Assembly (NCBI RefSeq): GCF_002197815.1
Contig: NZ_NIUB01000001.1
Span: forward strand, 124,001 to 188,000
DNA length: 64,000 nucleotides
Direction: 5' to 3'
Origin: Pseudomonas oleovorans subsp. oleovorans
GTDB lineage: Bacteria; Pseudomonadota; Gammaproteobacteria; Pseudomonadales; Pseudomonadaceae
The translations under genes were made by a program, and so were the position numbers. Shown here piece by piece: positions 1 to 64,000 of this stretch. Under the pieces are notes generated by a model. The model was not told the origin of the DNA and did no database searches. It worked only from the letters and a program-made list of their open reading frames with translations. How positions within the stretch are numbered: position 1 is the stretch's first letter; every line of letters starts with the position of its first letter.

Positions 1-297
1 CTGCGCATCGCGGGCACCGGCATCCCGGCCCAACCGGGTCAGCAGGTCGCGGGCTTTGGCTATCCCAAGGGCGGCGATCAGTTCGTGGCGCATGGCGGTG
101 TAGGAGGCGTGCTGCATCAGCATCATGCGCTGGCCGCATAGCCACACGGAGCCATCCTGCGGCGTAAAGACCACGGTTTGTGCCAGGTGTTCGGCGCTGG
201 GGATGCCGCTGGGTCGCAGAGTATCCGTGGGATTCACCACCATATGCAGTTTGCCGGCAAAAGGAGTGTCGCCTGATGTTGCTAGGGAGCCTTTCAT
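1..297 (-). CDS. Sigma54-dependent aromatic-catabolism activator, N-terminal part (window edge)
   Basis: Only the first 99 codons lie in the window. The ATG at 297-295 is preceded by a GAAGGC Shine-Dalgarno-like stretch. The translation contains the hallmark of the XylR_N (effector-binding) domain of XylR/DmpR-type activators: VWLCGQRMMLMQHASYTAMR, then a helix ending LLTRLGRDAGARDAQ. In this family the domain binds an aromatic effector and relieves inhibition of a sigma54 ATPase domain, which would lie off the left edge. It is divergent from the pch operon, the place of the p-cresol activator PcuR/PchR in other pseudomonads, so control of pchACXF by this protein is a reasonable inference. 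The family assignment is strong; the effector is unproven. Confidence 0.82.
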   Translation of the reverse strand, partial: MKGSLATSGDTPFAGKLHMVVNPTDTLRPSGIPSAEHLAQTVVFTPQDGSVWLCGQRMMLMQHASYTAMRHELIAALGIAKARDLLTRLGRDAGARDAQ

Positions 298-440
298 TGA
301 TTTGCCTTCGCGGAGAGGGCCGCAGTATGTCGACGGGCGCATTCGTGGGTAAGAGCCTCGCCTGAAAGTGTTCGATAATCGCACGAAATTGCTTGTTAAA
401 GTGCGGGAATTTAACGGATTCGCAGTATTCTCTTAAGATA

Positions 441-469
441 TTTCGCGCATCCAGGATTCGATAGCGAAA
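441..469. promoter_or_regulatory. Candidate upstream activator dyad for the XylR/DmpR-type regulator
   Basis: TTTCGC at 441-446 and GCGAAA at 464-469 form an inverted repeat with a 17-bp spacer. It lies about 85-115 bp upstream of the only GG-N10-GC element in the region, a spacing normal for enhancer sites of XylR-type activators. It is a single dyad with no experimental support, so it is tentative. Confidence 0.3.
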
Positions 470-554
470 GATGATCGATCCGATAACTTTTGTAAGTTGA
501 TGATTTGCAAAGAAAAAATTATTCTTTGTGCGTTTTGGTATGTATTTTGATGAA

Positions 555-568
555 GGATTTTTGACAGC
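555..568 (+). promoter_or_regulatory. Candidate -24/-12 (sigma54) promoter for pchA
   Basis: A scan of every GG between 360 and 711 gave one GG-N10-GC arrangement, at 555-556 and 567-568. The flanks match the TGGCAC-N5-TTGCA consensus poorly, so the call rests on the invariant dinucleotides plus the presence of a divergent sigma54-type regulator. Transcription from here would leave a leader of about 130 nt. Confidence 0.33.
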
Positions 569-606
569 TACAACAAAGCGCTAGTGGGATGCGTACGCCA
601 TTCTAA

Positions 607-2187
<1,581 letters not shown>

Positions 2188-2238
2188 GTTGACGGCTTAT
2201 CTAACCGTCAACCCACTTTATAGAAATTGGAGTAAGAG

Positions 2239-2580
2239 ATGACATTTCCCTTGAGCGGCGCAGCTGCGAAACGGATGTTCGTGACTGGAGTTGTGCTTCC
2301 CCTGGGCCTGCTGGTCGCAGCGGGTCAGGCGCAGGCCGACAGCCAGTGGGGCAGTGGCAAGAACCTGTATGACAACGTTTGTGGCCATTGCCACAAACCC
2401 GAGGTCGGCGTAGGGCCGGTGCTCGAAGGTCGCGGTCTGCCAGAGGCCTACATCAAGGCCATCGTGCGCAACGGTTTCCGCGCCATGCCGGCCTTCCCGG
2501 CGTCCTACGTCGATGACGAATCCCTTTCTCAGGTGACCGAATACCTGTCGAGCCTGCCGGCTCCGGCAGTCAAGCCTTGA
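2239..2580 (+). CDS. pchC: 4-cresol methylhydroxylase cytochrome c subunit PchC
   Basis: This small periplasmic class I cytochrome c of 113 aa is the electron-accepting subunit of p-cresol methylhydroxylase. A hydrophobic Sec signal peptide ends around AGQAQA-D (residue 33), leaving a mature protein of about 80 residues, as in P. putida PchC. The heme site is CGHCH and the probable Met axial ligand is in RAMPAF. It takes electrons from the covalently bound FAD of PchF, which is encoded two genes downstream. The gene lies 51 bp after pchA, and pchX follows after 10 bp. Confidence 0.93.
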   Translation: MTFPLSGAAAKRMFVTGVVLPLGLLVAAGQAQADSQWGSGKNLYDNVCGHCHKPEVGVGPVLEGRGLPEAYIKAIVRNGFRAMPAFPASYVDDESLSQVTEYLSSLPAPAVKP

Positions 2581-2590
2581 GGAGCCTGGC

Positions 2591-3277
2591 ATGACTATCA
2601 ATCGTCGTTTCCTGCTCAAGGGCATGGCCCTGAGCGGTCTCGCCGGCCTGGCCATGGCGGGTCCGGTGCGCGCGCTGGCTGGCCAGAGCTCGGCGCCGAG
2701 CGCTGCCGCAGCGGCACGACCGGTGCTGGCGCTGGTCAGCGCGGGCGCGGCCGAGTCGGTGTTCCTGCGCGGCGCCCAGGCGGCGGCCGGTTCGCAGCTG
2801 CAGGTCCAGCGTTTTGATCAGGATCTGGATCGCCTGCTGAGCTTTGAGCGCCAGCTGCGCAGTGGCCAGCCGCTGCGGGTGATTGGCCTTCTGGATGACG
2901 CCACGGCCACCCTGGTACTGGACATGGCCCGCAGCGCTGGTGCCCGCGTGCAGTGGCTCGGCCAGCACAACACCGTGGCGGGCGTGACCCAGCATCGTTT
3001 GCTCAACACCGAGGTGGCTGAGGGCTGTACGCGTCAGATCAGCCGTCAGCTGCATGCCTGTGGCGCCGGCTTCCATATCGCCGAAGAGCGCCAGGGCAGT
3101 CTGGCCTCACCACGCCAGTTGAGCGCGCCGGCTCGCGGTGGCGAGCATGCCGCCGAGTGGGCGTCCGCCATCGGTTATCAGTTGGCTTCGCTGGGTGGGC
3201 GACCGGCCAAGCCGGCACCGGCTCCGGCCAGTACTGTCCTGAGCGGCAGTTTCGTTTCTTTTTCGATCGAGGCCTGA
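2591..3277 (+). CDS. pchX: PchX, exported protein of unknown function in the p-cresol operon
   Basis: This 228-aa protein occupies the same position, between the two structural genes of p-cresol methylhydroxylase, as pchX in P. putida. Residues 4-24 look like a twin-arginine leader: NRRFLLKG followed by a hydrophobic, alanine/glycine-rich stretch and a likely cleavage near ALA. The mature part has an Ala/Pro-rich start and end around a small alpha/beta core, with no catalytic motif that I recognise. The folded FAD subunit must reach the periplasm and appears to have no leader of its own, so a role in escort or maturation of PchF is a hypothesis only. The start is AGGAG-spaced and 10 bp after pchC. 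Confidence 0.82.
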   Translation: MTINRRFLLKGMALSGLAGLAMAGPVRALAGQSSAPSAAAAARPVLALVSAGAAESVFLRGAQAAAGSQLQVQRFDQDLDRLLSFERQLRSGQPLRVIGLLDDATATLVLDMARSAGARVQWLGQHNTVAGVTQHRLLNTEVAEGCTRQISRQLHACGAGFHIAEERQGSLASPRQLSAPARGGEHAAEWASAIGYQLASLGGRPAKPAPAPASTVLSGSFVSFSIEA

Positions 3278-3290
3278 AGGAGTCTGATCA

Positions 3291-4856
3291 ATGTCCGAAC
3301 AAAAGAATGCTGTGCTGCCCAAAGGGGTTGTGCAGGAAGAATTCAACAAGGCGGTTGCCAAGTTTCGTGCCTTGCTGGGTGAAGAGAATGTCCTGATCCA
3401 ATCCGATCAGTTGGTGCCCTACAACAAGATCATGATGTCGGTCGAGAATGCGGCCCACGCACCCTCGGCCGCCCTCACCGCGACCACCGTGGAGCAGGTC
3501 CAGGGTGTGGTGAAGATCTGCAACGAGCACAAGATTCCGGTGTGGACCATCTCCACCGGGCGTAACTTCGGTTACGGCTCCGCCGCGCCGGTGGAGCGCG
3601 GTCAGGTCATTCTCGACCTGAAGAAGATGAACAAGATCATCAAGATCGACCCGGAAATGTGCTACGCCCTGGTCGAGCCGGGTGTCACCTTCGGTCAGCT
3701 GTACAACCACATCCAGGAAAACAACCTGCCGGTGATGCTGTCGTTCTCGGCGCCTTCGGCGATTGCCGGCCCGCTGGGCAACACCATGGACCGTGGCGTG
3801 GGCTACACCCCCTACGGCGAGCACTTCATGATGCAGTGCGGCATGGAAGTGGTGCTGGCCAACGGTGACGTCTATCGCACCGGCATGGGCGGTGTGAAGG
3901 GCAGCAACACCTGGCAGATCTTCAAGTGGGGCTACGGCCCGACCCTGGACGGCATGTTCACCCAGGCCAACTACGGCATCTGCACCAAGATGGGCTTCTG
4001 GCTGATGCCCAAGCCGCCGGTGTTCAAGCCCTTCGAAGTGATCTTCGAGGACGAAGCGGACATCGTCGAGATCGTCGATGCGCTGCGTCCGCTGCGCATG
4101 AGCAACACCATCCCCAACTCGGTGGTGATCGCCAGCACCCTGTGGGAAGCCGGCAGTGCCCACCTGACCCGCGCCCAGTACACCACCGAGCCGGGCCACA
4201 CCCCGGACAGCGTGATCAAGCAGATGCAGAAGGACACCGGCATGGGTGCCTGGAACCTCTACGCTGCGCTGTACGGCACCCAGGAGCAGGTCGACGTCAA
4301 CTGGAAGATCGTCACCGACACTTTCAAGAAGCTCGGCAAGGGTCGCATCGTCACCCAGGAAGAGGCGGGCAATACCCAGCCGTTCAAGTACCGCGCCGAA
4401 CTGATGTCCGGCGTGCCGAACCTGCAGGAATTTGGTCTGTACAACTGGCGTGGGGGCGGTGGCTCCATGTGGTTCGCGCCGGTGAGCGAGGCCCGTGGCA
4501 GCGAGTGCAAGAAACAGGCGGCCATGGCCAAGCGCGTTCTGCACAAGTACGGCCTGGACTATGTGGCCGAGTTCATTGTGGCGCCGCGCGACATGCACCA
4601 CGTGATCGATGTGCTGTACGACCGTACCAGCGAAGAAGAAACCAAGCGCGCCGACGCCTGCTTCAACGAACTGCTGGATGAGTTCGAGAAGGAAGGCTAC
4701 GCGGTATATCGCGTGAACACCCGCTTCCAGGAGCGTGTGGCGCAAAGCTATGGCCCGGTCAAGCGCAAGCTCGAACATGCCATCAAGCGTGCGGTGGACC
4801 CGAACAACATTCTCGCTCCGGGACGCTCCGGCATCGATCTCAATAACGATTTCTGA
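3291..4856 (+). CDS. pchF: 4-cresol methylhydroxylase flavoprotein subunit PchF
   Basis: The protein dehydrogenates p-cresol to a quinone methide, which is hydrated to 4-hydroxybenzyl alcohol and then oxidised to 4-hydroxybenzaldehyde. It belongs to the VAO/PCMH family, at 521 aa the length of the P. putida enzyme. The residues known there fall at the same numbers: Tyr384 (covalent 8-alpha-O-tyrosyl FAD link, in FGLYNWR), Tyr95, Tyr473, Arg474 and Arg512 (in APGRSG). The N-terminal half is the FAD_binding_4 fold (TGRNFGYGSAAP). No signal peptide is visible although the enzyme works in the periplasm with PchC. The pch operon ends in the hairpin immediately downstream. Confidence is very high. 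Confidence 0.97.
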   Translation: MSEQKNAVLPKGVVQEEFNKAVAKFRALLGEENVLIQSDQLVPYNKIMMSVENAAHAPSAALTATTVEQVQGVVKICNEHKIPVWTISTGRNFGYGSAAPVERGQVILDLKKMNKIIKIDPEMCYALVEPGVTFGQLYNHIQENNLPVMLSFSAPSAIAGPLGNTMDRGVGYTPYGEHFMMQCGMEVVLANGDVYRTGMGGVKGSNTWQIFKWGYGPTLDGMFTQANYGICTKMGFWLMPKPPVFKPFEVIFEDEADIVEIVDALRPLRMSNTIPNSVVIASTLWEAGSAHLTRAQYTTEPGHTPDSVIKQMQKDTGMGAWNLYAALYGTQEQVDVNWKIVTDTFKKLGKGRIVTQEEAGNTQPFKYRAELMSGVPNLQEFGLYNWRGGGGSMWFAPVSEARGSECKKQAAMAKRVLHKYGLDYVAEFIVAPRDMHHVIDVLYDRTSEEETKRADACFNELLDEFEKEGYAVYRVNTRFQERVAQSYGPVKRKLEHAIKRAVDPNNILAPGRSGIDLNNDF

Positions 4857-4888
4857 TGCTGGCGGCAGTTTTCCTGCCGGTTAACGTT

Positions 4889-4921
4889 AAAAACGCCCAA
4901 GCCCATGGCTTGGGCGTTTTT
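4889..4921 (+). terminator. Rho-independent terminator of the pch operon
   Basis: A 15-bp perfect stem (4889-4903 with 4907-4921), a 3-nt loop, and flanking A and T runs follow the pchF stop by 32 bp. The A/T symmetry would also stop transcription from the other side. Confidence 0.9.
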
Positions 4922-4953
4922 CGAGGCGGAGAGAGGCGAACAAAACGCTATAG

Positions 4954-4969
4954 ATAACCTATCGGTTAT
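4954..4969. promoter_or_regulatory. Candidate PcaQ operator upstream of pcaHG
   Basis: ATAACC at 4954-4959 and GGTTAT at 4964-4969 are separated by 4 bp. This agrees with the ATAACC-N4-GGTTAA dyad described for the LysR-type activator PcaQ of rhizobia at 11 of 12 positions. It sits about 100 bp before the pcaH start and just after the pch terminator, where an activator site for the pca operon is expected. No pcaQ gene is in the window. Confidence 0.6.
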
Positions 4970-4987
4970 GGAAGGCGTGCAAGGTTT

Positions 4988-5024
4988 CAATTTCCCCGCG
5001 TCGGAAATTGGCCGAGACTCGGCT
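4988..5024. promoter_or_regulatory. Two adjacent dyads in the pcaH leader
   Basis: CAATTTCC (4988-4995) and GGAAATTG (5003-5010) form an 8-bp inverted repeat with a 7-bp spacer. GCCGA and TCGGC form a second dyad at about 5012-5024. They lie between the PcaQ-like site and the pcaH ribosome binding site (AGGAG at 5060-5064). They could be a second operator or leader RNA hairpins; neither is shown. Confidence 0.4.
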
Positions 5025-5070
5025 CCGTTCGATTCAACGAGCCTCCGTCACCACATAACAGGAGATCGAC

Positions 5071-5790
5071 ATGTCCGACGCTCAAGATCGTCGTTTTGTC
5101 ATGCGTGACCGCACCTGGCACCCCAAAGCCCTGACCCCGGACTACAAGACCTCGGTCGGCCGCTCCCCGCGCCAGGCACTGGTCAGCATTCCGCAGTCCA
5201 TTTCCGAGACCAGTGGTCCGGACTTCTCGCACCTGAAAATGGGCCAGCACGACAACGATCTGCTGCTCAACTTCAATACCGGTGCGCTGCCGATCGGTGA
5301 GCGCATCATCGTTCACGGTCGCGTGGTGGATCAGTTCGGCAAGCCGATCCCGCATACCCTGGTGGAAATGTGGCAAGCCAACGCCGGCGGCCGCTACCGT
5401 CACAAGAACGACCGCTACCTGGCTCCCCTCGACCCCAACTTCGGCGGTGTGGGTCGTGCGCTGACCGACAGCGAAGGTCGTTACCATTTCCGCACCATCA
5501 AGCCGGGTCCGTATCCGTGGCGTAACAACCCGAACGACTGGCGTCCGGCGCATATCCACTTCTCCATCAGTGGCCCGGCGATCTGCACCAAGTTGATCAC
5601 CCAGCTGTACTTCGAAGGTGATCCGCTGATTCCGCACTGCCCGATCGTCAAGGCGGTGAACGACCCGGAAGCCGTGCAGACCATGATTGCGCGTCTGGAT
5701 CTGACCGCTAACAACCCCATGGATTGCCTGGCGTACCGTTTCGACATCGTCCTGCGCGGTCAGCGCAAAACCTGGTTTGAGAACGTCTGA
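5071..5790 (+). CDS. pcaH: Protocatechuate 3,4-dioxygenase beta subunit PcaH
   Basis: This is the iron-binding subunit of intradiol ring cleavage, converting protocatechuate plus O2 to 3-carboxy-cis,cis-muconate. At 239 aa it is the usual length. All four Fe(III) ligands of the P. putida enzyme are present: Tyr109 (GGRY), Tyr148 (PGPYPW), His161 and His163 (PAHIHF), with the active-site Arg158 just before. The ATG at 5071 is preceded by AGGAG. It begins the operon pcaH-pcaG-zapE-like-pcaB-pcaC, in which genes are separated by 10 bp or overlap. It shares with pcaG the intradiol fold but is distinguished by carrying the iron ligands. Confidence 0.97.
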
Positions 5791-5800
5791 GGAGGCGACC

Positions 5801-6412
5801 ATGACTGAGATCAATCTGCTCCGCGAGACCACCTCCCAGACTGCCGGTCCTTACGTGCACATCGGCCTGGCGCTGGCCGCTGCCGGTAACCCGACCCGCG
5901 AACAGGAAATCTGGAACCAGCTGGCCAAACCCGAGGCCCCCGGTGAGCACATTACCGTGATCGGCCGCGTGTTCGACGGCAACGGTCACCTGGTGCGCGA
6001 CTCCTTCCTGGAAATCTGGCAAGCCAACCACGAAGGCGTGTACGACGAGGATTACAACCTCGACAAGCCGTTCAACGGGTTCGGCCGCACCGCCACCACC
6101 TTCGATGCTGGTAGCGAATGGACCATCGAAACGGTCAAGCCGGGCGTGGTCAAGGCGGCCGATGGCCGCCCGCAGGCGCCGCACATCAACGTGGCGCTGT
6201 TTGCCCGCGGGATCAACATCCAGCTGGCGACCCGCATCTACTTTGATGATGAAGCCGAGGCCAACGCGGCCGATCCGGTGCTCAACCTGATCGAACAGCC
6301 CGAGCGCCGTCAGACGCTGATCGCCACCCGCGAAGAGCAGGCTGGCAAGGTGGTATACCGCTTCGACATCCGCATCCAGGGCGAAAACGAGACAGTCTTT
6401 TTTGACTTCTGA
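5801..6412 (+). CDS. pcaG: Protocatechuate 3,4-dioxygenase alpha subunit PcaG
   Basis: This is the non-catalytic-iron partner of PcaH in the (alpha-beta)n dioxygenase; alpha subunits line part of the substrate pocket. At 203 aa it has the usual length, with the intradiol core (EIWQANHEGVY, NGFGRTATTF, APHINVALFARGI). The iron-ligand pattern of the beta subunit is absent, as expected. The start chosen is ATG 5801, directly after GAGGAGGCGACC; an in-frame ATG 24 bp upstream would overlap pcaH and has no ribosome binding site. The 3' end overlaps the next gene by 11 bp, implying translational coupling. Confidence 0.96.
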   Translation: MTEINLLRETTSQTAGPYVHIGLALAAAGNPTREQEIWNQLAKPEAPGEHITVIGRVFDGNGHLVRDSFLEIWQANHEGVYDEDYNLDKPFNGFGRTATTFDAGSEWTIETVKPGVVKAADGRPQAPHINVALFARGINIQLATRIYFDDEAEANAADPVLNLIEQPERRQTLIATREEQAGKVVYRFDIRIQGENETVFFDF

Positions 6413-7487
6413 GGCATCGCCGGGGCAGCTGCTCCGGCACGAGTACGAAACGCGTCTCGCGGCCCGGGGTTACCGGGCCGATGCGGCGCAACGGGCGGCC
6501 GTTGACCTGTTGGGTCAATGGCTGTCGGCGTTTCTGGGGCGACGCCGTTCATTGCTGCGTCGTCCCGCCGCCGGGGTTTACCTGTGGGGCGGTGTGGGAC
6601 GTGGCAAGAGCTTCGTCATGGATGCGTTGTACGCCGCCGCACCGCTGGCGGAAAAACGCCGGGTGCATTTCCACGCCTTTCTGGCCGAGCTGCAAATCCT
6701 TGTTCGCGCCTACGCCGGTCAGCCCGATCCGTTGGTGCTGGCTGCGCGGGAGCTGGCAGGCAGCACCCGCCTGTTGTGCTTCGATGAGTTCCACGTGCAC
6801 GACATTGGCGACGCCATGCTCCTGGGACGTCTGGTCAAGGTGCTGGTGGACGAGGGGGTTGGCGTGGTCTGCACGTCCAATTACCCACCGTCCAAGCTGT
6901 GCCCCAATCCCCTGTACCGCGAGCGATTCCTGCCCACGATCAAGCTGATCGACGCACGTTTCGAGGTATTGGAACTGGACGGTGGCCAGGATTACCGCCG
7001 CGAATCCACCCGTGACTGGGGACAGTTCTGCTGGCCCATGGCCGACGACGCAGACTGGGACTCTACCCCTTTGGCACCGCCCGCACAGGCCGAGCGTGAT
7101 GTGGTTATCGAGGTCAATCGACGTCCCCTGCATCTGCACGCCCGCGATGGTCGCCGTGCCTGGCTGGACTTCGCTGGGCTGTGCCGTGGTCCGCGTTCCA
7201 GTGCGGACTACCTGTGGCTGTGCGAGCACTTTGCCGAGCTGACCGTAGGCACCGTGCCCCAGCTGGACAGCGAAGGTATCGACGTGCAACAGCGCTTTTT
7301 GAATTTCATCGACATCGCCTACGACAGCGGCGTGCGCCTGCGCCTCGGCGGTGTCGACCGGCCGGAGGTGCTGTGCCGCGCCGGTAGTCATACTGATTTT
7401 TCCCGAACCCATAGTCGCTTGCAGCAGTTGCAAGCGCTCGACGTGGCCAATGCCGCGTCGCCTTGTTCTCAGGAGGCTGAATCGTGA
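6402..7487 (+). CDS. zapE: ZapE/AFG1-family ATPase inside the pca operon
   Basis: This AAA-type P-loop ATPase of 361 aa belongs to the ZapE/AFG1 (LACE1) family. Walker A is GGVGRGKS near residue 65 and Walker B is LLCFDEFHVHD near residue 126; the family motif VVCTSNYPP follows. Relatives in E. coli act at the division ring and, in mitochondria, in quality control of membrane complexes. This copy overlaps pcaG by 11 bp at its start and pcaB by 4 bp at its end, so it is co-translated with the protocatechuate genes. Cell-division ZapE is normally elsewhere in Pseudomonas, so this is probably a specialised second copy; a chaperone role for the pathway is speculation. Confidence 0.85.
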   Translation: MTSEASPGQLLRHEYETRLAARGYRADAAQRAAVDLLGQWLSAFLGRRRSLLRRPAAGVYLWGGVGRGKSFVMDALYAAAPLAEKRRVHFHAFLAELQILVRAYAGQPDPLVLAARELAGSTRLLCFDEFHVHDIGDAMLLGRLVKVLVDEGVGVVCTSNYPPSKLCPNPLYRERFLPTIKLIDARFEVLELDGGQDYRRESTRDWGQFCWPMADDADWDSTPLAPPAQAERDVVIEVNRRPLHLHARDGRRAWLDFAGLCRGPRSSADYLWLCEHFAELTVGTVPQLDSEGIDVQQRFLNFIDIAYDSGVRLRLGGVDRPEVLCRAGSHTDFSRTHSRLQQLQALDVANAASPCSQEAES

Positions 7488-8848
7488 GTGTCAGCAACCA
7501 GCTGTTCGATGCCTATTTCACCCAGGCAGCCATGCGTGACGTGTTTTCCGACCGGGGTCGCCTGCAGGGCATGCTCGACTTCGAGGCCGCACTGGCCCGC
7601 GCCGAAGCGGCGGTGGGACTGATCCCGGCGCGTGCTGTGCCGGCCATCGAGGCGGCCTGCCAGGCGCAGCTGTACGATCCGGTGGCGCTGGCCCAGGCGA
7701 TTGCCACGGCCGGCAACTCGGCGATTCCGCTGGTCAAGGCCCTGGGCCGGCAGATCGCCCAGAGCGATGCCGAAGCCGAGCGTTACGTGCATTTGGGCGC
7801 CACCAGCCAGGACGCCATGGACACCGGCCTGGTGCTGCAACTGCGCGCTGCGCTGGCGCTGATCGAAGCGGATCTGTCGGCCTTGGCCGACGCCTTGGCG
7901 GTGCAGGCGGAAAAACACGCCAGCACCGTATTGCCGGGGCGTACCTGGCTGCAGCACGCCACCCCGGTAACCCTCGGCATGAAGCTTGCCGGTACGCTCG
8001 ATGCGTTGAATCGGCACCGTCAGCGGCTGAGCGAACTCAAGCCTCGCCTGCTGTGCCTGCAATTCGGCGGTGCCGCCGGCACCTTGGCCGCACTGGGTGA
8101 GCAGGCGTTGCCGGTGTCGGTCGCGCTGGCCAGCGAACTGCAACTGACCCTGCCGGAGCAGCCCTGGCATACCCAGCGGGATCGTATTGTCGAAGTCGGC
8201 AGCGTCCTGGGTCTGATCGCCGGCACGCTGGGCAAGTTTGGTCGCGACCTGTCGCTGCTGATGCAAACCGATGTGGGCGAGGCGTTCGAGCCGTCCGCAC
8301 CGGGCAAGGGTGGTTCGTCCACCATGCCGCACAAGCGCAACCCGGTGAGCGCGGCGGTGCTGATCGGCGCGGCAACCCGCGTGCCGGGGCTGGTCTCCAC
8401 CCTGTTCGCCGCGATGCCCCAGGAGCACGAACGCAGCCTGGGCTTGTGGCACGCCGAATGGGAAACCTTGCCGGAGATCTGCTGCCTGGTCTCGGGCGCC
8501 CTCGCGCAGGCCCTGGTGGTCGTGCCCGGGCTGGAAGTGGACGCCGAGCGCATGCGCGCCAACCTGGAGCTGACCCAGGGCCTGGTGTTGGCGGAAGCGG
8601 TGAGCATCGCCCTGGCGCAACGCATTGGCCGTGACGCGTCCCATCACCTGGTTGAACAGTGCTGCCGCCGCGCCGTGGCCGAGAAGCGTCATCTGCGCGC
8701 GGTGCTGGGCGATGACGAACAGGTCAGCGCGCAACTCACGGCAGAAGAGCTGGATCATTTGCTCGATCCGGCCCATTACCTTGGCTTGGCACAAACGTGG
8801 GTCACCCGCGTCGTGGCCGAGCATCGCCGACTCGGCGCCCTTGATTAA
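7484..8848 (+). CDS. pcaB: 3-carboxy-cis,cis-muconate cycloisomerase PcaB
   Basis: The product lactonises 3-carboxy-cis,cis-muconate to 4-carboxymuconolactone. It is a member of the fumarase/aspartase superfamily, 454 aa, with the family signature GSSTMPHKRNP (about residues 280-290) and the HLGATSQD stretch near residue 105. The start is GTG at 7484, overlapping the TGA of the upstream ATPase gene as GTGA, with AGGAGG at 7471-7476; this makes the start secure. It sits in the order of the pathway, followed by pcaC after 32 bp. Adenylosuccinate lyase is the paralogous alternative, ruled out by context and by GATSQDxMDT. Confidence 0.95.
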   Translation: MSVSNQLFDAYFTQAAMRDVFSDRGRLQGMLDFEAALARAEAAVGLIPARAVPAIEAACQAQLYDPVALAQAIATAGNSAIPLVKALGRQIAQSDAEAERYVHLGATSQDAMDTGLVLQLRAALALIEADLSALADALAVQAEKHASTVLPGRTWLQHATPVTLGMKLAGTLDALNRHRQRLSELKPRLLCLQFGGAAGTLAALGEQALPVSVALASELQLTLPEQPWHTQRDRIVEVGSVLGLIAGTLGKFGRDLSLLMQTDVGEAFEPSAPGKGGSSTMPHKRNPVSAAVLIGAATRVPGLVSTLFAAMPQEHERSLGLWHAEWETLPEICCLVSGALAQALVVVPGLEVDAERMRANLELTQGLVLAEAVSIALAQRIGRDASHHLVEQCCRRAVAEKRHLRAVLGDDEQVSAQLTAEELDHLLDPAHYLGLAQTWVTRVVAEHRRLGALD

Positions 8849-8880
8849 CCCAAGCCTCTAGCCTTCACAGGAGCCAGACA

Positions 8881-9282
8881 ATGGACGAGAAACAGCGTTA
8901 CGAAGCCGGCATGCAGGTACGCCGCGCGGTACTGGGCGATGCCCACGTGGACCGCAGCCTGGAAACCCTGACGCCCTTCACCGAAGAGTTCCAGGAAATG
9001 ATCACCCGCCACGCCTGGGGCGACATCTGGACCCGCCCCGGCCTGCCGCGCCATACCCGCAGCCTGATCACCATCGCCATGCTGATCGGCATGAACCGCG
9101 AAGGCGAGCTCAAGCTGCACCTCAAGGCGGCGAAGAACAACGGCGTGACCCGTGACGAGATCAAGGAAGTGCTGATGCAGTCGGCGATCTATTGCGGCAT
9201 TCCGGCCGCCAACCACACCTTCCACCTGGCCCAGGAGCTGTGGGACGAGGTGGGTGTCGAGTCGCTGCAAGAGCAAAAGTAA
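8881..9282 (+). CDS. pcaC: 4-carboxymuconolactone decarboxylase PcaC
   Basis: The product decarboxylates 4-carboxymuconolactone to 3-oxoadipate enol-lactone, the last step of the branch found in this window. It is 133 aa, the standard size for the single-domain enzyme, an AhpD-like fold with the conserved WGDIWTRPGL and ending EVGVESLQEQ. A ribosome binding site (AGGAG) precedes the ATG. It is the final gene of the operon and is followed by a strong terminator. The next enzyme, enol-lactone hydrolase PcaD, is neither fused to this protein nor encoded nearby. Confidence 0.95.
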   Translation: MDEKQRYEAGMQVRRAVLGDAHVDRSLETLTPFTEEFQEMITRHAWGDIWTRPGLPRHTRSLITIAMLIGMNREGELKLHLKAAKNNGVTRDEIKEVLMQSAIYCGIPAANHTFHLAQELWDEVGVESLQEQK

Positions 9283-9313
9283 GCCGAGCGCATACGCCCG
9301 CTTCTGCATCCAC

Positions 9314-9342
9314 GAAAAAAACGGCCAAGGGCCGTTTTTTTC
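9314..9342 (+). terminator. Terminator of the pca operon
   Basis: ACGGCC (9321-9326), a 3-nt loop and GGCCGT (9330-9335) are flanked by six A and at least six T. It closes the pca operon 31 bp after the pcaC stop. Confidence 0.9.
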
Positions 9343-9479
9343 GTTTTCGGCGCTGCCACGGCCGCAGGTGAACGCGCGAGCCGACGTGGGGGTCCTAGCG
9401 GTGAAGGCCCTTGATGCGCAGGTGCTGGGGCTGGAACGGCGTGATCCGTTCTCATGGCGTGGCATAGCGAGGCTTCCTG

Positions 9480-10385
9480 ATGAAACTCGGCATGATCGGT
9501 TTGGGGCGCATGGGCGCCAACATGGCGCAGCGTCTGCTGCGAGGCGGCCACCAGGTAGTGGGGCTGGACCCCAAGCCCGAGGCGCGCAGCGCGCTGGAGC
9601 AGCAAGGCGGCGAGAGCGCCGAATCGCTGCAGTCACTGGTGGCCAAGCTGCCAACTCCTCGGCTGCTGTGGCTGATGGTGCCGGCCGGTGACGTGACTGA
9701 CAGCACTCTGACCAACCTGCTGCCACTGCTGGGCGCCGGCGACACCCTGATCGATGGCGGCAACGCCAATTACCGCGACACCCTGCGTCGCGCCGAGACG
9801 GCGGCCGAGCAGGGCATCGATTACCTCGACTGCGGCACCAGCGGCGGCATCTGGGGATTGGCCGAGGGCTACAGCCTGATGGTCGGCGGCGCGCAGGCGA
9901 CGGTCGTACGCCTGCGACCGATCTTCGAAACGCTGGCGCCGAGCAAGGAGCGGGGCTGGGGACGGGTCGGGCCGGTGGGTGCCGGACATTTCTGCAAGAT
10001 GGTGCATAACGGCATCGAATACGGCTTGATGCAGGCCTATGCCGAGGGTTTCTCCATCCTGCGGCATAAAGAGGCATTTGATTTCGATCTCGTGCAGGTT
10101 GCCGACATCTGGCGCGAGGGCAGCGTGGTGCGTTCCTGGCTGCTGGACCTGTGCAGCGATGCGCTGCAGAAGAATCCGCAGATGACCGGCATCGCGCCTT
10201 ACGTGGCTGATTCCGGCGAAGGCCGCTGGACCGTGGCGGAAGCCATCGAGCTGAATGTGCCGGCACCGGTGATCACCCTGGCGTTGCTGCAACGGCTGCG
10301 CTCGCGGGACGCCGAATCCTATGCCGACCGGCTGCTGGCGGCGTTGCGCAATGAGTTCGGCGGGCATGCGATCAAAAAAGAGTGA
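9480..10385 (+). CDS. gnd: 6-phosphogluconate dehydrogenase, decarboxylating (short NAD-type)
   Basis: The product converts 6-phosphogluconate to ribulose 5-phosphate and CO2. It is the short 301-aa GndA/YqeC class rather than the 470-aa E. coli type. The N-terminal Rossmann motif is GLGRMGANMAQ; the second beta strand ends in LDPK, an acidic residue that in this family favours NAD+ over NADP+. The catalytic lysine/asparagine motif is GHFCKMVHNGIEYG, and GTSGGIWG is the substrate loop. The start is the ATG at 9480. It faces tkt convergently. P. aeruginosa-like pseudomonads generally lack this enzyme, so its presence beside pgi, pgm and tkt fits an acquired sugar-phosphate cluster. Confidence 0.9.
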   Translation: MKLGMIGLGRMGANMAQRLLRGGHQVVGLDPKPEARSALEQQGGESAESLQSLVAKLPTPRLLWLMVPAGDVTDSTLTNLLPLLGAGDTLIDGGNANYRDTLRRAETAAEQGIDYLDCGTSGGIWGLAEGYSLMVGGAQATVVRLRPIFETLAPSKERGWGRVGPVGAGHFCKMVHNGIEYGLMQAYAEGFSILRHKEAFDFDLVQVADIWREGSVVRSWLLDLCSDALQKNPQMTGIAPYVADSGEGRWTVAEAIELNVPAPVITLALLQRLRSRDAESYADRLLAALRNEFGGHAIKKE

Positions 10386-10426
10386 GGGGCGGCCGCCGAC
10401 GGCTGGGAACCTGTGCAGATGTCACC

Positions 10427-12475
10427 CTAGGGCCCCAGCAGCCTTTTCGCCCGCGCACAGACGTTATCCACGGTGAACCCATACTCCCGTTGCAGCACGG
10501 GCCCGGGCGCGGAGGCGCCGAAGCGTTCGACACCGAGCATGGCGCCCTGGGAGCCGGTGTAGCGCTCCCAGCCCTGGGACACGCCGAGTTCCACTGCCAG
10601 GCGCGCCTCCACCGTGGGCGGCAGCACCGCGTCGCGCTCGACCTGGGGTAGGGCCTCGAACAGCTCCCAGCTGGGCATCGACACGCAGCGCACGGCGATT
10701 CCTTCAGCCTGCAAACGCTCGGCGGCCTCGAGGATAAGCGCGACTTCCGAGCCGCTGGCGATCAGGATCAACCGGGGATTGCCCCCCGCTGGCTCGCTCA
10801 GTACATAGGCGCCGTGGCGCACGCCTTCGGCGCTGGCATAGCGGCTGCGGTCCAGGGTGGGCAGTTCCTGGCGGCTGAGGATCAGCGCCACCGGGCGGTC
10901 GCGGGTCTCCAGGGCGATGCGCCAGGCCACGGCGGTTTCGTTGGCATCGGCGGGGCGGATCACCGTGAGGTTGGGCACCGCCCGCAGGTTGGCCAGTTGC
11001 TCCACCGGCTGGTGAGTCGGGCCGTCCTCGCCGAGGGCCAGGCTGTCGTGGGTGAATACCTGTATCACCTGCACGCCCATCAGCGCCGCCAGGCGCAGCG
11101 GGGGGCACATGTAGTCGGAAAAGATCAGGAAAGTGGCGCCGAACGGAATGAACCCGCCATGGGCGGCCAGACCGTTGCCGATAGCCCCCATGGCGTGTTC
11201 GCGCACGCCGAAATGCAGGTTGCGCCCGGCATGGCTCCAGCCGCCACCGCTGGAGCCCTGTTCGTCCTGGTCTTGGGTGAGCGCTGAATTGAAATCGCCC
11301 TGGCCCTTCAAGACGGTTTTGGTGGAGGGGTTGAGGTCTGCCGAGCCGCCGAACAGTGCCGGCAAGCGAGGGGCGATGGCGTTCATGAGCCGGCCGCTGG
11401 CCTCGCGGCTGGCCAGGCCCTTGGCGTCGGCGGGAAACACCGGGATGTCCGCATCCCAGCCGGACGGCAATTCACCGTCGAGGCGCTGTTCCAGTTCTTC
11501 GGCCAGTTCCGGGAAAGCCTGGCGATAGTTGACCAGGCGCTGGTTCCAGGCCGCCTCGTCATCGGCGCCGCGTTGTCCGGCCAGGTGAAACTGCGCCTGC
11601 ACCTCGGGCGGGATGAGGAACTCCGGGTCCAGCGGCCAGCCGAGTTGCTGCTTGGTCTGGCGCACATTGTCCGCTCCCAGCGGCGAGCCGTGAGCCTTAT
11701 AGGAGTCCTGCAACGGCGAGCCAAAGCCGATATGGCTGCGCACCAGGATCAGCGAGGGGCGGGTGTCCTGCCCATGGGCCGCGTGCAAGGCGGCGTCGAG
11801 GGCATGCAGATCGTTACCGTCCTCCACCACCTGGGTATGCCAGCCGTAGGCGGCGAAGCGCGCGGCGCGATCCTCGGAAAAACAGATGTCGGTGCCGGCG
11901 GCCAGGGTGACTTCGTTGTCGTCGTACAGGCAGCACAGCTTGCCCAGACGCAGATGGCCGGCCAGCGAGGCGGCCTCGCTGGCCACACCTTCCATCAGGT
12001 CGCCGTCGCTGACCAGGGCATAGGTGCGGTGATCGATCAGGCTATGGCCGGGGCGGTTGTAGCGCGCCGCCAGGTGCGCCTCGCCGATGGCCATGCCCAC
12101 CGCGTTGGCCAGGCCCTGGCCGAGCGGCCCGGTGGTGGTTTCCACCCCGGGCGTGTGGCCGCGCTCGGGATGTCCGGGCGCCTTGCTACCCCACTGACGA
12201 AAGCGCTTGAGTTCGTCCAGCGGCAGGTCGTAACCGGTCAGGTGCAGCAGGCTGTAGAGCAGCGCCGAGCCATGCCCGGCGGAGAGCACGAAACGGTCGC
12301 GCCCCGGCCACTGCGGGTTGGCGGGGTTGAACCTGAGCCAGCGCATCCACAGCACATAGGCCATGGGCGCGGCGCCCAGCGGCAGGCCGGGGTGGCCGCT
12401 GTTGGCGTGTTGCACCATGTCCACCGAGAGAAACCGTAGGGTATTGATGCAGCGTTGATCGAGATCGGAAGCCAT
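10427..12475 (-). CDS. tkt: Transketolase
   Basis: This thiamine-diphosphate enzyme moves two-carbon units between ketose and aldose phosphates in the pentose phosphate pathway. It is 682 aa, slightly longer than the usual 660-665, and complete: HANSGHPG at the N terminus, [15 protein letters not shown], the ThDP motif [14 protein letters not shown], and [17 protein letters not shown] in the pyrimidine domain. GGAG precedes the ATG by 8 bp. It is the last gene of the run pgi-pgm-tkt, 5 bp after pgm. It is probably a second transketolase beside the housekeeping copy, because it sits in an accessory segment; that is an inference. Confidence 0.95.
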
Positions 12476-12480
12476 GGCGG

Positions 12481-14130
12481 TTACTCCGCAGGTGAATGGA
12501 GCGCGGTATCGACGATCTGGTGGGCCTCGCGCAGGATGGCCTGCAGATGGGACTGATCCTTGAAGCTTTCCGCATAGATCTTGTAGATCGCCTCGGTGCC
12601 GGAGGGGCGCGCGGCGAACCAGCCGCTGGCGGCGATCACCTTGATGCCGCCGATAGGTGCCTGATTGCCGGGCGCGTGGTCGAGTACGGCGAGAATCGGC
12701 TCGCCGGCCAGCTGGCTGATGGTCACTTGCGCGGGCGAGAGCCGGCTCAGGCGCGCCTTCTGCTCGGGCGTGGCAGCGGCGTCGAGGCGATCGTTCAGGG
12801 GTTCGCCGAGTTCCGCCTCCAGATCGCGATACAGCTCGCCGGGGTCGCGGCCGCAGCGGGCGGTCATTTCCGCCGCCAGCAGCGCGGGCACCAGGCCGTC
12901 CTTGTCGGTGGTCCAGACCGTGCCATCGCGGCGCAGGCAGGTGGCGCCGGCGCTTTCCTCGCCGGCAAAACCCAGGCTGCCATCATGCAGGCCGTTGACG
13001 AACCACTTGAACCCCACCGGCACTTCGTACAGCCGCCGGCCGAGGCGCTGCGCCACGCGGTCGATGAGTGCGCTGCTGACCAGGGTCTTGCCAATGGCGG
13101 CATCGGGGCGCCACTGGGGCCGATGCCGAAACAGATAGTCGATCAGCACCGCCAGGTAATGATTCGATGGCAGCAGCCCGCTGCTGCGGGTGACGATACC
13201 GTGGCGGTCGTGGTCGGTGTCACAGGCGAAGGCGACATCAAACCCATCCTTGAGGCCGATCAGCCGCTGCATGGCATAAGGCGAGGACGGGGCCATGCGG
13301 ATCTGTCCGTCCCAGTCCAGGGACATCATGGCGAAGGTCGGATCCACCGCTTCACTGACCACGTGCAGGTCGAGGCCGTAGCGTTCGGCCAGTGGCGCCC
13401 AGTAATGCACGCCGGCACCGCCGAGCGGGTCGACGCCCAGGTGCAGGCCGGCGGCGCGGATTACCGTGAAGTCCACCACCTGCTCCAGATCCTCGATATA
13501 GGCGTGCAGGAAATCGTGTTCCCGCGCGGCGTTGCGCGCCTGCGCGAGGGGCAAGCGGCGCACGCCGCGCAAGGCGTTTTCCAGCAGGGTGTTGGCGCGC
13601 GCCTCGATACGGTCGGTAATGGCTTTATCCGCCGGCCCGCCGTGGGGCGGGTTGTACTTGATGCCGCCATCGGCCGGCGGGTTGTGCGAGGGGGTGATGA
13701 CGATGCCATCGGCCAGCCCGGCGTGGCGACCCCGGTTGTAGGTGAGGATCGCGTGGGAAATGGTCGGCGTCGGGGTGAATTCGCCGTCTTTGGCGATCAG
13801 CGTGCTCACGCCGTTGCCGGCCAGCACTTCCAGGGTGCTTTCCAGGGCTGGTTGCGACAGCGCGTGGGTGTCGATGCCGAGGTACAGCGGGCCGTCGATG
13901 CCTTGAGCCTGACGGTAGTCGCAGATCGCCTGGGCGATAGCCAGCAGGTGCCATTCGTTGAAGCTGCGGGTCAGCGAGCTGCCGCGATGGCCGGAGGTGC
14001 CAAAGGCCACCCGTTGCGCGGGGATGTACGGGTCGGGTCGCCAGTCGGTATAGGCGGCCAGCAAGGCGGGCACATCGACCAGCGAGGAGGACGGGGCGGG
14101 TTGACCGGCCAGCGGGTTGATGCGGTTCAC
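12481..14130 (-). CDS. pgm: Phosphoglucomutase (alpha-D-glucose phosphate-specific)
   Basis: The product interconverts glucose 1-phosphate and glucose 6-phosphate. It is 549 aa, like E. coli Pgm. The phosphoserine loop is TPSHNP near residue 146, the metal-binding loop is DTDHDRHG, and the sugar loop is GEESAGA. The phosphate-binding RPSGTE lies near the C terminus. The start is GTG at 14130, overlapping the pgi stop as GTGA, so translation is coupled. The first 25 or so residues ([20 protein letters not shown]) are the usual N-terminal tail of this subclass. With pgi it would link glucose 1-phosphate (glycogen or trehalose turnover) to fructose 6-phosphate. Confidence 0.95.
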
Positions 14131-15158
14131 GGGCGCACCCCCTTGTGCTGGCGGTAGCGGCGGATCAGCGTGTTGCTGGAACTGTCATGGCTCAACTCGC
14201 CCGGCTCAGGTTGGGCGATTTCCGTCGCGATCCGTTTGGCCAGGGCCTTGCCCAGCTCGACGCCCCATTGGTCGAAGGGATCGATCTGCCAGATCATGCC
14301 CTGTACGAACACGCTGTGTTCATACAGGGCCACCAGCGTACCCAGCGTGAAGGGGTCGAGGCGTTCGGCCAGCAGCGTGCTACTGGGACGGTTGCCTTCA
14401 CAGGCGCGGTGCGGCGCCAGCGTCGGCGACGCGCCCTGGGCGCGCCATTCTTCCTCGCGCTTGCCAAAGGCCAGCGCCTCGCCCTGGGCGATCAGGTTGG
14501 CGATCAGCAGGTCATGCTGGGTGCCCAGGGGGTTGAGAGACTGACAAAAGCCGATGAAATCGCAGGCGATCAGCCGGGTGCCCTGATGGATCAGCTGATA
14601 GAACGAATGCTGGCCGTTAGTGCCCGGCTCGCCCCAGTAGATCGGTGAGGTGTCGTAATCGACCCGCGCACCGCCCAGGGTTACGTGCTTGCCGTTGCTT
14701 TCCATGGTCAGCTGCTGCAGGTAGGCGGGAAAGCGTTTCAGGTACTGCTCATAGGGCAGCACGGCAACGGCGGTGATGCCGAGGAAATTGACATTCCAGA
14801 CCCCTAGCAGGCCCATCAATACCGGCAGGTTCTGCTCCAGCGAGGTATGGCGGAAATGCTCGTCCATGGCGTGCAGGCCGGCCAGCAGGGCGCGGAAGTG
14901 CTCGGCGCCGATGGCCAGCATGGTGGACAGGCCGATGGCCGAATCCATCGAGTAACGCCCGCCCACCCAGTCCCAGAAGACGAACATATGCTGCGGATCA
15001 ATGCCGAAGCGGGCGACTTCCTCGGGGTGACTGGAAACCGCCACGAAATGCTGGGCAACCGCCGCCTCATCGCCGAGCGCCTGCACGCACCAGGCTCGCG
15101 CGGCATGGGCGTTGGCCAGGGTTTCCTGGGTGGTGAAGGTTTTCGAGCAAACGATGAA
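14127..15158 (-). pseudogene. pgi: Glucose-6-phosphate isomerase, 5'-truncated by the insertion element
   Basis: Reading leftwards from the element boundary, the frame opens at [14 protein letters not shown], equivalent to about residue 205 of the 549-residue enzyme, and runs 343 codons to a normal stop. The C-terminal two thirds are intact, including [19 protein letters not shown] and the final [10 protein letters not shown] lysine segment. Everything before the F is replaced by the terminal repeat of the ISL3 element. An internal GTG at 15086 could give a 319-residue fragment, but without the first sugar-isomerase half it should be inactive. It overlaps pgm by 4 bp. The missing 5' part is not found on the other side of the element. 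Confidence 0.93.
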
Positions 15159-15172
15159 GGGTATTCGGGAAA
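15159..15172 (+). repeat. Left terminal inverted repeat of the ISL3 element
   Basis: GGGTATTCGGGAAA, identical to the reverse complement of 17743-17756. It directly abuts the truncated pgi frame. Confidence 0.9.
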
Positions 15173-15217
15173 GGTTGTTGATTGAGCCTCACCCGTAGGG
15201 GGCTACAAATCGTTTTT

Positions 15218-15240
15218 GCATACGGGAAATCTTGTTGACA
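15218..15240 (+). repeat. Subterminal repeat of the left end
   Basis: GCATACGGGAAATCTTGTTG resembles the terminal repeat followed by its inner extension (GTATTCGGGAAAGGTTGTTG) and runs into the TTGACA of the candidate promoter. It is likely a second transposase binding site, so transposase or another end-binding protein could affect this promoter. Confidence 0.5.
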
Positions 15241-15263
15241 CACCGCCTTGGTCGGGATACCTT
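15235..15263 (+). promoter_or_regulatory. Candidate sigma70 promoter of the element
   Basis: TTGACA at 15235-15240 is followed after exactly 17 bp by TACCTT at 15258-15263. The -35 is perfect and the -10 is weak (3 of 6). It points into the C4-like leader and the antirepressor/transposase genes. Confidence 0.5.
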
Positions 15264-15291
15264 CCTCCCGTCGCTGTAAGTCCAGCGGCCT

Positions 15292-15305
15292 GGGATTGGC
15301 GTCCC
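15292..15305 (+). other. Hairpin 1 with TTGGCG loop
   Basis: GGGA (15292-15295) and TCCC (15302-15305) close a six-base loop TTGGCG. The same loop occurs in a second hairpin at 15452-15469, and CGCCAA at 15428-15433 is its exact complement. Confidence 0.5.
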
Positions 15306-15323
15306 GGATTCAGAGGCGGACAC

Positions 15324-15349
15324 AACCGCCGTTTTCGAGCGGTTTTTTT
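15324..15349 (+). terminator. Terminator-like hairpin in the element leader
   Basis: AACCGC (15324-15329) and GCGGTT (15339-15344) are followed by a run of T to 15349. It could end a short leader transcript from the promoter at 15235 before the antirepressor gene, so it is a candidate attenuation point. Confidence 0.65.
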
Positions 15350-15452
15350 GTGCCCGCGGCATGGCTGCACCCGTTATGGGCGGGCCGTGCGTGGGGGTCG
15401 AAAGACCCGCCGGCCCTCTGACCGGTACGCCAACCCGCACGGTTCCGCTCAC
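15350..15452 (+). ncRNA. C4-like antisense RNA upstream of the antirepressor-like gene
   Basis: The RNA would fold as an outer stem CCGTGCG/CGCACGG (15385-15391 with 15436-15442) enclosing GGGTC-GAAA-GACCC (15395-15408) and CCGG/CCGG (15410-15413 with 15422-15425), leaving ACGCCAA single-stranded at 15427-15433. This layout, the GCCGG...CTGACCGGTACGCCAACC string and the place just before an ant-like gene are those of C4 RNA, which in phages P1 and P7 silences the antirepressor by pairing with its translation start region. Here ACGCCAA can pair with TTGGCGT at 15458-15464. The assignment is by recollection of the motif; a covariance search would settle it. Confidence 0.6.
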
Positions 15453-15469
15453 CCAAATTGGCGTTTGGG
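15452..15469 (+). other. Hairpin 2 with TTGGCG loop (probable C4 target)
   Basis: CCCAAA (15452-15457) and TTTGGG (15464-15469) close the loop TTGGCG, identical to hairpin 1. It lies 33 bp before the antirepressor-like start codon, where a C4-type RNA would act on translation initiation. Confidence 0.5.
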
Positions 15470-15501
15470 CGCGGAGGTCAAGCCTTCAGAGGGAAACTGC
15501 C

Positions 15502-16365
15502 ATGCAATCGCTCACCTTCAACAACACCCAATTCGACATCGTTGATCGCAACGGCAATCCGTGGGTAAGGGCAAACCAGATCGGTTTGGCCTTGGAGTAC
15601 AAGAACCCAGAGCTGTCGATTGCCAAGCTCTACCGCAGCAACGCCGAAGAGTTCAGCGACAAGATGACCGCCCTGATCGAGATGCCCACCAAAGGCGGCG
15701 TCCAGCAGGTTCGCATCTTCTCCCTGCGCGGCGCGCATCTGCTGGCTATGTTCGCCCGTACCAAGGTTGCCAAAGAGTTCCGTCACTGGGTGCTCGATGT
15801 CCTGGAAGGTGTGGCTGAGGTTCCTTCCCCCGCCAAAGAGAAGCGCGCCCCCAAGGCCCTGCCCAACGGCCGCTCCATCGACCAGCAGGACGCCATCAAG
15901 GCGCTGGTGAAAGCCCGCGTCGAGGCGCTGCCGAAGGAGAAGCAGGCCAAGGCCGCAGTGACCTGCTGGAGCGCCCTCAAGTCCAAGTTCGGCTGCTCGT
16001 ACAAGAAGATCGAGTCCGACCAGTTCGCAGAGGCTGTCGGCCTGGTGGCGCGCATCGAGCTGGAGGGCGAGTGGCTGCCGAAGGCGAAAGAGGACGAGTT
16101 CGTGCTCGGCTTCTACGAAGCTCAGGAGGTCTGCCACCTGGTGCATCACGCCATCTGGTGTGTCTACCGCTGGGACAGCGGTATCGCCGCCGGCGTGAAG
16201 GCGATGAACTACCCCGTCTGGCTCAGCGCCTTCGAGCACTTCCAGGAGGCGAGCCGCTCCGCGCGCAGGATCGAGCGCCTGATGCCGGAGTTGATTGGCT
16301 ACTTCCGCCAGAAGAATGGCGGCCTGCTCCCGGAGCAGTGCGCAGCAAAAGGAATCGTCGCATGA
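15502..16365 (+). CDS. BRO-N/ORF6C phage antirepressor-like protein
   Basis: This 287-aa protein has a BRO-N DNA-binding domain (about residues 1-110, with GNPWVRANQIGLALEY and FSLRGAHLLAMFART) and an ORF6C-like domain (about residues 125-200, with KARVEALPKEKQAKAA and WSALKSKFGCSYKKI). Both are typical of phage antirepressors. I start it at ATG 15502, just after GAGGGAAACTGCC, because the BRO-N domain begins there; an open frame reaching back to 15361 would run through the structured leader. The stop overlaps the transposase start as ATGA. It is probably a regulator of the element or of resident prophages; it is not a known part of the ISL3 transposition machinery. Confidence 0.87.
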   Translation: MQSLTFNNTQFDIVDRNGNPWVRANQIGLALEYKNPELSIAKLYRSNAEEFSDKMTALIEMPTKGGVQQVRIFSLRGAHLLAMFARTKVAKEFRHWVLDVLEGVAEVPSPAKEKRAPKALPNGRSIDQQDAIKALVKARVEALPKEKQAKAAVTCWSALKSKFGCSYKKIESDQFAEAVGLVARIELEGEWLPKAKEDEFVLGFYEAQEVCHLVHHAIWCVYRWDSGIAAGVKAMNYPVWLSAFEHFQEASRSARRIERLMPELIGYFRQKNGGLLPEQCAAKGIVA

Positions 16366-17678
16366 CTCCCCCAAACAGCCTACTGCACCCCTTGAAGGCC
16401 CAAGTCCTGGGCTTTCAAGAGGATGAGCACGACTACCACTTCCAGGTGGAGTACCCAGACCCCGACGCCTGCCACACCTGCGGTACGGTCGGCCAGCTGG
16501 TGCGCTTCGGCAAGAAGCAGGTGAAGTTCCGCGACGTGCCGATGCACGGCAAGCGCGTGTCGCTGTGGGTGATCCGGCGCCGGTTCCAGTGCAAGTCATG
16601 CAACAGCACGTTCACACCGCCCATCTACGAGATGGCGGAGGATCACCGGATGACCCGGCGATGCTACGACTACATCATCAAGCGCTCGCTGAGCGGCACC
16701 AACGCCAAGGTTGCCCAGGACATCGGGTTCGATGAGTCGGTAGTGCGGGCTGTGATCAAGTCGCACTGCGACATGAAGGCCATCGGCTACAGGCCAACCC
16801 TACCGCGCGTTCTCGGCATCGACGAGCTGTACCTGAACCGGCAGTTCCGCTGTGTGCTGACCGACATCGAGCGGGGCACCATCCTCGACATTCTGGAGTC
16901 GCGGCAGTATCCGGTGCTTTACAACTACCTGGCCAACATGCAAGGCCGGGAGAACGTCCAGATCGTCTGCCAGGACATGTGGAAGCCCTACCGCGACGTG
17001 GCCTCGCAGTTGTTCCCCAAGGCCGCCATCGTGGTGGATCGGTTCCACATCCAGCGCATGGCCAACGAGGCGATGGAGACGCTGCGCAAGGGGCTCAAGA
17101 AGGAGCTGACCCAGCACCAGCGCCGACAGCTCAAGGGCGACCGGAAGATGATGCTGATGCGGCGCCGTGACCTGAACCCGATGCAGGAGCTGATCATCCA
17201 TACCTGGTTGGATCAGTTCCCCGAGCTGGGCATGGCCTACAAGCTCAAGGAGGCGTTCTTCGACATCTGGGAGGCCACAACCGAGGCTGAGGCAAGGGCG
17301 CGCTACCAGGAGTGGCTGAACGCGATTCCAGAGGGGCACAAGTCCCACTGGAAGCCGCTGATTACCTCGATGACGAACTGGGAGCGGGAGATCTTCTCGT
17401 ACTTCGGCCCAGCCCAGCGCAACACCAACGCCTTCACCGAGTCGATCAACCGGCAGATGCGCGACCTGAACAGGGACGCCAGGGGCATGTCGTTCGAGAT
17501 GTTCCGGGCCAAGACGCTGTTCAGCCTGGAGCACAAGGTGAGCATGCCCAAGCCGAAGCGGGAGTCACCTTTCGTTGGCTACGCACGCCCCATGGAGCGG
17601 GTCATGTACAGCATCCCGATCTACGACCACGGCGTTTCCATCGAGGCCGTTCTCAAGGCCATCCAGGGCGCCCAGTAG
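16362..17678 (+). CDS. tnpA: ISL3-family transposase
   Basis: This DDE transposase of 438 aa opens with the zf-ISL3 zinc finger (CHTCG near residue 34 and CKSCN near residue 76) and a helix-turn-helix stretch around residues 100-140. Catalytic acidic residues are the D of VLGIDELY, the D of VVDRFHIQRMANEA and the E of NAFTESINRQMRDLNR. The start chosen, ATG 16362, overlaps the antirepressor stop by 4 bp; a longer open frame upstream is just the shadow of that gene. The coupling means transposase synthesis should follow translation of the antirepressor. No frameshift or stop is present, so the protein looks functional. Confidence 0.95.
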   Translation: MTPPNSLLHPLKAQVLGFQEDEHDYHFQVEYPDPDACHTCGTVGQLVRFGKKQVKFRDVPMHGKRVSLWVIRRRFQCKSCNSTFTPPIYEMAEDHRMTRRCYDYIIKRSLSGTNAKVAQDIGFDESVVRAVIKSHCDMKAIGYRPTLPRVLGIDELYLNRQFRCVLTDIERGTILDILESRQYPVLYNYLANMQGRENVQIVCQDMWKPYRDVASQLFPKAAIVVDRFHIQRMANEAMETLRKGLKKELTQHQRRQLKGDRKMMLMRRRDLNPMQELIIHTWLDQFPELGMAYKLKEAFFDIWEATTEAEARARYQEWLNAIPEGHKSHWKPLITSMTNWEREIFSYFGPAQRNTNAFTESINRQMRDLNRDARGMSFEMFRAKTLFSLEHKVSMPKPKRESPFVGYARPMERVMYSIPIYDHGVSIEAVLKAIQGAQ

Positions 17679-17713
17679 GGCGTCCATCAACACGACCACC
17701 CATTTCAGCTAGC

Positions 17714-17756
17714 GGTGTTCGGGAAGTCCTCTAACAACAGGATTTCCCGAATACCC
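17714..17756 (-). repeat. Right terminal inverted repeat with opposed subterminal copy
   Basis: The terminal 14 bp (17743-17756) mirror the left end. Just inside, GTGTTCGGGAAGTCC (from 17715) is an imperfect inverted copy, so the right end is itself a palindrome of about 40 bp that can form a hairpin. It may also terminate transcription leaving the element. Confidence 0.75.
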
Positions 17757-18099
17757 CATTAACCGCAAGGTGAATCGCCCCTGGCTGACCCTGCTGCTGA
17801 AGGCCGGCATCATCGTGGCGACCGTCTACGGCACCGTGAAAACCGCCGACCTGGCGTGGGGCCTGGGTGACCTCGGTGTCGGCCTGATGGCCTGGCTGAA
17901 CATCATCGCCATCCTGCTCATGCACAAGGTTGCCTACAAGTGCCTGAAGGACTACGAGCAGCAACAGGACGAAGGCAAGGACCCGGTCTTCCACCCGGAG
18001 AAGCTCGGTATCAAGAATGCCGATTACTGGGGCACCAGCACCTCGGAAGAGAACCTGACTATCGAGAAGGGCGAGTTGCAACAACCGCAGCGCCGATAG
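17757..18099 (+). pseudogene. Na+:alanine symporter (AGCS family), 3' remnant
   Basis: The frame runs from the element edge to a stop at 18099. It begins INRKVNRPWLTLLLKAG, has two hydrophobic segments (AGIIVATVYGTVKTADLAWG and LGVGLMAWLNIIAILLM), and ends with the hydrophilic tail DPVFHPEKLGIKNADYWG. That tail is characteristic of bacterial sodium:alanine symporters (AlsT/DagA). Most of the protein, some 370 residues, is missing. A GTG at 17770 gives a nominal 109-codon ORF but a meaningful product is unlikely. It is the first chromosomal sequence to the right of the element and is convergent with chpC. Confidence 0.78.
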
Positions 18100-18114
18100 C
18101 CGCACAGCAGTAAC

Positions 18115-18147
18115 GAAAAAGCCCCGGCCAAGTGCAGGGGCTTTTTC
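18115..18147. terminator. Bidirectional terminator between the symporter remnant and chpC
   Basis: An 11-bp perfect stem (18115-18125 with 18137-18147) rich in GCCCC, flanked by five A and five T, lies between two convergent genes and should act in both directions. Confidence 0.9.
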
Positions 18148-18176
18148 ATGGGCGCTCGCCTGAGCGCATGGCTACT

Positions 18177-18647
18177 TCAGATCAAACCAGCATCGGCGAG
18201 CAATTGCTCCAGTGCGGCCAGGTCGGGAATACGCACGACCTCGTCACCGACACGGGCGGCGCCCAGTTCCAGCGGCGCCAGCTCGACATCGGCCGCAGGC
18301 AGGTCGCTGCCGACCTTCAGCGAGCGCGGGATACCCTGCACCAGCAGGGCAATGAACTTGACCTTGGGGCGGCCGCCCAGGGCGTTGATCACTGCAACGC
18401 GGGCACCACTGGCGACATGCGCCTGGCCACCGCTGGCGGCCTCGAAGGAGAGCAGCGGCAAGCGCAGATCACGCCAGGCGATCTGGCCGAGAAACCAGTC
18501 GGGAGTGCCTTCAGTGACCTGCGGCGCGCGATAGGGGATCAGCTCCGCCACCGCCACGTTGGGCAGCAGCAGAGTGCGGTCGGCCAGAGGCACCAGCAAA
18601 CCGGTGAGACTGGCGGCGCTGTTCTGGGTGGCGACTGCTTGGCTCAT
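18177..18647 (-). CDS. chpC: ChpC, CheW-like adaptor
   Basis: This CheW-domain adaptor of the Pil-Chp chemosensory system, 156 aa, helps couple receptors to the ChpA kinase. The CheW fold is visible from LLVPLADRTLLLPNVAVAEL through WFLGQIAWRDLRLPLLSFE. The start is ATG 18647; a longer open frame upstream overlaps chpB and is discarded. It follows chpB by 10 bp as the last gene of the pilGHIJK-chpABC run. In P. aeruginosa chpD and chpE follow, but here the next sequence is the terminator and a symporter remnant. Confidence 0.9.
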   Translation of the reverse strand: MSQAVATQNSAASLTGLLVPLADRTLLLPNVAVAELIPYRAPQVTEGTPDWFLGQIAWRDLRLPLLSFEAASGGQAHVASGARVAVINALGGRPKVKFIALLVQGIPRSLKVGSDLPAADVELAPLELGAARVGDEVVRIPDLAALEQLLADAGLI

Positions 18648-18657
18648 TGAAACGTCC

Positions 18658-19677
18658 TCAACTGCAATGTTCGGCGAGGTGATTGACCAGCGCCACGGCC
18701 AGCTCACGCGGGTCGGCACTGAAGCTGCTGTAACCGCCTTCGCGCAGGCTGTCGGGCATGCTCGGGCTGGCGCAGCTGTCGGCGCGCTGGGTCCAGATCA
18801 GGCCACCCTGGCGTTTGACGTAGGCGGCGGCGGCGCTGCCATCGCTGCCCATGCCGCTGAACGCGATCACCCCACACTGGGCACCGAACTGCTGCGCCAG
18901 GTTGAGCATCATCTGATCGATGGAGGGGCTGTACGGCTCAGGCCAGCCGCGCTCGGCAAGCTGCATCGCGCCGTCTTCGGCGAAACCCAGCTCGCGGGTG
19001 ATCGGCACCACCACCACCTCACCACAACGCACCGGGTCGCCATGACGTGCCGAGTTGACGTGCCACTGACTGTGCCGACCGACCGCCTGCGGCAATGCCG
19101 CCTCGAAACTGGCGCCGATGTGTTGGGCATAGATGAAACCGATGGGCAGGCCACCCGGCAGGGCATCGAGAAATGCCTTGACCGCTGCCGGACCACCCAA
19201 CGAGGCAGCCAGCAGCCATACCTGACGGGCCGGTTCGCCAGCTTTCAGCGGCGTGTTGGCCAGTGCTTGCGGCAGTTCCAGACGCGCCGGACGCTGCGCT
19301 TCGTCGAGCAGAGCCTGCAGGCTCGGCCCGACCGCCTGGGTCGGATCGCCGACCAGGCGCTTGAGCTTGCCGAACAGGCTGCGCTCCCAACGCGGGTAGT
19401 TCTCCGAATGGCGCTCGGGGGCATGGCCCTCGCCGAACAACACCGGGGCGCTGACACGCTCGAGCAGGCTGTCGACCAGCGGCGAATCTTCCGACTGGGC
19501 CAGGTCCACCAACCACAGGTCGGTCTCGCAGGCTGCCAGTTGCTCCTCGTCGAGCCGCGTCGGGTCGCTGTTGAGCACCACCTGATAACCGCCACCGGCC
19601 AATGCCTGCTGCAGCACGTGGCGCTGCAGCGAGGTGTCGGCAATTACTGCGATACGCGCAGAGGTTTTGTCTGTCAT
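18658..19677 (-). CDS. chpB: ChpB, CheB-type protein-glutamate methylesterase
   Basis: The product removes methyl groups from the PilJ receptor and so opposes PilK. It is 339 aa with an N-terminal receiver-like region that lacks clear phospho-acceptor residues (IAVIADTSLQRHVLQ...) and a C-terminal CheB domain. The catalytic triad candidates are Ser in AASLGGPAAV, His in AQHIGASFEAALPQ and Asp in GMGSDGSAAA. The ATG overlaps the chpA stop by 4 bp, so it is coupled to chpA. Confidence 0.92.
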   Translation of the reverse strand: MTDKTSARIAVIADTSLQRHVLQQALAGGGYQVVLNSDPTRLDEEQLAACETDLWLVDLAQSEDSPLVDSLLERVSAPVLFGEGHAPERHSENYPRWERSLFGKLKRLVGDPTQAVGPSLQALLDEAQRPARLELPQALANTPLKAGEPARQVWLLAASLGGPAAVKAFLDALPGGLPIGFIYAQHIGASFEAALPQAVGRHSQWHVNSARHGDPVRCGEVVVVPITRELGFAEDGAMQLAERGWPEPYSPSIDQMMLNLAQQFGAQCGVIAFSGMGSDGSAAAAYVKRQGGLIWTQRADSCASPSMPDSLREGGYSSFSADPRELAVALVNHLAEHCS

Positions 19678-22600
19678 GTCCGTTTGACCCGATGGCTATC
19701 CACCAACTGAGCGATGGTGTCGAGCAGCAAGGACTCCTGATAGGGCTTGCCGAGGTACTGATTGACGCCGATGGACATGGCCCGCTCGCGGTGCTTCTCG
19801 CCGGTACGCGAGGTGATCATGATGATCGGCAGATCCTTGAGGCGCTCGTCGTGACGCACCAGCGTAGCCACTTCGAAACCGTCCATGCGCGGCATCTCGA
19901 TGTCCAGCAGCATGATGTCAGGCTTGTGCTCCTGCAGCTGGGCGATGGCATCGACCCCGTCCTTGGCGGTGACCACGTTCATGCCGTTACGCTCGAGCAG
20001 ACGGCTGGTGACCTTGCGCACGGTGACCGAGTCGTCGACCACCATGACCAGCGGCGGCCGGTCGGCCTCGACCTCTTCATTGGTCGCAGCCTGACGCGAA
20101 GCCAGGCGCGGCATCAGCTGATTCTGCAGATGTGCATGCAACACACGAATGGTCGCCAGCAGATCGAGAATCACCACCACGCGGCCGTCACCGAGGATCG
20201 TTGCACCGGAGATCCCGTGCACCCCGGCGAACTGCGGGCCGAGGCTCTTGACCACGATCTCGCGCGAGCCGGCCAGGCTGTCCACCTGCACCGCCACGGC
20301 GTGCTCGCTGGAACGCACCAGGATCACCGGCAGCGGCAGGCTCTGGCCCACCAGCTTGGGCTGCTGACCGTTGTTCAGCAGATCGCCCAGGTACTTCAGT
20401 TCGTAGGCCTGTCCGGCGTACTCGAAACGCGGCGCGTCGGGCGCGTAGTAGGCCTCCAGCTCGTAGGGCGACACCCGCACGATACCTTCGATGGTGTTCA
20501 GCGGGATGGCATAGAGGTCCTCGCCGGAGTACACCATCAGCGCGCGGTTGACCGACACGGTGAACGGCAGGCGGATGGTGAAGCGGGTGCCCTGGCCGAC
20601 GGCCGAATCGATGCTCATCGAGCCGCCGAGCTGCTTGACCTCCGAATGCACCACGTCCATGCCGACGCCGCGGCCGGAAATCTGCGTGACCTTCTCGGCG
20701 GTGGAGAAACCGGCCTCGAGGATGAACTGCAGGATCTCGTGATCGGTCAGGTCGCTGTCGGCATCCATCATGCCGCGCTCGATGGCCTTGCGCCGCACCG
20801 CGTCGAGGCGGATGCCGCCGCCGTCGTCGTCGAGGGTGAGGACGATGTCGCCGCCCTCGCGACCGAGGTTGAGGCGGATGGTGCCGGTTTCCGGCTTGCC
20901 GACGTCGCGGCGTACAGCGCTGGGCTCGATGCCGTGATCGACGGCGTTACGCAGCATATGCTCCAGAGGCGCGACGATGCGCTCGAGCACGGTGCGGTCC
21001 ATTTCCCCGTCGGCGTTGCCGACGACGAATTCCACCTGCTTGCCCAGCTCGCCGGCCACCTGGCGCACGATACGGCGCAGACGCGGCACCAGACGGTCGA
21101 ACGGCACCATGCGGGTGCGCATCAGACCTTCCTGCAGTTCGGTGTTGACCCGCGCCTGTTGCAGCAGCAGGGTCTCGGCGTCGCGGTTCTTCGCCGCCAG
21201 GGTTTCCTTCAGATCGAGCAAGTCCGAAGCCGACTCGAACAGCGCACGGGACAGCTGCTGCAGTTGCGAGTGGCGGTCCATCTCCAGTGGGTCGAAATCT
21301 TCATAACCGGCGCGCTCGGCTTCGGCCTGATAGCGACTGAGGATCTGCGCCTGGGTCTCGGTGTCGAGACGGCGCAGCTGGTCACGCACGCGGTCGATAG
21401 TCGCTTCCATCTCGCTCAGGGTGAAGCCGACATCGCTCACCTGCTGCTCGACACGGCCACGGAAGATCGAGGTCTCACCGGCCAGGTTGACCAGCCCCTC
21501 GAGCAGCTCGGCCGGTACCTTGACCAACTCCTGTGGCGCGCGGCGGGATGCCGCCTCCAGTGCGGCCTCCTGTGCGCGCTGCACGAACGGCAGCACCTTC
21601 GGCGCCTGCAACTGGTTCGGCACGTCACTGGCAGCAACGATCGGGTTGAGCAGATTGTTCACGGGCGCCGTCGCTGGCTCCGCTGCGACTGCCACCGGCT
21701 CATCAGCGAGGCTGGCGCTGAGGCGCTGACGCAACACGTCGAGCTCTTTCTGCAAGCCTTCGAAACCGGACTGCAGATCCAGCAGCAGACTCTCCGGCCA
21801 CGGTGCGCCCTGCTGCAGCGCCTCGCTGAGGTGCTGCTCCAGGTCGTGGCTCAGATCGCCAAGGCGCTTCTGCCCAGCCAGGCGTGCGCCACCCTTGAGG
21901 GTGTGCAGGATACGCAGCATTTCGTCGATGGCGCCGCTGTCGTCGCGCTGTTCTTCCCAGCGTCCAATGGCGGCTTCCATCGCCTCGAGCAAGTCGTCGC
22001 CTTCCTCAAGGAAGATGTCGAGGATGTCGCTGTCAGCCTCTTCGGTGTCGTCGCTCTCGACCACGGCCTTGAGCTGCACTGCCGACGGCATGCTCAGTTG
22101 CTCGTCAGGGTTGGCACGAAAACGCTTGATCGTCTCGATCAGGGCATGGCCTTGCGGCACTGCGCGCTGACCACGCACGGCCTCGAGCATCTCGGCCAAA
22201 CGGTCGTGGCAGGCCTGCAGCAGGGTAAACAACTCCTGACTGGCTCGCAGGCGACCGCCACCGAGCCCCTCGTAAAGGAATTCCAGCTCATGGGCCAGAT
22301 CACCGATTTCACGAATCTCGGCCATGCGCGCACCACCCTTGAGGGTGTGCAGGTCACGCTGCAGGGCTTCCAGCTCCAGACTGTTGTCGACGTCGCCCAT
22401 CCAGCGCTGCAGAGCGGCACCGGCACTGTCGATGATGTCGAAACCTTCCTCGAGGAAGATTTCCACCAGTTCGGGATCGCGCTCTTCATGCCAGTTGGCC
22501 AGCGTCGTGCCTTGTGGCTTTGACTCTGGCTCGACGACAGCCTCGGCCAGCGGTGGCAGTTCGTCTTCGGGCAACACCAGCTCGACTTCGTCGATCAGCG

Positions 22601-25600
22601 GCAACCCTGCCTCAGGCTCTGCCTGTGGCGCTTCGTCGAGCACGATGTCGTCTTCGACCAGTGCCAGAGGCGGCAGCTCGAAGCTATCGGGCTCCACCGT
22701 TTCGATCGACTCGACGAGCTCGTCGTCCAGCGCCGGTTCAACCTGAGCCACGGCGGCCGACAGACTCTGCGGCGTGCCACCCTGGCGGAACTGACGAATT
22801 GCCTGAATCAGGTCGTCACCAGAGACCAGCGGCTGGCGGGCCTGCAACTGATCGAGCATCTGCGCCAGGCGATCATGGCTTTGCTGCAACAGGCTGCCCA
22901 GCGCCGGCGAATAGTTGTAACGGCGATCGACCAAACCCTCGTAGAGCGACTCCAGTTCGTGGCCAAGATCGCCAATCGGGCGAATCGCGGCCATCCGCGC
23001 ACCACCCTTGAGGGTGTGCAGGTCGCGCTGCAGCGAGGACAACGGCATGGTGTTGTCCGGCTCACTGAGCCAGCGCTCCAGCGCCTGACCGGCGCTGTCG
23101 AGAATATCCACAGCCTCCTCGAGGAAGATCTCGACCATTTCCTCATCGAGGTCGGCGTCGACAGGGCTGAAACCCAGTTCGGCCTCGGCCTGCAACTCCA
23201 GGCCAGCGTCCTCGAAGATTGCCGGTTCGGCGAGCGTCTCTTGCCACTGCGCTGGCTCAGCCTCAGCTTGCTCCAGCTCGGCAGTGGCCTGGTCCAGCTC
23301 GATGATTTCCAGCCCCTCGACGCCAGGCGCCAGCAAGGCCAGGGTATGCGGATCGATGGCTTCGCTGAGCAGCTCACGCAGCGCCTGGACGCGCTCGGGT
23401 TGCGGGCTGACCTGCAAGGCCGCAGCGACCTGATCCATCATGCCGATCAGCGCTTCGTGAGCCTTTTCCGCTTCGTCGAAGAAGCGTTCGCTAACGGCCA
23501 GGCTGCCTTCCTCGACGGCACCATAGAGATCCAGCAGGGCCTCGCAGAGCTCGTCGATCTGCGGCAGCTCGGCCATTTCGGCGCCACGACCGAGCGTGGT
23601 CAGCTCTTCCAGCAGCGCAGACAGCTCCTGGCGCTCGGACGGATGCTCGCGCCATTTACGCAGCAGGTCCTCGGCATCCAGCAAGATGTCCATGCCTTCG
23701 GCGAGGAAGATGCTGATCATCTGCGGATCGCGGCTTTCGCCGCTCTGTGCCATGCGCTCGTCTTCGGCGTTGGCGAGACGCTCTTGATGCAGCGCCTGGA
23801 CCCGGGCAAGGAATGCCTCGGCGCCGGGAATAGGTGCCAGAGGCTGAGTCTCGAGATTGTCGAGCCCGATACGGAACACGCCCTCAGCGCTGCTCAACAA
23901 CTCGGCGGCCGCCAGATCCACCTGAATCAGGTTGGTCTTGAACTCCTTGACCAGCTTCTCCAGCGGCGCAGCGATTTCTGCCACCGGCAGGATGCCGGCC
24001 ATATAGGCACTGCCCTTGAGGGTGTGCAGCGCACGCTGCAGGTCGTCGGTGACTGGCTGCGGTAGCTCCTGGGCGCAATCGGCGAGAAAGCCCACCAGGG
24101 TATCCAGATGGGTTTCCGCCTCGTTGCGGAAGATTTCCAGCAACTGTGGGTCAAGGGGCTCACCATTGAGGGGCTCGCCGTCGAGAGACTCGCTATCGAG
24201 CGGTTGGTCGGTGACCGACTCGACCTGCTCGACGACCTCGGTAGCGTCGTCCACGCCCACGGGCTCGGCTACCTGCTGGGTGGCCGGGGCGTCAGATTTT
24301 GGGGGCGTCAGACCCTTGGCCAGGGCATGCGCGGTGGCCGCCAGTAGATCGACATCGTCACGCTGACGCTGAGCCTTGGCGGCGAACTCGTCGACCAGCG
24401 CCGGCATCAGCGCCACTACGTCGAGCACCACCTGCTGCACCGGTGCACTCGGTTCGATGCTGCGGTCCAGCACGCGGTTGAGCAGGTTCTCGATGGACCA
24501 GCCCAGCTCGCCGATGATCAGCGCGCGAACCATGCGGCCGCTGCCCTTGAGCGTGTGGAAGGCCCGACGCACTTCGATCAGCGCGTCCTTGTTATCGGTA
24601 TCGGCCTGCCACTGCGGCAGGTATTCGCCGATGGTTTCCAGCACTTCGCCGACTTCTTCGATAAAGACTTCCAGCAGCTCTTCGTCCACCGGCTCTTCGT
24701 CGGCAGGCGGCGGCAGCAGGCTCGGCGGCACGTCGGCAGCAGGTGGGTTGATCGCCTGTACCGGAGCGGCCATGACATCGGCCATCGACAGCGGCTTCTC
24801 CGCCGCCGGTTCATCCGGCAGTTCCTGCACCTGCGGTGCGCTGGGTAGCTCGACTTCCGGTAGTTCCAGATCGGCCAGTTCCAGCTCATCCCACTGCGCC
24901 GGCTCGGCCAGTTGATCCAGGCTCAGCTCTTCGAGCTCAAGCTCCGGCTCGGCGTCAAGCAGCGGTGCGGCAACGGTTTCTTCGTCCTGCAGGGCGGGTA
25001 GCTCTTCAAGCTCGTCCAGCTCGAAGGTAAAGCTGTCGGCAGTCTCACGGGCGTCCGACTGCTCAGGCTCAGCGTCCAGCAGTTGCAGATCCGCAACCTC
25101 ATCGCTGGACGGCTCGACTACATCGAAGATCAGCGCCTCGGTCTCGGCCAGGGGCTCTTCGAGCTGTTCGTCCTCGGCGCCCAGCAGTTCGATTTCCTGC
25201 AGCGGGTCAGCCAGCGGCGCCAGGCTTTCCTCCTGCGGTTCGACGCGGTCGAGAATCGACGGTTTTTCCTTGAGCGGATAACCCAGTGCTTCCAGGCTCT
25301 CCTCGGCGACGTCGAGAATCAGGTCACCCTGGGTGCCGTGATCCTCGGCCAGACGCTCGAGGTAGTACTCGACGCTGGTGATGGCGTCGGCCAGGGTATC
25401 CAGGCTCTGCCAGTTGGGCACGGCCTGGCGCGCCAGCAACTGTTCCTGGATGTAGCGGTTACAGGCATTGAGCAGGTCGGCGGCGCGCTGCAGCGGGATC
25501 ATCGCCAGGCCGCCACGGACCTGAGTCAGCAGCTCGGGCACGCGAGCCAGGTGCTCGTGGTTCCACTGCGAAGCAATGAACTCGATGATCGCGTCCTTGG

Positions 25601-26951
25601 CCTGTTCCAGACCATTGCGCGCTTCCTTGATCACCAACTGATGGATCTGCGCCACGTCGGTGGTGGGCAGACGGCTCTGTTCGTTCTGGCTGGCCTCACT
25701 AGGGCCGACCATGCCGGCCAGGGTCGCTTCGACATAAAGCAGCGCACCAGCGACATCCATCAGTACGGCGTCGTTGGGCTCACGCTGTCCCAGGGACAGG
25801 CTGTGAACCACGTCGATCTGGTCGAGGATGACCTTGCGCGGCTGACCGAAGCCCAGCACCGCCAGGGTATCGGCGATCTGCTTGAGTGGCGCCAACAAGG
25901 CGTCCAGCTCGCCGGGCTGAGTGCGATCACTGCGCACGAACAGGTCGAGGCTGTCCTTGACCCGTACCAGCTCTTCACAGAGCGCAGCGACCACCGAGCG
26001 CATGGCATCGCGGTCCGGGCCGGCCAGACGGGCACGCTCTTCGTCCACCACGTCGGTGTCAGGCAGCGCCTCGTCGAGGCGGTACTGCTCTTTCAGCGCA
26101 CGGATACGCGGCGACTGCGCCGGCGCCTTGGCCACGTAAAACAGCAGATTCTTGGTCAGTTCATCCGGGGCGGGCTGGTTGATGCCATCGGCGCCCTGTT
26201 CGACCAGGCGCTTGAGTTCCTTGTCGACCTGGCGCAGCAGGGTGCGCACCGACGTGCCATTGACCACGCTGCCATTGGCCAGGCCTTCGACCATACCGGA
26301 TGCGATCTGCCACAGACCGCCCAGCGGAGCGTCCTGGCACAGGGTTTCCAGGCGCGCGAAGACCCGCGCCATGTAGCCCAGGTTAGTGGGCAGGTCCTGA
26401 TTGCGGATCACGCCGACCAGGGCCATCTGCAGCATCTGCCGCAGCTTGCGCAGCAGCACCGGCAATTCGGCGGTACGCAGGCGCGCCATGCTGCCTTCCG
26501 GCAGCGCGGGCAGGCGTGCGGACATGTCCGGGGAGAACAGGCTGGTTTCCGACAGCAGCTTTTCGCCACGGGCGGCGCGCAGGTCGTTGAGCAGCGGCAG
26601 CACGACCATGGGCAGGTCGCGGCGAGCGGTCTGGATGCGGTCGAGGTACACCGGCAACTGCAGGATGGCCTGCATCAGTACTTCCAGGGCTTCTCCCTGA
26701 TTGGCCACGCGACCTTCCATCAGCGCCTTGGCCAGCTGTTCCATTTCCTCGGCGAGCAACGCCGCGCCGTAGAACTCGACCATCTGCAAGGTGCCGTGAA
26801 CCTGGTGCACATAGGTCAGGCAGAAGCGCATGCGCGTGGGGTCCTGCGGGTTCTCGACGAACGCCTCCAGAGCCTGACGCGCCTGCTTCAGGGTTTCCCC
26901 GATCTCGCCTTTGACCCACTCCAGGGCGACATAATCATGCCGATCACCCAT
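19674..26951 (-). CDS. chpA: ChpA, giant hybrid histidine kinase of the Pil-Chp system
   Basis: This is the CheA-type kinase at the centre of twitching motility and surface sensing; it phosphorylates PilG and PilH. From ATG 26951 (GGAG five bases upstream; an ATG at 26966 is a weaker option) it has 2425 aa. Eight phosphotransfer modules are visible: His49 in a FimL-like N terminus, Thr476, His799, His976, Thr1118, His1312, His1535 and His1683. Then come the dimerisation region, the ATPase (HMLRNAVDHGIEPS, DDGGGI, GRGVGMDVV), a CheW domain and a C-terminal receiver with phospho-acceptor Asp2350 (LLDIEMP). Six His plus two non-His modules match the P. aeruginosa count. Confidence 0.96.
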   Translation of the reverse strand: MGDRHDYVALEWVKGEIGETLKQARQALEAFVENPQDPTRMRFCLTYVHQVHGTLQMVEFYGAALLAEEMEQLAKALMEGRVANQGEALEVLMQAILQLPVYLDRIQTARRDLPMVVLPLLNDLRAARGEKLLSETSLFSPDMSARLPALPEGSMARLRTAELPVLLRKLRQMLQMALVGVIRNQDLPTNLGYMARVFARLETLCQDAPLGGLWQIASGMVEGLANGSVVNGTSVRTLLRQVDKELKRLVEQGADGINQPAPDELTKNLLFYVAKAPAQSPRIRALKEQYRLDEALPDTDVVDEERARLAGPDRDAMRSVVAALCEELVRVKDSLDLFVRSDRTQPGELDALLAPLKQIADTLAVLGFGQPRKVILDQIDVVHSLSLGQREPNDAVLMDVAGALLYVEATLAGMVGPSEASQNEQSRLPTTDVAQIHQLVIKEARNGLEQAKDAIIEFIASQWNHEHLARVPELLTQVRGGLAMIPLQRAADLLNACNRYIQEQLLARQAVPNWQSLDTLADAITSVEYYLERLAEDHGTQGDLILDVAEESLEALGYPLKEKPSILDRVEPQEESLAPLADPLQEIELLGAEDEQLEEPLAETEALIFDVVEPSSDEVADLQLLDAEPEQSDARETADSFTFELDELEELPALQDEETVAAPLLDAEPELELEELSLDQLAEPAQWDELELADLELPEVELPSAPQVQELPDEPAAEKPLSMADVMAAPVQAINPPAADVPPSLLPPPADEEPVDEELLEVFIEEVGEVLETIGEYLPQWQADTDNKDALIEVRRAFHTLKGSGRMVRALIIGELGWSIENLLNRVLDRSIEPSAPVQQVVLDVVALMPALVDEFAAKAQRQRDDVDLLAATAHALAKGLTPPKSDAPATQQVAEPVGVDDATEVVEQVESVTDQPLDSESLDGEPLNGEPLDPQLLEIFRNEAETHLDTLVGFLADCAQELPQPVTDDLQRALHTLKGSAYMAGILPVAEIAAPLEKLVKEFKTNLIQVDLAAAELLSSAEGVFRIGLDNLETQPLAPIPGAEAFLARVQALHQERLANAEDERMAQSGESRDPQMISIFLAEGMDILLDAEDLLRKWREHPSERQELSALLEELTTLGRGAEMAELPQIDELCEALLDLYGAVEEGSLAVSERFFDEAEKAHEALIGMMDQVAAALQVSPQPERVQALRELLSEAIDPHTLALLAPGVEGLEIIELDQATAELEQAEAEPAQWQETLAEPAIFEDAGLELQAEAELGFSPVDADLDEEMVEIFLEEAVDILDSAGQALERWLSEPDNTMPLSSLQRDLHTLKGGARMAAIRPIGDLGHELESLYEGLVDRRYNYSPALGSLLQQSHDRLAQMLDQLQARQPLVSGDDLIQAIRQFRQGGTPQSLSAAVAQVEPALDDELVESIETVEPDSFELPPLALVEDDIVLDEAPQAEPEAGLPLIDEVELVLPEDELPPLAEAVVEPESKPQGTTLANWHEERDPELVEIFLEEGFDIIDSAGAALQRWMGDVDNSLELEALQRDLHTLKGGARMAEIREIGDLAHELEFLYEGLGGGRLRASQELFTLLQACHDRLAEMLEAVRGQRAVPQGHALIETIKRFRANPDEQLSMPSAVQLKAVVESDDTEEADSDILDIFLEEGDDLLEAMEAAIGRWEEQRDDSGAIDEMLRILHTLKGGARLAGQKRLGDLSHDLEQHLSEALQQGAPWPESLLLDLQSGFEGLQKELDVLRQRLSASLADEPVAVAAEPATAPVNNLLNPIVAASDVPNQLQAPKVLPFVQRAQEAALEAASRRAPQELVKVPAELLEGLVNLAGETSIFRGRVEQQVSDVGFTLSEMEATIDRVRDQLRRLDTETQAQILSRYQAEAERAGYEDFDPLEMDRHSQLQQLSRALFESASDLLDLKETLAAKNRDAETLLLQQARVNTELQEGLMRTRMVPFDRLVPRLRRIVRQVAGELGKQVEFVVGNADGEMDRTVLERIVAPLEHMLRNAVDHGIEPSAVRRDVGKPETGTIRLNLGREGGDIVLTLDDDGGGIRLDAVRRKAIERGMMDADSDLTDHEILQFILEAGFSTAEKVTQISGRGVGMDVVHSEVKQLGGSMSIDSAVGQGTRFTIRLPFTVSVNRALMVYSGEDLYAIPLNTIEGIVRVSPYELEAYYAPDAPRFEYAGQAYELKYLGDLLNNGQQPKLVGQSLPLPVILVRSSEHAVAVQVDSLAGSREIVVKSLGPQFAGVHGISGATILGDGRVVVILDLLATIRVLHAHLQNQLMPRLASRQAATNEEVEADRPPLVMVVDDSVTVRKVTSRLLERNGMNVVTAKDGVDAIAQLQEHKPDIMLLDIEMPRMDGFEVATLVRHDERLKDLPIIMITSRTGEKHRERAMSIGVNQYLGKPYQESLLLDTIAQLVDSHRVKRT

Positions 26952-26976
26952 AGCCACTCCACTCATAAACTTGGCC

Positions 26977-27855
26977 TTATCCCTTGCGGGTAAACGCCAG
27001 AACTCGCTCGTCGGCCACCGGCACCAGTTGCGGGTGCTGCCAACCGGCTACTTCGCCCACACCCACGACCAGCAGGCCACCCGGCGCCAGGCTCTCGGCC
27101 AGGCGATTGAGGATGTCGCGGCGACGCCAGCGGCGGAAATAGATCAGCAAGTTCTGACAGAAAATCACATCCATGCCGCACATTGGCGCATTGGCCAGTT
27201 CCAGCACATTGAGCCGGGCACAGCACACGCGCGCAGCCAGGCTCGGTACTACCTTGAAACGCCCATCGGCCTGCGCGAGAAAGTAGCGCTCGCGCAGCTC
27301 GTCACTCACCTGCTCCAGGCGCCGCGCCGAGTAACAGGCCTCACGCGCCTTGCTCAGCACGCCCTGGCTGATATCGGTGCCGGTTACCGCAAAATGCTCG
27401 GGCAACTCGCTGCCCTGTAGCGCCTCAGCCGCCATAATCGCCAGCGAATAGGGCTCTTCACCACTGGAGCAACCCACGCTCCACAATTCCCAGGGCTTGC
27501 CCAGGCCTGCCGCCAGGCGCTCCTGTAGGTACTGCGCGAGCACCTCGAAGGAAGGCCCATGCCGGAAGAAACGGGTTTCCTGTACGGTCAAACGATCCAG
27601 CAGGGTCGACCACTCCACTGCGCCGCGTGGGCCATCGGTGACCTGTTGGTAGTAGCTGGCGTAATCCGTGACGCCCAGTTCGCGCATGCGCGCACTCAGG
27701 TTGGTCTGCAGAAAAGCGCGCCGCTGCTCGCTGATCACCACACCGGTACGCGCCTCGAGCAACGTCTGCCAGTCGTGGAAATCGGCTTGCGACATATCGG
27801 CCACCGGGCGCAATGCCCACACGCCCGCTGACTGCATACCTTCGCCCTGGGTCAT
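26977..27855 (-). CDS. pilK: PilK, CheR-type chemoreceptor methyltransferase
   Basis: The product transfers methyl groups from S-adenosylmethionine to glutamates of the PilJ receptor. It is 292 aa with an N-terminal helical CheR_N domain and a Rossmann-like methyltransferase domain: WSVGCSSGEEPYSLAI binds AdoMet, and VIFCQNLLIYF is the characteristic late motif. It lies between pilJ and chpA on the same strand. A second ATG at 27837 is a possible alternative start. Its partner methylesterase is ChpB. Confidence 0.92.
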   Translation of the reverse strand: MTQGEGMQSAGVWALRPVADMSQADFHDWQTLLEARTGVVISEQRRAFLQTNLSARMRELGVTDYASYYQQVTDGPRGAVEWSTLLDRLTVQETRFFRHGPSFEVLAQYLQERLAAGLGKPWELWSVGCSSGEEPYSLAIMAAEALQGSELPEHFAVTGTDISQGVLSKAREACYSARRLEQVSDELRERYFLAQADGRFKVVPSLAARVCCARLNVLELANAPMCGMDVIFCQNLLIYFRRWRRRDILNRLAESLAPGGLLVVGVGEVAGWQHPQLVPVADERVLAFTRKG

Positions 27856-27897
27856 GGCTGTGTAGCAGAGGCTGCAGCCAGCCTCCGCACTCCTTTA

Positions 27898-29934
27898 TCA
27901 GGCGTCTGGCAGGGTGAAACCGGATACCGACTTGCGCATCTCACTGGCCATCTTGGCCAGGTTACCAATGCTCTTGGCGGTGGCGGTGGTACCCGAGGAC
28001 GTCTGCGAGGTGATCTCCTGGATCACGTTCATGGTGTTGGAAATGTGACCCGCAGACGAAGCCTGCTGACGGGCGGCGTTGGAAATGTTCTGGATGAGGG
28101 CCGCGAGGGTTTTCGATACCTTCTCGATCTCTTCCAGGGCCACCCCGGCGTCCTGCGCCAGGCGGGCACCGCGCACCACTTCGGAAGTCGTCTGCTCCAT
28201 GGAGATAACGGCTTCGTTGGTGTCGGTCTGAATGGTTTTTACCAGCGCCTCGATCTGCTTGGTCGCCGCCGAGGAACGTTCTGCGAGGCGTTGTACCTCG
28301 TCCGCTACCACGGCGAAGCCGCGACCGGCATCACCGGCCATCGACGCCTGGATCGCGGCGTTCAGTGCAAGGATGTTGGTCTGGTCGGCAATGTCGTTAA
28401 TCAGGCTAACGATGTCACCGATCTCCTGGGACGATTCACCGAGGCGCTTGATTCGCTTCGAGGTGTCCTGGATCTGCTCACGGATGTTATCCATGCCGGT
28501 GATGGTGTTGTGTACGACTTCGTTGCCCTTGTTGGCGATGGCTACGGAACGTTCCGCTACCGCGGAGGATTCCGAGGCGTTCGCCGATACCTGGTCAATC
28601 GACACGGCCATTTCGTTGATCGCCGCGGAGGCACCGGCAATTTCCTGCGCCTGGTGCTCGGACGCTTCCGCCAGGTGCATCGCCGTGGCCTGGGTTTCCT
28701 GGGCCGCACCGGCTACCTGAACGGCGGTCAGGTTGATGGTGGCTACCAGGTCGCGCAGCTGGTCGATGGAGTAGTTGATGGAGTCGGCGATGGCACCGGT
28801 GAAGTCTTCGGTTACTGTCGCGGCCACGGTCAGGTCACCGTCGGCGAGGTCGGCGATTTCATCGAGCAGTCGCAGAATCGCCGTCTGGTTACGCTCGTTC
28901 TTCTCGGCGGTTTCGGCCAGTCGGCGGTTGGTTTCACGCACCATCACCAGACCGATGAGAATGATCGAACCCAGCGCCAGGGCACCCAGCACGTAGCCGA
29001 ACAGGGTATTGATGGCACGGCCCGAGGCCAGGTCTTCGAAACCGGCGGCCAGTTCGGAGGCCTTGTCCAGCAGGGTCTGCGAAACGGTGAAGATCGAGTT
29101 CGCCGATTCACGCACCTGGAACAGTTCCGGCGAGGTTTCTAGAATTTCGTCCACCGAGCCGGAGACGAACTCGAACAGCTCGGAGATTTCCGACAGGCGC
29201 TCAAGCGCCTCTTCGTCGGTCACCTGGGTGATCTCCATGGCGGCATTGCCTTCGAGCATGGCATTGAGCACGCGGCCGAAGAGGCTGGCATCACGACCAA
29301 ACATGTCGGCGGCCTGTACCGAATCTTCGTCACCGGCCAGCACCTTGTTCACCGAACCCAGAATACGTTCAGCCAGCAGCGACTGGCGCTGAGCCACGGA
29401 AACCTGAGCCGCCGGCGCACCACTTTCCAGCAGGATGTCGACCACTTCCTCGTACTCGACCTGCAGTTGCGGAATGGTTTCCGCCAGGGTGGCGGCTACC
29501 TGGTGCAGCGACAATACGGTCTGCTCGCTGGCGAGAATGGCGTCGGTGTTCTGCCGCAGCGCATCCCAGTCCTTCTGTACGGCAGCCATTTGCGCCTGTA
29601 CAGAGGCCGGCGCTGGCGGCAGACCGGTGCTGGCATCGCCATCGGTCAGATAACCCCAGCGCTGCTGGAAGTCGTTACGCGCCTCGCGCAACAGTCCGAA
29701 AGCTGGCGCCGTACCTGCGGCCGCTTCATTGGCGTCCTTGGCGATACGCTGGGACAGTACGCGCAGCTCACCGGCGTGACTGATGTACTCGGTATCGTAG
29801 CCGGACTGGGTGTTGATGTAGGCGAAGTTCGCGAACAACAGCACGATGGACACGATAAGCACCACGAACAGCGCTGCGATCAGCGAACTGCTGCGTGCCC
29901 CCGCCAACAAATTGCCTGCATTGATTTTTTTCAT
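27898..29934 (-). CDS. pilJ: PilJ, methyl-accepting chemotaxis protein for twitching
   Basis: This is the inner-membrane receptor of the Pil-Chp system, thought to sense pilin retraction and attachment. I start it at ATG 29934 ([10 protein letters not shown]), as in P. aeruginosa, giving 678 aa; the 17-codon upstream extension has no ribosome binding site. Transmembrane segment 1 spans about residues 17-38; the periplasmic region contains repeated PilJ-type helical modules ([15 protein letters not shown]); transmembrane segment 2 is [21 protein letters not shown] and the cytoplasmic hairpin follow, with the tip sequence [18 protein letters not shown]. Neighbours are pilI (adaptor) and pilK (methyltransferase). 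Confidence 0.96.
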
Positions 29935-30018
29935 TTTCTGGCCCCCGCCTGGACCGACCGCACTACGGTTCCCATGTAACGCCAAAAGGCCGGCAGAACC
30001 GACCCAACCGATAAATCT

Positions 30019-30552
30019 TTAATAAGCCACATCGAGAAAACCCGGATCGGCAGCCAGCGCGTAGGGGCTGAATACCAACCAGGGCTGTTCTCGCTGGAAG
30101 ACACCGTGGATGAACGGCGCAATGCTCGCCTCGAGAGGCGGCAGTTGTTCTGAGTAGGCATCCACGGGGAAATGCTGCATACCGAAGACTTCGTCGACCG
30201 TCAGGCCGGCGAAGATTTCCTGGTGGTCGACCACCAGCACCCGCCGCTGCTTGCGCAGCGGCGACAGTTCATTACCGAAGAACCCGCACAGATCCATGAT
30301 CGGCAACAGGCGGCCACGCACGTTAGCCACCCCTTTGACCCAACTCTTCACGCCTGGCAACAAGGTATAGCGCGGCTCGTGCAAAACCTCACCCACCTCC
30401 CCCATGGGTGCAACGAACAGGCGCTCCCCCATACGAAAGCCGATGCCGCTCCAGGTCTGCACCGCCGCCTGCTGCGACGGCAGGCCAGCCGCCAGGGCAC
30501 GGCAACGCTGGTCAATCTCAAGGAGAATCTGGAAAGGAGTCTGCGCAGACAT
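30019..30552 (-). CDS. pilI: PilI, CheW-like adaptor
   Basis: This 177-aa CheW-type scaffold links PilJ to ChpA. The CheW core runs from GFRMGERLFVAPMGEVGEVL to the VKGVANVRGRLLPIMDL beta hairpin. The ATG at 30552 lies 45 bp after pilH. Both adaptors of the system (PilI and ChpC) are present in this window. The C terminus (YALAADPGFLDVAY) is the usual one for the family. Confidence 0.92.
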   Translation of the reverse strand: MSAQTPFQILLEIDQRCRALAAGLPSQQAAVQTWSGIGFRMGERLFVAPMGEVGEVLHEPRYTLLPGVKSWVKGVANVRGRLLPIMDLCGFFGNELSPLRKQRRVLVVDHQEIFAGLTVDEVFGMQHFPVDAYSEQLPPLEASIAPFIHGVFQREQPWLVFSPYALAADPGFLDVAY

Positions 30553-30597
30553 GCCAGCCTTGGCCTTCTTTTTATTTAGTACACGGACAGCACGGCA

Positions 30598-30963
30598 TCA
30601 GCCGGCCAGTACCGCATTGAGGGTCTTCAGCAAGGTATCTTCGTCGATCGGCTTGGTCAGGTAGTCCTTGGCGCCTTGGCGCTTACCCCAGACCTTGTCG
30701 GTTTCCTGATCCTTGGTGGTGACGATGATCACCGGAATGTGGCTGGTCTCGGCGTCCTTGGTCAGCTGACGCGTCGCCTGAAAGCCGTTGAGGCCGGGCA
30801 TGACGATGTCCATCAGCACCGCGTCGGGCTTTTCCTGGCGAGCCAGAGCCACGCCGTCAGCGCCGTTTTCCGCCTTGAGTACCTGGTGCCCATGTTTTTC
30901 CAGCATGGCGGTCAGCTTGTACATCTCGGTCGGGGAGTCATCAACAATCAGAATTCGAGCCAT
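30598..30963 (-). CDS. pilH: PilH, CheY-like response regulator
   Basis: This single-domain receiver of 121 aa influences pilus retraction in the Pil-Chp system. The acidic pocket is VDDSP (about residues 7-11), the phospho-acceptor is the Asp of LMDIVMP (about residue 52), and the conserved Lys is in DYLTKPID. ATG 30963 (MARILIVDD) is chosen over a four-codon extension because it matches the P. aeruginosa protein. It lies between pilG and pilI on the same strand. Confidence 0.95.
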   Translation of the reverse strand: MARILIVDDSPTEMYKLTAMLEKHGHQVLKAENGADGVALARQEKPDAVLMDIVMPGLNGFQATRQLTKDAETSHIPVIIVTTKDQETDKVWGKRQGAKDYLTKPIDEDTLLKTLNAVLAG

Positions 30964-31009
30964 GGTGTTTCCCAATACAGAAGTGGCGTACGGCGGTCAG
31001 GCCGGAACG

Positions 31010-31417
31010 TCAGGAGGCTTGTTCCACCGGGGTGAAGTCCGGCACATGAGCCTTGATCGCACCGAGCAGCTCTTCCTTGCTGAAAGGCTTGGTCAGGTAC
31101 TGATCGGAGCCGACGATACGCCCCTTGGCCTTGTCGAACAGGCCGTCCTTGGAGGACAGCATGATCACTGGCGTGGACTTGAAAGCACTGTTGTTCTTGA
31201 TCAGGGCACAGGTCTGATACCCATCGAGACGCGGCATCATGATGTCGACAAAGATGATGCTGGGGTGAGTGTCGGCAATCTTGGCCAGGGCATCGAAGCC
31301 ATCGACCGCAGTGATGACATCACAGCCCACTTTTTTCAGCAGAGTTTCAGCGGTGCGACGAATCGTTTTCGAATCGTCGATCACCATCACTTTCAAACCC
31401 TCGGAATGCTGTTCCAT
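31010..31417 (-). CDS. pilG: PilG, CheY-like response regulator
   Basis: This 135-aa receiver is the main ChpA output for pilus extension and cAMP signalling in P. aeruginosa. The pocket is IDDSKT, the phospho-acceptor is in FVDIMMP, and the switch Lys is in YLTKPFSKEE. The start chosen is ATG 31417 (MEQHSEGLKV), because a 40-codon upstream extension runs into the divergent promoter region and lacks family character. It is first in the minus-strand pil-chp run and diverges from gshB. Confidence 0.95.
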   Translation of the reverse strand: MEQHSEGLKVMVIDDSKTIRRTAETLLKKVGCDVITAVDGFDALAKIADTHPSIIFVDIMMPRLDGYQTCALIKNNSAFKSTPVIMLSSKDGLFDKAKGRIVGSDQYLTKPFSKEELLGAIKAHVPDFTPVEQAS

Positions 31418-31658
31418 TTTCGCCCTACCATCGCCTCGGTGAGTCGTTATATTCGCGTTATCAGTATGCCTGAGGCCCAGTTGCCGATGGGCTTTGGCCC
31501 AATCGTCGGGCCTTTGTAGCACACTCTCCAGATGCAATCTATAAGCCTGCCGGGGCTGCGCCAGCCCTTGACCAAGGCCATCGCCAACGCCACCCTGACA
31601 GCCTCACAAGGCATAGCCAGCCAGGCCTTAACCCTCTTACCTCGCGGAGATTTCCCCC
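31418..31658. promoter_or_regulatory. Divergent pilG/gshB intergenic region
   Basis: This 241-bp gap must hold the promoters of the pil-chp run and of gshB. AT-rich patches occur around 31441-31470. No operator can be named. CGCGGAGA at 31642-31649 is the likely gshB ribosome binding site. Confidence 0.5.
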
Positions 31659-32615
31659 ATGAGCCTTCGTCTCGGGATCGTCATGGATCCGATTGCCAGC
31701 ATTTCCTTCAAGAAGGACAGCTCGCTGGCCATGTTACTGGCCGCTCAAGCACGCGGCTGGTCGCTGTTCTATATGGAGCAGCAGGATCTCTACCAGGTTC
31801 GTGGCCAGGCCCGTGCCCGCATGCGCCCGCTGGAGGTATTCAACGACCCGCAACGCTGGTTTGCCCTGGATGCCGAACAGGACACGCCGCTGGCCGAACT
31901 GGACGTGATCCTGATGCGCAAGGATCCACCCTTCGACAACGAATTCGTCTACTCCACCTACCTGCTCGAGCAGGCGGAGCGTGATGGTGTCCTGGTCGTG
32001 AACCGGCCGCAGAGCCTGCGTGACTGCAACGAAAAATTCTTCGCCACCCAGTTCCCTCGGTACACACCACCTACTCTGGTCACCCGGCGCCCCGACATTG
32101 TGCGCCAGTTTGCCGATGAGCACCGTGACATCATTCTCAAACCCCTTGATGGCATGGGTGGTTCGCAAATCTTTCGTCACCGTGAAGGCGACCCGAATCT
32201 TTCCGTGATTCTGGAAGCACTGACCCTGCATGGTCGCCAACAGATCATGGTTCAGGCCTACCTGCCGGCAATCAAGGACGGTGACAAGCGCATCCTGATG
32301 ATAGATGGGGAACCGGTACCCTATTGCCTGGCACGCATTCCGGCTGCCGGGGAGACCCGCGGCAACCTGGCCGCCGGCGGCCGCGGCGAGGCGCGCCCGC
32401 TGACCGAGCGCGATCGCGAAATTGCCGTAGCAGTCGGGCCTACCCTGCGCGAAAAGGGCCTGATCTTCGTCGGACTCGATGTGATTGGTGATCATCTGAC
32501 AGAAATCAATGTCACCAGCCCGACCTGCATCCGCGAGATCGACGCCGCCTTCGATACCCGTATCGGCGAACGCCTGATGGACTGCATTGCCAACAAGCGC
32601 GGACTAAAAGCTTGA
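31659..32615 (+). CDS. gshB: Glutathione synthetase
   Basis: This ATP-grasp ligase joins gamma-glutamylcysteine and glycine, the second step of glutathione synthesis. At 318 aa it has the bacterial GshB length. Family stretches include MDPIASISFKKDSS at the N terminus, LMRKDPPFDNEFVYSTYLLE, the ATP-grasp loop LKPLDGMGGSQIFRH and the metal-binding TEINVTSPTCIREID. The neighbours pilG (divergent) and tonB (downstream) match the P. aeruginosa order PA0406-PA0408. Confidence 0.97.
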   Translation: MSLRLGIVMDPIASISFKKDSSLAMLLAAQARGWSLFYMEQQDLYQVRGQARARMRPLEVFNDPQRWFALDAEQDTPLAELDVILMRKDPPFDNEFVYSTYLLEQAERDGVLVVNRPQSLRDCNEKFFATQFPRYTPPTLVTRRPDIVRQFADEHRDIILKPLDGMGGSQIFRHREGDPNLSVILEALTLHGRQQIMVQAYLPAIKDGDKRILMIDGEPVPYCLARIPAAGETRGNLAAGGRGEARPLTERDREIAVAVGPTLREKGLIFVGLDVIGDHLTEINVTSPTCIREIDAAFDTRIGERLMDCIANKRGLKA

Positions 32616-32630
32616 CGCAAGTGGCAGCCT

Positions 32631-32653
32631 GGCGCCTGCAACTTGCAGGCGCC
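32631..32653. repeat. Perfect palindrome downstream of gshB
   Basis: An 11-bp inverted repeat (32631-32641 with 32643-32653) has a single-base centre in the 88-bp gshB-tonB gap. It has no T run, so it is a stable hairpin rather than a canonical terminator. Confidence 0.6.
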
Positions 32654-32703
32654 CACCGCTACCCGGCAGACTGCGCGACATTCGAAAGCAGACCCGATAC
32701 GCG

Positions 32704-33600
32704 ATGAACGCAGCAGCCTCCCCAACCAGCGCGCCCTCCGCCACCGTCCGACCGGCGGATCGCCTCGGGTTCACCCTCTTTCTTGCCGCCGCACTGCACG
32801 TAGCGATGATTCTTGGCGTCGGCTTCACCCTGGAGTCGCCACCGGAAATCAGCAAGACACTGGAAATCACCCTGTCCACCTTCAAGAGCGAAAAAGCACC
32901 GGACAAGGCCGATTTCCTCGCTCAGGACAACCAGCAAGGCAGCGGCACCCTGGAGCATACCGCCGCACCGAAGACTACCGAGCAGGCGCCCTTTCAGGAC
33001 AGCGAGGTGCGCAAGGTCACGCCGCCCGCCACGCCGCAGCAGCCCGCCACCCGACAGGAGACGCCCAAGGCCGCCGTCGCCACCCGCGCCCCGCAGCAGC
33101 AGAAGACGCCAGTCAAACGCGAGGAAGCCAAGCCGGTTGCGACAACGCGCCCGGCGCCGGTATTCGACGCTGCCCAACTGTCCGCCGAGATAGCCAGCCT
33201 GGAAGCGGAACTGGCGCAGGAGGTGCAGGCCTATGCCAAGCGCCCGAAGATTCATCGCCTCAACGCGGCCTCGACCACGCGCGACAAGGGCGCCTGGTAC
33301 AAGGACGAGTGGCGCAAGAAGGTCGAACGCATCGGCAACCTCAACTACCCCGACGACGCCCGCCGCCAGCGCATCTATGGCAGCCTGCGCCTGCTGGTGT
33401 CGATCAACCGCGACGGTTCGCTGTATGAAGTACAGGTGCTGGAATCATCCGGCCAGGCGGTACTCGACCAGGCCGCGCAACGCATCGTGCGCCTGGCCGC
33501 GCCCTATGCCCCCTTCACCGGCGACCTGGCCGATATCGACCGCCTGGAAATCATCCGCACCTGGCGCTTCGAGCGCGGCGATCGACTGTCGAGTAATTAG
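32704..33600 (+). CDS. tonB: Energy transducer TonB
   Basis: This 298-aa TonB-type protein passes energy from the proton gradient (via ExbBD) to outer-membrane receptors. It has a cytoplasmic N terminus, one membrane anchor (about residues 20-40, FTLFLAAALHVAMILGVGF), a long Pro/Ala/Lys-rich periplasmic linker and a C-terminal TonB domain (GSLRLLVSINRDGSLYEVQV through IIRTWRFERG). No exbB or exbD is adjacent. Its place after gshB corresponds to the P. aeruginosa TonB paralogue linked to twitching motility, so a link to the neighbouring pil genes is plausible. Confidence 0.9.
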   Translation: MNAAASPTSAPSATVRPADRLGFTLFLAAALHVAMILGVGFTLESPPEISKTLEITLSTFKSEKAPDKADFLAQDNQQGSGTLEHTAAPKTTEQAPFQDSEVRKVTPPATPQQPATRQETPKAAVATRAPQQQKTPVKREEAKPVATTRPAPVFDAAQLSAEIASLEAELAQEVQAYAKRPKIHRLNAASTTRDKGAWYKDEWRKKVERIGNLNYPDDARRQRIYGSLRLLVSINRDGSLYEVQVLESSGQAVLDQAAQRIVRLAAPYAPFTGDLADIDRLEIIRTWRFERGDRLSSN

Positions 33601-33721
33601 CCAACCCTGATCCTCGGTGCGCACGGCGCCCCCTGCGAAGTGGCGCCAGCAGCCTGGGTGAAAACCGGCAAAGCGCTGCTCACGCTTGTAGCTTGCCGCC
33701 TGTCGTTCCAAACTAGGCGTC

Positions 33722-34291
33722 ATGAAGAAATCAGCCCCAACTTCGCTCAAGCACCACTTCCTGATCGCCATGCCGCACATGGACGATCCGAATTTCGCGC
33801 AAACCGTCACCTACCTGGTCGAACACAACGAGCAGGGCGCGATGGGCCTGGTGATCAACAAGCCCAATGGCCTCAACCTGGCCGATGTGCTGGAGCAACT
33901 ACGCCCTGATGAGGAGCCCGCGGCACTGTGCCACAGCCTGCCGATCTTCGCCGGCGGCCCGGTACAGACCGACCGCGGCTTCGTCCTGCATCCAGCCGGC
34001 TCGCAGTTCCAAGCGACCCTGGAGCTGGGCGAGCTGGGCCTGTCCACCTCGCAGGACGTATTGTTCGCCATCGCCGACGGCAGCGGCCCGGATCGCTACC
34101 TGATCACCCTTGGCTACGCCGGCTGGGATGCCGGGCAACTGGAAGCCGAACTGGCCGACAACGCCTGGCTGACCTGCCCCGCCGACAGCAACATTCTTTT
34201 CGACCTGCCGTTCGACCAGCGCCTTAACGCCGCCGCCGCACGCCTGGGGGTCAACCTCAGCCTGCTGACCTCGCAGGTCGGGCACGCCTGA
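33722..34291 (+). CDS. algH: YqgE/AlgH family protein
   Basis: This 189-aa member of the UPF0301 family has the family motifs HHFLIAMPHMDDPNFAQTV and GGPVQTDRGFVLH. The biochemical role is unsettled; in P. aeruginosa AlgH has been linked to alginate and virulence regulation. The stop overlaps the ruvX start as TGATG, a pairing conserved in many proteobacteria, which suggests functional linkage with the RNA or DNA processing enzyme. The ATG at 33722 is the only start consistent with the family length. Confidence 0.92.
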   Translation: MKKSAPTSLKHHFLIAMPHMDDPNFAQTVTYLVEHNEQGAMGLVINKPNGLNLADVLEQLRPDEEPAALCHSLPIFAGGPVQTDRGFVLHPAGSQFQATLELGELGLSTSQDVLFAIADGSGPDRYLITLGYAGWDAGQLEAELADNAWLTCPADSNILFDLPFDQRLNAAAARLGVNLSLLTSQVGHA

Positions 34292-34725
34292 TGAGCGACA
34301 AGCCACTGCGCCTGCTGCTGGGTTTCGACTATGGCACCAAGCAGATCGGCGTCGCCGTCGGCCAGGTGATCACCGGCCAGGCCCGGGAGCTGTGCGTGCT
34401 CAAGGCGCAGAATGGCGTGCCGGACTGGAGCCGCGTCGAAGCGCTGTTCAAGGAATGGCAGCCGGACGCCGTGGTGGTCGGCCTGCCGCTGAACATGGAC
34501 GGCACGCCCAGCGAAATGAGCGCCCGCGCCGAGAAATTCGCCCGCCGCCTCAACGGCCGCTTCAACCTGCCGGCCTACACCCACGACGAACGCCTGACCA
34601 CCTTCGAGGCCAAAGGCCAACGCCTGCGCGAAGGCCAGAGTGGCGGCTATCGCGAGCGCCCGGTCGATGCCATTGCTGCAGCCTTGTTGCTACAGGGCTG
34701 GCTAGAGGAAAACTGCACGGGTTGA
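34291..34725 (+). CDS. ruvX: YqgF/RuvX, Holliday junction resolvase-like nuclease
   Basis: This 144-aa RNase H-fold protein of the YqgF family is implicated in pre-16S rRNA 5' maturation. The first catalytic Asp is in LLGFDYGTKQIGVAVG, the acidic strand is VVVGLPLNMDGT, and the last Asp is in ERPVDAIAAALLL. The ATG overlaps the algH stop. pyrR follows after 30 bp, so ruvX, pyrR, pyrB and pyrC' may share transcripts. Confidence 0.94.
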   Translation: MSDKPLRLLLGFDYGTKQIGVAVGQVITGQARELCVLKAQNGVPDWSRVEALFKEWQPDAVVVGLPLNMDGTPSEMSARAEKFARRLNGRFNLPAYTHDERLTTFEAKGQRLREGQSGGYRERPVDAIAAALLLQGWLEENCTG

Positions 34726-34755
34726 TCGAGTCGGCCCGCACCTAGGAGTTTCGCC

Positions 34756-35259
34756 ATGCTACCCAACCCCAACGACCTGCTACCGGCCATGGCCAGTGCG
34801 CTGACCCAGCATCTGAACCAACGCCAGATCAGCGAGCCGCGCTTCATCGGCATCCGCACCGGCGGCGTCTGGGTCGCCCAGGCCCTGCTTGCCGCCCTGG
34901 GGCGCGATGACGCGCTGGGCATCCTCGATGTGTCCTTCTACCGCGACGACTTCACCCAGAACGGCCTGCACCCGCAGGTGCAACCGTCCGAACTGCCGTT
35001 CGAGATCGAAGGCCAGCACCTGGTGCTGATCGACGACGTATTGATGAGCGGGCGCACCATCCGCGCAGCGCTGAACGAACTGTTCGACTACGGCCGCCCC
35101 GCCAGCGTGACCCTGGTCAGCCTGCTCGACTTGGGCGCCCGCGAGTTGCCGATCCGCCCCGACGTGGTCGGCGCCACCCTGTCGCTGGCCACCAACGAGC
35201 GGGTAAAATTGTCCGGCCCCACGCCGCTGACCCTCGAACTCCAGACGCTCGCCAACTGA
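34756..35259 (+). CDS. pyrR: PyrR, uracil phosphoribosyltransferase/pyrimidine regulator
   Basis: This 167-aa type I phosphoribosyltransferase has the PRPP loop [17 protein letters not shown] (about residues 93-109). In Gram-positive bacteria PyrR binds pyr mRNA; in Pseudomonas it lies just before pyrB, as here, and is thought to regulate the pyr genes. A TAGGAG ribosome binding site precedes the ATG. The gap to pyrB is only 11 bp, so no attenuator hairpin fits between them. Confidence 0.94.
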
Positions 35260-35270
35260 GACTCCCCGCG

Positions 35271-36278
35271 ATGACGCCACTCGCCGCCAAGCGCCCGCTG
35301 CAGCTCAATGACCAAGGTCAGCTGCGCCACTTCCTCTCACTCGACGGCCTGCCTCGTGAGCTGTTGACCGAAATCCTCGACACTGCCGACTCCTTCCTCG
35401 AAGTCGGCGCGCGGGCAGTGAAGAAAGTCCCGCTGCTGCGCGGCAAGACCGTGTGCAACGTGTTCTTCGAGAACTCCACGCGCACCCGCACCACCTTCGA
35501 GCTGGCCGCCCAACGCCTGTCGGCGGACGTCATCAGCCTCAACGTCTCCACCAGTTCCACCAGCAAGGGCGAGACGCTGTTCGACACCCTGCGCAACCTC
35601 GAGGCGATGGCCGCCGACATCTTCGTCGTGCGCCATGCCGACTCCGGCGCCGCGCACTTCATCGCCGAGCACGTGTGCCCGAACCTGGCGATCATCAACG
35701 GCGGCGACGGCCGCCACGCGCACCCGACCCAGGGCATGCTCGACATGCTCACCATCCGCCGCCACAAGGGCGACTTCGAGAACCTGTCGGTGGCCATCGT
35801 CGGCGACATCCTGCACTCGCGGGTGGCACGCTCGAACATGTTGGCGCTGAAGACCCTGGGCTGCCCGGATATCCGCGTCATTGCGCCGAAGACCCTGCTG
35901 CCCGTCGGCCTGGAGGAAAGCTACGGTGTGCGCGTATTCAGTGATGCCAATGAAGGCCTCAAGGACGTCGACGTGGTGATCATGCTGCGCCTGCAGCGCG
36001 AGCGCATGCAGGGCGGCCTGCTGCCCAGCGAGGGCGAGTTCTATCGCCTGTTCGGCCTCACCGAGCAGCGCCTGAAACTGGCCAAGCCGGATGCCCTGGT
36101 GATGCACCCAGGCCCGATCAACCGCGGCGTGGAGATCGAGTCGGCAGTGGCTGACGGCCCGCAGTCGGTGATCCTCAACCAGGTCACCTACGGCATCGCC
36201 ATCCGCATGGCCGTGCTGTCGATGGCCATGAGCGGGCAGAACGCCCAACGTCAACTCAACGCCGAGGAGGCCAACTGA
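35271..36278 (+). CDS. pyrB: Aspartate carbamoyltransferase catalytic subunit PyrB
   Basis: The product condenses carbamoyl phosphate with aspartate, the committed step of pyrimidine synthesis. It is 335 aa, longer than E. coli PyrB (311) because of an N-terminal extension of about 30 residues typical of Pseudomonas, where it carries effector sensitivity. Signature sequences are [16 protein letters not shown], the carbamoyl-phosphate loop, and [13 protein letters not shown]. The stop overlaps the pyrC' start (TGATG), in line with the known PyrB6-PyrC'6 dodecamer. Confidence 0.97.
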
Positions 36279-37549
36279 TGCGTACCGCAATCCTCGGCGC
36301 TCGCGTGATCGACCCGGCCAGCGGCCTGGATCAGGTCACTGACCTCTATATCGACGGCACCAAGCTGGCCGCCATCGGCCAGGCGCCTGCTGGCTTCGTC
36401 GCCGACAAGACGCTCGACGCCCAAGGACTGATCGCTGCCCCCGGCCTTGTCGACCTGTCCGTGGCCCTGCGCGAGCCAGGCTATAGCCGCAAGGGCAGCA
36501 TCGCCACGGAAACCCTGGCGGCTGCGGCCGGCGGCGTCACCAGCCTGTGCTGCCCTCCGATCACCAAGCCGGTGCTGGATACCTCGGCGGTGGCCGAGCT
36601 GATTCTCGACCGCGCCCGCGAAGCCGGACACACCAAGGTCTTCCCCATTGGCGCGCTGAGCAAGGGGCTGGCTGGCGAACAACTGGCCGAGCTGGTTGCC
36701 CTGCGCGATGCCGGTTGCGTCGCCTTCGGTAACGGCCTGGACAACTTCCGCAGCAGCCGCACCCTGCGCCGCGCGCTGGAATATGCGGCCACCTTCGACT
36801 TGCAGGTGATCTTCCATTCGCAGGATGCCGACCTGGCCGAAGGCGGGCTGGCGCATGAGGGCCCGACCGCCAGCTTCCTCGGCCTGGCCGGCATCCCGGA
36901 AACCGCCGAGACCGTGGCCCTGGCCCGCGACCTGCTGCTGGTGGAACAGAGCGGCGTGCGCGCGCACTTCAGCCAGATCACCAGCGCCCGCGGCGCCGAG
37001 CTGATCGCCTCCGCCCAGGCACGTGGTCTGCCGGTGACCGCCGACGTGGCGCTGTACCAACTGATCCTCACCGATGAGGCGCTGATCGATTTTTCCAGTC
37101 TCTATCACGTACAGCCACCACTGCGCTCGCGGGCCGACCGCGACGGTCTGCGCGAAGCGGTAAAGGCCGGAGTGATCTCGGCCATCGCCAGCCACCACCA
37201 ACCGCACGAACGCGACGCCAAGCTGGCGCCCTTCGCCGCCACCGAGCCGGGCATCAGCAGCGTGCAACTGCAGCTGCCGCTGGCCATGAGCCTGGTGCAG
37301 GACGGCCTGCTGGATCTGCCGACGCTGCTGGCACGTTTGACCAGTGGCCCAGCCGCCGCATTGCGCCTGCCGGCCGGCACGCTGAGCGTTGGTGGCGCTG
37401 CCGATATCGTGCTGTTCGATGCGCAGGCCTCCACCGTCGCTGGCGAGCAGTGGTACTCCAAGGGCAGCAACTGCCCGTTCATCGGCCATTGCCTGCCCGG
37501 CGCGGTGCGCTACACGCTGGTGGATGGACATATCAGCTACCAGAGCTGA
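36278..37549 (+). CDS. pyrC': PyrC', non-catalytic dihydroorotase-like subunit
   Basis: This 423-aa amidohydrolase-fold protein is required structurally for Pseudomonas aspartate transcarbamoylase assembly rather than for catalysis. At the place where active dihydroorotases have an HxH zinc motif (DxHxHxREPG) the sequence reads VDLSVALREPGYS, so both histidines are absent. The fold otherwise continues to the end (GNGLDNFRSS, FSQITSARGAE, ASHHQPHERDAKLAPF). It overlaps pyrB by 1 bp. Functional dihydroorotase must be encoded elsewhere. Confidence 0.93.
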   Translation: MRTAILGARVIDPASGLDQVTDLYIDGTKLAAIGQAPAGFVADKTLDAQGLIAAPGLVDLSVALREPGYSRKGSIATETLAAAAGGVTSLCCPPITKPVLDTSAVAELILDRAREAGHTKVFPIGALSKGLAGEQLAELVALRDAGCVAFGNGLDNFRSSRTLRRALEYAATFDLQVIFHSQDADLAEGGLAHEGPTASFLGLAGIPETAETVALARDLLLVEQSGVRAHFSQITSARGAELIASAQARGLPVTADVALYQLILTDEALIDFSSLYHVQPPLRSRADRDGLREAVKAGVISAIASHHQPHERDAKLAPFAATEPGISSVQLQLPLAMSLVQDGLLDLPTLLARLTSGPAAALRLPAGTLSVGGAADIVLFDAQASTVAGEQWYSKGSNCPFIGHCLPGAVRYTLVDGHISYQS

Positions 37550-37584
37550 GCCCTTCGAGCCCACCGCCTGGCGGGCTCGCTGTT

Positions 37585-37609
37585 CGAGGGTGCGCCAGGC
37601 GCACCCTCG
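37585..37609. terminator. Strong hairpin after the pyr genes
   Basis: A perfect 12-bp stem (37585-37596 with 37598-37609) has a one-base centre 36 bp after pyrC'; a smaller GAGCCC/GGGCTC hairpin precedes it. There is no T run, so termination is uncertain. Confidence 0.5.
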
Positions 37610-37804
37610 GCCCTTGCAAAGTCCCATCCCATCCGCGACACGCGCCGCACTTGCCACGACATTGGACGAATGAGTGACTCGACGGTCATGATCCACGTCA
37701 GGTTAGGCAGCCGAAATTTTCCAAATGCCACCGCCCTATGACCCCGCCCGCGCCCAAGGCGCCGGCCTGGCGTCGCGCTGGCCTTGTTCAGGAGCTTTTG
37801 AGTT
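37610..37804 (+). promoter_or_regulatory. fabY upstream region
   Basis: This stretch of about 195 bp has no gene. A ribosome binding site (CAGGAG, about 37790-37795) precedes fabY. No convincing promoter could be assigned. The join between pyr-type and fabY-type synteny blocks falls here. Confidence 0.45.
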
Positions 37805-39712
37805 ATGTCGCGCTTACCTGTGATCGTGGGTTTTGGGGGTTACAACGCAGCCGGGCGCAGCTCCTTCCACCATGGTTTTCGCCGTACCGTGCAGGAGTCG
37901 CTGGAACCCCAGGCGCGCCAGGAAACCCTGGCCGGGCTGGCGCAGATGATGAAGCTGGTACGCGTGGTCGATGGCAAGTATCAGGATCAGGACGGCCAAG
38001 CACTGAGCCTCGCCGAGATCGAAAGCCGCTACGCCAAGCAGATTCTGGCCGGCACCCTGGTGCGCCGCATCGAGAAACAGCATCTCGACCCGGACGCCGC
38101 CCACTGGCAGAAGAGCATCGACGTCGCTCCCGCCAATGGTGCCAACCTGAGCTTCATCACCCAGCGCAAGCAACTGCCCGAGCCACTGCCGGCCAACTGG
38201 TCCGTAGAAGAGCTCGACGGCAATGAAGTGCGCGTCACCCTGCACGACAGCTGCGAATTCAAGGTCGACAGCTACCGCCCACTGGCGGTGAAGTCCGCCG
38301 GCCAGTTGCCCACCGGGTTCGAGCCGAGCGAGCTGTACAACGCGCGTTTCCATCCGCGCGGCCTGGCCATGACCGTGGTCGGCGTCACTGACGCGCTGCG
38401 CTCGGTGGGCATCGACTGGCAGCGCATCGTCCAGCATGTCGCCCCGGACGAGATCGCCGTGTTTGCCAGCTGCATCATGAGCCAGCTCGACGAGAACGGC
38501 TTCGGCGGCATGATGCAGTCGCGCCTGAAAGGCGGTCGCGTTACCGCCAAGCAGCTGGCCCTGGGCCTCAATACCATGCCGGCGGACTTCATCAACGCCT
38601 ACGTGCTCGGCAGCGTCGGCACCACCGGCAGCATCACCGGTGCCTGCGCCACCTTCCTCTACAACCTGCAGAAGGGCATCGAGCAGATCGCCAGCGGCAA
38701 GGCACGCGTGGTGATCGTCGGCAGCAGCGAGGCACCGATCAACCAGGAATGCATCGAGGGTTACGGCGCTATGGGTGCGTTGGCCACCGAAGAAGGCCTG
38801 CGTCAGATCGAGGGCAAGAGCGACGTGGACTTCCGCCGCGCCAGCCGCCCGTTCGGCGACAACTGCGGCTTCACCCTGGCCGAAGCCTGCCAGTTCGTGG
38901 TGCTGATGGACGACGAACTGGCCCTGGAGCTGGGCGCCGACATCCACGGCGCGGTGCCGGACGTGTTCATCAACGCCGATGGCTTCAAGAAATCCATTTC
39001 CGCCCCCGGCCCGGGCAACTACCTGACCGTGGCCAAGGCCGTGGCCAGCGCCGTGCAACTGCTCGGTCTGGACGCCGTGCGCAACCGCAGCTTCGTCCAC
39101 GCCCATGGCTCCAGCACACCGGCCAACCGCGTCACCGAGTCGGAAATCCTCGACCGCGTCGCGGCGGCCTTCGGCATCGAGCAATGGCCGGTCACCGCAG
39201 TGAAGGCCTTCGTCGGCCACTCCCTGGCCACCGCCAGCGGCGACCAGGTGATCGCTGCGCTCGGCGCCTTCAGGTACGGCATCGTGCCAGGACTGAAGAC
39301 CATCGACGCCGTCGCCGCTGACGTGCACCAGGATCACCTGAGCCTGTCCACCATCGATCGCAAAGTGGGTGACCAGGCGCTGGACGTGGCCTTCATCAAC
39401 TCCAAGGGCTTTGGCGGCAACAATGCCAGCGCCCTGGTGCTGGCCCCACACGTTGCCGAGCGCATGCTGCGCAAGCGTCATGGCCAGGTCGCCTTCGACG
39501 CCTACCTGGCGCGCCGCGAGAGCACCCGTGCCGCCGCTGCCGCGTACGATCAGCTTGCCCTGCAGGGCAAGCTGGACATCATCTACAACTTCGGCAACGA
39601 CATGATCGACGACCAGGCGATCTCCATCACCACCGAAGAAGTGAAGGTGCCGGGCTTCGACCAGCCACTGGTGTTCAGGAAGGACACGCGTTACAGCGAT
39701 ATGCTCGATTGA
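37805..39712 (+). CDS. fabY: FabY, beta-ketoacyl-ACP synthase initiating fatty acid synthesis
   Basis: This 635-aa thiolase-fold ketosynthase is nearly identical in length to P. aeruginosa FabY (PA5174), which performs the first condensation in place of FabH. Catalytic residues are Cys281 in TGACATFLYN and two His, in FVHAHGSSTPANRVTE and KAFVGHSLATASGDQ. The N-terminal 150 or so residues are peculiar to the FabY class. The downstream genes cysQ, nudE and yrfG are in the same order as in P. aeruginosa after PA5174. A REP palindrome separates it from cysQ. Confidence 0.95.
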   Translation: MSRLPVIVGFGGYNAAGRSSFHHGFRRTVQESLEPQARQETLAGLAQMMKLVRVVDGKYQDQDGQALSLAEIESRYAKQILAGTLVRRIEKQHLDPDAAHWQKSIDVAPANGANLSFITQRKQLPEPLPANWSVEELDGNEVRVTLHDSCEFKVDSYRPLAVKSAGQLPTGFEPSELYNARFHPRGLAMTVVGVTDALRSVGIDWQRIVQHVAPDEIAVFASCIMSQLDENGFGGMMQSRLKGGRVTAKQLALGLNTMPADFINAYVLGSVGTTGSITGACATFLYNLQKGIEQIASGKARVVIVGSSEAPINQECIEGYGAMGALATEEGLRQIEGKSDVDFRRASRPFGDNCGFTLAEACQFVVLMDDELALELGADIHGAVPDVFINADGFKKSISAPGPGNYLTVAKAVASAVQLLGLDAVRNRSFVHAHGSSTPANRVTESEILDRVAAAFGIEQWPVTAVKAFVGHSLATASGDQVIAALGAFRYGIVPGLKTIDAVAADVHQDHLSLSTIDRKVGDQALDVAFINSKGFGGNNASALVLAPHVAERMLRKRHGQVAFDAYLARRESTRAAAAAYDQLALQGKLDIIYNFGNDMIDDQAISITTEEVKVPGFDQPLVFRKDTRYSDMLD

Positions 39713-39737
39713 GCGAAGCAGCAACGACGCACAAACC

Positions 39738-39803
39738 GTAGGAGCGAGCTCTGCTCGCGAAGCTTCTGGGTCACCAGGGTTCGCGAGCAGAGCTCGCTCC
39801 TAC
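39738..39803. repeat. REP palindrome (REPIN), copy 1
   Basis: Two inverted REP units (GTAGGAGCGAGCTCTGCTCG and its complement) lie around a short centre, between the convergent fabY and cysQ genes. The same sequence recurs at 51040, 56925 and, diverged, at 61561. Confidence 0.9.
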
Positions 39804-39819
39804 AGGTAAAGTGTCAAGG

Positions 39820-40638
39820 CTACAGACTACGCGCCAGCTCGATCAGCTCGCCACGCCACTCGGCGGCGGCCGGCAAGGCCAGAAACGAGGGGTTGAGAAA
39901 GGATTCGCGCGCCTCGTAGGTCAGCACTTCGCCGGCCAGATTCAGCACTTCGCCACCCGCCCCTTCCAGCACGCCCTGTGCCGCGGCGGTGTCCCACTGC
40001 GAGGTAGGCGCCAGACGCGGGTAGCAGTCGGCATTGCCTTCGGCCAGCAGACAGAACTTCAGCGAACTGCCGATATTGGCCAGCGCCGGCTCGCCGAAAC
40101 GCGCGGAAAGCCCCACCAGCAGAGTTTCCTGCGCGGCGCTGGAGTGACGTTTGCTGGCTACCAGGGTGAAACCCTGCGCAGGCGCCAGGCGCACGCTGAT
40201 CGAATACTCCTTGCCCGGCACGTCGCCACACCAGGCGCCCAGACCAGCGCCGCCGTAATAGCAGCGGCCATTGGCGGGAATACCCACCACACCGAAGACC
40301 ACTCGTCCCTGTTCGATCAACGCGACATTGACCGTGAACTCTTCGGAGCCGGCGATGAATTCCTTGGTGCCATCGAGCGGATCGACCAGCCACCAACGCG
40401 TCCAGGCGGCGCGCTCAGCCAGCGGAATGTCGGCGGCCTCCTCCGACAGCACCGGCACCTCCGGCGCCAGCGCCTGCAGGCCATCGAGCAGGATATGGTG
40501 CGCGGCCAGGTCGGCGGCGGTCACCGGCGAGGCATCGGCCTTCTCCGTCACCGCCACATCGCTGCGCCAGTACGGCAGGGTCGCCGCGCCGGCGGCACGA
40601 ACCAGGTCGATTACCTTGGGGATGTAGGGATGGCTCAT
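39820..40638 (-). CDS. cysQ: CysQ, 3'(2'),5'-bisphosphate nucleotidase
   Basis: This 272-aa Mg-dependent phosphatase of the inositol monophosphatase family hydrolyses 3'-phosphoadenosine 5'-phosphate left over from sulfate assimilation. Metal-binding motifs are the Glu of LSEEAADIP and DPLDGTKEFI (about residue 85); the second Asp motif is PTSQWDTAAAQGVLEGAGG. The ATG overlaps the nudE stop as ATGA, so the two are coupled. Confidence 0.94.
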   Translation of the reverse strand: MSHPYIPKVIDLVRAAGAATLPYWRSDVAVTEKADASPVTAADLAAHHILLDGLQALAPEVPVLSEEAADIPLAERAAWTRWWLVDPLDGTKEFIAGSEEFTVNVALIEQGRVVFGVVGIPANGRCYYGGAGLGAWCGDVPGKEYSISVRLAPAQGFTLVASKRHSSAAQETLLVGLSARFGEPALANIGSSLKFCLLAEGNADCYPRLAPTSQWDTAAAQGVLEGAGGEVLNLAGEVLTYEARESFLNPSFLALPAAAEWRGELIELARSL

Positions 40639-41201
40639 GGACGGTACTCCCCGCGCTGAGTCAGCAGGTCGCGCACCAGGTACAGCGCCGCCAGTGCGCG
40701 GCCTTCACTGAACTGTTCGTGCTTGGCCAGGCTGGACAGCTCGCGCAGGCTGATGCGGTCGACCCGCATCGGCTCGGGCTCATCACCCGGCAGGCGCTCT
40801 TCATACAGATTGCGCGCCAGCACCACCTGAATCTTCTGGCTCATGTAACCGGGCGACAGGCTCAGTGCGGTGATGTACTCCAGCTCATGCGCACCAAAGC
40901 CGGCCTCCTCCTTGAGTTCGCGATTGGCCGCGACCAGCACGTCCTCACCCGGCTCGATCAACCCCTTGGGCAGCGACAACTGATAGTCATCGGTGCCGCC
41001 GCAGTACTCCTCGATCAGCACCGCGTGCTCGGCGTCGAGCATCGCCACCACCATCACCGCACCATGGCCGGAACCCTTGCCGACCAGTCGCTCATAGGTG
41101 CGCTCAGCGCCATTGGAGAAGCGCAACTGCACTTGCTCGACACGAAACAGGCGGCTGCTGGCGACGATTTCGCGGGCGAGGACCGTGGGTTTTTGGCGCA
41201 T
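40635..41201 (-). CDS. nudE: NudE, ADP compounds hydrolase (Nudix)
   Basis: This 188-aa Nudix hydrolase acts on ADP-ribose, AP3A and NADH in E. coli. The Nudix box begins GLIEPGEDVL and ends RELKEEAGFG (about residues 92-115). ATG 41201 is preceded by AAGGAG; a longer open frame upstream overlaps the yrfG side and is rejected. It is first in the nudE-cysQ pair and diverges from yrfG. Confidence 0.93.
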   Translation of the reverse strand: MRQKPTVLAREIVASSRLFRVEQVQLRFSNGAERTYERLVGKGSGHGAVMVVAMLDAEHAVLIEEYCGGTDDYQLSLPKGLIEPGEDVLVAANRELKEEAGFGAHELEYITALSLSPGYMSQKIQVVLARNLYEERLPGDEPEPMRVDRISLRELSSLAKHEQFSEGRALAALYLVRDLLTQRGEYRP

Positions 41202-41310
41202 GAGGCAACTCCTTGGCGGGACCGAGCGGGTTATCATACAGCGGCTTTTCGCATTATCCCTGAGCGAGATTGCATCAAGGCGAAACCATCGCCACAACCG
41301 AGACCCACGC

Positions 41311-41991
41311 ATGCCCCCACTGCCCTGGCACCAGATCGACACCGTCCTGCTGGACATGGACGGCACGTTGCTCGACCTGCACTTCGACAACCACTTCTGG
41401 CTCACCCACCTGCCGCAGCGCTACGCCGAGCACCATGGCGTCAGCCTGGCGCTGGCCCAGGCCGAACTGCTACCGCTGTTTCGCGAGCATGCCGGTACGC
41501 TGAACTGGTACTGCACCGACTTCTGGAGCCGCGAGCTGCGGCTGTCGATCCGCGAGCTCAAGCGCGAGGTCGCGCACCTGATCGCCCTGCGCACCGATGC
41601 AGAACTGTTTCTGCGCGCCCTGCGCGAAGCTGGCAAGCGCGTGGTGCTGATCACCAACGCGCACCGCGACTCACTGTCACTGAAACTGGAACGCGTCGAG
41701 CTGGCACCCTGGTTCGAACGCCTGATCAGCTCCCACGACTACGGTTTCCCCAAGGAGGATCAGCAGTTCTGGTTCGCCCTGCGCCAGGATGTCGACTTCG
41801 ACCCTGCGAGGGCCCTGTTCATCGACGACAGCCTGCCGATCCTGCGTAGCGCCGGACGCTTTGGCGTCGCCCATCTGCTCGCCGTGCGCCAACCAGACAG
41901 CCAGGCCGGGCCTAAAGATACCGAGGAGTTCGCCGCAGTGGGGGACTACCGGGAGTTGGTGCACGGACTGCCTGCGACGCCCTCACTGTAG
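41311..41991 (+). CDS. yrfG: YrfG, GMP/IMP nucleotidase (HAD family)
   Basis: This 226-aa haloacid-dehalogenase-type phosphatase of the YrfG/NagD-like group hydrolyses purine mononucleotides. HAD motif I is LLDMDGTLLDLHFDN, motif II is VLITNAH, and motif IV is ALFIDDSLPIL. The start is ATG 41311 at the first family-like residue. The TAG stop (41989-41991) is formed by the first bases of a REP unit, so the last codons may be the result of REP insertion. Confidence 0.93.
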   Translation: MPPLPWHQIDTVLLDMDGTLLDLHFDNHFWLTHLPQRYAEHHGVSLALAQAELLPLFREHAGTLNWYCTDFWSRELRLSIRELKREVAHLIALRTDAELFLRALREAGKRVVLITNAHRDSLSLKLERVELAPWFERLISSHDYGFPKEDQQFWFALRQDVDFDPARALFIDDSLPILRSAGRFGVAHLLAVRQPDSQAGPKDTEEFAAVGDYRELVHGLPATPSL

Positions 41992-42012
41992 GAGCCGGCT
42001 TGCCGGCGATCG
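41988..42012. repeat. Single REP unit at the yrfG stop
   Basis: GTAGGAGCCGGCTTGCCGG followed by CGATCG is a REP variant of the Pseudomonas type, with a partial mirror at 42016-42035. It supplies the TAG stop of yrfG. Confidence 0.7.
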
Positions 42013-42066
42013 TGAATGATGCCGATCGCCGCCAAGGCCAAGCCCCCGCCGCACCTGAGCGCGGGT

Positions 42067-42504
42067 TTAGTCAGGAATCCGCAATACCTGCCCCGGATAA
42101 ATCTTGTCCGGGTGACTGAGCATCGGCTTGTTGGCCTCGAATATCTTCATGTAGGCGTTGGCATTGCCGTACTCGGCCTTGGCAATCGCACTCAGCGTGT
42201 CGCCCTTCTTGACCGTGACGAAGCGCGCTTCGGGCGCGGGCATGGTCACGCTGATCTGATCATCGACCTCACCGACACCGGCCACGTTGCCCAGCGCCAG
42301 GAGAATCTTTTCCTTCTCTTCCTGGCTGGCCACTTCGCCGCGAGCGATGACCTTGTCGCCCTCGACGCTGACCTCGATGTTGGGGTTGCCCAGGCCAACC
42401 TTGGCAACATGCTCCTTGAGCGATTCGGCGGCCTGCGCCTCCTGACCCACCAGTGACTCCCAGAGTTTGACCCCGGCGTCTTTGACAAAGGCAAACAGAC
42501 TCAT
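42067..42504 (-). CDS. lysM: BON/LysM protein (YgaU/Kbp type)
   Basis: This 145-aa protein has a BON domain (about residues 25-90) and a C-terminal LysM module (FVTVKKGDTLSAIAKAEYG to KIYPGQVLRIPD). The E. coli homologue Kbp binds K+ and is cytoplasmic, and no signal peptide is present here either. ATG 42504 (MSLFAFVKDAG) is the family start; the 12-codon extension is rejected. It is monocistronic and divergent from the LysR gene. Confidence 0.92.
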   Translation of the reverse strand: MSLFAFVKDAGVKLWESLVGQEAQAAESLKEHVAKVGLGNPNIEVSVEGDKVIARGEVASQEEKEKILLALGNVAGVGEVDDQISVTMPAPEARFVTVKKGDTLSAIAKAEYGNANAYMKIFEANKPMLSHPDKIYPGQVLRIPD

Positions 42505-42623
42505 GGCAATTCCTCTCGTTCCTTGCGAATGACCGGGCAAAGCGCCCGGAGACCAAAGTCTAGTTCAGGAAACACCCCTGATTAGCGTTCGCGCATTAGA
42601 ATCCGGGCAAACCAGGAGCCCCC

Positions 42624-43511
42624 ATGGATATAAAGCAGCTGAAATTCCTCGTCGCCCTCGACGAGACCCGCCACTTCGGTCAGGCCGCTGCGCGCTGCCA
42701 CGTGACCCAGCCGACGCTGTCCATGCGCTTGCGCCAACTGGAAGACGAGCTGGGTCTGGAGCTGGTCCGTCGCGGCCAGCGTTTCGAGGGCTTCAGCGCC
42801 GAAGGTGAGCGTATCCTGGCCTGGGCACGCAGTGTGCTGGCCGCACAGGATGGCCTGCTCGCCGAAGCTGCAGCCTGTCGTGGGCACCTGGTGGGCACCC
42901 TGCGCCTGGGCGTGGTGCCGCTGGCCAGTTTCGACCCGATGCGCCTGATCAGTCTGTTCGCCGAGCGTCACCCGGGGCTGCGCTTTCAGCTGCATGCGCT
43001 GAGCAGCGATCAGATTCTGGAGGGGCTGGTACGTAATCAGCTCGACCTTGGTCTGTCCTATCTCGACCGACTCGACCGCGAGCATTTCGCCAGCCTGGAG
43101 CTGGCCGAAGCACGCATGGGCCTGCTCTACGATCAGCGGCATTTCCACTTCGTCAGCAGCAGCCTGCGCTGGGAACAGTTGGCCAACCTGCCCCTGGGCC
43201 TGCTCTCGACCGGCATGCACTTTCGCCTGTCCATCGATCACAGCTTCCGTGCTCGCGGCCTGAGCCCGCAGGTACGCCTGGAGGCCGATGCCGTGCACCA
43301 CCTGACTCAAGCGGTCAGCGCCGGGCTGTGCTGCAGCGTCATGCCATTACCGGCCGACGGTGCACCGACCGACGGTCATCTGCGCCTGCTACCCATCGAG
43401 GACGCTCATACCCTGGCACCTCAGGGCCTGATCATGCGCCGCGGCGCCCCTGCCTCACCGCTCGCGCAAGCCTGTTTCGAAGAGGCACGAGAGTGGCTGG
43501 CGAACGCTTGA
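42624..43511 (+). CDS. LysR-family transcriptional regulator
   Basis: This 295-aa regulator has an N-terminal winged HTH (MDIKQLKFLVALDETRHFGQ, AARCHVTQPTLSMRLRQLE) and a substrate-binding domain. It belongs to the same place as PA5179 in P. aeruginosa, directly before fdhD and the molybdoenzyme gene, so these are its likely targets. It looks related to OxyR-like regulators by the HFGQAAARCHVTQPTLS segment, but I see no cysteine pair that would support peroxide sensing. The ligand is unknown. Confidence 0.9.
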   Translation: MDIKQLKFLVALDETRHFGQAAARCHVTQPTLSMRLRQLEDELGLELVRRGQRFEGFSAEGERILAWARSVLAAQDGLLAEAAACRGHLVGTLRLGVVPLASFDPMRLISLFAERHPGLRFQLHALSSDQILEGLVRNQLDLGLSYLDRLDREHFASLELAEARMGLLYDQRHFHFVSSSLRWEQLANLPLGLLSTGMHFRLSIDHSFRARGLSPQVRLEADAVHHLTQAVSAGLCCSVMPLPADGAPTDGHLRLLPIEDAHTLAPQGLIMRRGAPASPLAQACFEEAREWLANA

Positions 43512-43608
43512 TAGATTTGCTCGATCAACACATCAAAGCCAACGATTAGACGCTCCCCGCCCATGGGCCTAGGCTTAGCTGTGTCAATCTGTCACAGAGC
43601 GCGCCTCG

Positions 43609-44424
43609 ATGGCCAAGCCAGCCGCCCAGCCGCACATTGCCAGTGCCTATACCTACGCCGAACTCGGTGACGGTCGCGCGCAGCACGCTGCACTGGCCGA
43701 AGAATGTGCCCTGGCGATCAGCTACAACGACCTGAACCAGGCGGTGATGATGGTTTCGCCCCATCACCTGGAAGATTTTGCCGTCGGCTTCAGTTTTGGC
43801 AACGACCTGATCAAGTCAATCGACGACATCTATGACATCCAGTTGCGCGGCCTCGGTGACAGCCGCGAAGCCCGCTTGCAGGTCAGCAGCCGTGCCTTCT
43901 GGGCGCTCAAGCAGCAACGCCGGCAAATGGCTGGCACCAGTGGTTGTGGCCTGTGCGGTGTGGATGCACTGGAACAGGCGCTACCGGCCCTGACCGCCCT
44001 ACCCGGCGCAGCATTACCGCCACTTGAACATCTCACCGGACTGCGCGAGCGCATCGGTGAGCAACAACAACTGGCACGCCACAGCGGCGCGCTGCATGCC
44101 GCCCTGTTCATCGATGCCAGCGGTGAGATTCGTCTGTGCCGTGAAGACATCGGTCGCCATAACGCCCTGGACAAGCTGATCGGCGCCATCGCCCGCGAAC
44201 GTATCGACACTCACGGTGGCTTCGCCCTGGTCACCAGTCGCTGCAGCCTGGAACTGCTGCACAAGGCAGTACGTGCCGGCATCGGCACCCTGGTGAGCCT
44301 GTCCGCCCCTACCGCCCTGACCGTGGAGTGGGCGCGGCGCCACCGCCTCAACCTGATCCACCTGCCCCATCACAGCACGCCGCGGGTCTACAGCCCCGCG
44401 CCTGACGAAGAAGAACGACCATGA
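43609..44424 (+). CDS. fdhD: FdhD, formate dehydrogenase accessory sulfurtransferase
   Basis: FdhD passes sulfur from IscS to the molybdenum cofactor and is needed for active formate dehydrogenases. It is 271 aa; the catalytic cysteine pair is in TSGCGLCGVDALE (about residues 110-113) and the conserved region LCREDIGRHNALDKLIG follows. The stop overlaps the start of the molybdoenzyme gene by 4 bp, so the accessory protein and its client are coupled. The ATG at 43609 has a weak ribosome binding site. Confidence 0.94.
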   Translation: MAKPAAQPHIASAYTYAELGDGRAQHAALAEECALAISYNDLNQAVMMVSPHHLEDFAVGFSFGNDLIKSIDDIYDIQLRGLGDSREARLQVSSRAFWALKQQRRQMAGTSGCGLCGVDALEQALPALTALPGAALPPLEHLTGLRERIGEQQQLARHSGALHAALFIDASGEIRLCREDIGRHNALDKLIGAIARERIDTHGGFALVTSRCSLELLHKAVRAGIGTLVSLSAPTALTVEWARRHRLNLIHLPHHSTPRVYSPAPDEEERP

Positions 44425-46760
44425 GCCTGCAACCCGTCAATCCTCGCTATAAGCCCTACAAAGGCCCAGCCGCTGGCTGGGGTGCACTGAACGCCGTGAC
44501 CCGCTTCTGGCTGGACAGCAAGCAGCCGTTCAAGAACCTGCGCGCGCTGCTCAAGACCAACCAGAACGGCGGCTTCGACTGCCCCGGCTGCGCCTGGGGC
44601 GATTCGCCCGAGGACGGTCACATCAAGTTCTGCGAGAACGGCGCCAAGGCGGTCAACTGGGAAGCCACCAAACGCCGCGTGGACCCGGCCTTTTTTGCCC
44701 GCTACACGGTCAGCCAACTGCGCGAGCAGAGCGACTACTGGCTCGAATACCAGGGCCGCCTGACCCACCCAATGCGCTATGACGCCAGCACCGATCGCTA
44801 CACGAAGACCACCTGGGCCGAAGCCTTCGCCCTGATTGCCAGGCATCTGAAGGCGCTGCCGAGTCCGGATCACGCCGAGTTCTACACCTCCGGCCGGGCC
44901 AGCAACGAGGCGGCATACCTCTACCAGTTGTTCGTGCGCGCCTATGGCACCAACAACTTCCCCGACTGCTCGAATATGTGCCACGAGGCCAGCGGCGTCG
45001 CCCTCGGCCAAAGCGTGGGCATCGGCAAGGGCAGCGTGACTTTCAACGATTTCGAGCATGCCGACGCCATTTTCGTCCTCGGCCAGAACCCCGGCACCAA
45101 CCACCCGCGCATGCTCGAACCGCTGCGCGAGGCGGTCAAACGCGGCGCCCAGGTGGTCTGCTTCAACCCACTGAAGGAGCGTGGCCTGGAGCGCTTCCAG
45201 CATCCGCAACACGCGCTGGAGATGCTCACCAACGGCTCCGAGCCGCTGAACACCGCGTTCTTCCGTCCGGCCCTGGGCGGCGACATGGCCGCCATGCGCG
45301 GCATCGCCAAGTTCCTCCTGCAGTGGGAGCGCGAGGCGCAGGCCAAGGGTGAAGCAGCGGTGTTCGACCATGCCTTCATCGCCGAGCACACCGATGGTGT
45401 CGAGGCCTACCTGAAGCTGCTCGACGACTGCAGCTGGGAGGCGCTGCAGGCTCAGTCCGGCCTCAGCCTGCAGGAAATCGAACAGGCTGCGCGCATGTAC
45501 CGCCGCGCCGAGCGAGTGATCATCTGCTGGGCCATGGGCATCACCCAGCACCACCACTCGGTGGCCACCATCCAGGAAATCGTCAACCTGCAACTGCTGC
45601 GCGGCAACCTCGGCCGCCCCGGCGCCGGCCTGTGCCCGGTGCGCGGTCACAGCAACGTACAGGGCGACCGCACCATGGGCATCAACGACCGTCCGCCGGT
45701 GACGCTGCTCGATGCCCTGGAAAAACGCTTCCAGTTCAAGGTGCCGCGCGAGAATGGCCACAACACGGTCGAGGCGATCAACGCCATGATCGACGGCCAG
45801 GCCAAGGTATTCATCGGCCTCGGCGGCAACTTCGCCCAGGCCACGCCGGACAGCCCGCGTACGCACAAGGCGCTGCAGAGCTGCGAGCTCACCGTGCAGA
45901 TCAGCACCAAGCTCAATCGCAGTCACCTCACCGTCGGCCGCGACGCGCTGATCCTGCCGTGCCTCGGCCGTACCGATATCGACCTGCAGGCCAGCGGCCC
46001 GCAGGCGGTGACGGTGGAAGATTCGTTTAGCATGATCCACGCCTCCTACGGTCAGCTCGAACCGCTCTCCGGCAGCGAGATGCGTTCGGAGCCGGCCATC
46101 GTCGCCGGGATCGCCAAGGCCACTCTGGGCAACCACCCGGTGGACTGGGGCGCGCTGATCGCCGATTACGACCGCATCCGCGAGCTGATCGCCGACACCA
46201 TCCCCGGCTTCCAGGATTTCAACCAGCGTGTCGCTCACCCCGGCGGCTTCTACCTCGGCAACTCGGCCGGCGCGCGCCAGTGGAAAACGGCATCCGGCAA
46301 GGCCAATTTCAAGGCCAATGCGCTGCTCGACGACCTGCTGCCCCCGCAGGTGCGCGAAAGCGGTGAGACGCCGGATCTGATCCTGCAGACCCTGCGCTCG
46401 CACGATCAGTACAACACCACGGTGTACGGCCTCGACGACCGTTATCGCGGCGTGCGCGGGCAGCGCGATGTGCTCTTCGCCAACGAGGCGGACATCCTGC
46501 GCCTGGGCTTCAAGCCCGGTCAGAAGGTGGACATCCGCTCGTTGTGGAACGATGGCATCGAACGCCGGGTGAGCAGTTTCACCCTGCTCGCTTTCGATAT
46601 CCCGGCCGGCCAGGCCGCTGCTTACTTCCCCGAAGCCAATCCGCTGGTGCCGCTGGAAAGCGCCGGCGTCGGCAGCAGCACACCGACCAGCAAGTTCGTC
46701 GCCATCCGCCTGCAGGCTGCCAGCGGCGGCAATCTGCTGGGCAGCAGCGCAACCAGCTGA
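44421..46760 (+). CDS. FdhF/YdeP-family molybdopterin oxidoreductase
   Basis: This 779-aa cytoplasmic Mo/W-bis-MGD enzyme belongs to the FdhF/YdeP family. An iron-sulfur motif is visible at the N terminus (DCPGCAWGDSPEDG, then KFCENG). The residue at the place of the FdhH selenocysteine is Cys187 in SNMCHEASGVALGQSVG, so Mo ligation by Cys is possible. MopB C-terminal beta-barrel sequences (GLDDRYRGVRGQRDVLF) close the protein. There are no beta or gamma subunit genes, so the electron acceptor is unknown. Formate dehydrogenase activity is inferred from fdhD coupling but is unproven in this family. Confidence 0.88.
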   Translation: MSLQPVNPRYKPYKGPAAGWGALNAVTRFWLDSKQPFKNLRALLKTNQNGGFDCPGCAWGDSPEDGHIKFCENGAKAVNWEATKRRVDPAFFARYTVSQLREQSDYWLEYQGRLTHPMRYDASTDRYTKTTWAEAFALIARHLKALPSPDHAEFYTSGRASNEAAYLYQLFVRAYGTNNFPDCSNMCHEASGVALGQSVGIGKGSVTFNDFEHADAIFVLGQNPGTNHPRMLEPLREAVKRGAQVVCFNPLKERGLERFQHPQHALEMLTNGSEPLNTAFFRPALGGDMAAMRGIAKFLLQWEREAQAKGEAAVFDHAFIAEHTDGVEAYLKLLDDCSWEALQAQSGLSLQEIEQAARMYRRAERVIICWAMGITQHHHSVATIQEIVNLQLLRGNLGRPGAGLCPVRGHSNVQGDRTMGINDRPPVTLLDALEKRFQFKVPRENGHNTVEAINAMIDGQAKVFIGLGGNFAQATPDSPRTHKALQSCELTVQISTKLNRSHLTVGRDALILPCLGRTDIDLQASGPQAVTVEDSFSMIHASYGQLEPLSGSEMRSEPAIVAGIAKATLGNHPVDWGALIADYDRIRELIADTIPGFQDFNQRVAHPGGFYLGNSAGARQWKTASGKANFKANALLDDLLPPQVRESGETPDLILQTLRSHDQYNTTVYGLDDRYRGVRGQRDVLFANEADILRLGFKPGQKVDIRSLWNDGIERRVSSFTLLAFDIPAGQAAAYFPEANPLVPLESAGVGSSTPTSKFVAIRLQAASGGNLLGSSATS

Positions 46761-46843
46761 CCGGCGGCCAGGAACCTCGTACAGAAATCGCTGGTCAATG
46801 GCATAACGCTCGCCATCTGGCGGTTTCTGTTATCGAGGTGTCC

Positions 46844-47286
46844 ATGAAGTCTCTGCAACTCTTCTTTCCCTTGGCCTGACTAGCGGCGGTTTTGCCTTTG
46901 CCGGCAATACCGAGGCCGGCCTGGGCGGCGCACTAGGTGGCGCAGTGGGTGCGATGGTTGGTCAGCAGGTCGGTGGCAACACTGGCGCTGCGGTCGGTGC
47001 CGGTCTCGGTGGCGCTGCCGGCAGCATGGTCGGCGCGGATCGCCGCAGCCGTACTGAAGCCGCCATTGGCGGCGCGCTGGGCGCAGCCGGTGGCAACGTC
47101 GTCGGGCAGCAGGTTGGTGGCAACACCGGCGGCGTGGTCGGTGCGGCAGTCGGTGGCGGCGCCGGTGGCGCACTGGGCAACTACATGGGCAATGCCAGCT
47201 ATGACGATGACCGTCGCGGCAAGCATCACCGCCACTACCATGGCAAGAAACACAAGAAGCACCACAAGCACTGGCGCCGTCACTGA
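46844..47286 (+). pseudogene. Glycine-zipper protein with frameshifted signal peptide
   Basis: From ATG 46844 the frame reads MKSLQLFFPLA and stops at 46879. In the adjacent frame the expected continuation, SLGLTSGGFAFA-GNTEAGLGGALGGAVGAM, runs on to 47286. One missing base in the TTCTTTCCC tract (46862-46870) restores a Sec signal peptide joined to the mature protein. The body has glycine-zipper repeats (VGQQVGGNTGAAVGAGLGG, twice) and a His/Lys/Arg-rich tail (KHHRHYHGKKHKKHHKHW). An ATG at 46945 opens a 113-codon ORF but without a signal peptide. The lesion is a recent mutation or a sequencing error. Confidence 0.7.
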
Positions 47287-47296
47287 CGGATGCCTG

Positions 47297-47346
47297 GGGT
47301 CTGTTGGCATTTCGACGCAAGCCGTGCGCGAAACGGCAACAGACCC
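47297..47346. repeat. Long imperfect hairpin downstream of the glycine-zipper gene
   Basis: GGGTCTGTTG (47297-47306) and CAACAGACCC (47337-47346) form a 10-bp stem, extended inward by TTTCG/CGAAA after a 3-base mismatch. It has no T run, so it may be an interspersed palindrome rather than a terminator. Confidence 0.6.
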
Positions 47347-47465
47347 TAGCCCATGCGCTCGTCATCCGAACGTTGGGGTGACCTAGCAGCTTATGCGCCG
47401 TGCCGCCGACACAGTCTGAACAGCGCGACTGGCCTGGCAGCCCCTGGCTGCGCTAAGCTGTCGCC

Positions 47466-48605
47466 ATGACCACGCCATACCTGATCCCGCTCCAGACCAG
47501 CAGCACGGACGCCGCCAGCGGCCTGCGCATCGGTGGCGACTGGACGCTGGCCCATTACAGCCGACTCGAACCTCAGGTCCTGGCCCTGCGCGAACGCCTG
47601 CACGGCCGGGAAAACATCGACCTCGACGAACTGGCCGCACTGGATACCGCCGGCGCTGCGCTGCTGGTGGAACTGCTGGGTTGTGAGCGCCTGCGCCAAC
47701 TGGCGCAACAGGACAGCCTGAGCGCCGAGCGCCGCGCCTTGCTGCTGGCAGTGGCAGACACCATGGCGGGCACTCAGCAGGTACAGGAACACGCCACACC
47801 TTCGGCACTGCGCGAAGTGCTCGGACATATCGGCGAGGCGGTGGAAAGCACCTGGTGCCAAGGCCGGGAACTGCTCGGCTTCATGGGCCTGACCCTGAGC
47901 AGCATGCTGACGATCCTGCTGCGCCCGGCGCGCTGGCGCCTGACCTCGCTGACCGCCCATCTGGAACAGTGCGGCCTCAACGCCGTGCCCATCATCGCCC
48001 TGTTGACCTTTCTGGTGGGCGCCGTGGTCGCCTTTCTCGGCGCCACCATCCTCGCCGACTTCGGTGCCACCATCTACACGGTGAACCTGGTGGCGTTCTC
48101 CTTCCTGCGCGAGTTCGGCGTGCTGCTCACCGCGATTCTCATGGCTGGGCGCACCGCCAGCGCCTTCACCGCACAGATCGGCTCGATGAAGGCCAACGAG
48201 GAGATCGACGCCATCCGCACCCTCGGTCTGAGCCCCGTCGAGCTGCTGGTGCTGCCGCGGGTGTTCGCGATGCTCATCGCCCTGCCGATCCTGACCTTCA
48301 TCGCCATGCTCAGCGGCATGCTCGGCGGCGCGCTGGTCTGTGCATTGAGCCTGGACATCTCGCCGACCATGTACCTGTCGATCCTGCAGGACAGCGACCT
48401 GCTGCAGCACTTCCTCGTTGGCCTGCTCAAGGCACCGATCTTCGCTTTCCTGATCGCCCTGATCGGCTGTCTGGAAGGCTTCAAGGTCAGCGGCAGCGCA
48501 CAATCGGTGGGCGAGCACACCACCTCGGCGGTGGTGCAGTCGATCTTCGTGGTCATCCTACTCGACGCCCTGGCGGCGTTGTTCCTGATGGAGATGGGCT
48601 GGTGA
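47466..48605 (+). CDS. MlaE-family ABC permease with N-terminal STAS-like domain
   Basis: This is the integral membrane component of an MCE-type lipid transporter, 379 aa. The first 110 or so residues are a STAS-like extension (ELAALDTAGAALLVELLG) that in the Mla system is a separate protein (MlaB); here it is fused. The MlaE core has several membrane segments and the family stretch MAGRTASAFTAQIGSMKANEEIDAI. It starts the operon permease-ATPase-MCE-lipoprotein, whose genes overlap by 4 bp or abut. It is a paralogue of the classic Mla permease. Confidence 0.92.
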   Translation: MTTPYLIPLQTSSTDAASGLRIGGDWTLAHYSRLEPQVLALRERLHGRENIDLDELAALDTAGAALLVELLGCERLRQLAQQDSLSAERRALLLAVADTMAGTQQVQEHATPSALREVLGHIGEAVESTWCQGRELLGFMGLTLSSMLTILLRPARWRLTSLTAHLEQCGLNAVPIIALLTFLVGAVVAFLGATILADFGATIYTVNLVAFSFLREFGVLLTAILMAGRTASAFTAQIGSMKANEEIDAIRTLGLSPVELLVLPRVFAMLIALPILTFIAMLSGMLGGALVCALSLDISPTMYLSILQDSDLLQHFLVGLLKAPIFAFLIALIGCLEGFKVSGSAQSVGEHTTSAVVQSIFVVILLDALAALFLMEMGW

Positions 48606-49387
48606 GCCAGGAGACCATCATCGAGGTACGCGACCTGTGCAACCAGTTCGGCACACAGGTGGTGCATCAGCATCTGGACTTCGACCTATATCGCGGCGAA
48701 ATACTTGGCGTGGTAGGCGGCTCGGGCACCGGCAAGTCCGTGCTGCTGCGCAGCATCGTCGGCCTGCGCCAGCCCAATGCCGGCACCGTACGGGTGTTCG
48801 GCGAGGAACTGCTGAGCCTGTCGGCCGAGCGGCGCTCGCAGCTGGAGCGGCGTTTCGGCGTGCTCTACCAGCGCGGCGCGCTGTTCTCCTCGCTGACCGT
48901 CAGCGAGAACATCGCCCTGCCGCTGATCGAACACGCCGGCCTGTCGCGCGCGGCAGCCGAACGCCTGGCCAGGGTCAAGATCGCCCTGGCCGGCCTGCCG
49001 CAGGATGCCGCCGACAAATACCCCAGTTCGCTGTCCGGCGGCATGGTCAAGCGCGCCGCCCTGGCCCGCGCCCTGGCACTGGACCCGGACATCCTGTTTC
49101 TCGACGAACCCACCGCCGGCCTCGACCCGATTGGCGCGGCGGCCTTCGACCAGTTGATCCGCACCCTCAGCGACAGCCTGGGCCTGAGTGTATTTCTGGT
49201 CACTCACGACCTGGACACGCTCTACAGCATCTGCGACCGGGTCGCGGTGCTGGCACAGAAAAAGGTGCTGGTGGCCGACCGCCTGGACGTGGTGGCTGCC
49301 ACCGACGATGCCTGGATTCAGCAATATTTTCACGGCCCGCGCGGACGCGCGGCTGCGCAGGCCGCCACCGCGGCAAGGAGTCAATGA
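48602..49387 (+). CDS. MlaF-type ABC ATPase
   Basis: This ATP-binding subunit of 261 aa powers lipid movement through the MCE transporter. Walker A is GGSGTGKSVLL, the signature is SLSGGMVKR, Walker B is DILFLDEPTAGLDPIG, and the switch His is in VTHDLDTL. The start is GTG at 48602, overlapping the permease stop as GTGA; an open frame further upstream is the shadow of the permease gene. The C-terminal 25 residues (GPRGRAAAQAATAARSQ) are an alanine-rich tail. Confidence 0.94.
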   Translation: MSQETIIEVRDLCNQFGTQVVHQHLDFDLYRGEILGVVGGSGTGKSVLLRSIVGLRQPNAGTVRVFGEELLSLSAERRSQLERRFGVLYQRGALFSSLTVSENIALPLIEHAGLSRAAAERLARVKIALAGLPQDAADKYPSSLSGGMVKRAALARALALDPDILFLDEPTAGLDPIGAAAFDQLIRTLSDSLGLSVFLVTHDLDTLYSICDRVAVLAQKKVLVADRLDVVAATDDAWIQQYFHGPRGRAAAQAATAARSQ

Positions 49388-50305
49388 ATGGAACCCAGAG
49401 CCCATCACGTGCTGATCGGCCTGTTCACCGTGCTCACGGTGGGCGCCGCGCTGCTGTTCGCCCTGTGGCTGAACAAGGCCGGTGCCGATCGCGCCTTCAC
49501 CGATTACGAGGTGATCTTCAACGAAGCGGTCACTGGCCTGTCACAGGGCAGCGCGGTGCAATACAGCGGGATCAAGGTCGGCGACGTGATCAGCCTGGGG
49601 CTCGATCCCAACGATCCGCGCACCGTGCGCGCGCGTATCCGCATCGTCGGCCATACCCCGATCAAGCAGGACACCCGCGCGCGCCTGGCGATCACCGGCG
49701 TCACCGGCCTGGCGGTAATCCAGCTGCACGGCGGCAGCCCGGAAAGCCCGCCACTGGAAGGCAAGGATGGCCAGCCAGGCATCATCATCGCCGACCGTTC
49801 GCCACTGTCCCGGCTGATGGCCAATGGCGAGGACCTGGTGGTCAATATCACCCGCCTGCTCAACCGCGCCAACCGCATGCTTTCGCGCGAGAATGCCGAG
49901 CGCGTCTCGCGCACCCTGGAGAATCTGGAGCAGGCCACAGCCGGCCTGGCCGAGCAACGCGGCGAGCTAAGCGAAGCCCTGCAACAGGCCGGCGCCGCCA
50001 CCCGCGAGGCGGCCGAACTGATGCGCACCGCCAACCGTCTGCTCGACGGCCAGGGCAGTCAGGCGCTGGACAATGCCGAGCGTCTGATGGCCTCGCTGGA
50101 ACGCAGCAGCCGCAGCATCGAGCAGTTGCTGGAAAGCAATCGCAGTGCGCTGGACAGTGGCATGCAGGGTCTGGGCGAGCTGGGCCCGGCGATTGGCGAA
50201 CTGCGCGATACCCTCGGCGCACTGCGCAGCTTCTCCCGCCGCCTGGAGCAGGACCCCACCGGCTACCTGCTGCGCAACGACAGCATCAAGGAGTTCCAAC
50301 CATGA
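49388..50305 (+). CDS. MCE/MlaD-domain lipid-binding protein
   Basis: This 305-aa protein is anchored by one N-terminal transmembrane segment (HHVLIGLFTVLTVGAALLFALWL) with a periplasmic MCE domain (about residues 40-120, VIFNEAVTGLSQGSAVQYSG). The following 170 residues are predicted coiled-coil/helical (ARRANRMLSRENAERV-like repeats) and could form the hydrophobic channel of an MCE hexamer. The ATG directly follows the ATPase stop (TGA-ATG). Residues after 250 may reach toward the outer membrane. Confidence 0.92.
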   Translation: MEPRAHHVLIGLFTVLTVGAALLFALWLNKAGADRAFTDYEVIFNEAVTGLSQGSAVQYSGIKVGDVISLGLDPNDPRTVRARIRIVGHTPIKQDTRARLAITGVTGLAVIQLHGGSPESPPLEGKDGQPGIIIADRSPLSRLMANGEDLVVNITRLLNRANRMLSRENAERVSRTLENLEQATAGLAEQRGELSEALQQAGAATREAAELMRTANRLLDGQGSQALDNAERLMASLERSSRSIEQLLESNRSALDSGMQGLGELGPAIGELRDTLGALRSFSRRLEQDPTGYLLRNDSIKEFQP

Positions 50306-50901
50306 AGCGCCTGTCCCTGCTGCTGGCCGCTGGTCTGCTCAGCGCCTGCTCGATCCTGCCGCAGAGCGAACCATTGGATATCTACCTGCTGCCAGGCGCC
50401 GCGCTGCCTACACAAACCCAGCGCGTCGACTGGTCGTTGCGGGTCAACAGCCCGGTCAGCAACCAGCTGCTCGACGGCACGCGCATCGTCGTGCTGCCTG
50501 AGCCCGGTCGGGTCAACACCTACCAGGGCGTACGCTGGAGCGAACGTACGCCGCAGCTGCTGCGTGGCCGCCTGTTGGACGCCTTTCACGATGACGGTCG
50601 AGTTCAGGCCCTGAGCAACGAAGAGCAGCGCCTGCAGGCCGATCTGGAGCTGGTCAGCGACCTGCGCAGTTTCCATAGCCAGTATCGTGACGGCCGCCCC
50701 GAGGCGCTGATCCAGCTCGACGTACGCCTGGTCGATGCCCGTGATCAGCACATCCTCGCCAGCCGCCGCTTCAGCGTCAGTCAGCCGGCGAGTGATACGT
50801 CGATTGCTGCAGTAGTGAAAGCCTTCGGTCAGGCTGGCGATCGATTGTCCCGCGAGCTGGTGGACTGGACGCTGGCCGAAGGGCAACGCGCTAACCCGTA
50901 G
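50302..50901 (+). CDS. ABC-type transport auxiliary lipoprotein
   Basis: This 199-aa outer-membrane lipoprotein has the lipobox LLSACSI (Cys at about residue 17) after a short hydrophobic leader. The rest is the ABC_trans_aux domain found as the fourth gene of Mla/PqiC-like operons (RIVVLPEPGRVNTYQGVRWSE, LELVSDLRSF). It would hold the outer-membrane end of the transporter. The ATG overlaps the MCE stop by 4 bp, completing the operon. Confidence 0.92.
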   Translation: MKRLSLLLAAGLLSACSILPQSEPLDIYLLPGAALPTQTQRVDWSLRVNSPVSNQLLDGTRIVVLPEPGRVNTYQGVRWSERTPQLLRGRLLDAFHDDGRVQALSNEEQRLQADLELVSDLRSFHSQYRDGRPEALIQLDVRLVDARDQHILASRRFSVSQPASDTSIAAVVKAFGQAGDRLSRELVDWTLAEGQRANP

Positions 50902-50962
50902 GGTGCGCCGCGCGCACCGAATCCCAAGCACCGATGGTGCACACAAGCTGGCCAGGTAGCCA

Positions 50963-51008
50963 GGATGCAATCCGGGGCATAGCGACCCGTATTCCCCGGA
51001 TTGCATCC
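50963..51008. repeat. 15-bp inverted repeat between the MCE operon and recQ
   Basis: The perfect 15-bp arms at 50963-50977 and 50994-51008 have a 16-bp loop. It lies in the 200-bp gap between two convergent genes, beside the REPIN at 51040. It may serve as a terminator without a T run. Confidence 0.65.
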
Positions 51009-51039
51009 GGCTATGGGACTGGCTATGGGACTTACCTTT

Positions 51040-51102
51040 GTAGGAGCGAGCTCTGCTCGCGAAGCCCTTTGCCGCAGCAATATTCGCGAGCAGAGCTCGC
51101 TC

Positions 51103-51106
<4 letters not shown>
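51040..51106. repeat. REP palindrome (REPIN), copy 2
   Basis: Same inverted REP pair as at 39738. The TAG stop of recQ (51103-51105) lies inside the right arm, so this REP copy fixes the C terminus of RecQ. Confidence 0.9.
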
Positions 51107-53025
<1,919 letters not shown>

Positions 53026-53128
53026 GCGCTGTCACTCCTTTGACCGCTTGAAGGTCAGAGCGTAAGGTCATGGCGGTTGCAGCCGCCCTACGGCTCTCCG
53101 TTGAAGAGCTACAAGCCTAGCGAAGATT

Positions 53129-53182
53129 GTAGGGCGGGTGAAACCCGCCACTTCTGACCACGGCGGGTTTCACCCGCCCTAC
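53129..53182. repeat. Long palindrome upstream of recQ
   Basis: GTAGGGCGGGTGAAACCCGCC (from 53129) and its complement ending at 53182 form a long inverted repeat around a 12-bp centre. It is a different family from the REPINs. It lies between recQ's promoter side and the pckA terminator. Confidence 0.75.
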
Positions 53183-53210
53183 GACGGCGGCTCTAACCTG
53201 TGGTCCCAAA

Positions 53211-53239
53211 AAAGAAACCGCCCGAAGGCGGTTTCTTTT
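53211..53239 (-). terminator. Terminator of pckA
   Basis: A perfect 12-bp stem (53211-53222 with 53227-53238) with a CGAA tetraloop and A/T flanks lies 15 bp after the pckA stop on the minus strand. Confidence 0.92.
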
Positions 53240-53253
53240 GCTCTGCCCGGCGC

Positions 53254-54795
53254 TTACAGCTGCGGGCCGGCGTTCTTGATTGCTTCGCTGACGTCGAACT
53301 TCTGGAAGTTGTCGATGAACAGCTTGGCCAGGCCCTTGGCGGCTTCGTCGTAGGCGTTCTTGTCTGCCCAGGTGTTGCGCGGGTTGAGCAGGTTGGTCTC
53401 GACGCCTGGCACCGACTTCGGCACATCCAGGTTGATGATCGGCAGGTGCTCGGTCTCGGCACCGATCAGCGCACCGCTCTGGATGGCCGCGATCACGCCG
53501 CGGGTAGTCGGGATGTTGAAACGCTTACCGACACCGTAGCCACCGCCAGTCCAGCCGGTGTTGACCAGGTAGACCTTGGAGCCGAAGGCGTTGATGCGCT
53601 TGATCAGCAGCTCGGCGTAAACGCCGGCCGGACGCGGGAAGAACGGTGCGCCGAAGCAGGTGGAGAAGGTCGACTTGATGCCGCCGCCCGAACCCATTTC
53701 GGTGGAACCGACCAGCGCGGTGTAGCCGGACAGGAAGTGATAGGCCGCCTGCTCGTTGTTGAGGATCGACACCGGCGGCAGTACACCGGTCAGGTCGCAG
53801 GTCAGGAAGATCACGGCATTCGGCTCGCCGCCCAGGTTCTTCTCGCTGCGCTTCTCAACGTACTCCAGCGGGTAGGCCGCGCGGCTGTTCTGGGTCAAGC
53901 TGTCGTCGGCGTAGTCCGGCACGCGGTTTTCGTCGAGCACGACGTTTTCCAGCACGGTGCCGAACTGGATGGCTTTCCAGATCACCGGCTCGTTCTTCTC
54001 GGACAGGTCGATGCACTTGGCGTAGCAACCGCCTTCGACGTTGAACACCACGCCTTCGCCCCAACCGTGCTCGTCGTCACCGATCAGGTAACGCGACTCG
54101 TCGGCGGACAGGGTGGTCTTGCCGGTGCCGGACAGGCCGAAGAACAGGGTGACGTCGCCTTCTTCGCCAATGTTGGCGGCGCAGTGCATCGGCAGCACGT
54201 CTTTTTCCGGCAGCAGGAAGTTCTGCACGGAGAACATGGCTTTCTTCATTTCACCGGCGTAACGCATGCCGGCGATCAGCACTTTCCTGGCGGCGAAGTT
54301 GATGATCACGCAGCCATCGGAGTTGGTGCCGTCACGCTCAGGCACGCACTCGAAGTTGGCAACGTTGAGGATCTGCCACTCGGCCTTGCCAGCCTGGTTG
54401 TAGGTGGTCGGGTTGATGAACAACTGACGGCCGAACAGGTTCTGCCAGGCGGTCGCGGTGGTCATCTTCACCGGCAGGTAGTGCTCTTCGGCAGAACCTA
54501 CGTGAACGTGGGAGACGAAGTGCTCCTGGGCGTTATTGAACGCCGCGACGCGATCCCACAGGGCGTCGAACTTGTCGGCCGGGAACGGACGGTTGATGGC
54601 GCCCCAGGCGATCTGCGCCTCGGTGCTCGGCTCCTGAACGATGAAACGATCAGCCGGCGAGCGGCCAGTGCGATGACCGGTACGTACGACCAGCGCGCCG
54701 TTGGCGGCCAGTTCCCCTTCACCACGGCGAATGGCTTCTTCGACCAGTTGCGCGGCGCTGATGTCGGTGTACACGGCGTTGTTGGCTTGCGTCAT
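53254..54795 (-). CDS. pckA: Phosphoenolpyruvate carboxykinase (ATP)
   Basis: The product converts oxaloacetate and ATP to phosphoenolpyruvate, CO2 and ADP in gluconeogenesis. It is 513 aa. The kinase-1a loop is [12 protein letters not shown], the kinase-2 region is [14 protein letters not shown], and the substrate arginine lies in [13 protein letters not shown] 54795 is the family start; a 21-codon extension upstream is discarded. It precedes hslO as in P. aeruginosa (PA5192-PA5193). Confidence 0.96.
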
Positions 54796-54952
54796 GAGGG
54801 TCCCCGTCGGCCGCTGGCCGAGTCTTCCGAACGTTGTGTAGTACAGGGGCAACTGCACTACACGGTAAAAAAGTCGCGGGAGTATGCCAGAAAAGCGAAC
54901 TGCTTGGCAGCCTCCGATCTGATAGAGAACGGCTATCGTTTAGAAAAGCTCA

Positions 54953-55840
54953 TCAATGCCGCGTCTGCGACGGTGCCTCGCTACCGGCACCGGCGAACAG
55001 CTGGGCAATGTCGGCGGCGTCGAAGGCGTAGCGCTCGTTGCAGAACTGACAATCGATCACCACGCTGCCACCCTGCTCGGCCAGCAGCAGTTCGGCATCG
55101 GCCTGGCCGAGGCTGACCAGGGCACTGGCCGAGCGCTCACGCGAGCAGCTGCAGCGGAATTGCAGCGGCTGCTCGTCGAACAGGCGCACGTTCTCTTCAT
55201 GGTAGAGGCGATGCAGCAGGGTCGGGTTGTCCAGGCCGAGCAGCTCTTCGGCAGTCAGTGTGTCGGCCAGGGTCAGTACGTGGTTCCAGCTCTCGGCGCG
55301 TTCTTCCGCTTCGGTCTGATGGTGCGGCGGCAGTTGCTGCAGCAGCAGGCCGCGCGCGCGCTGGCCGTCGGCCTTGAGCCAGAAGCGGGTCGGCAGCTGT
55401 TCGGAGCTGGCGAAGTAGTTGGACAGGCACTCGGCCAGGTCGACGCCATCCAAATCGACGATGCCCTGGTAACGCTGGCCCCGGGTCGGGTCGATGGTAA
55501 TGGCCAACACGCCATTGGGCATCAGACTCTGCAGGTCGGCATCGGCGCCGATCTGCTCGGCGTCATAGCGGGCAATGCCGCGCAGCTCACGAGCGCTGGA
55601 GCATTCGACCATCAGCAGCGACAGCGGGCCGTCGGAACGCGCCTGCAGTACCAGCAGGCCGTCGAACTTGAGGGTGCCGACCAGCAAGGCGGCGGCGGCC
55701 ATCATCTCGCCGAGCAGTTGCGCCACTGGCTGCGGGTAGGCGTGCTTGGCCAGCACATGAGCGTAACTTTCGCGCAACGCGACCATTTCGCCTCGCACGT
55801 CGGTGTCGTCGAAGAGAAAGCGTTGACTGAAGTCGTTCAT
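54953..55840 (-). CDS. hslO: Hsp33, redox-regulated chaperone
   Basis: This 295-aa holdase chaperone is activated by oxidation of a zinc-binding cysteine centre. The four cysteines are CSC (about residues 233-235) and CQFC (about residues 265-268), in the CxC-X(27-32)-CxxC arrangement of the family. The N-terminal dimerisation domain contains [19 protein letters not shown]. It is monocistronic, 157 bp before pckA on the same strand. Confidence 0.95.
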
Positions 55841-56120
55841 GGCGGCTGGCCCAGGGTCTATAAAAGGCTGGCGATTTTATGCACAAACGCCAGCACAACC
55901 AAGGCCCGAACATCATGTGCAGTCGGTCACGTCCCGCCATCGCCCCCTGAACCTTGGCTGAACGACTGTGCTGCCGCCCTTGTTTAGGCGCCAGCACTGC
56001 CTATCATCCGCGCGCCTGAGGTCAGAATGCCAGTCTCTACAGTCCACCCGCTATACGAGCACTGCCTATCATCCACGCGCCTGAGGTCAGGCCTGTCATA
56101 AAACTGCAAAGGGATTTCCC
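55841..56120. other. Intergenic region with a 33-bp direct repeat
   Basis: This 280-bp gap between hslO and a PAP2 gene has no credible gene. The direct repeat at 55993-56025 and 56058-56090 is noted separately. AAAGGGA at 56108-56114 is the ribosome binding site of the downstream gene. The upstream half must hold the hslO promoter on the minus strand. Confidence 0.55.
55993..56090. repeat. 33-bp direct repeat pair
   Basis: AGCACTGCCTATCATCC... at 55993-56025 recurs at 56058-56090 with one mismatch; the repeats start 65 bp apart. It may be two copies of a promoter/operator element of the downstream PAP2 gene or a small duplication. Confidence 0.75.
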
Positions 56121-56915
56121 ATGTCGAGCACGTTCATCAATCGTCACTGGCAACCACGCGCCATGCTGGTCTGCCATGTCGTGGCCGTCGTGCTGCTCGT
56201 CAGTTGGCTGTGGCAGCCCACGCGCGAGCTTTGGAATGTCTTCGATGTGTGGCTGTTCAAACTGCTCAACGACCCGGTCCATGCCGGCGGCCTGTGGGCC
56301 CATATCTGGGCCATCGGCAGCATGCGCCCGGTCGATGCTGGTGTCGGCGTGGTGATGCTGGCGGTCATGCTCAAGGCCGATCTGGTATTCACCGGGCCGC
56401 AGGTACGCCGGGCGCTGTTCGCTTTTCTGGTCGCCCTGATCGTGATGCTGCTGATGCGCGTGCTGTTCGCCGACCTGGTCGAATACATGGGCTGGCAGCA
56501 CGCCAGCCCTTCTCTGGTAGTAGAAGGCAGCGCGCGCCTGACCGAGATGTTCCCGGCCTGGGAAGAACGCTGGGACCTGAAGGACAGCGCCCGCCGCAGC
56601 TTCCCCGGCGACCACGCCTCGGTGCTGCTGATCTGGGCTTATTTCATGAGCTTCTTTGCCCGCGGCTGGCGTCTGCTGCTGGTCTGGGCCATTACCGTGA
56701 CCGGCATCCTGCCGCGCCTGGTGGCCGGTGCTCACTGGGGGGCGGATGCCTTTGTCGGCGGCGTATTCCTCAGCCTGCTGGCCCTGGCCTGGAGCTGCTA
56801 CACCCCACTGGGTTATCACGCCAGCGAATGGCTGGAGAAGATTACCCTGCCGATCACCTCACGCCTGGCCAAACTGCCACTGCTGGGCCGCATGAGCATC
56901 GTCAGCGGACGTTGA
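56121..56915 (+). CDS. PAP2-family phosphatase (membrane)
   Basis: This 264-aa integral membrane phosphatase has 5-6 hydrophobic segments. The acid-phosphatase motifs are KDSARRSFPGDHAS (motif C1/C2 region, with the usual PSGH reading PGDH) and LPRLVAGAHWGADAFVGG (SRxxxGxHxxxD-like). It resembles LpxT-type and undecaprenyl-pyrophosphate or lipid A phosphatases, but the substrate cannot be read from the sequence. It is followed by a REPIN and convergent hslR. Confidence 0.87.
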   Translation: MSSTFINRHWQPRAMLVCHVVAVVLLVSWLWQPTRELWNVFDVWLFKLLNDPVHAGGLWAHIWAIGSMRPVDAGVGVVMLAVMLKADLVFTGPQVRRALFAFLVALIVMLLMRVLFADLVEYMGWQHASPSLVVEGSARLTEMFPAWEERWDLKDSARRSFPGDHASVLLIWAYFMSFFARGWRLLLVWAITVTGILPRLVAGAHWGADAFVGGVFLSLLALAWSCYTPLGYHASEWLEKITLPITSRLAKLPLLGRMSIVSGR

Positions 56916-56924
56916 ACGAGAAAG

Positions 56925-56990
56925 TGGGAGCGAGCTCTGCTCGCGAAGCTTTACCGTCGTTCGCATTCGCGAGCAGAGCTCGCTCCAACA
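56925..56990. repeat. REP palindrome (REPIN), copy 3
   Basis: Same inverted REP pair, with GTGGGAG instead of GTAGGAG on the left and CTCCAAC instead of CTCCTAC on the right. The compensating changes preserve the hairpin ends only partly. It lies between convergent genes. Confidence 0.88.
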
Positions 56991-56999
56991 GGCTTGCGC

Positions 57000-57428
57000 C
57001 TAATCCTCATCCGCCCAGGGGTGGCGCAGACCACCTTCCTGCTGTTCGTTGAACTGATGGATCTGCCGGCGCTGCTTCTTGCTCGGCCGACCATCGGTCT
57101 GCATACCCACCGCGCCAGCCTTGCGCATCGCCGCAGCCTGCTCGCGGCGCGCGATACTTTCTTCCGTCTCGCGGTACAGCAGTTGGGCCTCGGGCGCGCC
57201 GCGACGGACGCTGGATAGCGCCAGCACGACCACGGTGCGTTCATCGAAACCGGTGCGCAGCACGTATTCGTCGCCGATCTTCGGTTCCTTGCCCGGCTTG
57301 CAGCGCTCGCCACGATGATGGACCTTGCCACCTTCTATAGCGGCCTTGCACAGGGCGCGCGTCTTGAAGAAGCGTGCCGCCCACAGCCATTTGTCCAGGC
57401 GGATCTTGTCGTCGTCTTTTTCGCTCAT
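57000..57428 (-). CDS. hslR: Hsp15, ribosome-associated heat shock protein (S4 domain)
   Basis: This 142-aa S4-type RNA-binding protein binds stalled 50S subunits carrying peptidyl-tRNA in E. coli. The S4 domain runs from IRLDKWLWAARFFKTRALCK to about residue 70; a basic tail follows (RPSKKQRRQIHQFNEQQ). ATG 57428 (MSEKDDDK) is the family start. It is divergent from rimB, and the two share the short intergenic region. Confidence 0.93.
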   Translation of the reverse strand: MSEKDDDKIRLDKWLWAARFFKTRALCKAAIEGGKVHHRGERCKPGKEPKIGDEYVLRTGFDERTVVVLALSSVRRGAPEAQLLYRETEESIARREQAAAMRKAGAVGMQTDGRPSKKQRRQIHQFNEQQEGGLRHPWADED

Positions 57429-57541
57429 CTCACTCTCTGAAGGGTTCTGGTATTCGCACGCACGGCAGATGCAGTTGTCACACGACGCAACTAGAATGCG
57501 CGAAATCATAGGCTTTGTCGGCCGCAGGGGACACTCTCACC

Positions 57542-58012
57542 TTGAAGACTTTCGACCAGCTCAGCGTGATCGGCCTACGTGAGTGGATCAATCTGCCAGA
57601 GCTCGGCATCATCGGCCTGCGTGCCAAGATCGACACCGGCGCCAGCACCTCGAGCCTGCACGCCAGCGACATCCAGCCGTTCCAGAAGGACGGCGAGGAC
57701 TGGGTGCGTTTCACCGCCTACCTCGGCACTCAGGTGCAGCGCCGCCACCGTTGCGAGGCGCCACTGGTCTCGGTCAAGCGCATCAAGAGCTCCAACGGCC
57801 AGGCACAGAGCCGCTACGTGATCCGCACGCACCTGGCCCTCGGTGATCTGCTGTGGCCGGTGGAATTCACCCTGGCCTGCCGCAAGACCATGCGTTATCG
57901 CGTACTACTTGGCTCCAAGGCGCTGATCACCGGCCAACTACTAGTCAATCCGGCACTCAGCTATGTGCAGGACAAACCCTCACTTTCCTCTGCCCTTCCA
58001 GGTGCCCAATGA
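57542..58012 (+). CDS. rimB: RimB, retropepsin-like ATP-dependent zinc protease family
   Basis: This small aspartyl-protease-like protein (PF05618-type) of 156 aa has the catalytic motif [14 protein letters not shown] (DTGAS). In P. fluorescens RimB acts with RimK in control of glutamate tails on ribosomal protein S6. The start is probably TTG 57542 ([11 protein letters not shown]), behind AGGGGA; another TTG at 57515 is possible, and no ATG exists in frame. The stop overlaps the rimK start as ATGA. Confidence 0.87.
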
Positions 58013-58914
58013 AGATCGCCGTGCTGTCGCGCAACCCGCGCCTGTATTCCACCCGCCGTCTGGTGGAGGCCGGCCAGCAGCGGGGCCATGAAATGGTGGT
58101 GATCGATACCCTGCGCGCCTACATGAACATCGCCAGCCACAAACCGCAGATCCACTATCGTGGCCAGGCGCTTGAGGGCTTCGATGCCGTGATCCCGCGT
58201 ATCGGGGCTTCGGTGACTTTTTATGGCTGCGCGGTGTTGCGCCAGTTCGAGATGATGGGCGTCTACCCGCTCAACGAGTCGGTGGCCATCAGCCGCTCGC
58301 GCGACAAGCTGCGCGCTTTGCAACTGTTGTCGCGCAAGGGCATCGGCCTGCCGGTGACCGGCTTCGCCCACTCCCCCGACGACATTCCCGACCTGATCCA
58401 GATGGTGGGTGGCGCGCCGCTGGTGATCAAGGTGCTGGAAGGTACCCAGGGCATGGGCGTGGTGCTGGCCGAAACGCACAAGGCGGCCGAGTCGGTGATC
58501 GAGGCCTTCCTCGGCCTCAAGCAGGACATCATGGTCCAGGAATACATCCACGAGGCCGGTGGCGCCGACATTCGCTGCTTCGTGGTCGGCGACAAGGTGA
58601 TCGCAGCCATGAAGCGCCAGGCCAAGGCCGGCGAGTTCCGCTCCAACCTGCATCGCGGCGGCAGCGCCAGCCTGATTAAGATCACCCCGGAAGAGCGCAT
58701 GACCGCTGTCCGTGCTGCCCGCGTGATGGGCCTGAACGTCGCCGGGGTGGACATCTTGCGCTCCAACCATGGCCCGCTGGTGATGGAAGTGAACTCCTCG
58801 CCCGGCCTGGAAGGCATCGAGACCACCACCGGCAAGGACGTCGCCGGGATGATCATCCAGTACCTGGAAAAGAACGCCGAGCACGGCCAGACCCGCACCA
58901 AGGGACGCGGATGA
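58009..58914 (+). CDS. rimK: RimK, alpha-L-glutamate ligase for ribosomal protein S6
   Basis: This 301-aa ATP-grasp ligase adds glutamates to the C terminus of S6. The start is ATG 58009 ([20 protein letters not shown]) because the family begins there. Diagnostic parts are [19 protein letters not shown], the ATP-grasp loop [10 protein letters not shown] and the metal-binding [14 protein letters not shown]. It is translationally coupled to rimB. In P. fluorescens its activity is influenced by cyclic di-GMP through the rimABK operon; the equivalent of rimA is not in this operon. Confidence 0.95.
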
Positions 58915-58937
58915 GCGCGCCCTGCTGCTGAAAACAC

Positions 58938-60195
58938 TCAGCGCTGCCGCGCCTGCAGCCAGGTGAGAAACGCCCTCTCGCTCATCGACTGGCCAAACAG
59001 GTAACCCTGGCCGAGGGTGCAGTGCTGCTCGCGCAGGAACGCCAACTGGCTGTCGTGCTCGATGCCTTCGGCCACGCACTCCAGCTCCAGGTTGCGCGCG
59101 ATCATCAGGATGGTCTGCACCAGCATGCGCCCGCTCGCAGCGCCATCCAGATCGGCGACGAAGCTGCGGTCGATCTTCAGACGATCCAGCGGCAGGCGCT
59201 TGAGGTAGGTCAGCGACGAGTAGCCGGCACCAAAATCGTCGATGGCGAAGCGCACGCCCTGTGCCTTGAGCTGTTGCATGTTGCCGATGGCATGCCCGCT
59301 GCGTCCGTCACGCTGGGCATTACGCAGCGCCTGCAACGCCGGCTGGGTACGCTCATCTCCGAGCAGGAAACGACAATTGCGCCCCAGCGCCTCCTCGGCG
59401 CTGTACCCGGTGATCTGGCTGAAGGCGGCGTTGCAGTAGACCAGCGGCAGATCGGCCTGGCGCGCGCCGGCAATGGTCATGCCCAGGGGGCTGGCCTCCA
59501 TCGCCAGGTTGGCCCGGGCCAGTTGCTGCTGCATCTGCGCGCTGCGCGCCAGCGCCTGACGCAGATCGCCCAGCGCACGCCCGACCAGCAGAGTCGCCAG
59601 CATCAGCAGCACGACCGTGAAGTCCAACTGGTTGCGCTGCACATCCAGCTCGCCAAAGCCCGGACTGTCGCGCCACAGCGCCAGCGGCAGCGTGACGGCG
59701 CACACCAGCAGCACGCCGTACAACGCCCCGGCAAAGGCGTGGTGCAGCGCCAGAACCAACATGCTCAGGCCCAGCAGGAGCAGGACGAGCTGCGTCGGCA
59801 GACGGGCACTGAGCAGCATCAGCAGGACAAATGCGTCCGTCGCTAACAGCCAGCCGCCTGGCGAGCGACTGATGCTCAGGCTCGCGGAGCCAGCCACGCG
59901 CATGCAGCAACGGCGTACAGAGCGCCAGCCAGGGTGCCGTCAGGGCAGCATATTGGTGGTGTTGCTCAACCAGATCGCCAGACCGCCCTGCGTCCACTGC
60001 CCTGAAACCCCGTCAGGCAAAGAGTGCCCTGCAAGCCGAACGCTACCAAGGCACTCGGCAGCAACACCGCGAAGGCCAAGAACCGCAGCAGTTCAGGCCA
60101 GGATCGAAAGGCTGGCGCCGTAACAGCCACCAGCCCAGGGCAACGGCTGCGGTTTCCGGCAGGGCATAGAGCGGCGCCCGAATGCCTGACAGCAT
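58938..60195 (-). pseudogene. Decayed MASE/PAS/EAL signalling gene
   Basis: The largest open part (59903 to 58938, 321 codons) has an N-terminal multi-span membrane region, a linker, a PAS domain (MEASPLGMTIAGAR, VYCNAAFSQITGYSAEEALGRN) and then, without any GGDEF, only the C-terminal half of an EAL domain (VRFAIDDFGAGYSSLTYLKR, AEGIEHDSQ, GYLFGQSMSE). The EAL motif and the first metal-binding residues are missing, an internal deletion. Upstream, 59904-60195 continues membrane-domain-like sequence broken by at least two frameshifts and stops (ALPETAAVALGWWLLRR, then PELLRFLAFAVLLPSALVA). It should therefore be inactive. It is convergent with rimK. Confidence 0.8.
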
Positions 60196-60231
60196 ATCGC
60201 CAGCACTCGAGCGCGGTAATTGAACGTTCGG

Positions 60232-61548
60232 CTATACCGCGTCGCGCGGCAAGAGCAGGCCAAGCGGCAAACGCACCCGCGCCTCCAGGCCGCCACCACT
60301 GCGATTGCGCAACTCGACGCTGCCGCCATGCAGCGCCGCGATACGCTTGACGATGGCCAAACCGAGGCCGGTGCCGCGCCCACCACGCGCCCTGTCGCCG
60401 CGAATGAAGGGGTTGAAGATGCTGTCGAGCTCGGCCGGATCGATACCATTGCCGCGGTCCAGCACGCTCAACACCACATAGGGCGCGCTGTGATCACCTG
60501 CCAGGCTGGCTACCACCTCGACGGCATCGCCACCACCGTGATTGAGGGCGTTCTCCACCAGATTGGTGAGCAGCCGCTTGATCGATACCCGACGCAGCGG
60601 AAACGGTGGAATCGCTTCCAGGCACAGGCGCACACGCTCGTTGCCCTGGTTATAGGGTGCCAGGGTTTCACGCACCAGCTCGGGGAAGTCGGCTTCCTCC
60701 ACCGGCTCGCCGCGACCATCACGGATGAAGGCGAGGAACTGATCGAGAATGGCGTCCATGTCCTCGATATCGCGCACCATGTCATCGGTCAGTTCGGTGT
60801 CGTTTTCCATGAACTCCAGGGCCAGACGCAGGCGCGTCAGCGGCGTGCGCAGGTCATGCGAGACGCCAGCCAGCATCAGCTCACGCTCGCGGGCAGCCTG
60901 CTCGACATCCTCGGCCATCTGGTTGAAGGCACGATAGACCTCGGTCATCTCGCTCGGCGTATCACTCACCGGCAGCCTGACGCTGCGTCCCTGGCCAAGC
61001 TGGCGGGCAGCGAATACCAGACGCTTGAGCGGCGCATTGAGCTGACGCACGAAGATCCAGGCCGCTGCGGTGGACAGCAGGCCGATGCCGAGGAACCAGC
61101 CGAGCACGCTCCAGATCCGCTGACCGCGCAGCGGGTGCGGGTACATCGGCACCCGCACCCAGCCATCGCCGAGACTCGGCGCCCGCACCCACAGCGCTGG
61201 CGGCGTGGTCGCACGCACGCGGGTTTCGGTATCGGGGCCGAGCTCGGTCTGCATCTGCCGCTGGAAGATCTCGCTGTAGGGCCAGTGCTGCTCACTGGCC
61301 GGCACCTTGTCGCGCGGGATGCGCTTGAGCCCGGCGGCCTGGGCGATGCGGTCGCGATCCTCGGGGTTGGCCGCCCAGTAGGCGCGCAAGGTCAACGCCG
61401 CACCGTGGCTGTACTGGCGGTCGACCAGCACGTCCTCGTTCATCATCAGGTACACCAGAGTCAGCGCCTTGGAGAACAGTACGACCACGAGCACCAGCCA
61501 GAGGGTGCGGGCGAAGAAGCTTTGCGGGAACCAGTAGGGGGCTTTCAT
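60232..61548 (-). CDS. amgS: AmgS/EnvZ-type sensor histidine kinase
   Basis: This inner-membrane sensor kinase of 438 aa partners the response regulator encoded just upstream. It has a transmembrane helix (about residues 12-30), a periplasmic domain of about 120 residues, a second helix (WSVLGWFLGIGLLSTAAAWIFV), HAMP, the H-box GVSHDLRTPLTRLRLALE, N-box LVENALNHGG and G boxes (DRGNGI, GRGTGLGLAIV). Its place before tex matches PA5199 (AmgS) of P. aeruginosa, which responds to envelope stress by aminoglycosides. A REP element separates it from amgR. Confidence 0.92.
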   Translation of the reverse strand: MKAPYWFPQSFFARTLWLVLVVVLFSKALTLVYLMMNEDVLVDRQYSHGAALTLRAYWAANPEDRDRIAQAAGLKRIPRDKVPASEQHWPYSEIFQRQMQTELGPDTETRVRATTPPALWVRAPSLGDGWVRVPMYPHPLRGQRIWSVLGWFLGIGLLSTAAAWIFVRQLNAPLKRLVFAARQLGQGRSVRLPVSDTPSEMTEVYRAFNQMAEDVEQAARERELMLAGVSHDLRTPLTRLRLALEFMENDTELTDDMVRDIEDMDAILDQFLAFIRDGRGEPVEEADFPELVRETLAPYNQGNERVRLCLEAIPPFPLRRVSIKRLLTNLVENALNHGGGDAVEVVASLAGDHSAPYVVLSVLDRGNGIDPAELDSIFNPFIRGDRARGGRGTGLGLAIVKRIAALHGGSVELRNRSGGGLEARVRLPLGLLLPRDAV

Positions 61549-61560
61549 CAATACACAACC

Positions 61561-61621
61561 GTAGGAGCGAGCACAGCTCGCGATTCGAAACAACGTTTTC
61601 GCGAGCAACGCCCGCTCCTAC
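61561..61621. repeat. REP palindrome, diverged copy 4
   Basis: GTAGGAGCGAGCACAGCTCG and a complementary arm with GGGCGTTG in place of AGCTCTG form a weaker REPIN between amgR and amgS, inside what is probably an operon. A REP in this place can lower amgS expression relative to amgR or stabilise the upstream mRNA. Confidence 0.8.
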
Positions 61622-61624
61622 ATG

Positions 61625-62362
61625 TCACTTGTTACCGTCGGGCACGAACACGTAGCCCACACCCCAGACAGTCTGGATATAGCGCGGCTTGGACGGGTCC
61701 GGCTCGATCAGGCGACGCAGGCGGCTGATCTGCACGTCGATGGAACGCTCCAGCGCATCCCACTCGCGGCCACGGGCCAGGTTCATCAGCTTGTCGCGGG
61801 TCAGCGGCTCGCGCGCGTGCTGCACCAGCGCCTTGAGCACGGCGAATTCGCCGGTGGTGAGCATGTGCACCTCATCGCCCTTCTTCAGCTCGCGGGTGGC
61901 CAGCGACAGCTCGTACTCACCGAAGGTCACACTTTCGTCTTCGGTGCCCGGCGCGCCCGGTACCACCGGTGCCTGACGGCGCAGTACGGCCTTGATCCGC
62001 GCCAGCAGTTCGCGAGGGTTGAAGGGCTTGGCCAGGTAATCGTCGGCGCCCAGCTCCAGGCCCTGGATACGACTGGACTCATCGCCCTTGGCGGTGAGCA
62101 TGATAATCGGCATCTGGTTGCCGGCTTCACGCAAGCGGCGGCAAGCAGAGAGACCGTCTTCGCCCGGCAACATCAGGTCCAGCACCACCAGATTGAACAG
62201 TTCGCGCGCCAGCAGACGATCCATCTGCTCGACGTTTTCCACTGCGCGAACCCGGTAGCCCTGCTCATCGAAGAAGCGCTCGAGCAAGCGGCGCAGACGG
62301 GCGTCGTCATCGACGATGAGGATCTTCTCGCCTTCGGCGACAGGGGCAGCGGACTGGGTCAT
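61625..62362 (-). CDS. amgR: AmgR/OmpR-type response regulator
   Basis: This 245-aa two-domain regulator has a receiver with acidic pocket IVDDDARL, phospho-acceptor Asp in LVVLDLMLPGEDG, and Lys in YLAKPFNP, and a C-terminal OmpR/PhoB winged helix (LTTGEFAVLKALVQHAREP, RSIDVQISRLRRLIE). ATG 62362 follows AAGGAGACGCC; the upstream 15-codon extension is rejected. It precedes amgS on the minus strand and diverges from tex. Confidence 0.94.
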   Translation of the reverse strand: MTQSAAPVAEGEKILIVDDDARLRRLLERFFDEQGYRVRAVENVEQMDRLLARELFNLVVLDLMLPGEDGLSACRRLREAGNQMPIIMLTAKGDESSRIQGLELGADDYLAKPFNPRELLARIKAVLRRQAPVVPGAPGTEDESVTFGEYELSLATRELKKGDEVHMLTTGEFAVLKALVQHAREPLTRDKLMNLARGREWDALERSIDVQISRLRRLIEPDPSKPRYIQTVWGVGYVFVPDGNK

Positions 62363-62492
62363 GGCGTCTCCTTGGACAGCCGTACTGAGGACGGCAAGTG
62401 GCGGCATTATCGCTCAGGCGCATGGGTGGGCGCTCTAGCCATTGTTAGCAGATTTTTCCCCAACGGTTCGCAGCGCTCGCGAATGCGGTGTT

Positions 62493-62498
62493 TATAAT
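62493..62498 (+). promoter_or_regulatory. Candidate -10 box for tex
   Basis: TATAAT at 62493-62498 lies 67 bp upstream of the tex ATG. The matching -35 is poor (GCAGCG at 17-bp spacing), so the promoter is plausible only because of the perfect -10 and its place. Confidence 0.4.
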
Positions 62499-62564
62499 GC
62501 GCCGTTTTCGTGTCTGGCCAGCATCTTTGCGGCCGCCCTGTCGCTTCAGTGGGTAGTTTTTATA

Positions 62565-64000
62565 TGGACAGCATCAACAACCGCATCGCCGATGAACTGG
62601 GCGTGCGCCCGCAACAGGTTGCCGCCGCCGTGGCCCTGCTCGATGAAGGCTCCACCGTGCCCTTCATCGCCCGTTACCGTAAAGAAGTGACCGGCAGTCT
62701 CGATGACACCCAGTTGCGCCACCTGGAAGAGCGCCTGCGCTACCTGCGCGAGCTGGACGAGCGCCGCGTGGCGATCCTCGCCAGCATCGAGGAACAGGGC
62801 AAGCTGACGCCCGAGCTCAAGCGCGAGATCGACCTGGCCGACACCAAGACCCGTCTCGAAGACCTGTACCTGCCGTACAAGCAGAAGCGCCGCACCAAGG
62901 GCCAGATTGCCCTGGAAGCTGGCCTCGGCGAGCTGGCCGATGCGCTGTTCAACGATCCGAGCCTGACTCCGGAGCAGGAAGCCGAGCGCTTCATCGACGC
63001 CGAGAAGGGCTTCGCCGACGTCAAGGCCGTGCTCGAAGGTGCCAAGTACATTCTCATGGAGCGCTTCGCCGAAGACGCCGCGCTGCTCGACAAGCTGCGC
63101 AGCTTCCTCAAGGACAACGCCACCCTCAGCGCCCGCCTGGTGCCGGGCAAGGAAAACGAAGGCGCCAAGTTCAGCGATTACTTCGAGCATGACGAGCTGC
63201 TCAAGGGCGTGCCGTCGCACCGTGCGCTGGCGATCTTCCGCGGGCGTAACGAAGGCATTCTCAGCGCCAGCCTGAAGGTCGGCGAAGAGCTGCCCGGCGC
63301 CATGCATCCGTGCGAGTTGATGATCGGCGAGCGCTTCGGCATCAGCGCACAAGGCCGTGCCGCCGACAAGTGGCTGGCCGAGGTGGTGCGCTGGACCTGG
63401 AAGGTCAAACTGTACAACCACCTGGAAACCGACCTGCTCGGCGAGCTGCGCGAGAAGGCCGAGGACGAGGCGATTGCCGTGTTCGCCCGCAACCTGCACG
63501 ACCTGCTGCTGGCCGCCCCGGCCGGCCCGCGTGCCACCCTGGCGCTCGACCCGGGCCTGCGCACCGGCTGCAAGGTCGCCGTGGTCGATGCCACCGGCAA
63601 GGTGCTGGAAACCGCCACCGTCTACCCGCACGCGCCGCGCAACGACTGGGACGGCACCCTGGCCATCCTCGCCAAGCTCTGCGCCAAGCACGGCGTCGAC
63701 CTGATCTCCATCGGCAACGGCACCGCCAGCCGCGAGACCGACAAGCTGGCCGCCGAGCTGATCAAGAAGGTGCCGGGCTTGAAGCTGACCAAGGTAATGG
63801 TCTCCGAGGCCGGCGCCTCGGTGTACTCGGCCTCGGAGCTGGCCGCCCGCGAATTCCCCGATCTCGACGTGTCCCTGCGCGGCGCCGTATCCATCGCCCG
63901 CCGCCTGCAGGACCCGCTGGCCGAGTTGGTGAAGATCGACCCGAAATCCATCGGCGTCGGCCAGTATCAGCACGACGTGTCGCAGCTCAAGCTGGCGCGC
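62565..64000 (+). CDS. tex: Tex, S1-domain transcription accessory protein (partial at right edge)
   Basis: The first 478 codons of an expected 770-780 residue protein are present. The N-terminal Tex_N helical domain ([48 protein letters not shown]) and the YqgF-like RNase H-fold domain ([31 protein letters not shown]) are visible; the helix-hairpin-helix and S1 RNA-binding domains lie beyond the window. The protein binds nucleic acids and is needed for gene expression fidelity; in P. aeruginosa it was solved structurally. The start is ATG 62565 with a weak ribosome binding site. Confidence 0.96.

Follow-up and report, generated by a model that had tools for sequence, protein, structure and literature searches.

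An ISL3-family insertion sequence with its transposase gene last in a phage-type immunity operon, probably silenced by a C4 antisense RNA

A complete ISL3-family insertion element of 2598 bp lies at positions 15159-17756 of the 64-kb stretch of DNA that was analysed (the window). Its left (15159..15186) and right (17729..17756) terminal inverted repeats, like all features below given on the + strand, match perfectly over the first 14 nt and at 82% over 28 nt; the perfect ISL3-type terminal repeats of the first-pass annotation thus hold for the first 14 nt and not beyond. An inner, subterminal copy of the repeat (15220..15237) is 89% complementary to the right end and overlaps a candidate -35 box. 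Target duplications of 8 bp are typical of the ISL3 family, and such duplications were found at another copy, at relatives and at a 45-kb composite which, together with an ISL3 transposase domain and the inverted terminal repeats, places the element in this family. The window copy has no 8-bp duplication of its own (flanks ACGATGAA and CATTAACC) because it forms one end of this composite, whose outer flanks match each other (CATTAACC).

A copy on the Pseudomonas alcaligenes plasmid pRA2, which straddles the origin of the circular record and was compared in two parts of 2230 bp and 368 bp, differs from the window element by one base in 2598. IS1633 has been named among two mobile elements of pRA2, and the RNA module described below is unmentioned in the accessible part of that paper (PMC4230813). 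The window element is probably this IS1633. As to the earlier remark that no described IS of this design was known, the element itself sits on a sequenced plasmid; as regards its control, a search of the openly licensed literature for ISL3 elements with an antirepressor or C4 found nothing relevant and no paper on RNA control.

The left end was expected from the earlier annotation to carry a promoter-like site followed by a terminator. By eye, a candidate -35 box, TTGACA, can be seen at 15235..15240 with a weak -10, but the promoter scan accepted no simple sigma-70 site by its criteria. An intrinsic-terminator-like hairpin with a T run does occupy 15325..15349 (the hairpin scan places the hairpin at 15328-15343), although it is weak taken alone, as one such hairpin was found against 0.8 expected in shuffles. 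In the Rfam scan of the window only two matches reached their gathering score: a C4 antisense RNA (RF01695) at 15372..15456, with 58.2 bits against 45 and an E-value of 1.2e-8, and a marginal isrK-family match (RF01394) at 15270..15349, with 51.2 bits against 50, which covers a seqA/a1b1-like leader and the terminator. The c4-a1b1 family (RF03163) stayed below its cut-off (36.9 against 46.7 bits, in the pRA2 copy at the position equivalent to 15257-15310). The C4-like structured RNA claimed earlier has therefore passed the covariance check proposed with it.

The segments expected of a C4 RNA are in place. The predicted fold has one 8-nt hairpin loop which is exactly the a' segment CCCTCTGA (15414..15421), complementary to the a2 site TCAGAGGG (15486..15493) in the Shine-Dalgarno region of the following gene, ant, while the b' segment ACGCCAA (15427..15433) is complementary to TTGGCGT both at b1 (15296..15302) and at b2 (15458..15464); the upstream a1 site, TCAGAGG, lies at 15310..15316. 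Hence, as in the C4 family generally, a' and b' have complementary sites both around the beginning of the target gene and further upstream. A homologous leader stands ahead of an annotated antirepressor in phage CF23a, the match starting at nt 100 of the element.

The isrK match has to be weighed as well. In satellite P4, CI is the silencing immunity RNA and seqA its site. In Salmonella Gifsy-1, the related leader RNA IsrK activates rather than silences, switching on translation of anrP, according to the accessible part of PMC4825925, and a short leader RNA acting in trans to turn translation on could be imagined here too. However, isrK only just clears its cut-off, C4 scores better, and the C4 loop faces a ribosome-binding site; moreover, according to the part of PMC10111431 that was available, both profiles detect relatives of the silencing CI and seqA of P4. 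We consider such activation highly improbable.

The ant gene (15502..16365) encodes an antirepressor-like protein of 287 aa with a Bro-N domain (3.5e-12) and a match to the PHROG family 'anti-repressor Ant' (1.3e-45), and by these two marks Ant would be a phage-type antirepressor; the ORF6C domain also claimed earlier was found only below its cut-off. The frame remains open further upstream, through C4, to an ATG at 15361, and the start was taken as 15502 because a ribosome-binding site precedes it. The Ant structure model (mean pLDDT 63) was too poor to use: a Foldseek search of the PDB with it returned 0 matches at E <= 0.001, and the search for solved relatives by sequence gave a single match at E 0.6, which is not meaningful. 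The tnpA gene (16362..17678) encodes an ISL3-family DDE transposase of 438 aa (DDE_Tnp_ISL3 3.7e-60, Zn_ribbon_ISL3 1.5e-9), and its start overlaps the ant stop by 4 nt (ATGA). The gene order described in the first pass, an antirepressor gene and a transposase gene behind C4, is thus confirmed, and the overlap suggests translational coupling of the two.

The order structured RNA, antirepressor-like gene, tnpA was found in eight elements with distinct leaders, the window element included, the RNA being C4 in four of them and sRNA-Xcc1 (RF02221) in the other four. The count of related elements that keep this order, proposed earlier as a check, therefore speaks for the arrangement. Two outcomes had been named at the outset as telling against it, namely no covariance match and no conservation of the leader, or an antirepressor gene inserted by chance in a single copy; the opposite was found for both, and relatives with the same arrangement rule out a one-off chance insertion.

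In the eight elements a run of 7-8 nt in each RNA complements the start site of the regulator gene in the same element, with a mean of 7.75 against 4.96 for mismatched pairs, and among all 40320 permutations of RNAs and targets only the true pairing attains the observed sum. The longest upstream run is also loop-based (a1) in seven of the eight, L155 using another segment; for L007 the reported start-site run lies outside the loop, a loop run of equal length being seen by eye, and there is a 7-nt cross-match between L007 and L155. Furthermore, b' and b1/b2 co-vary as judged by eye, the site reading TTGGCGT in the window, TTGGCCT in L006 and L058, and TTGGTCT in L021. The force of the complementarity lies in this set of eight, since single elements are only modestly above shuffles; for the window element alone, 8 nt were reached in 72 of 2000 target shuffles.

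Complementarity was also tested at 30 sRNA-Xcc1 loci. In the first version, which took as target the earliest ATG or GTG opening a frame of 60 codons or more, 19 loci had no target and the other 11 showed a mean of 6.8 for their own target and 5.8 for others, a difference reached in 101 of 20000 shuffles. A second version set the loop against the downstream region; the values were then 7.8 and 6.2, and 0 of 20000 shuffles reached the difference, a count which is no clean probability because many of the loci are related and share an identical loop.

In nine elements, the eight and L157, the regulator gene either shares 4 nt with tnpA or stops no more than 14 nt short of it; the L157 regulator is annotated as broken, although its frame is open over 297 codons. 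The regulators themselves are of several kinds (Bro-N, Rha and KilA-N), and transposases about 98% identical in DNA have different loops and regulator domains, which indicates cassette-like exchange of the control module. This variety would also fit a phage C4-ant cassette captured between the IS ends as a passenger, C4 then controlling ant only and tnpA downstream not relying on it, and it may be that selection for RNA-target complementarity took place in phages and that the elements merely inherited it. Pointing the same way, L057 has unrelated genes at the regulator position although its transposase belongs to the C4 clade, and no Rfam RNA match was found in it, so that the RNA can be dispensed with; in a sister clade, about 52% identical, other small genes adjoin tnpA; and L059 has a frameshifted regulator gene in an element with a clean 8-bp duplication, so that an intact regulator may be dispensable for transposition unless it was broken afterwards. 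Against passenger capture, neither a gene-free leader nor a separate tnpA promoter was noticed in passing on reading the sequences, and with the regulator overlapping tnpA or ending so close to it in all nine elements, silencing of ant should silence tnpA as well. On balance passenger capture appears unlikely.

Copies and relatives of the element are mobile as one unit, since 8-bp target duplications flank L056, a copy of the window element located in a viral contig, as well as L058, L021, L059, L029, L155, L157, L159 and a related copy in the genome of the isolated phage ON778006. E. coli GMM060 has such elements in 13 places, and the two copies examined there, at separate sites, are identical throughout 2620 bp. 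The window element or its relatives are present in four contigs of a viral collection. These phage locations and the antirepressor identity of Ant are what one would expect if Ant inactivated the repressors of resident prophages and the element left the cell in phage particles, in line with the earlier suggestion that it senses and triggers resident prophages. However, insertion elements in general are common in phage genomes and prophages, no repressor target is known, and the RNA of the IS does not address the four C4 loci that the host genome has outside the IS copies: the IS loop matches none of their targets and their loops do not match the IS target, the only common match being one of 7 nt, b-type, with the C20 locus. 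Prophage cross-talk through the RNA is thus unsupported and was rejected, and prophage triggering as a whole is very unlikely. As for the phage switch which the element was said to have borrowed, the base pairing makes control of its own transposase operon its most likely role.

We therefore favour, with a probability of about 70%, an ISL3 insertion sequence in which tnpA closes a phage immunity operon that is silenced by C4 and open upon entry into a naive cell. Silencing of the antirepressor-transposase operon is the best reading of the predicted base pairing. A promoter in the left end would give a leader with the a1b1 site and terminator, then the C4 RNA, then the ant-tnpA message. Loop a' would pair with the ant ribosome-binding site (a2) and b' with b2, and this pairing would block translation of ant, early transcription end also being possible; as ant and tnpA overlap, translation of tnpA would be blocked along with it. 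If the RNA is diffusible, one resident copy would silence all copies with the same loop. A copy entering on a plasmid or phage into a cell without the same RNA would escape silencing for a short time, produce Ant and transposase, and transpose. As a guess, Ant may serve the element by counteracting a repressor that acts on the element's own promoter or on a related one.

Exchange of loop and regulator as a cassette would lead the elements to fall into different immunity groups. More tentatively, and at slightly less than even odds, these would be heteroimmune insertion sequences sorted by their RNAs, silenced within a group, while an incoming element of another group would be free to burst, with new groups arising by cassette exchange with resident phages and sRNA-Xcc1 belonging to the same functional class as C4. 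If all this is true, phage immunity RNA, known in lysogeny control and in satellites, extends to the smallest mobile elements, and there is a simple, testable reason why some insertion sequences are quiet in one cell and amplified in another, as in E. coli GMM060. Likewise, sRNA-Xcc1, which the accessible portions of its literature treat mainly in connection with plant virulence, would gain a likely basic role as a C4-like silencer of Bro-type genes.

Among insertion sequences, the ISPpu12-type ISL3 elements have a related transposase (about 45-47% identical) and other genes nearby, but those scanned gave no C4 or Xcc1 match and their upstream gene is of another kind. In IS10, the antisense RNA-OUT lies over the start of the transposase operon and causes multicopy inhibition. 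By analogy, the window element would show copy-number-dependent silencing too; however, RNA-OUT comes from the opposite strand, whereas C4 is of phage type and lies on the + strand with ant and tnpA, as part of the leader that their shared transcript would have. A 2011 paper is said to describe sRNA-Xcc1, which stands in for C4 in half of the eight elements, as integron-encoded and transferred by transposons and plasmids. The accessible parts of three papers treat this RNA in connection with virulence and integron cassettes and not with the silencing of transposase operons (PMC2996969, PMC12189769, PMC12444791).

The best reading by analogy is a likeness to silencing in phages P1/P7 and in satellite P4. 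The P1 stretch examined as a C4 positive control has an annotation table without c4, icd or ant. In immI of P1/P7 a C4-family RNA likewise precedes an antirepressor gene; its a' loop faces the start site of that gene, and there are duplicate sites upstream (see also PMC8201110). Unlike immI, the operon in the window ends in an IS transposase and lies between IS ends, and where P1/P7 have icd between C4 and ant, only 45 nt separate the C4 end from the ant start and icd is absent. P4 with CI/seqA and the PICIs with Bro-network genes also resemble the window element, in that a C4/isrK RNA beside domain-swapping Bro genes controls their own early operon, as far as the accessible part of PMC10111431 describes them. 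P4 and the PICIs are, however, integrase-based satellites, whereas the enzyme that would be controlled in the window element is a DDE transposase.

The ISL3-family insertion element at 15159-17756 (2598 bp), whose left and right ends match perfectly over 14 nt, carries two genes with a 4-nt overlap: the antirepressor-like ant (15502-16365) and tnpA (16362-17678), which encodes the transposase. A profile search finds a Bro-N domain in Ant (3.5e-12) and a match of 1.3e-45 to the phage family 'anti-repressor Ant'. Upstream of ant, an isrK-type leader and a C4 RNA are the sole Rfam matches at gathering score within the 64-kb window, and the covariance model thus bears out the C4-like RNA that the first-pass annotation had placed ahead of the antirepressor gene. 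In the predicted fold of 15372-15456, CCCTCTGA forms an 8-nt hairpin loop that is fully complementary to TCAGAGGG, within the ribosome-binding region of ant. The upstream a1 site TCAGAGG is complementary to the same loop over 7 nt. The b' segment (ACGCCAA) is complementary to TTGGCGT on both sides of the RNA, b1 before and b2 after it. An a1b1 - a'b' - a2b2 order is the layout of phage C4 RNAs, and by this likeness the predicted RNA reads as a working C4. Taken alone, the start-site match of any single element is modest; that of the window element is equalled by 72 of 2000 shuffled start sites.

Eight elements with leaders all different were compared, namely the window element and those of phage ON778006 (L006), two viral contigs (L058 and L059), G257, another genome of the host genus (L021), a P. 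aeruginosa plasmid (L029), a Klebsiella plasmid (L007) and E. coli GMM060 (L155); a ninth, L157 from E. coli, has a leader of the L059 type. C4 is found in the window element, L006, L058 and L021 and sRNA-Xcc1 (RF02221) in the others, and the order of RNA, antirepressor-like gene and transposase, which the first-pass annotation had proposed to count among relatives, is kept in all compared elements. The domain scan of the eight assigns the regulators Bro-N, Rha or KilA-N, some with P22_AR_C; that of L157 is annotated with ORF6N and P22AR. L059 has a frameshift in its regulator gene. The annotation splits the regulator gene of L157, yet its frame is open across 297 codons. Across the eight elements, the longest complementary run between each RNA and its own start site is 7 or 8 nt (mean 7.75), against a mean of 4.96 for mismatched start sites, and the observed sum of runs is reached by the true pairing alone among 40320 re-pairings. 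The L007 run falls outside the loop. Since L007 and L155 have 7-nt matches to each other's start sites, these two may cross-react, and given the kinship of the leaders with those of phages, part of the co-variation may be of phage origin.

In the host genus, sRNA-Xcc1 is matched in 32 of 149 genomes, at 36 places in total, 30 of which were fetched (L094-L123). Its central loop shows 6-11 nt of complementarity to a site downstream of the RNA, with an ATG 2-12 nt after that site at 29 of the 30, a count of loci and not of independent events since many are near-identical. This ATG often opens a short ORF of ~30 codons, and Bro-N was found in all three downstream genes tested. An earlier, stricter target analysis gave a less clear result. 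We propose that sRNA-Xcc1 is a C4-class RNA; it is reportedly, by the title of a 2011 paper, transposon- and plasmid-transferred.

Scanning of pairwise identity in 150-column steps of the alignment points to cassette exchange. L058 and L021 are 87-92% identical in the first 300 columns and 86-97% over columns 1351-2772, which cover the right end and the larger part of tnpA, but just 41-57% over columns 451-1200, the regulator gene region. Likewise, L007 and L157 are 95-100% identical over columns 1351-2670 and 36-47% over columns 301-750; over the whole of tnpA, L007 shares 98.3% identity with the GMM060 copy, and 98.2% with the best-matching one from the L157 genome. In a tree of 26 transposases the C4 elements group together, and nested among them is L057, whose genes are of other kinds and in which Rfam finds no RNA. 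L059 clusters tightly with the E. coli and Klebsiella elements, and L029 stands far from them. Neither RNA was found upstream of the transposase at the 14 loci scanned, some at gathering score only, among 17 tree rows without leader RNA (L027, L036 and L079 lay outside the scan). A sister ISL3 clade of ~52% identity (L069-L079, L030-L032) has other small genes beside tnpA; five of nine proteins tested, L057 included, match PHROG families, with function nearly all unassigned there. In two further E. coli strains (L154 4001-5013 and L156 4001-5102), the left end of the IS is followed by an Xcc1 leader and a regulator gene next to genes of prophage type; no transposase is annotated, and no right end was found in the 8.4 kb covered. 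These could be either remnants or stages of cassette exchange.

Among the matches listed, alignments of Pseudomonas phages to the element begin at its nt 100 or 104, in phage CF23a before an annotated antirepressor, and the L007 leader aligns in E. coli only from nt 118 or 119 in 10 of 15 listed rows of 160 records. At ETEC4090, the sole locus fetched of those ten, an antirepressor fragment follows. The IS end and the phage leader are thus probably joined near these positions.

A second full copy in the host genome differs by one base, a variant also found in the copies of Stutzerimonas stutzeri CLN100, a viral contig and pRA2. IS1633 and Tn5563 are reported as the mobile elements that pRA2 carries (PMC4230813), and the ISL3 element described here is probably IS1633. 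Duplications of 8 bp flank five of nine copies in one comparison (L056, which is the same element as the window copy, L058, L021, L059 and L029), as well as two intact E. coli copies, one further E. coli copy and the phage copy; none was found at the window copy, its sister, L015 or L057. The pRA2 flanks, CAATTTAT and GAGTTTAT, do not match, and those of two L007 copies match crosswise only. In GMM060, leader and transposase occur at 13 places, and the two copies read (L155 and L159), identical to each other, interrupt the frv operon and bcsE. In the Klebsiella plasmid, two identical inverted Xcc1-type copies enclose a lysR-type gene adjoining blaOXA-48. Sewage phage ON778006 (L006, L162) has one complete C4-type element spanning the record ends, flanked by TTAAAACG, and a second ISL3 transposase.

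On the outer side, both the window copy and its sister are flanked by CATTAACC. As direct repeats they enclose a 44,975-bp composite (window 1-15158; G000:C1:96782-141756 of the host genome) in a sodium:alanine symporter gene, with CATTAACC as outer repeat; its cargo, named by eye, includes aromatic-degradation genes (4-cresol dehydrogenase, protocatechuate dioxygenase, benzoate dioxygenase-like, pobA-like), and a truncated pgi is also present.

In the host genus, 8 of 249 genomes match the transposase query (E <= 1e-60) and 9 of 398 the family profile (E <= 1e-140), the close type occurring within these two samples in this genome and G257 only. At E <= 1e-110, 19 of 293 genomes matched in the order and 3 of 369 in the class, this genome included in both; the other matches listed are 45-47% identical. 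At a length coverage of at least 80%, the L007-type transposase is found in 2 of 5426 E. coli genomes. C4 itself is common in the host genus (138 of 149 genomes). The host has six C4 matches, two in the IS copies and four at putatively prophage-like loci. The IS RNA shows runs of at most 7 nt against the downstream regions of these four, the 7-nt run being a b-type segment common to the C20 locus, and the a' loops do not match the targets, in either direction. RNA cross-talk with them is therefore unlikely, C20 partly excepted, which speaks against the suggestion that the element senses or triggers resident prophages through its RNA.

Base pairing, gene order and known relatives make a silencing RNA controlling the ant-tnpA operon the best reading. 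The RNA would shut the operon in cells where the element already resides and leave it open when the element enters a new cell. Against silencing stand the persistence of L057 without the RNA, the mobility of L059 despite its frameshifted regulator and the activating role reported for IsrK (PMC4825925); the proposed mechanism is weakest where the role of Ant is concerned. In the open-licence papers searched, none was found that links an IS to C4 or to an antirepressor, in line with the first-pass remark that no described IS of this design is known. As known relatives, C4 of P1/P7 (PMC8201110) and CI/seqA of P4 with Bro genes (PMC10111431) support the silencing reading. The parts are known; the way they are combined and the exchange of specificity seem, within what was searched, to be new.
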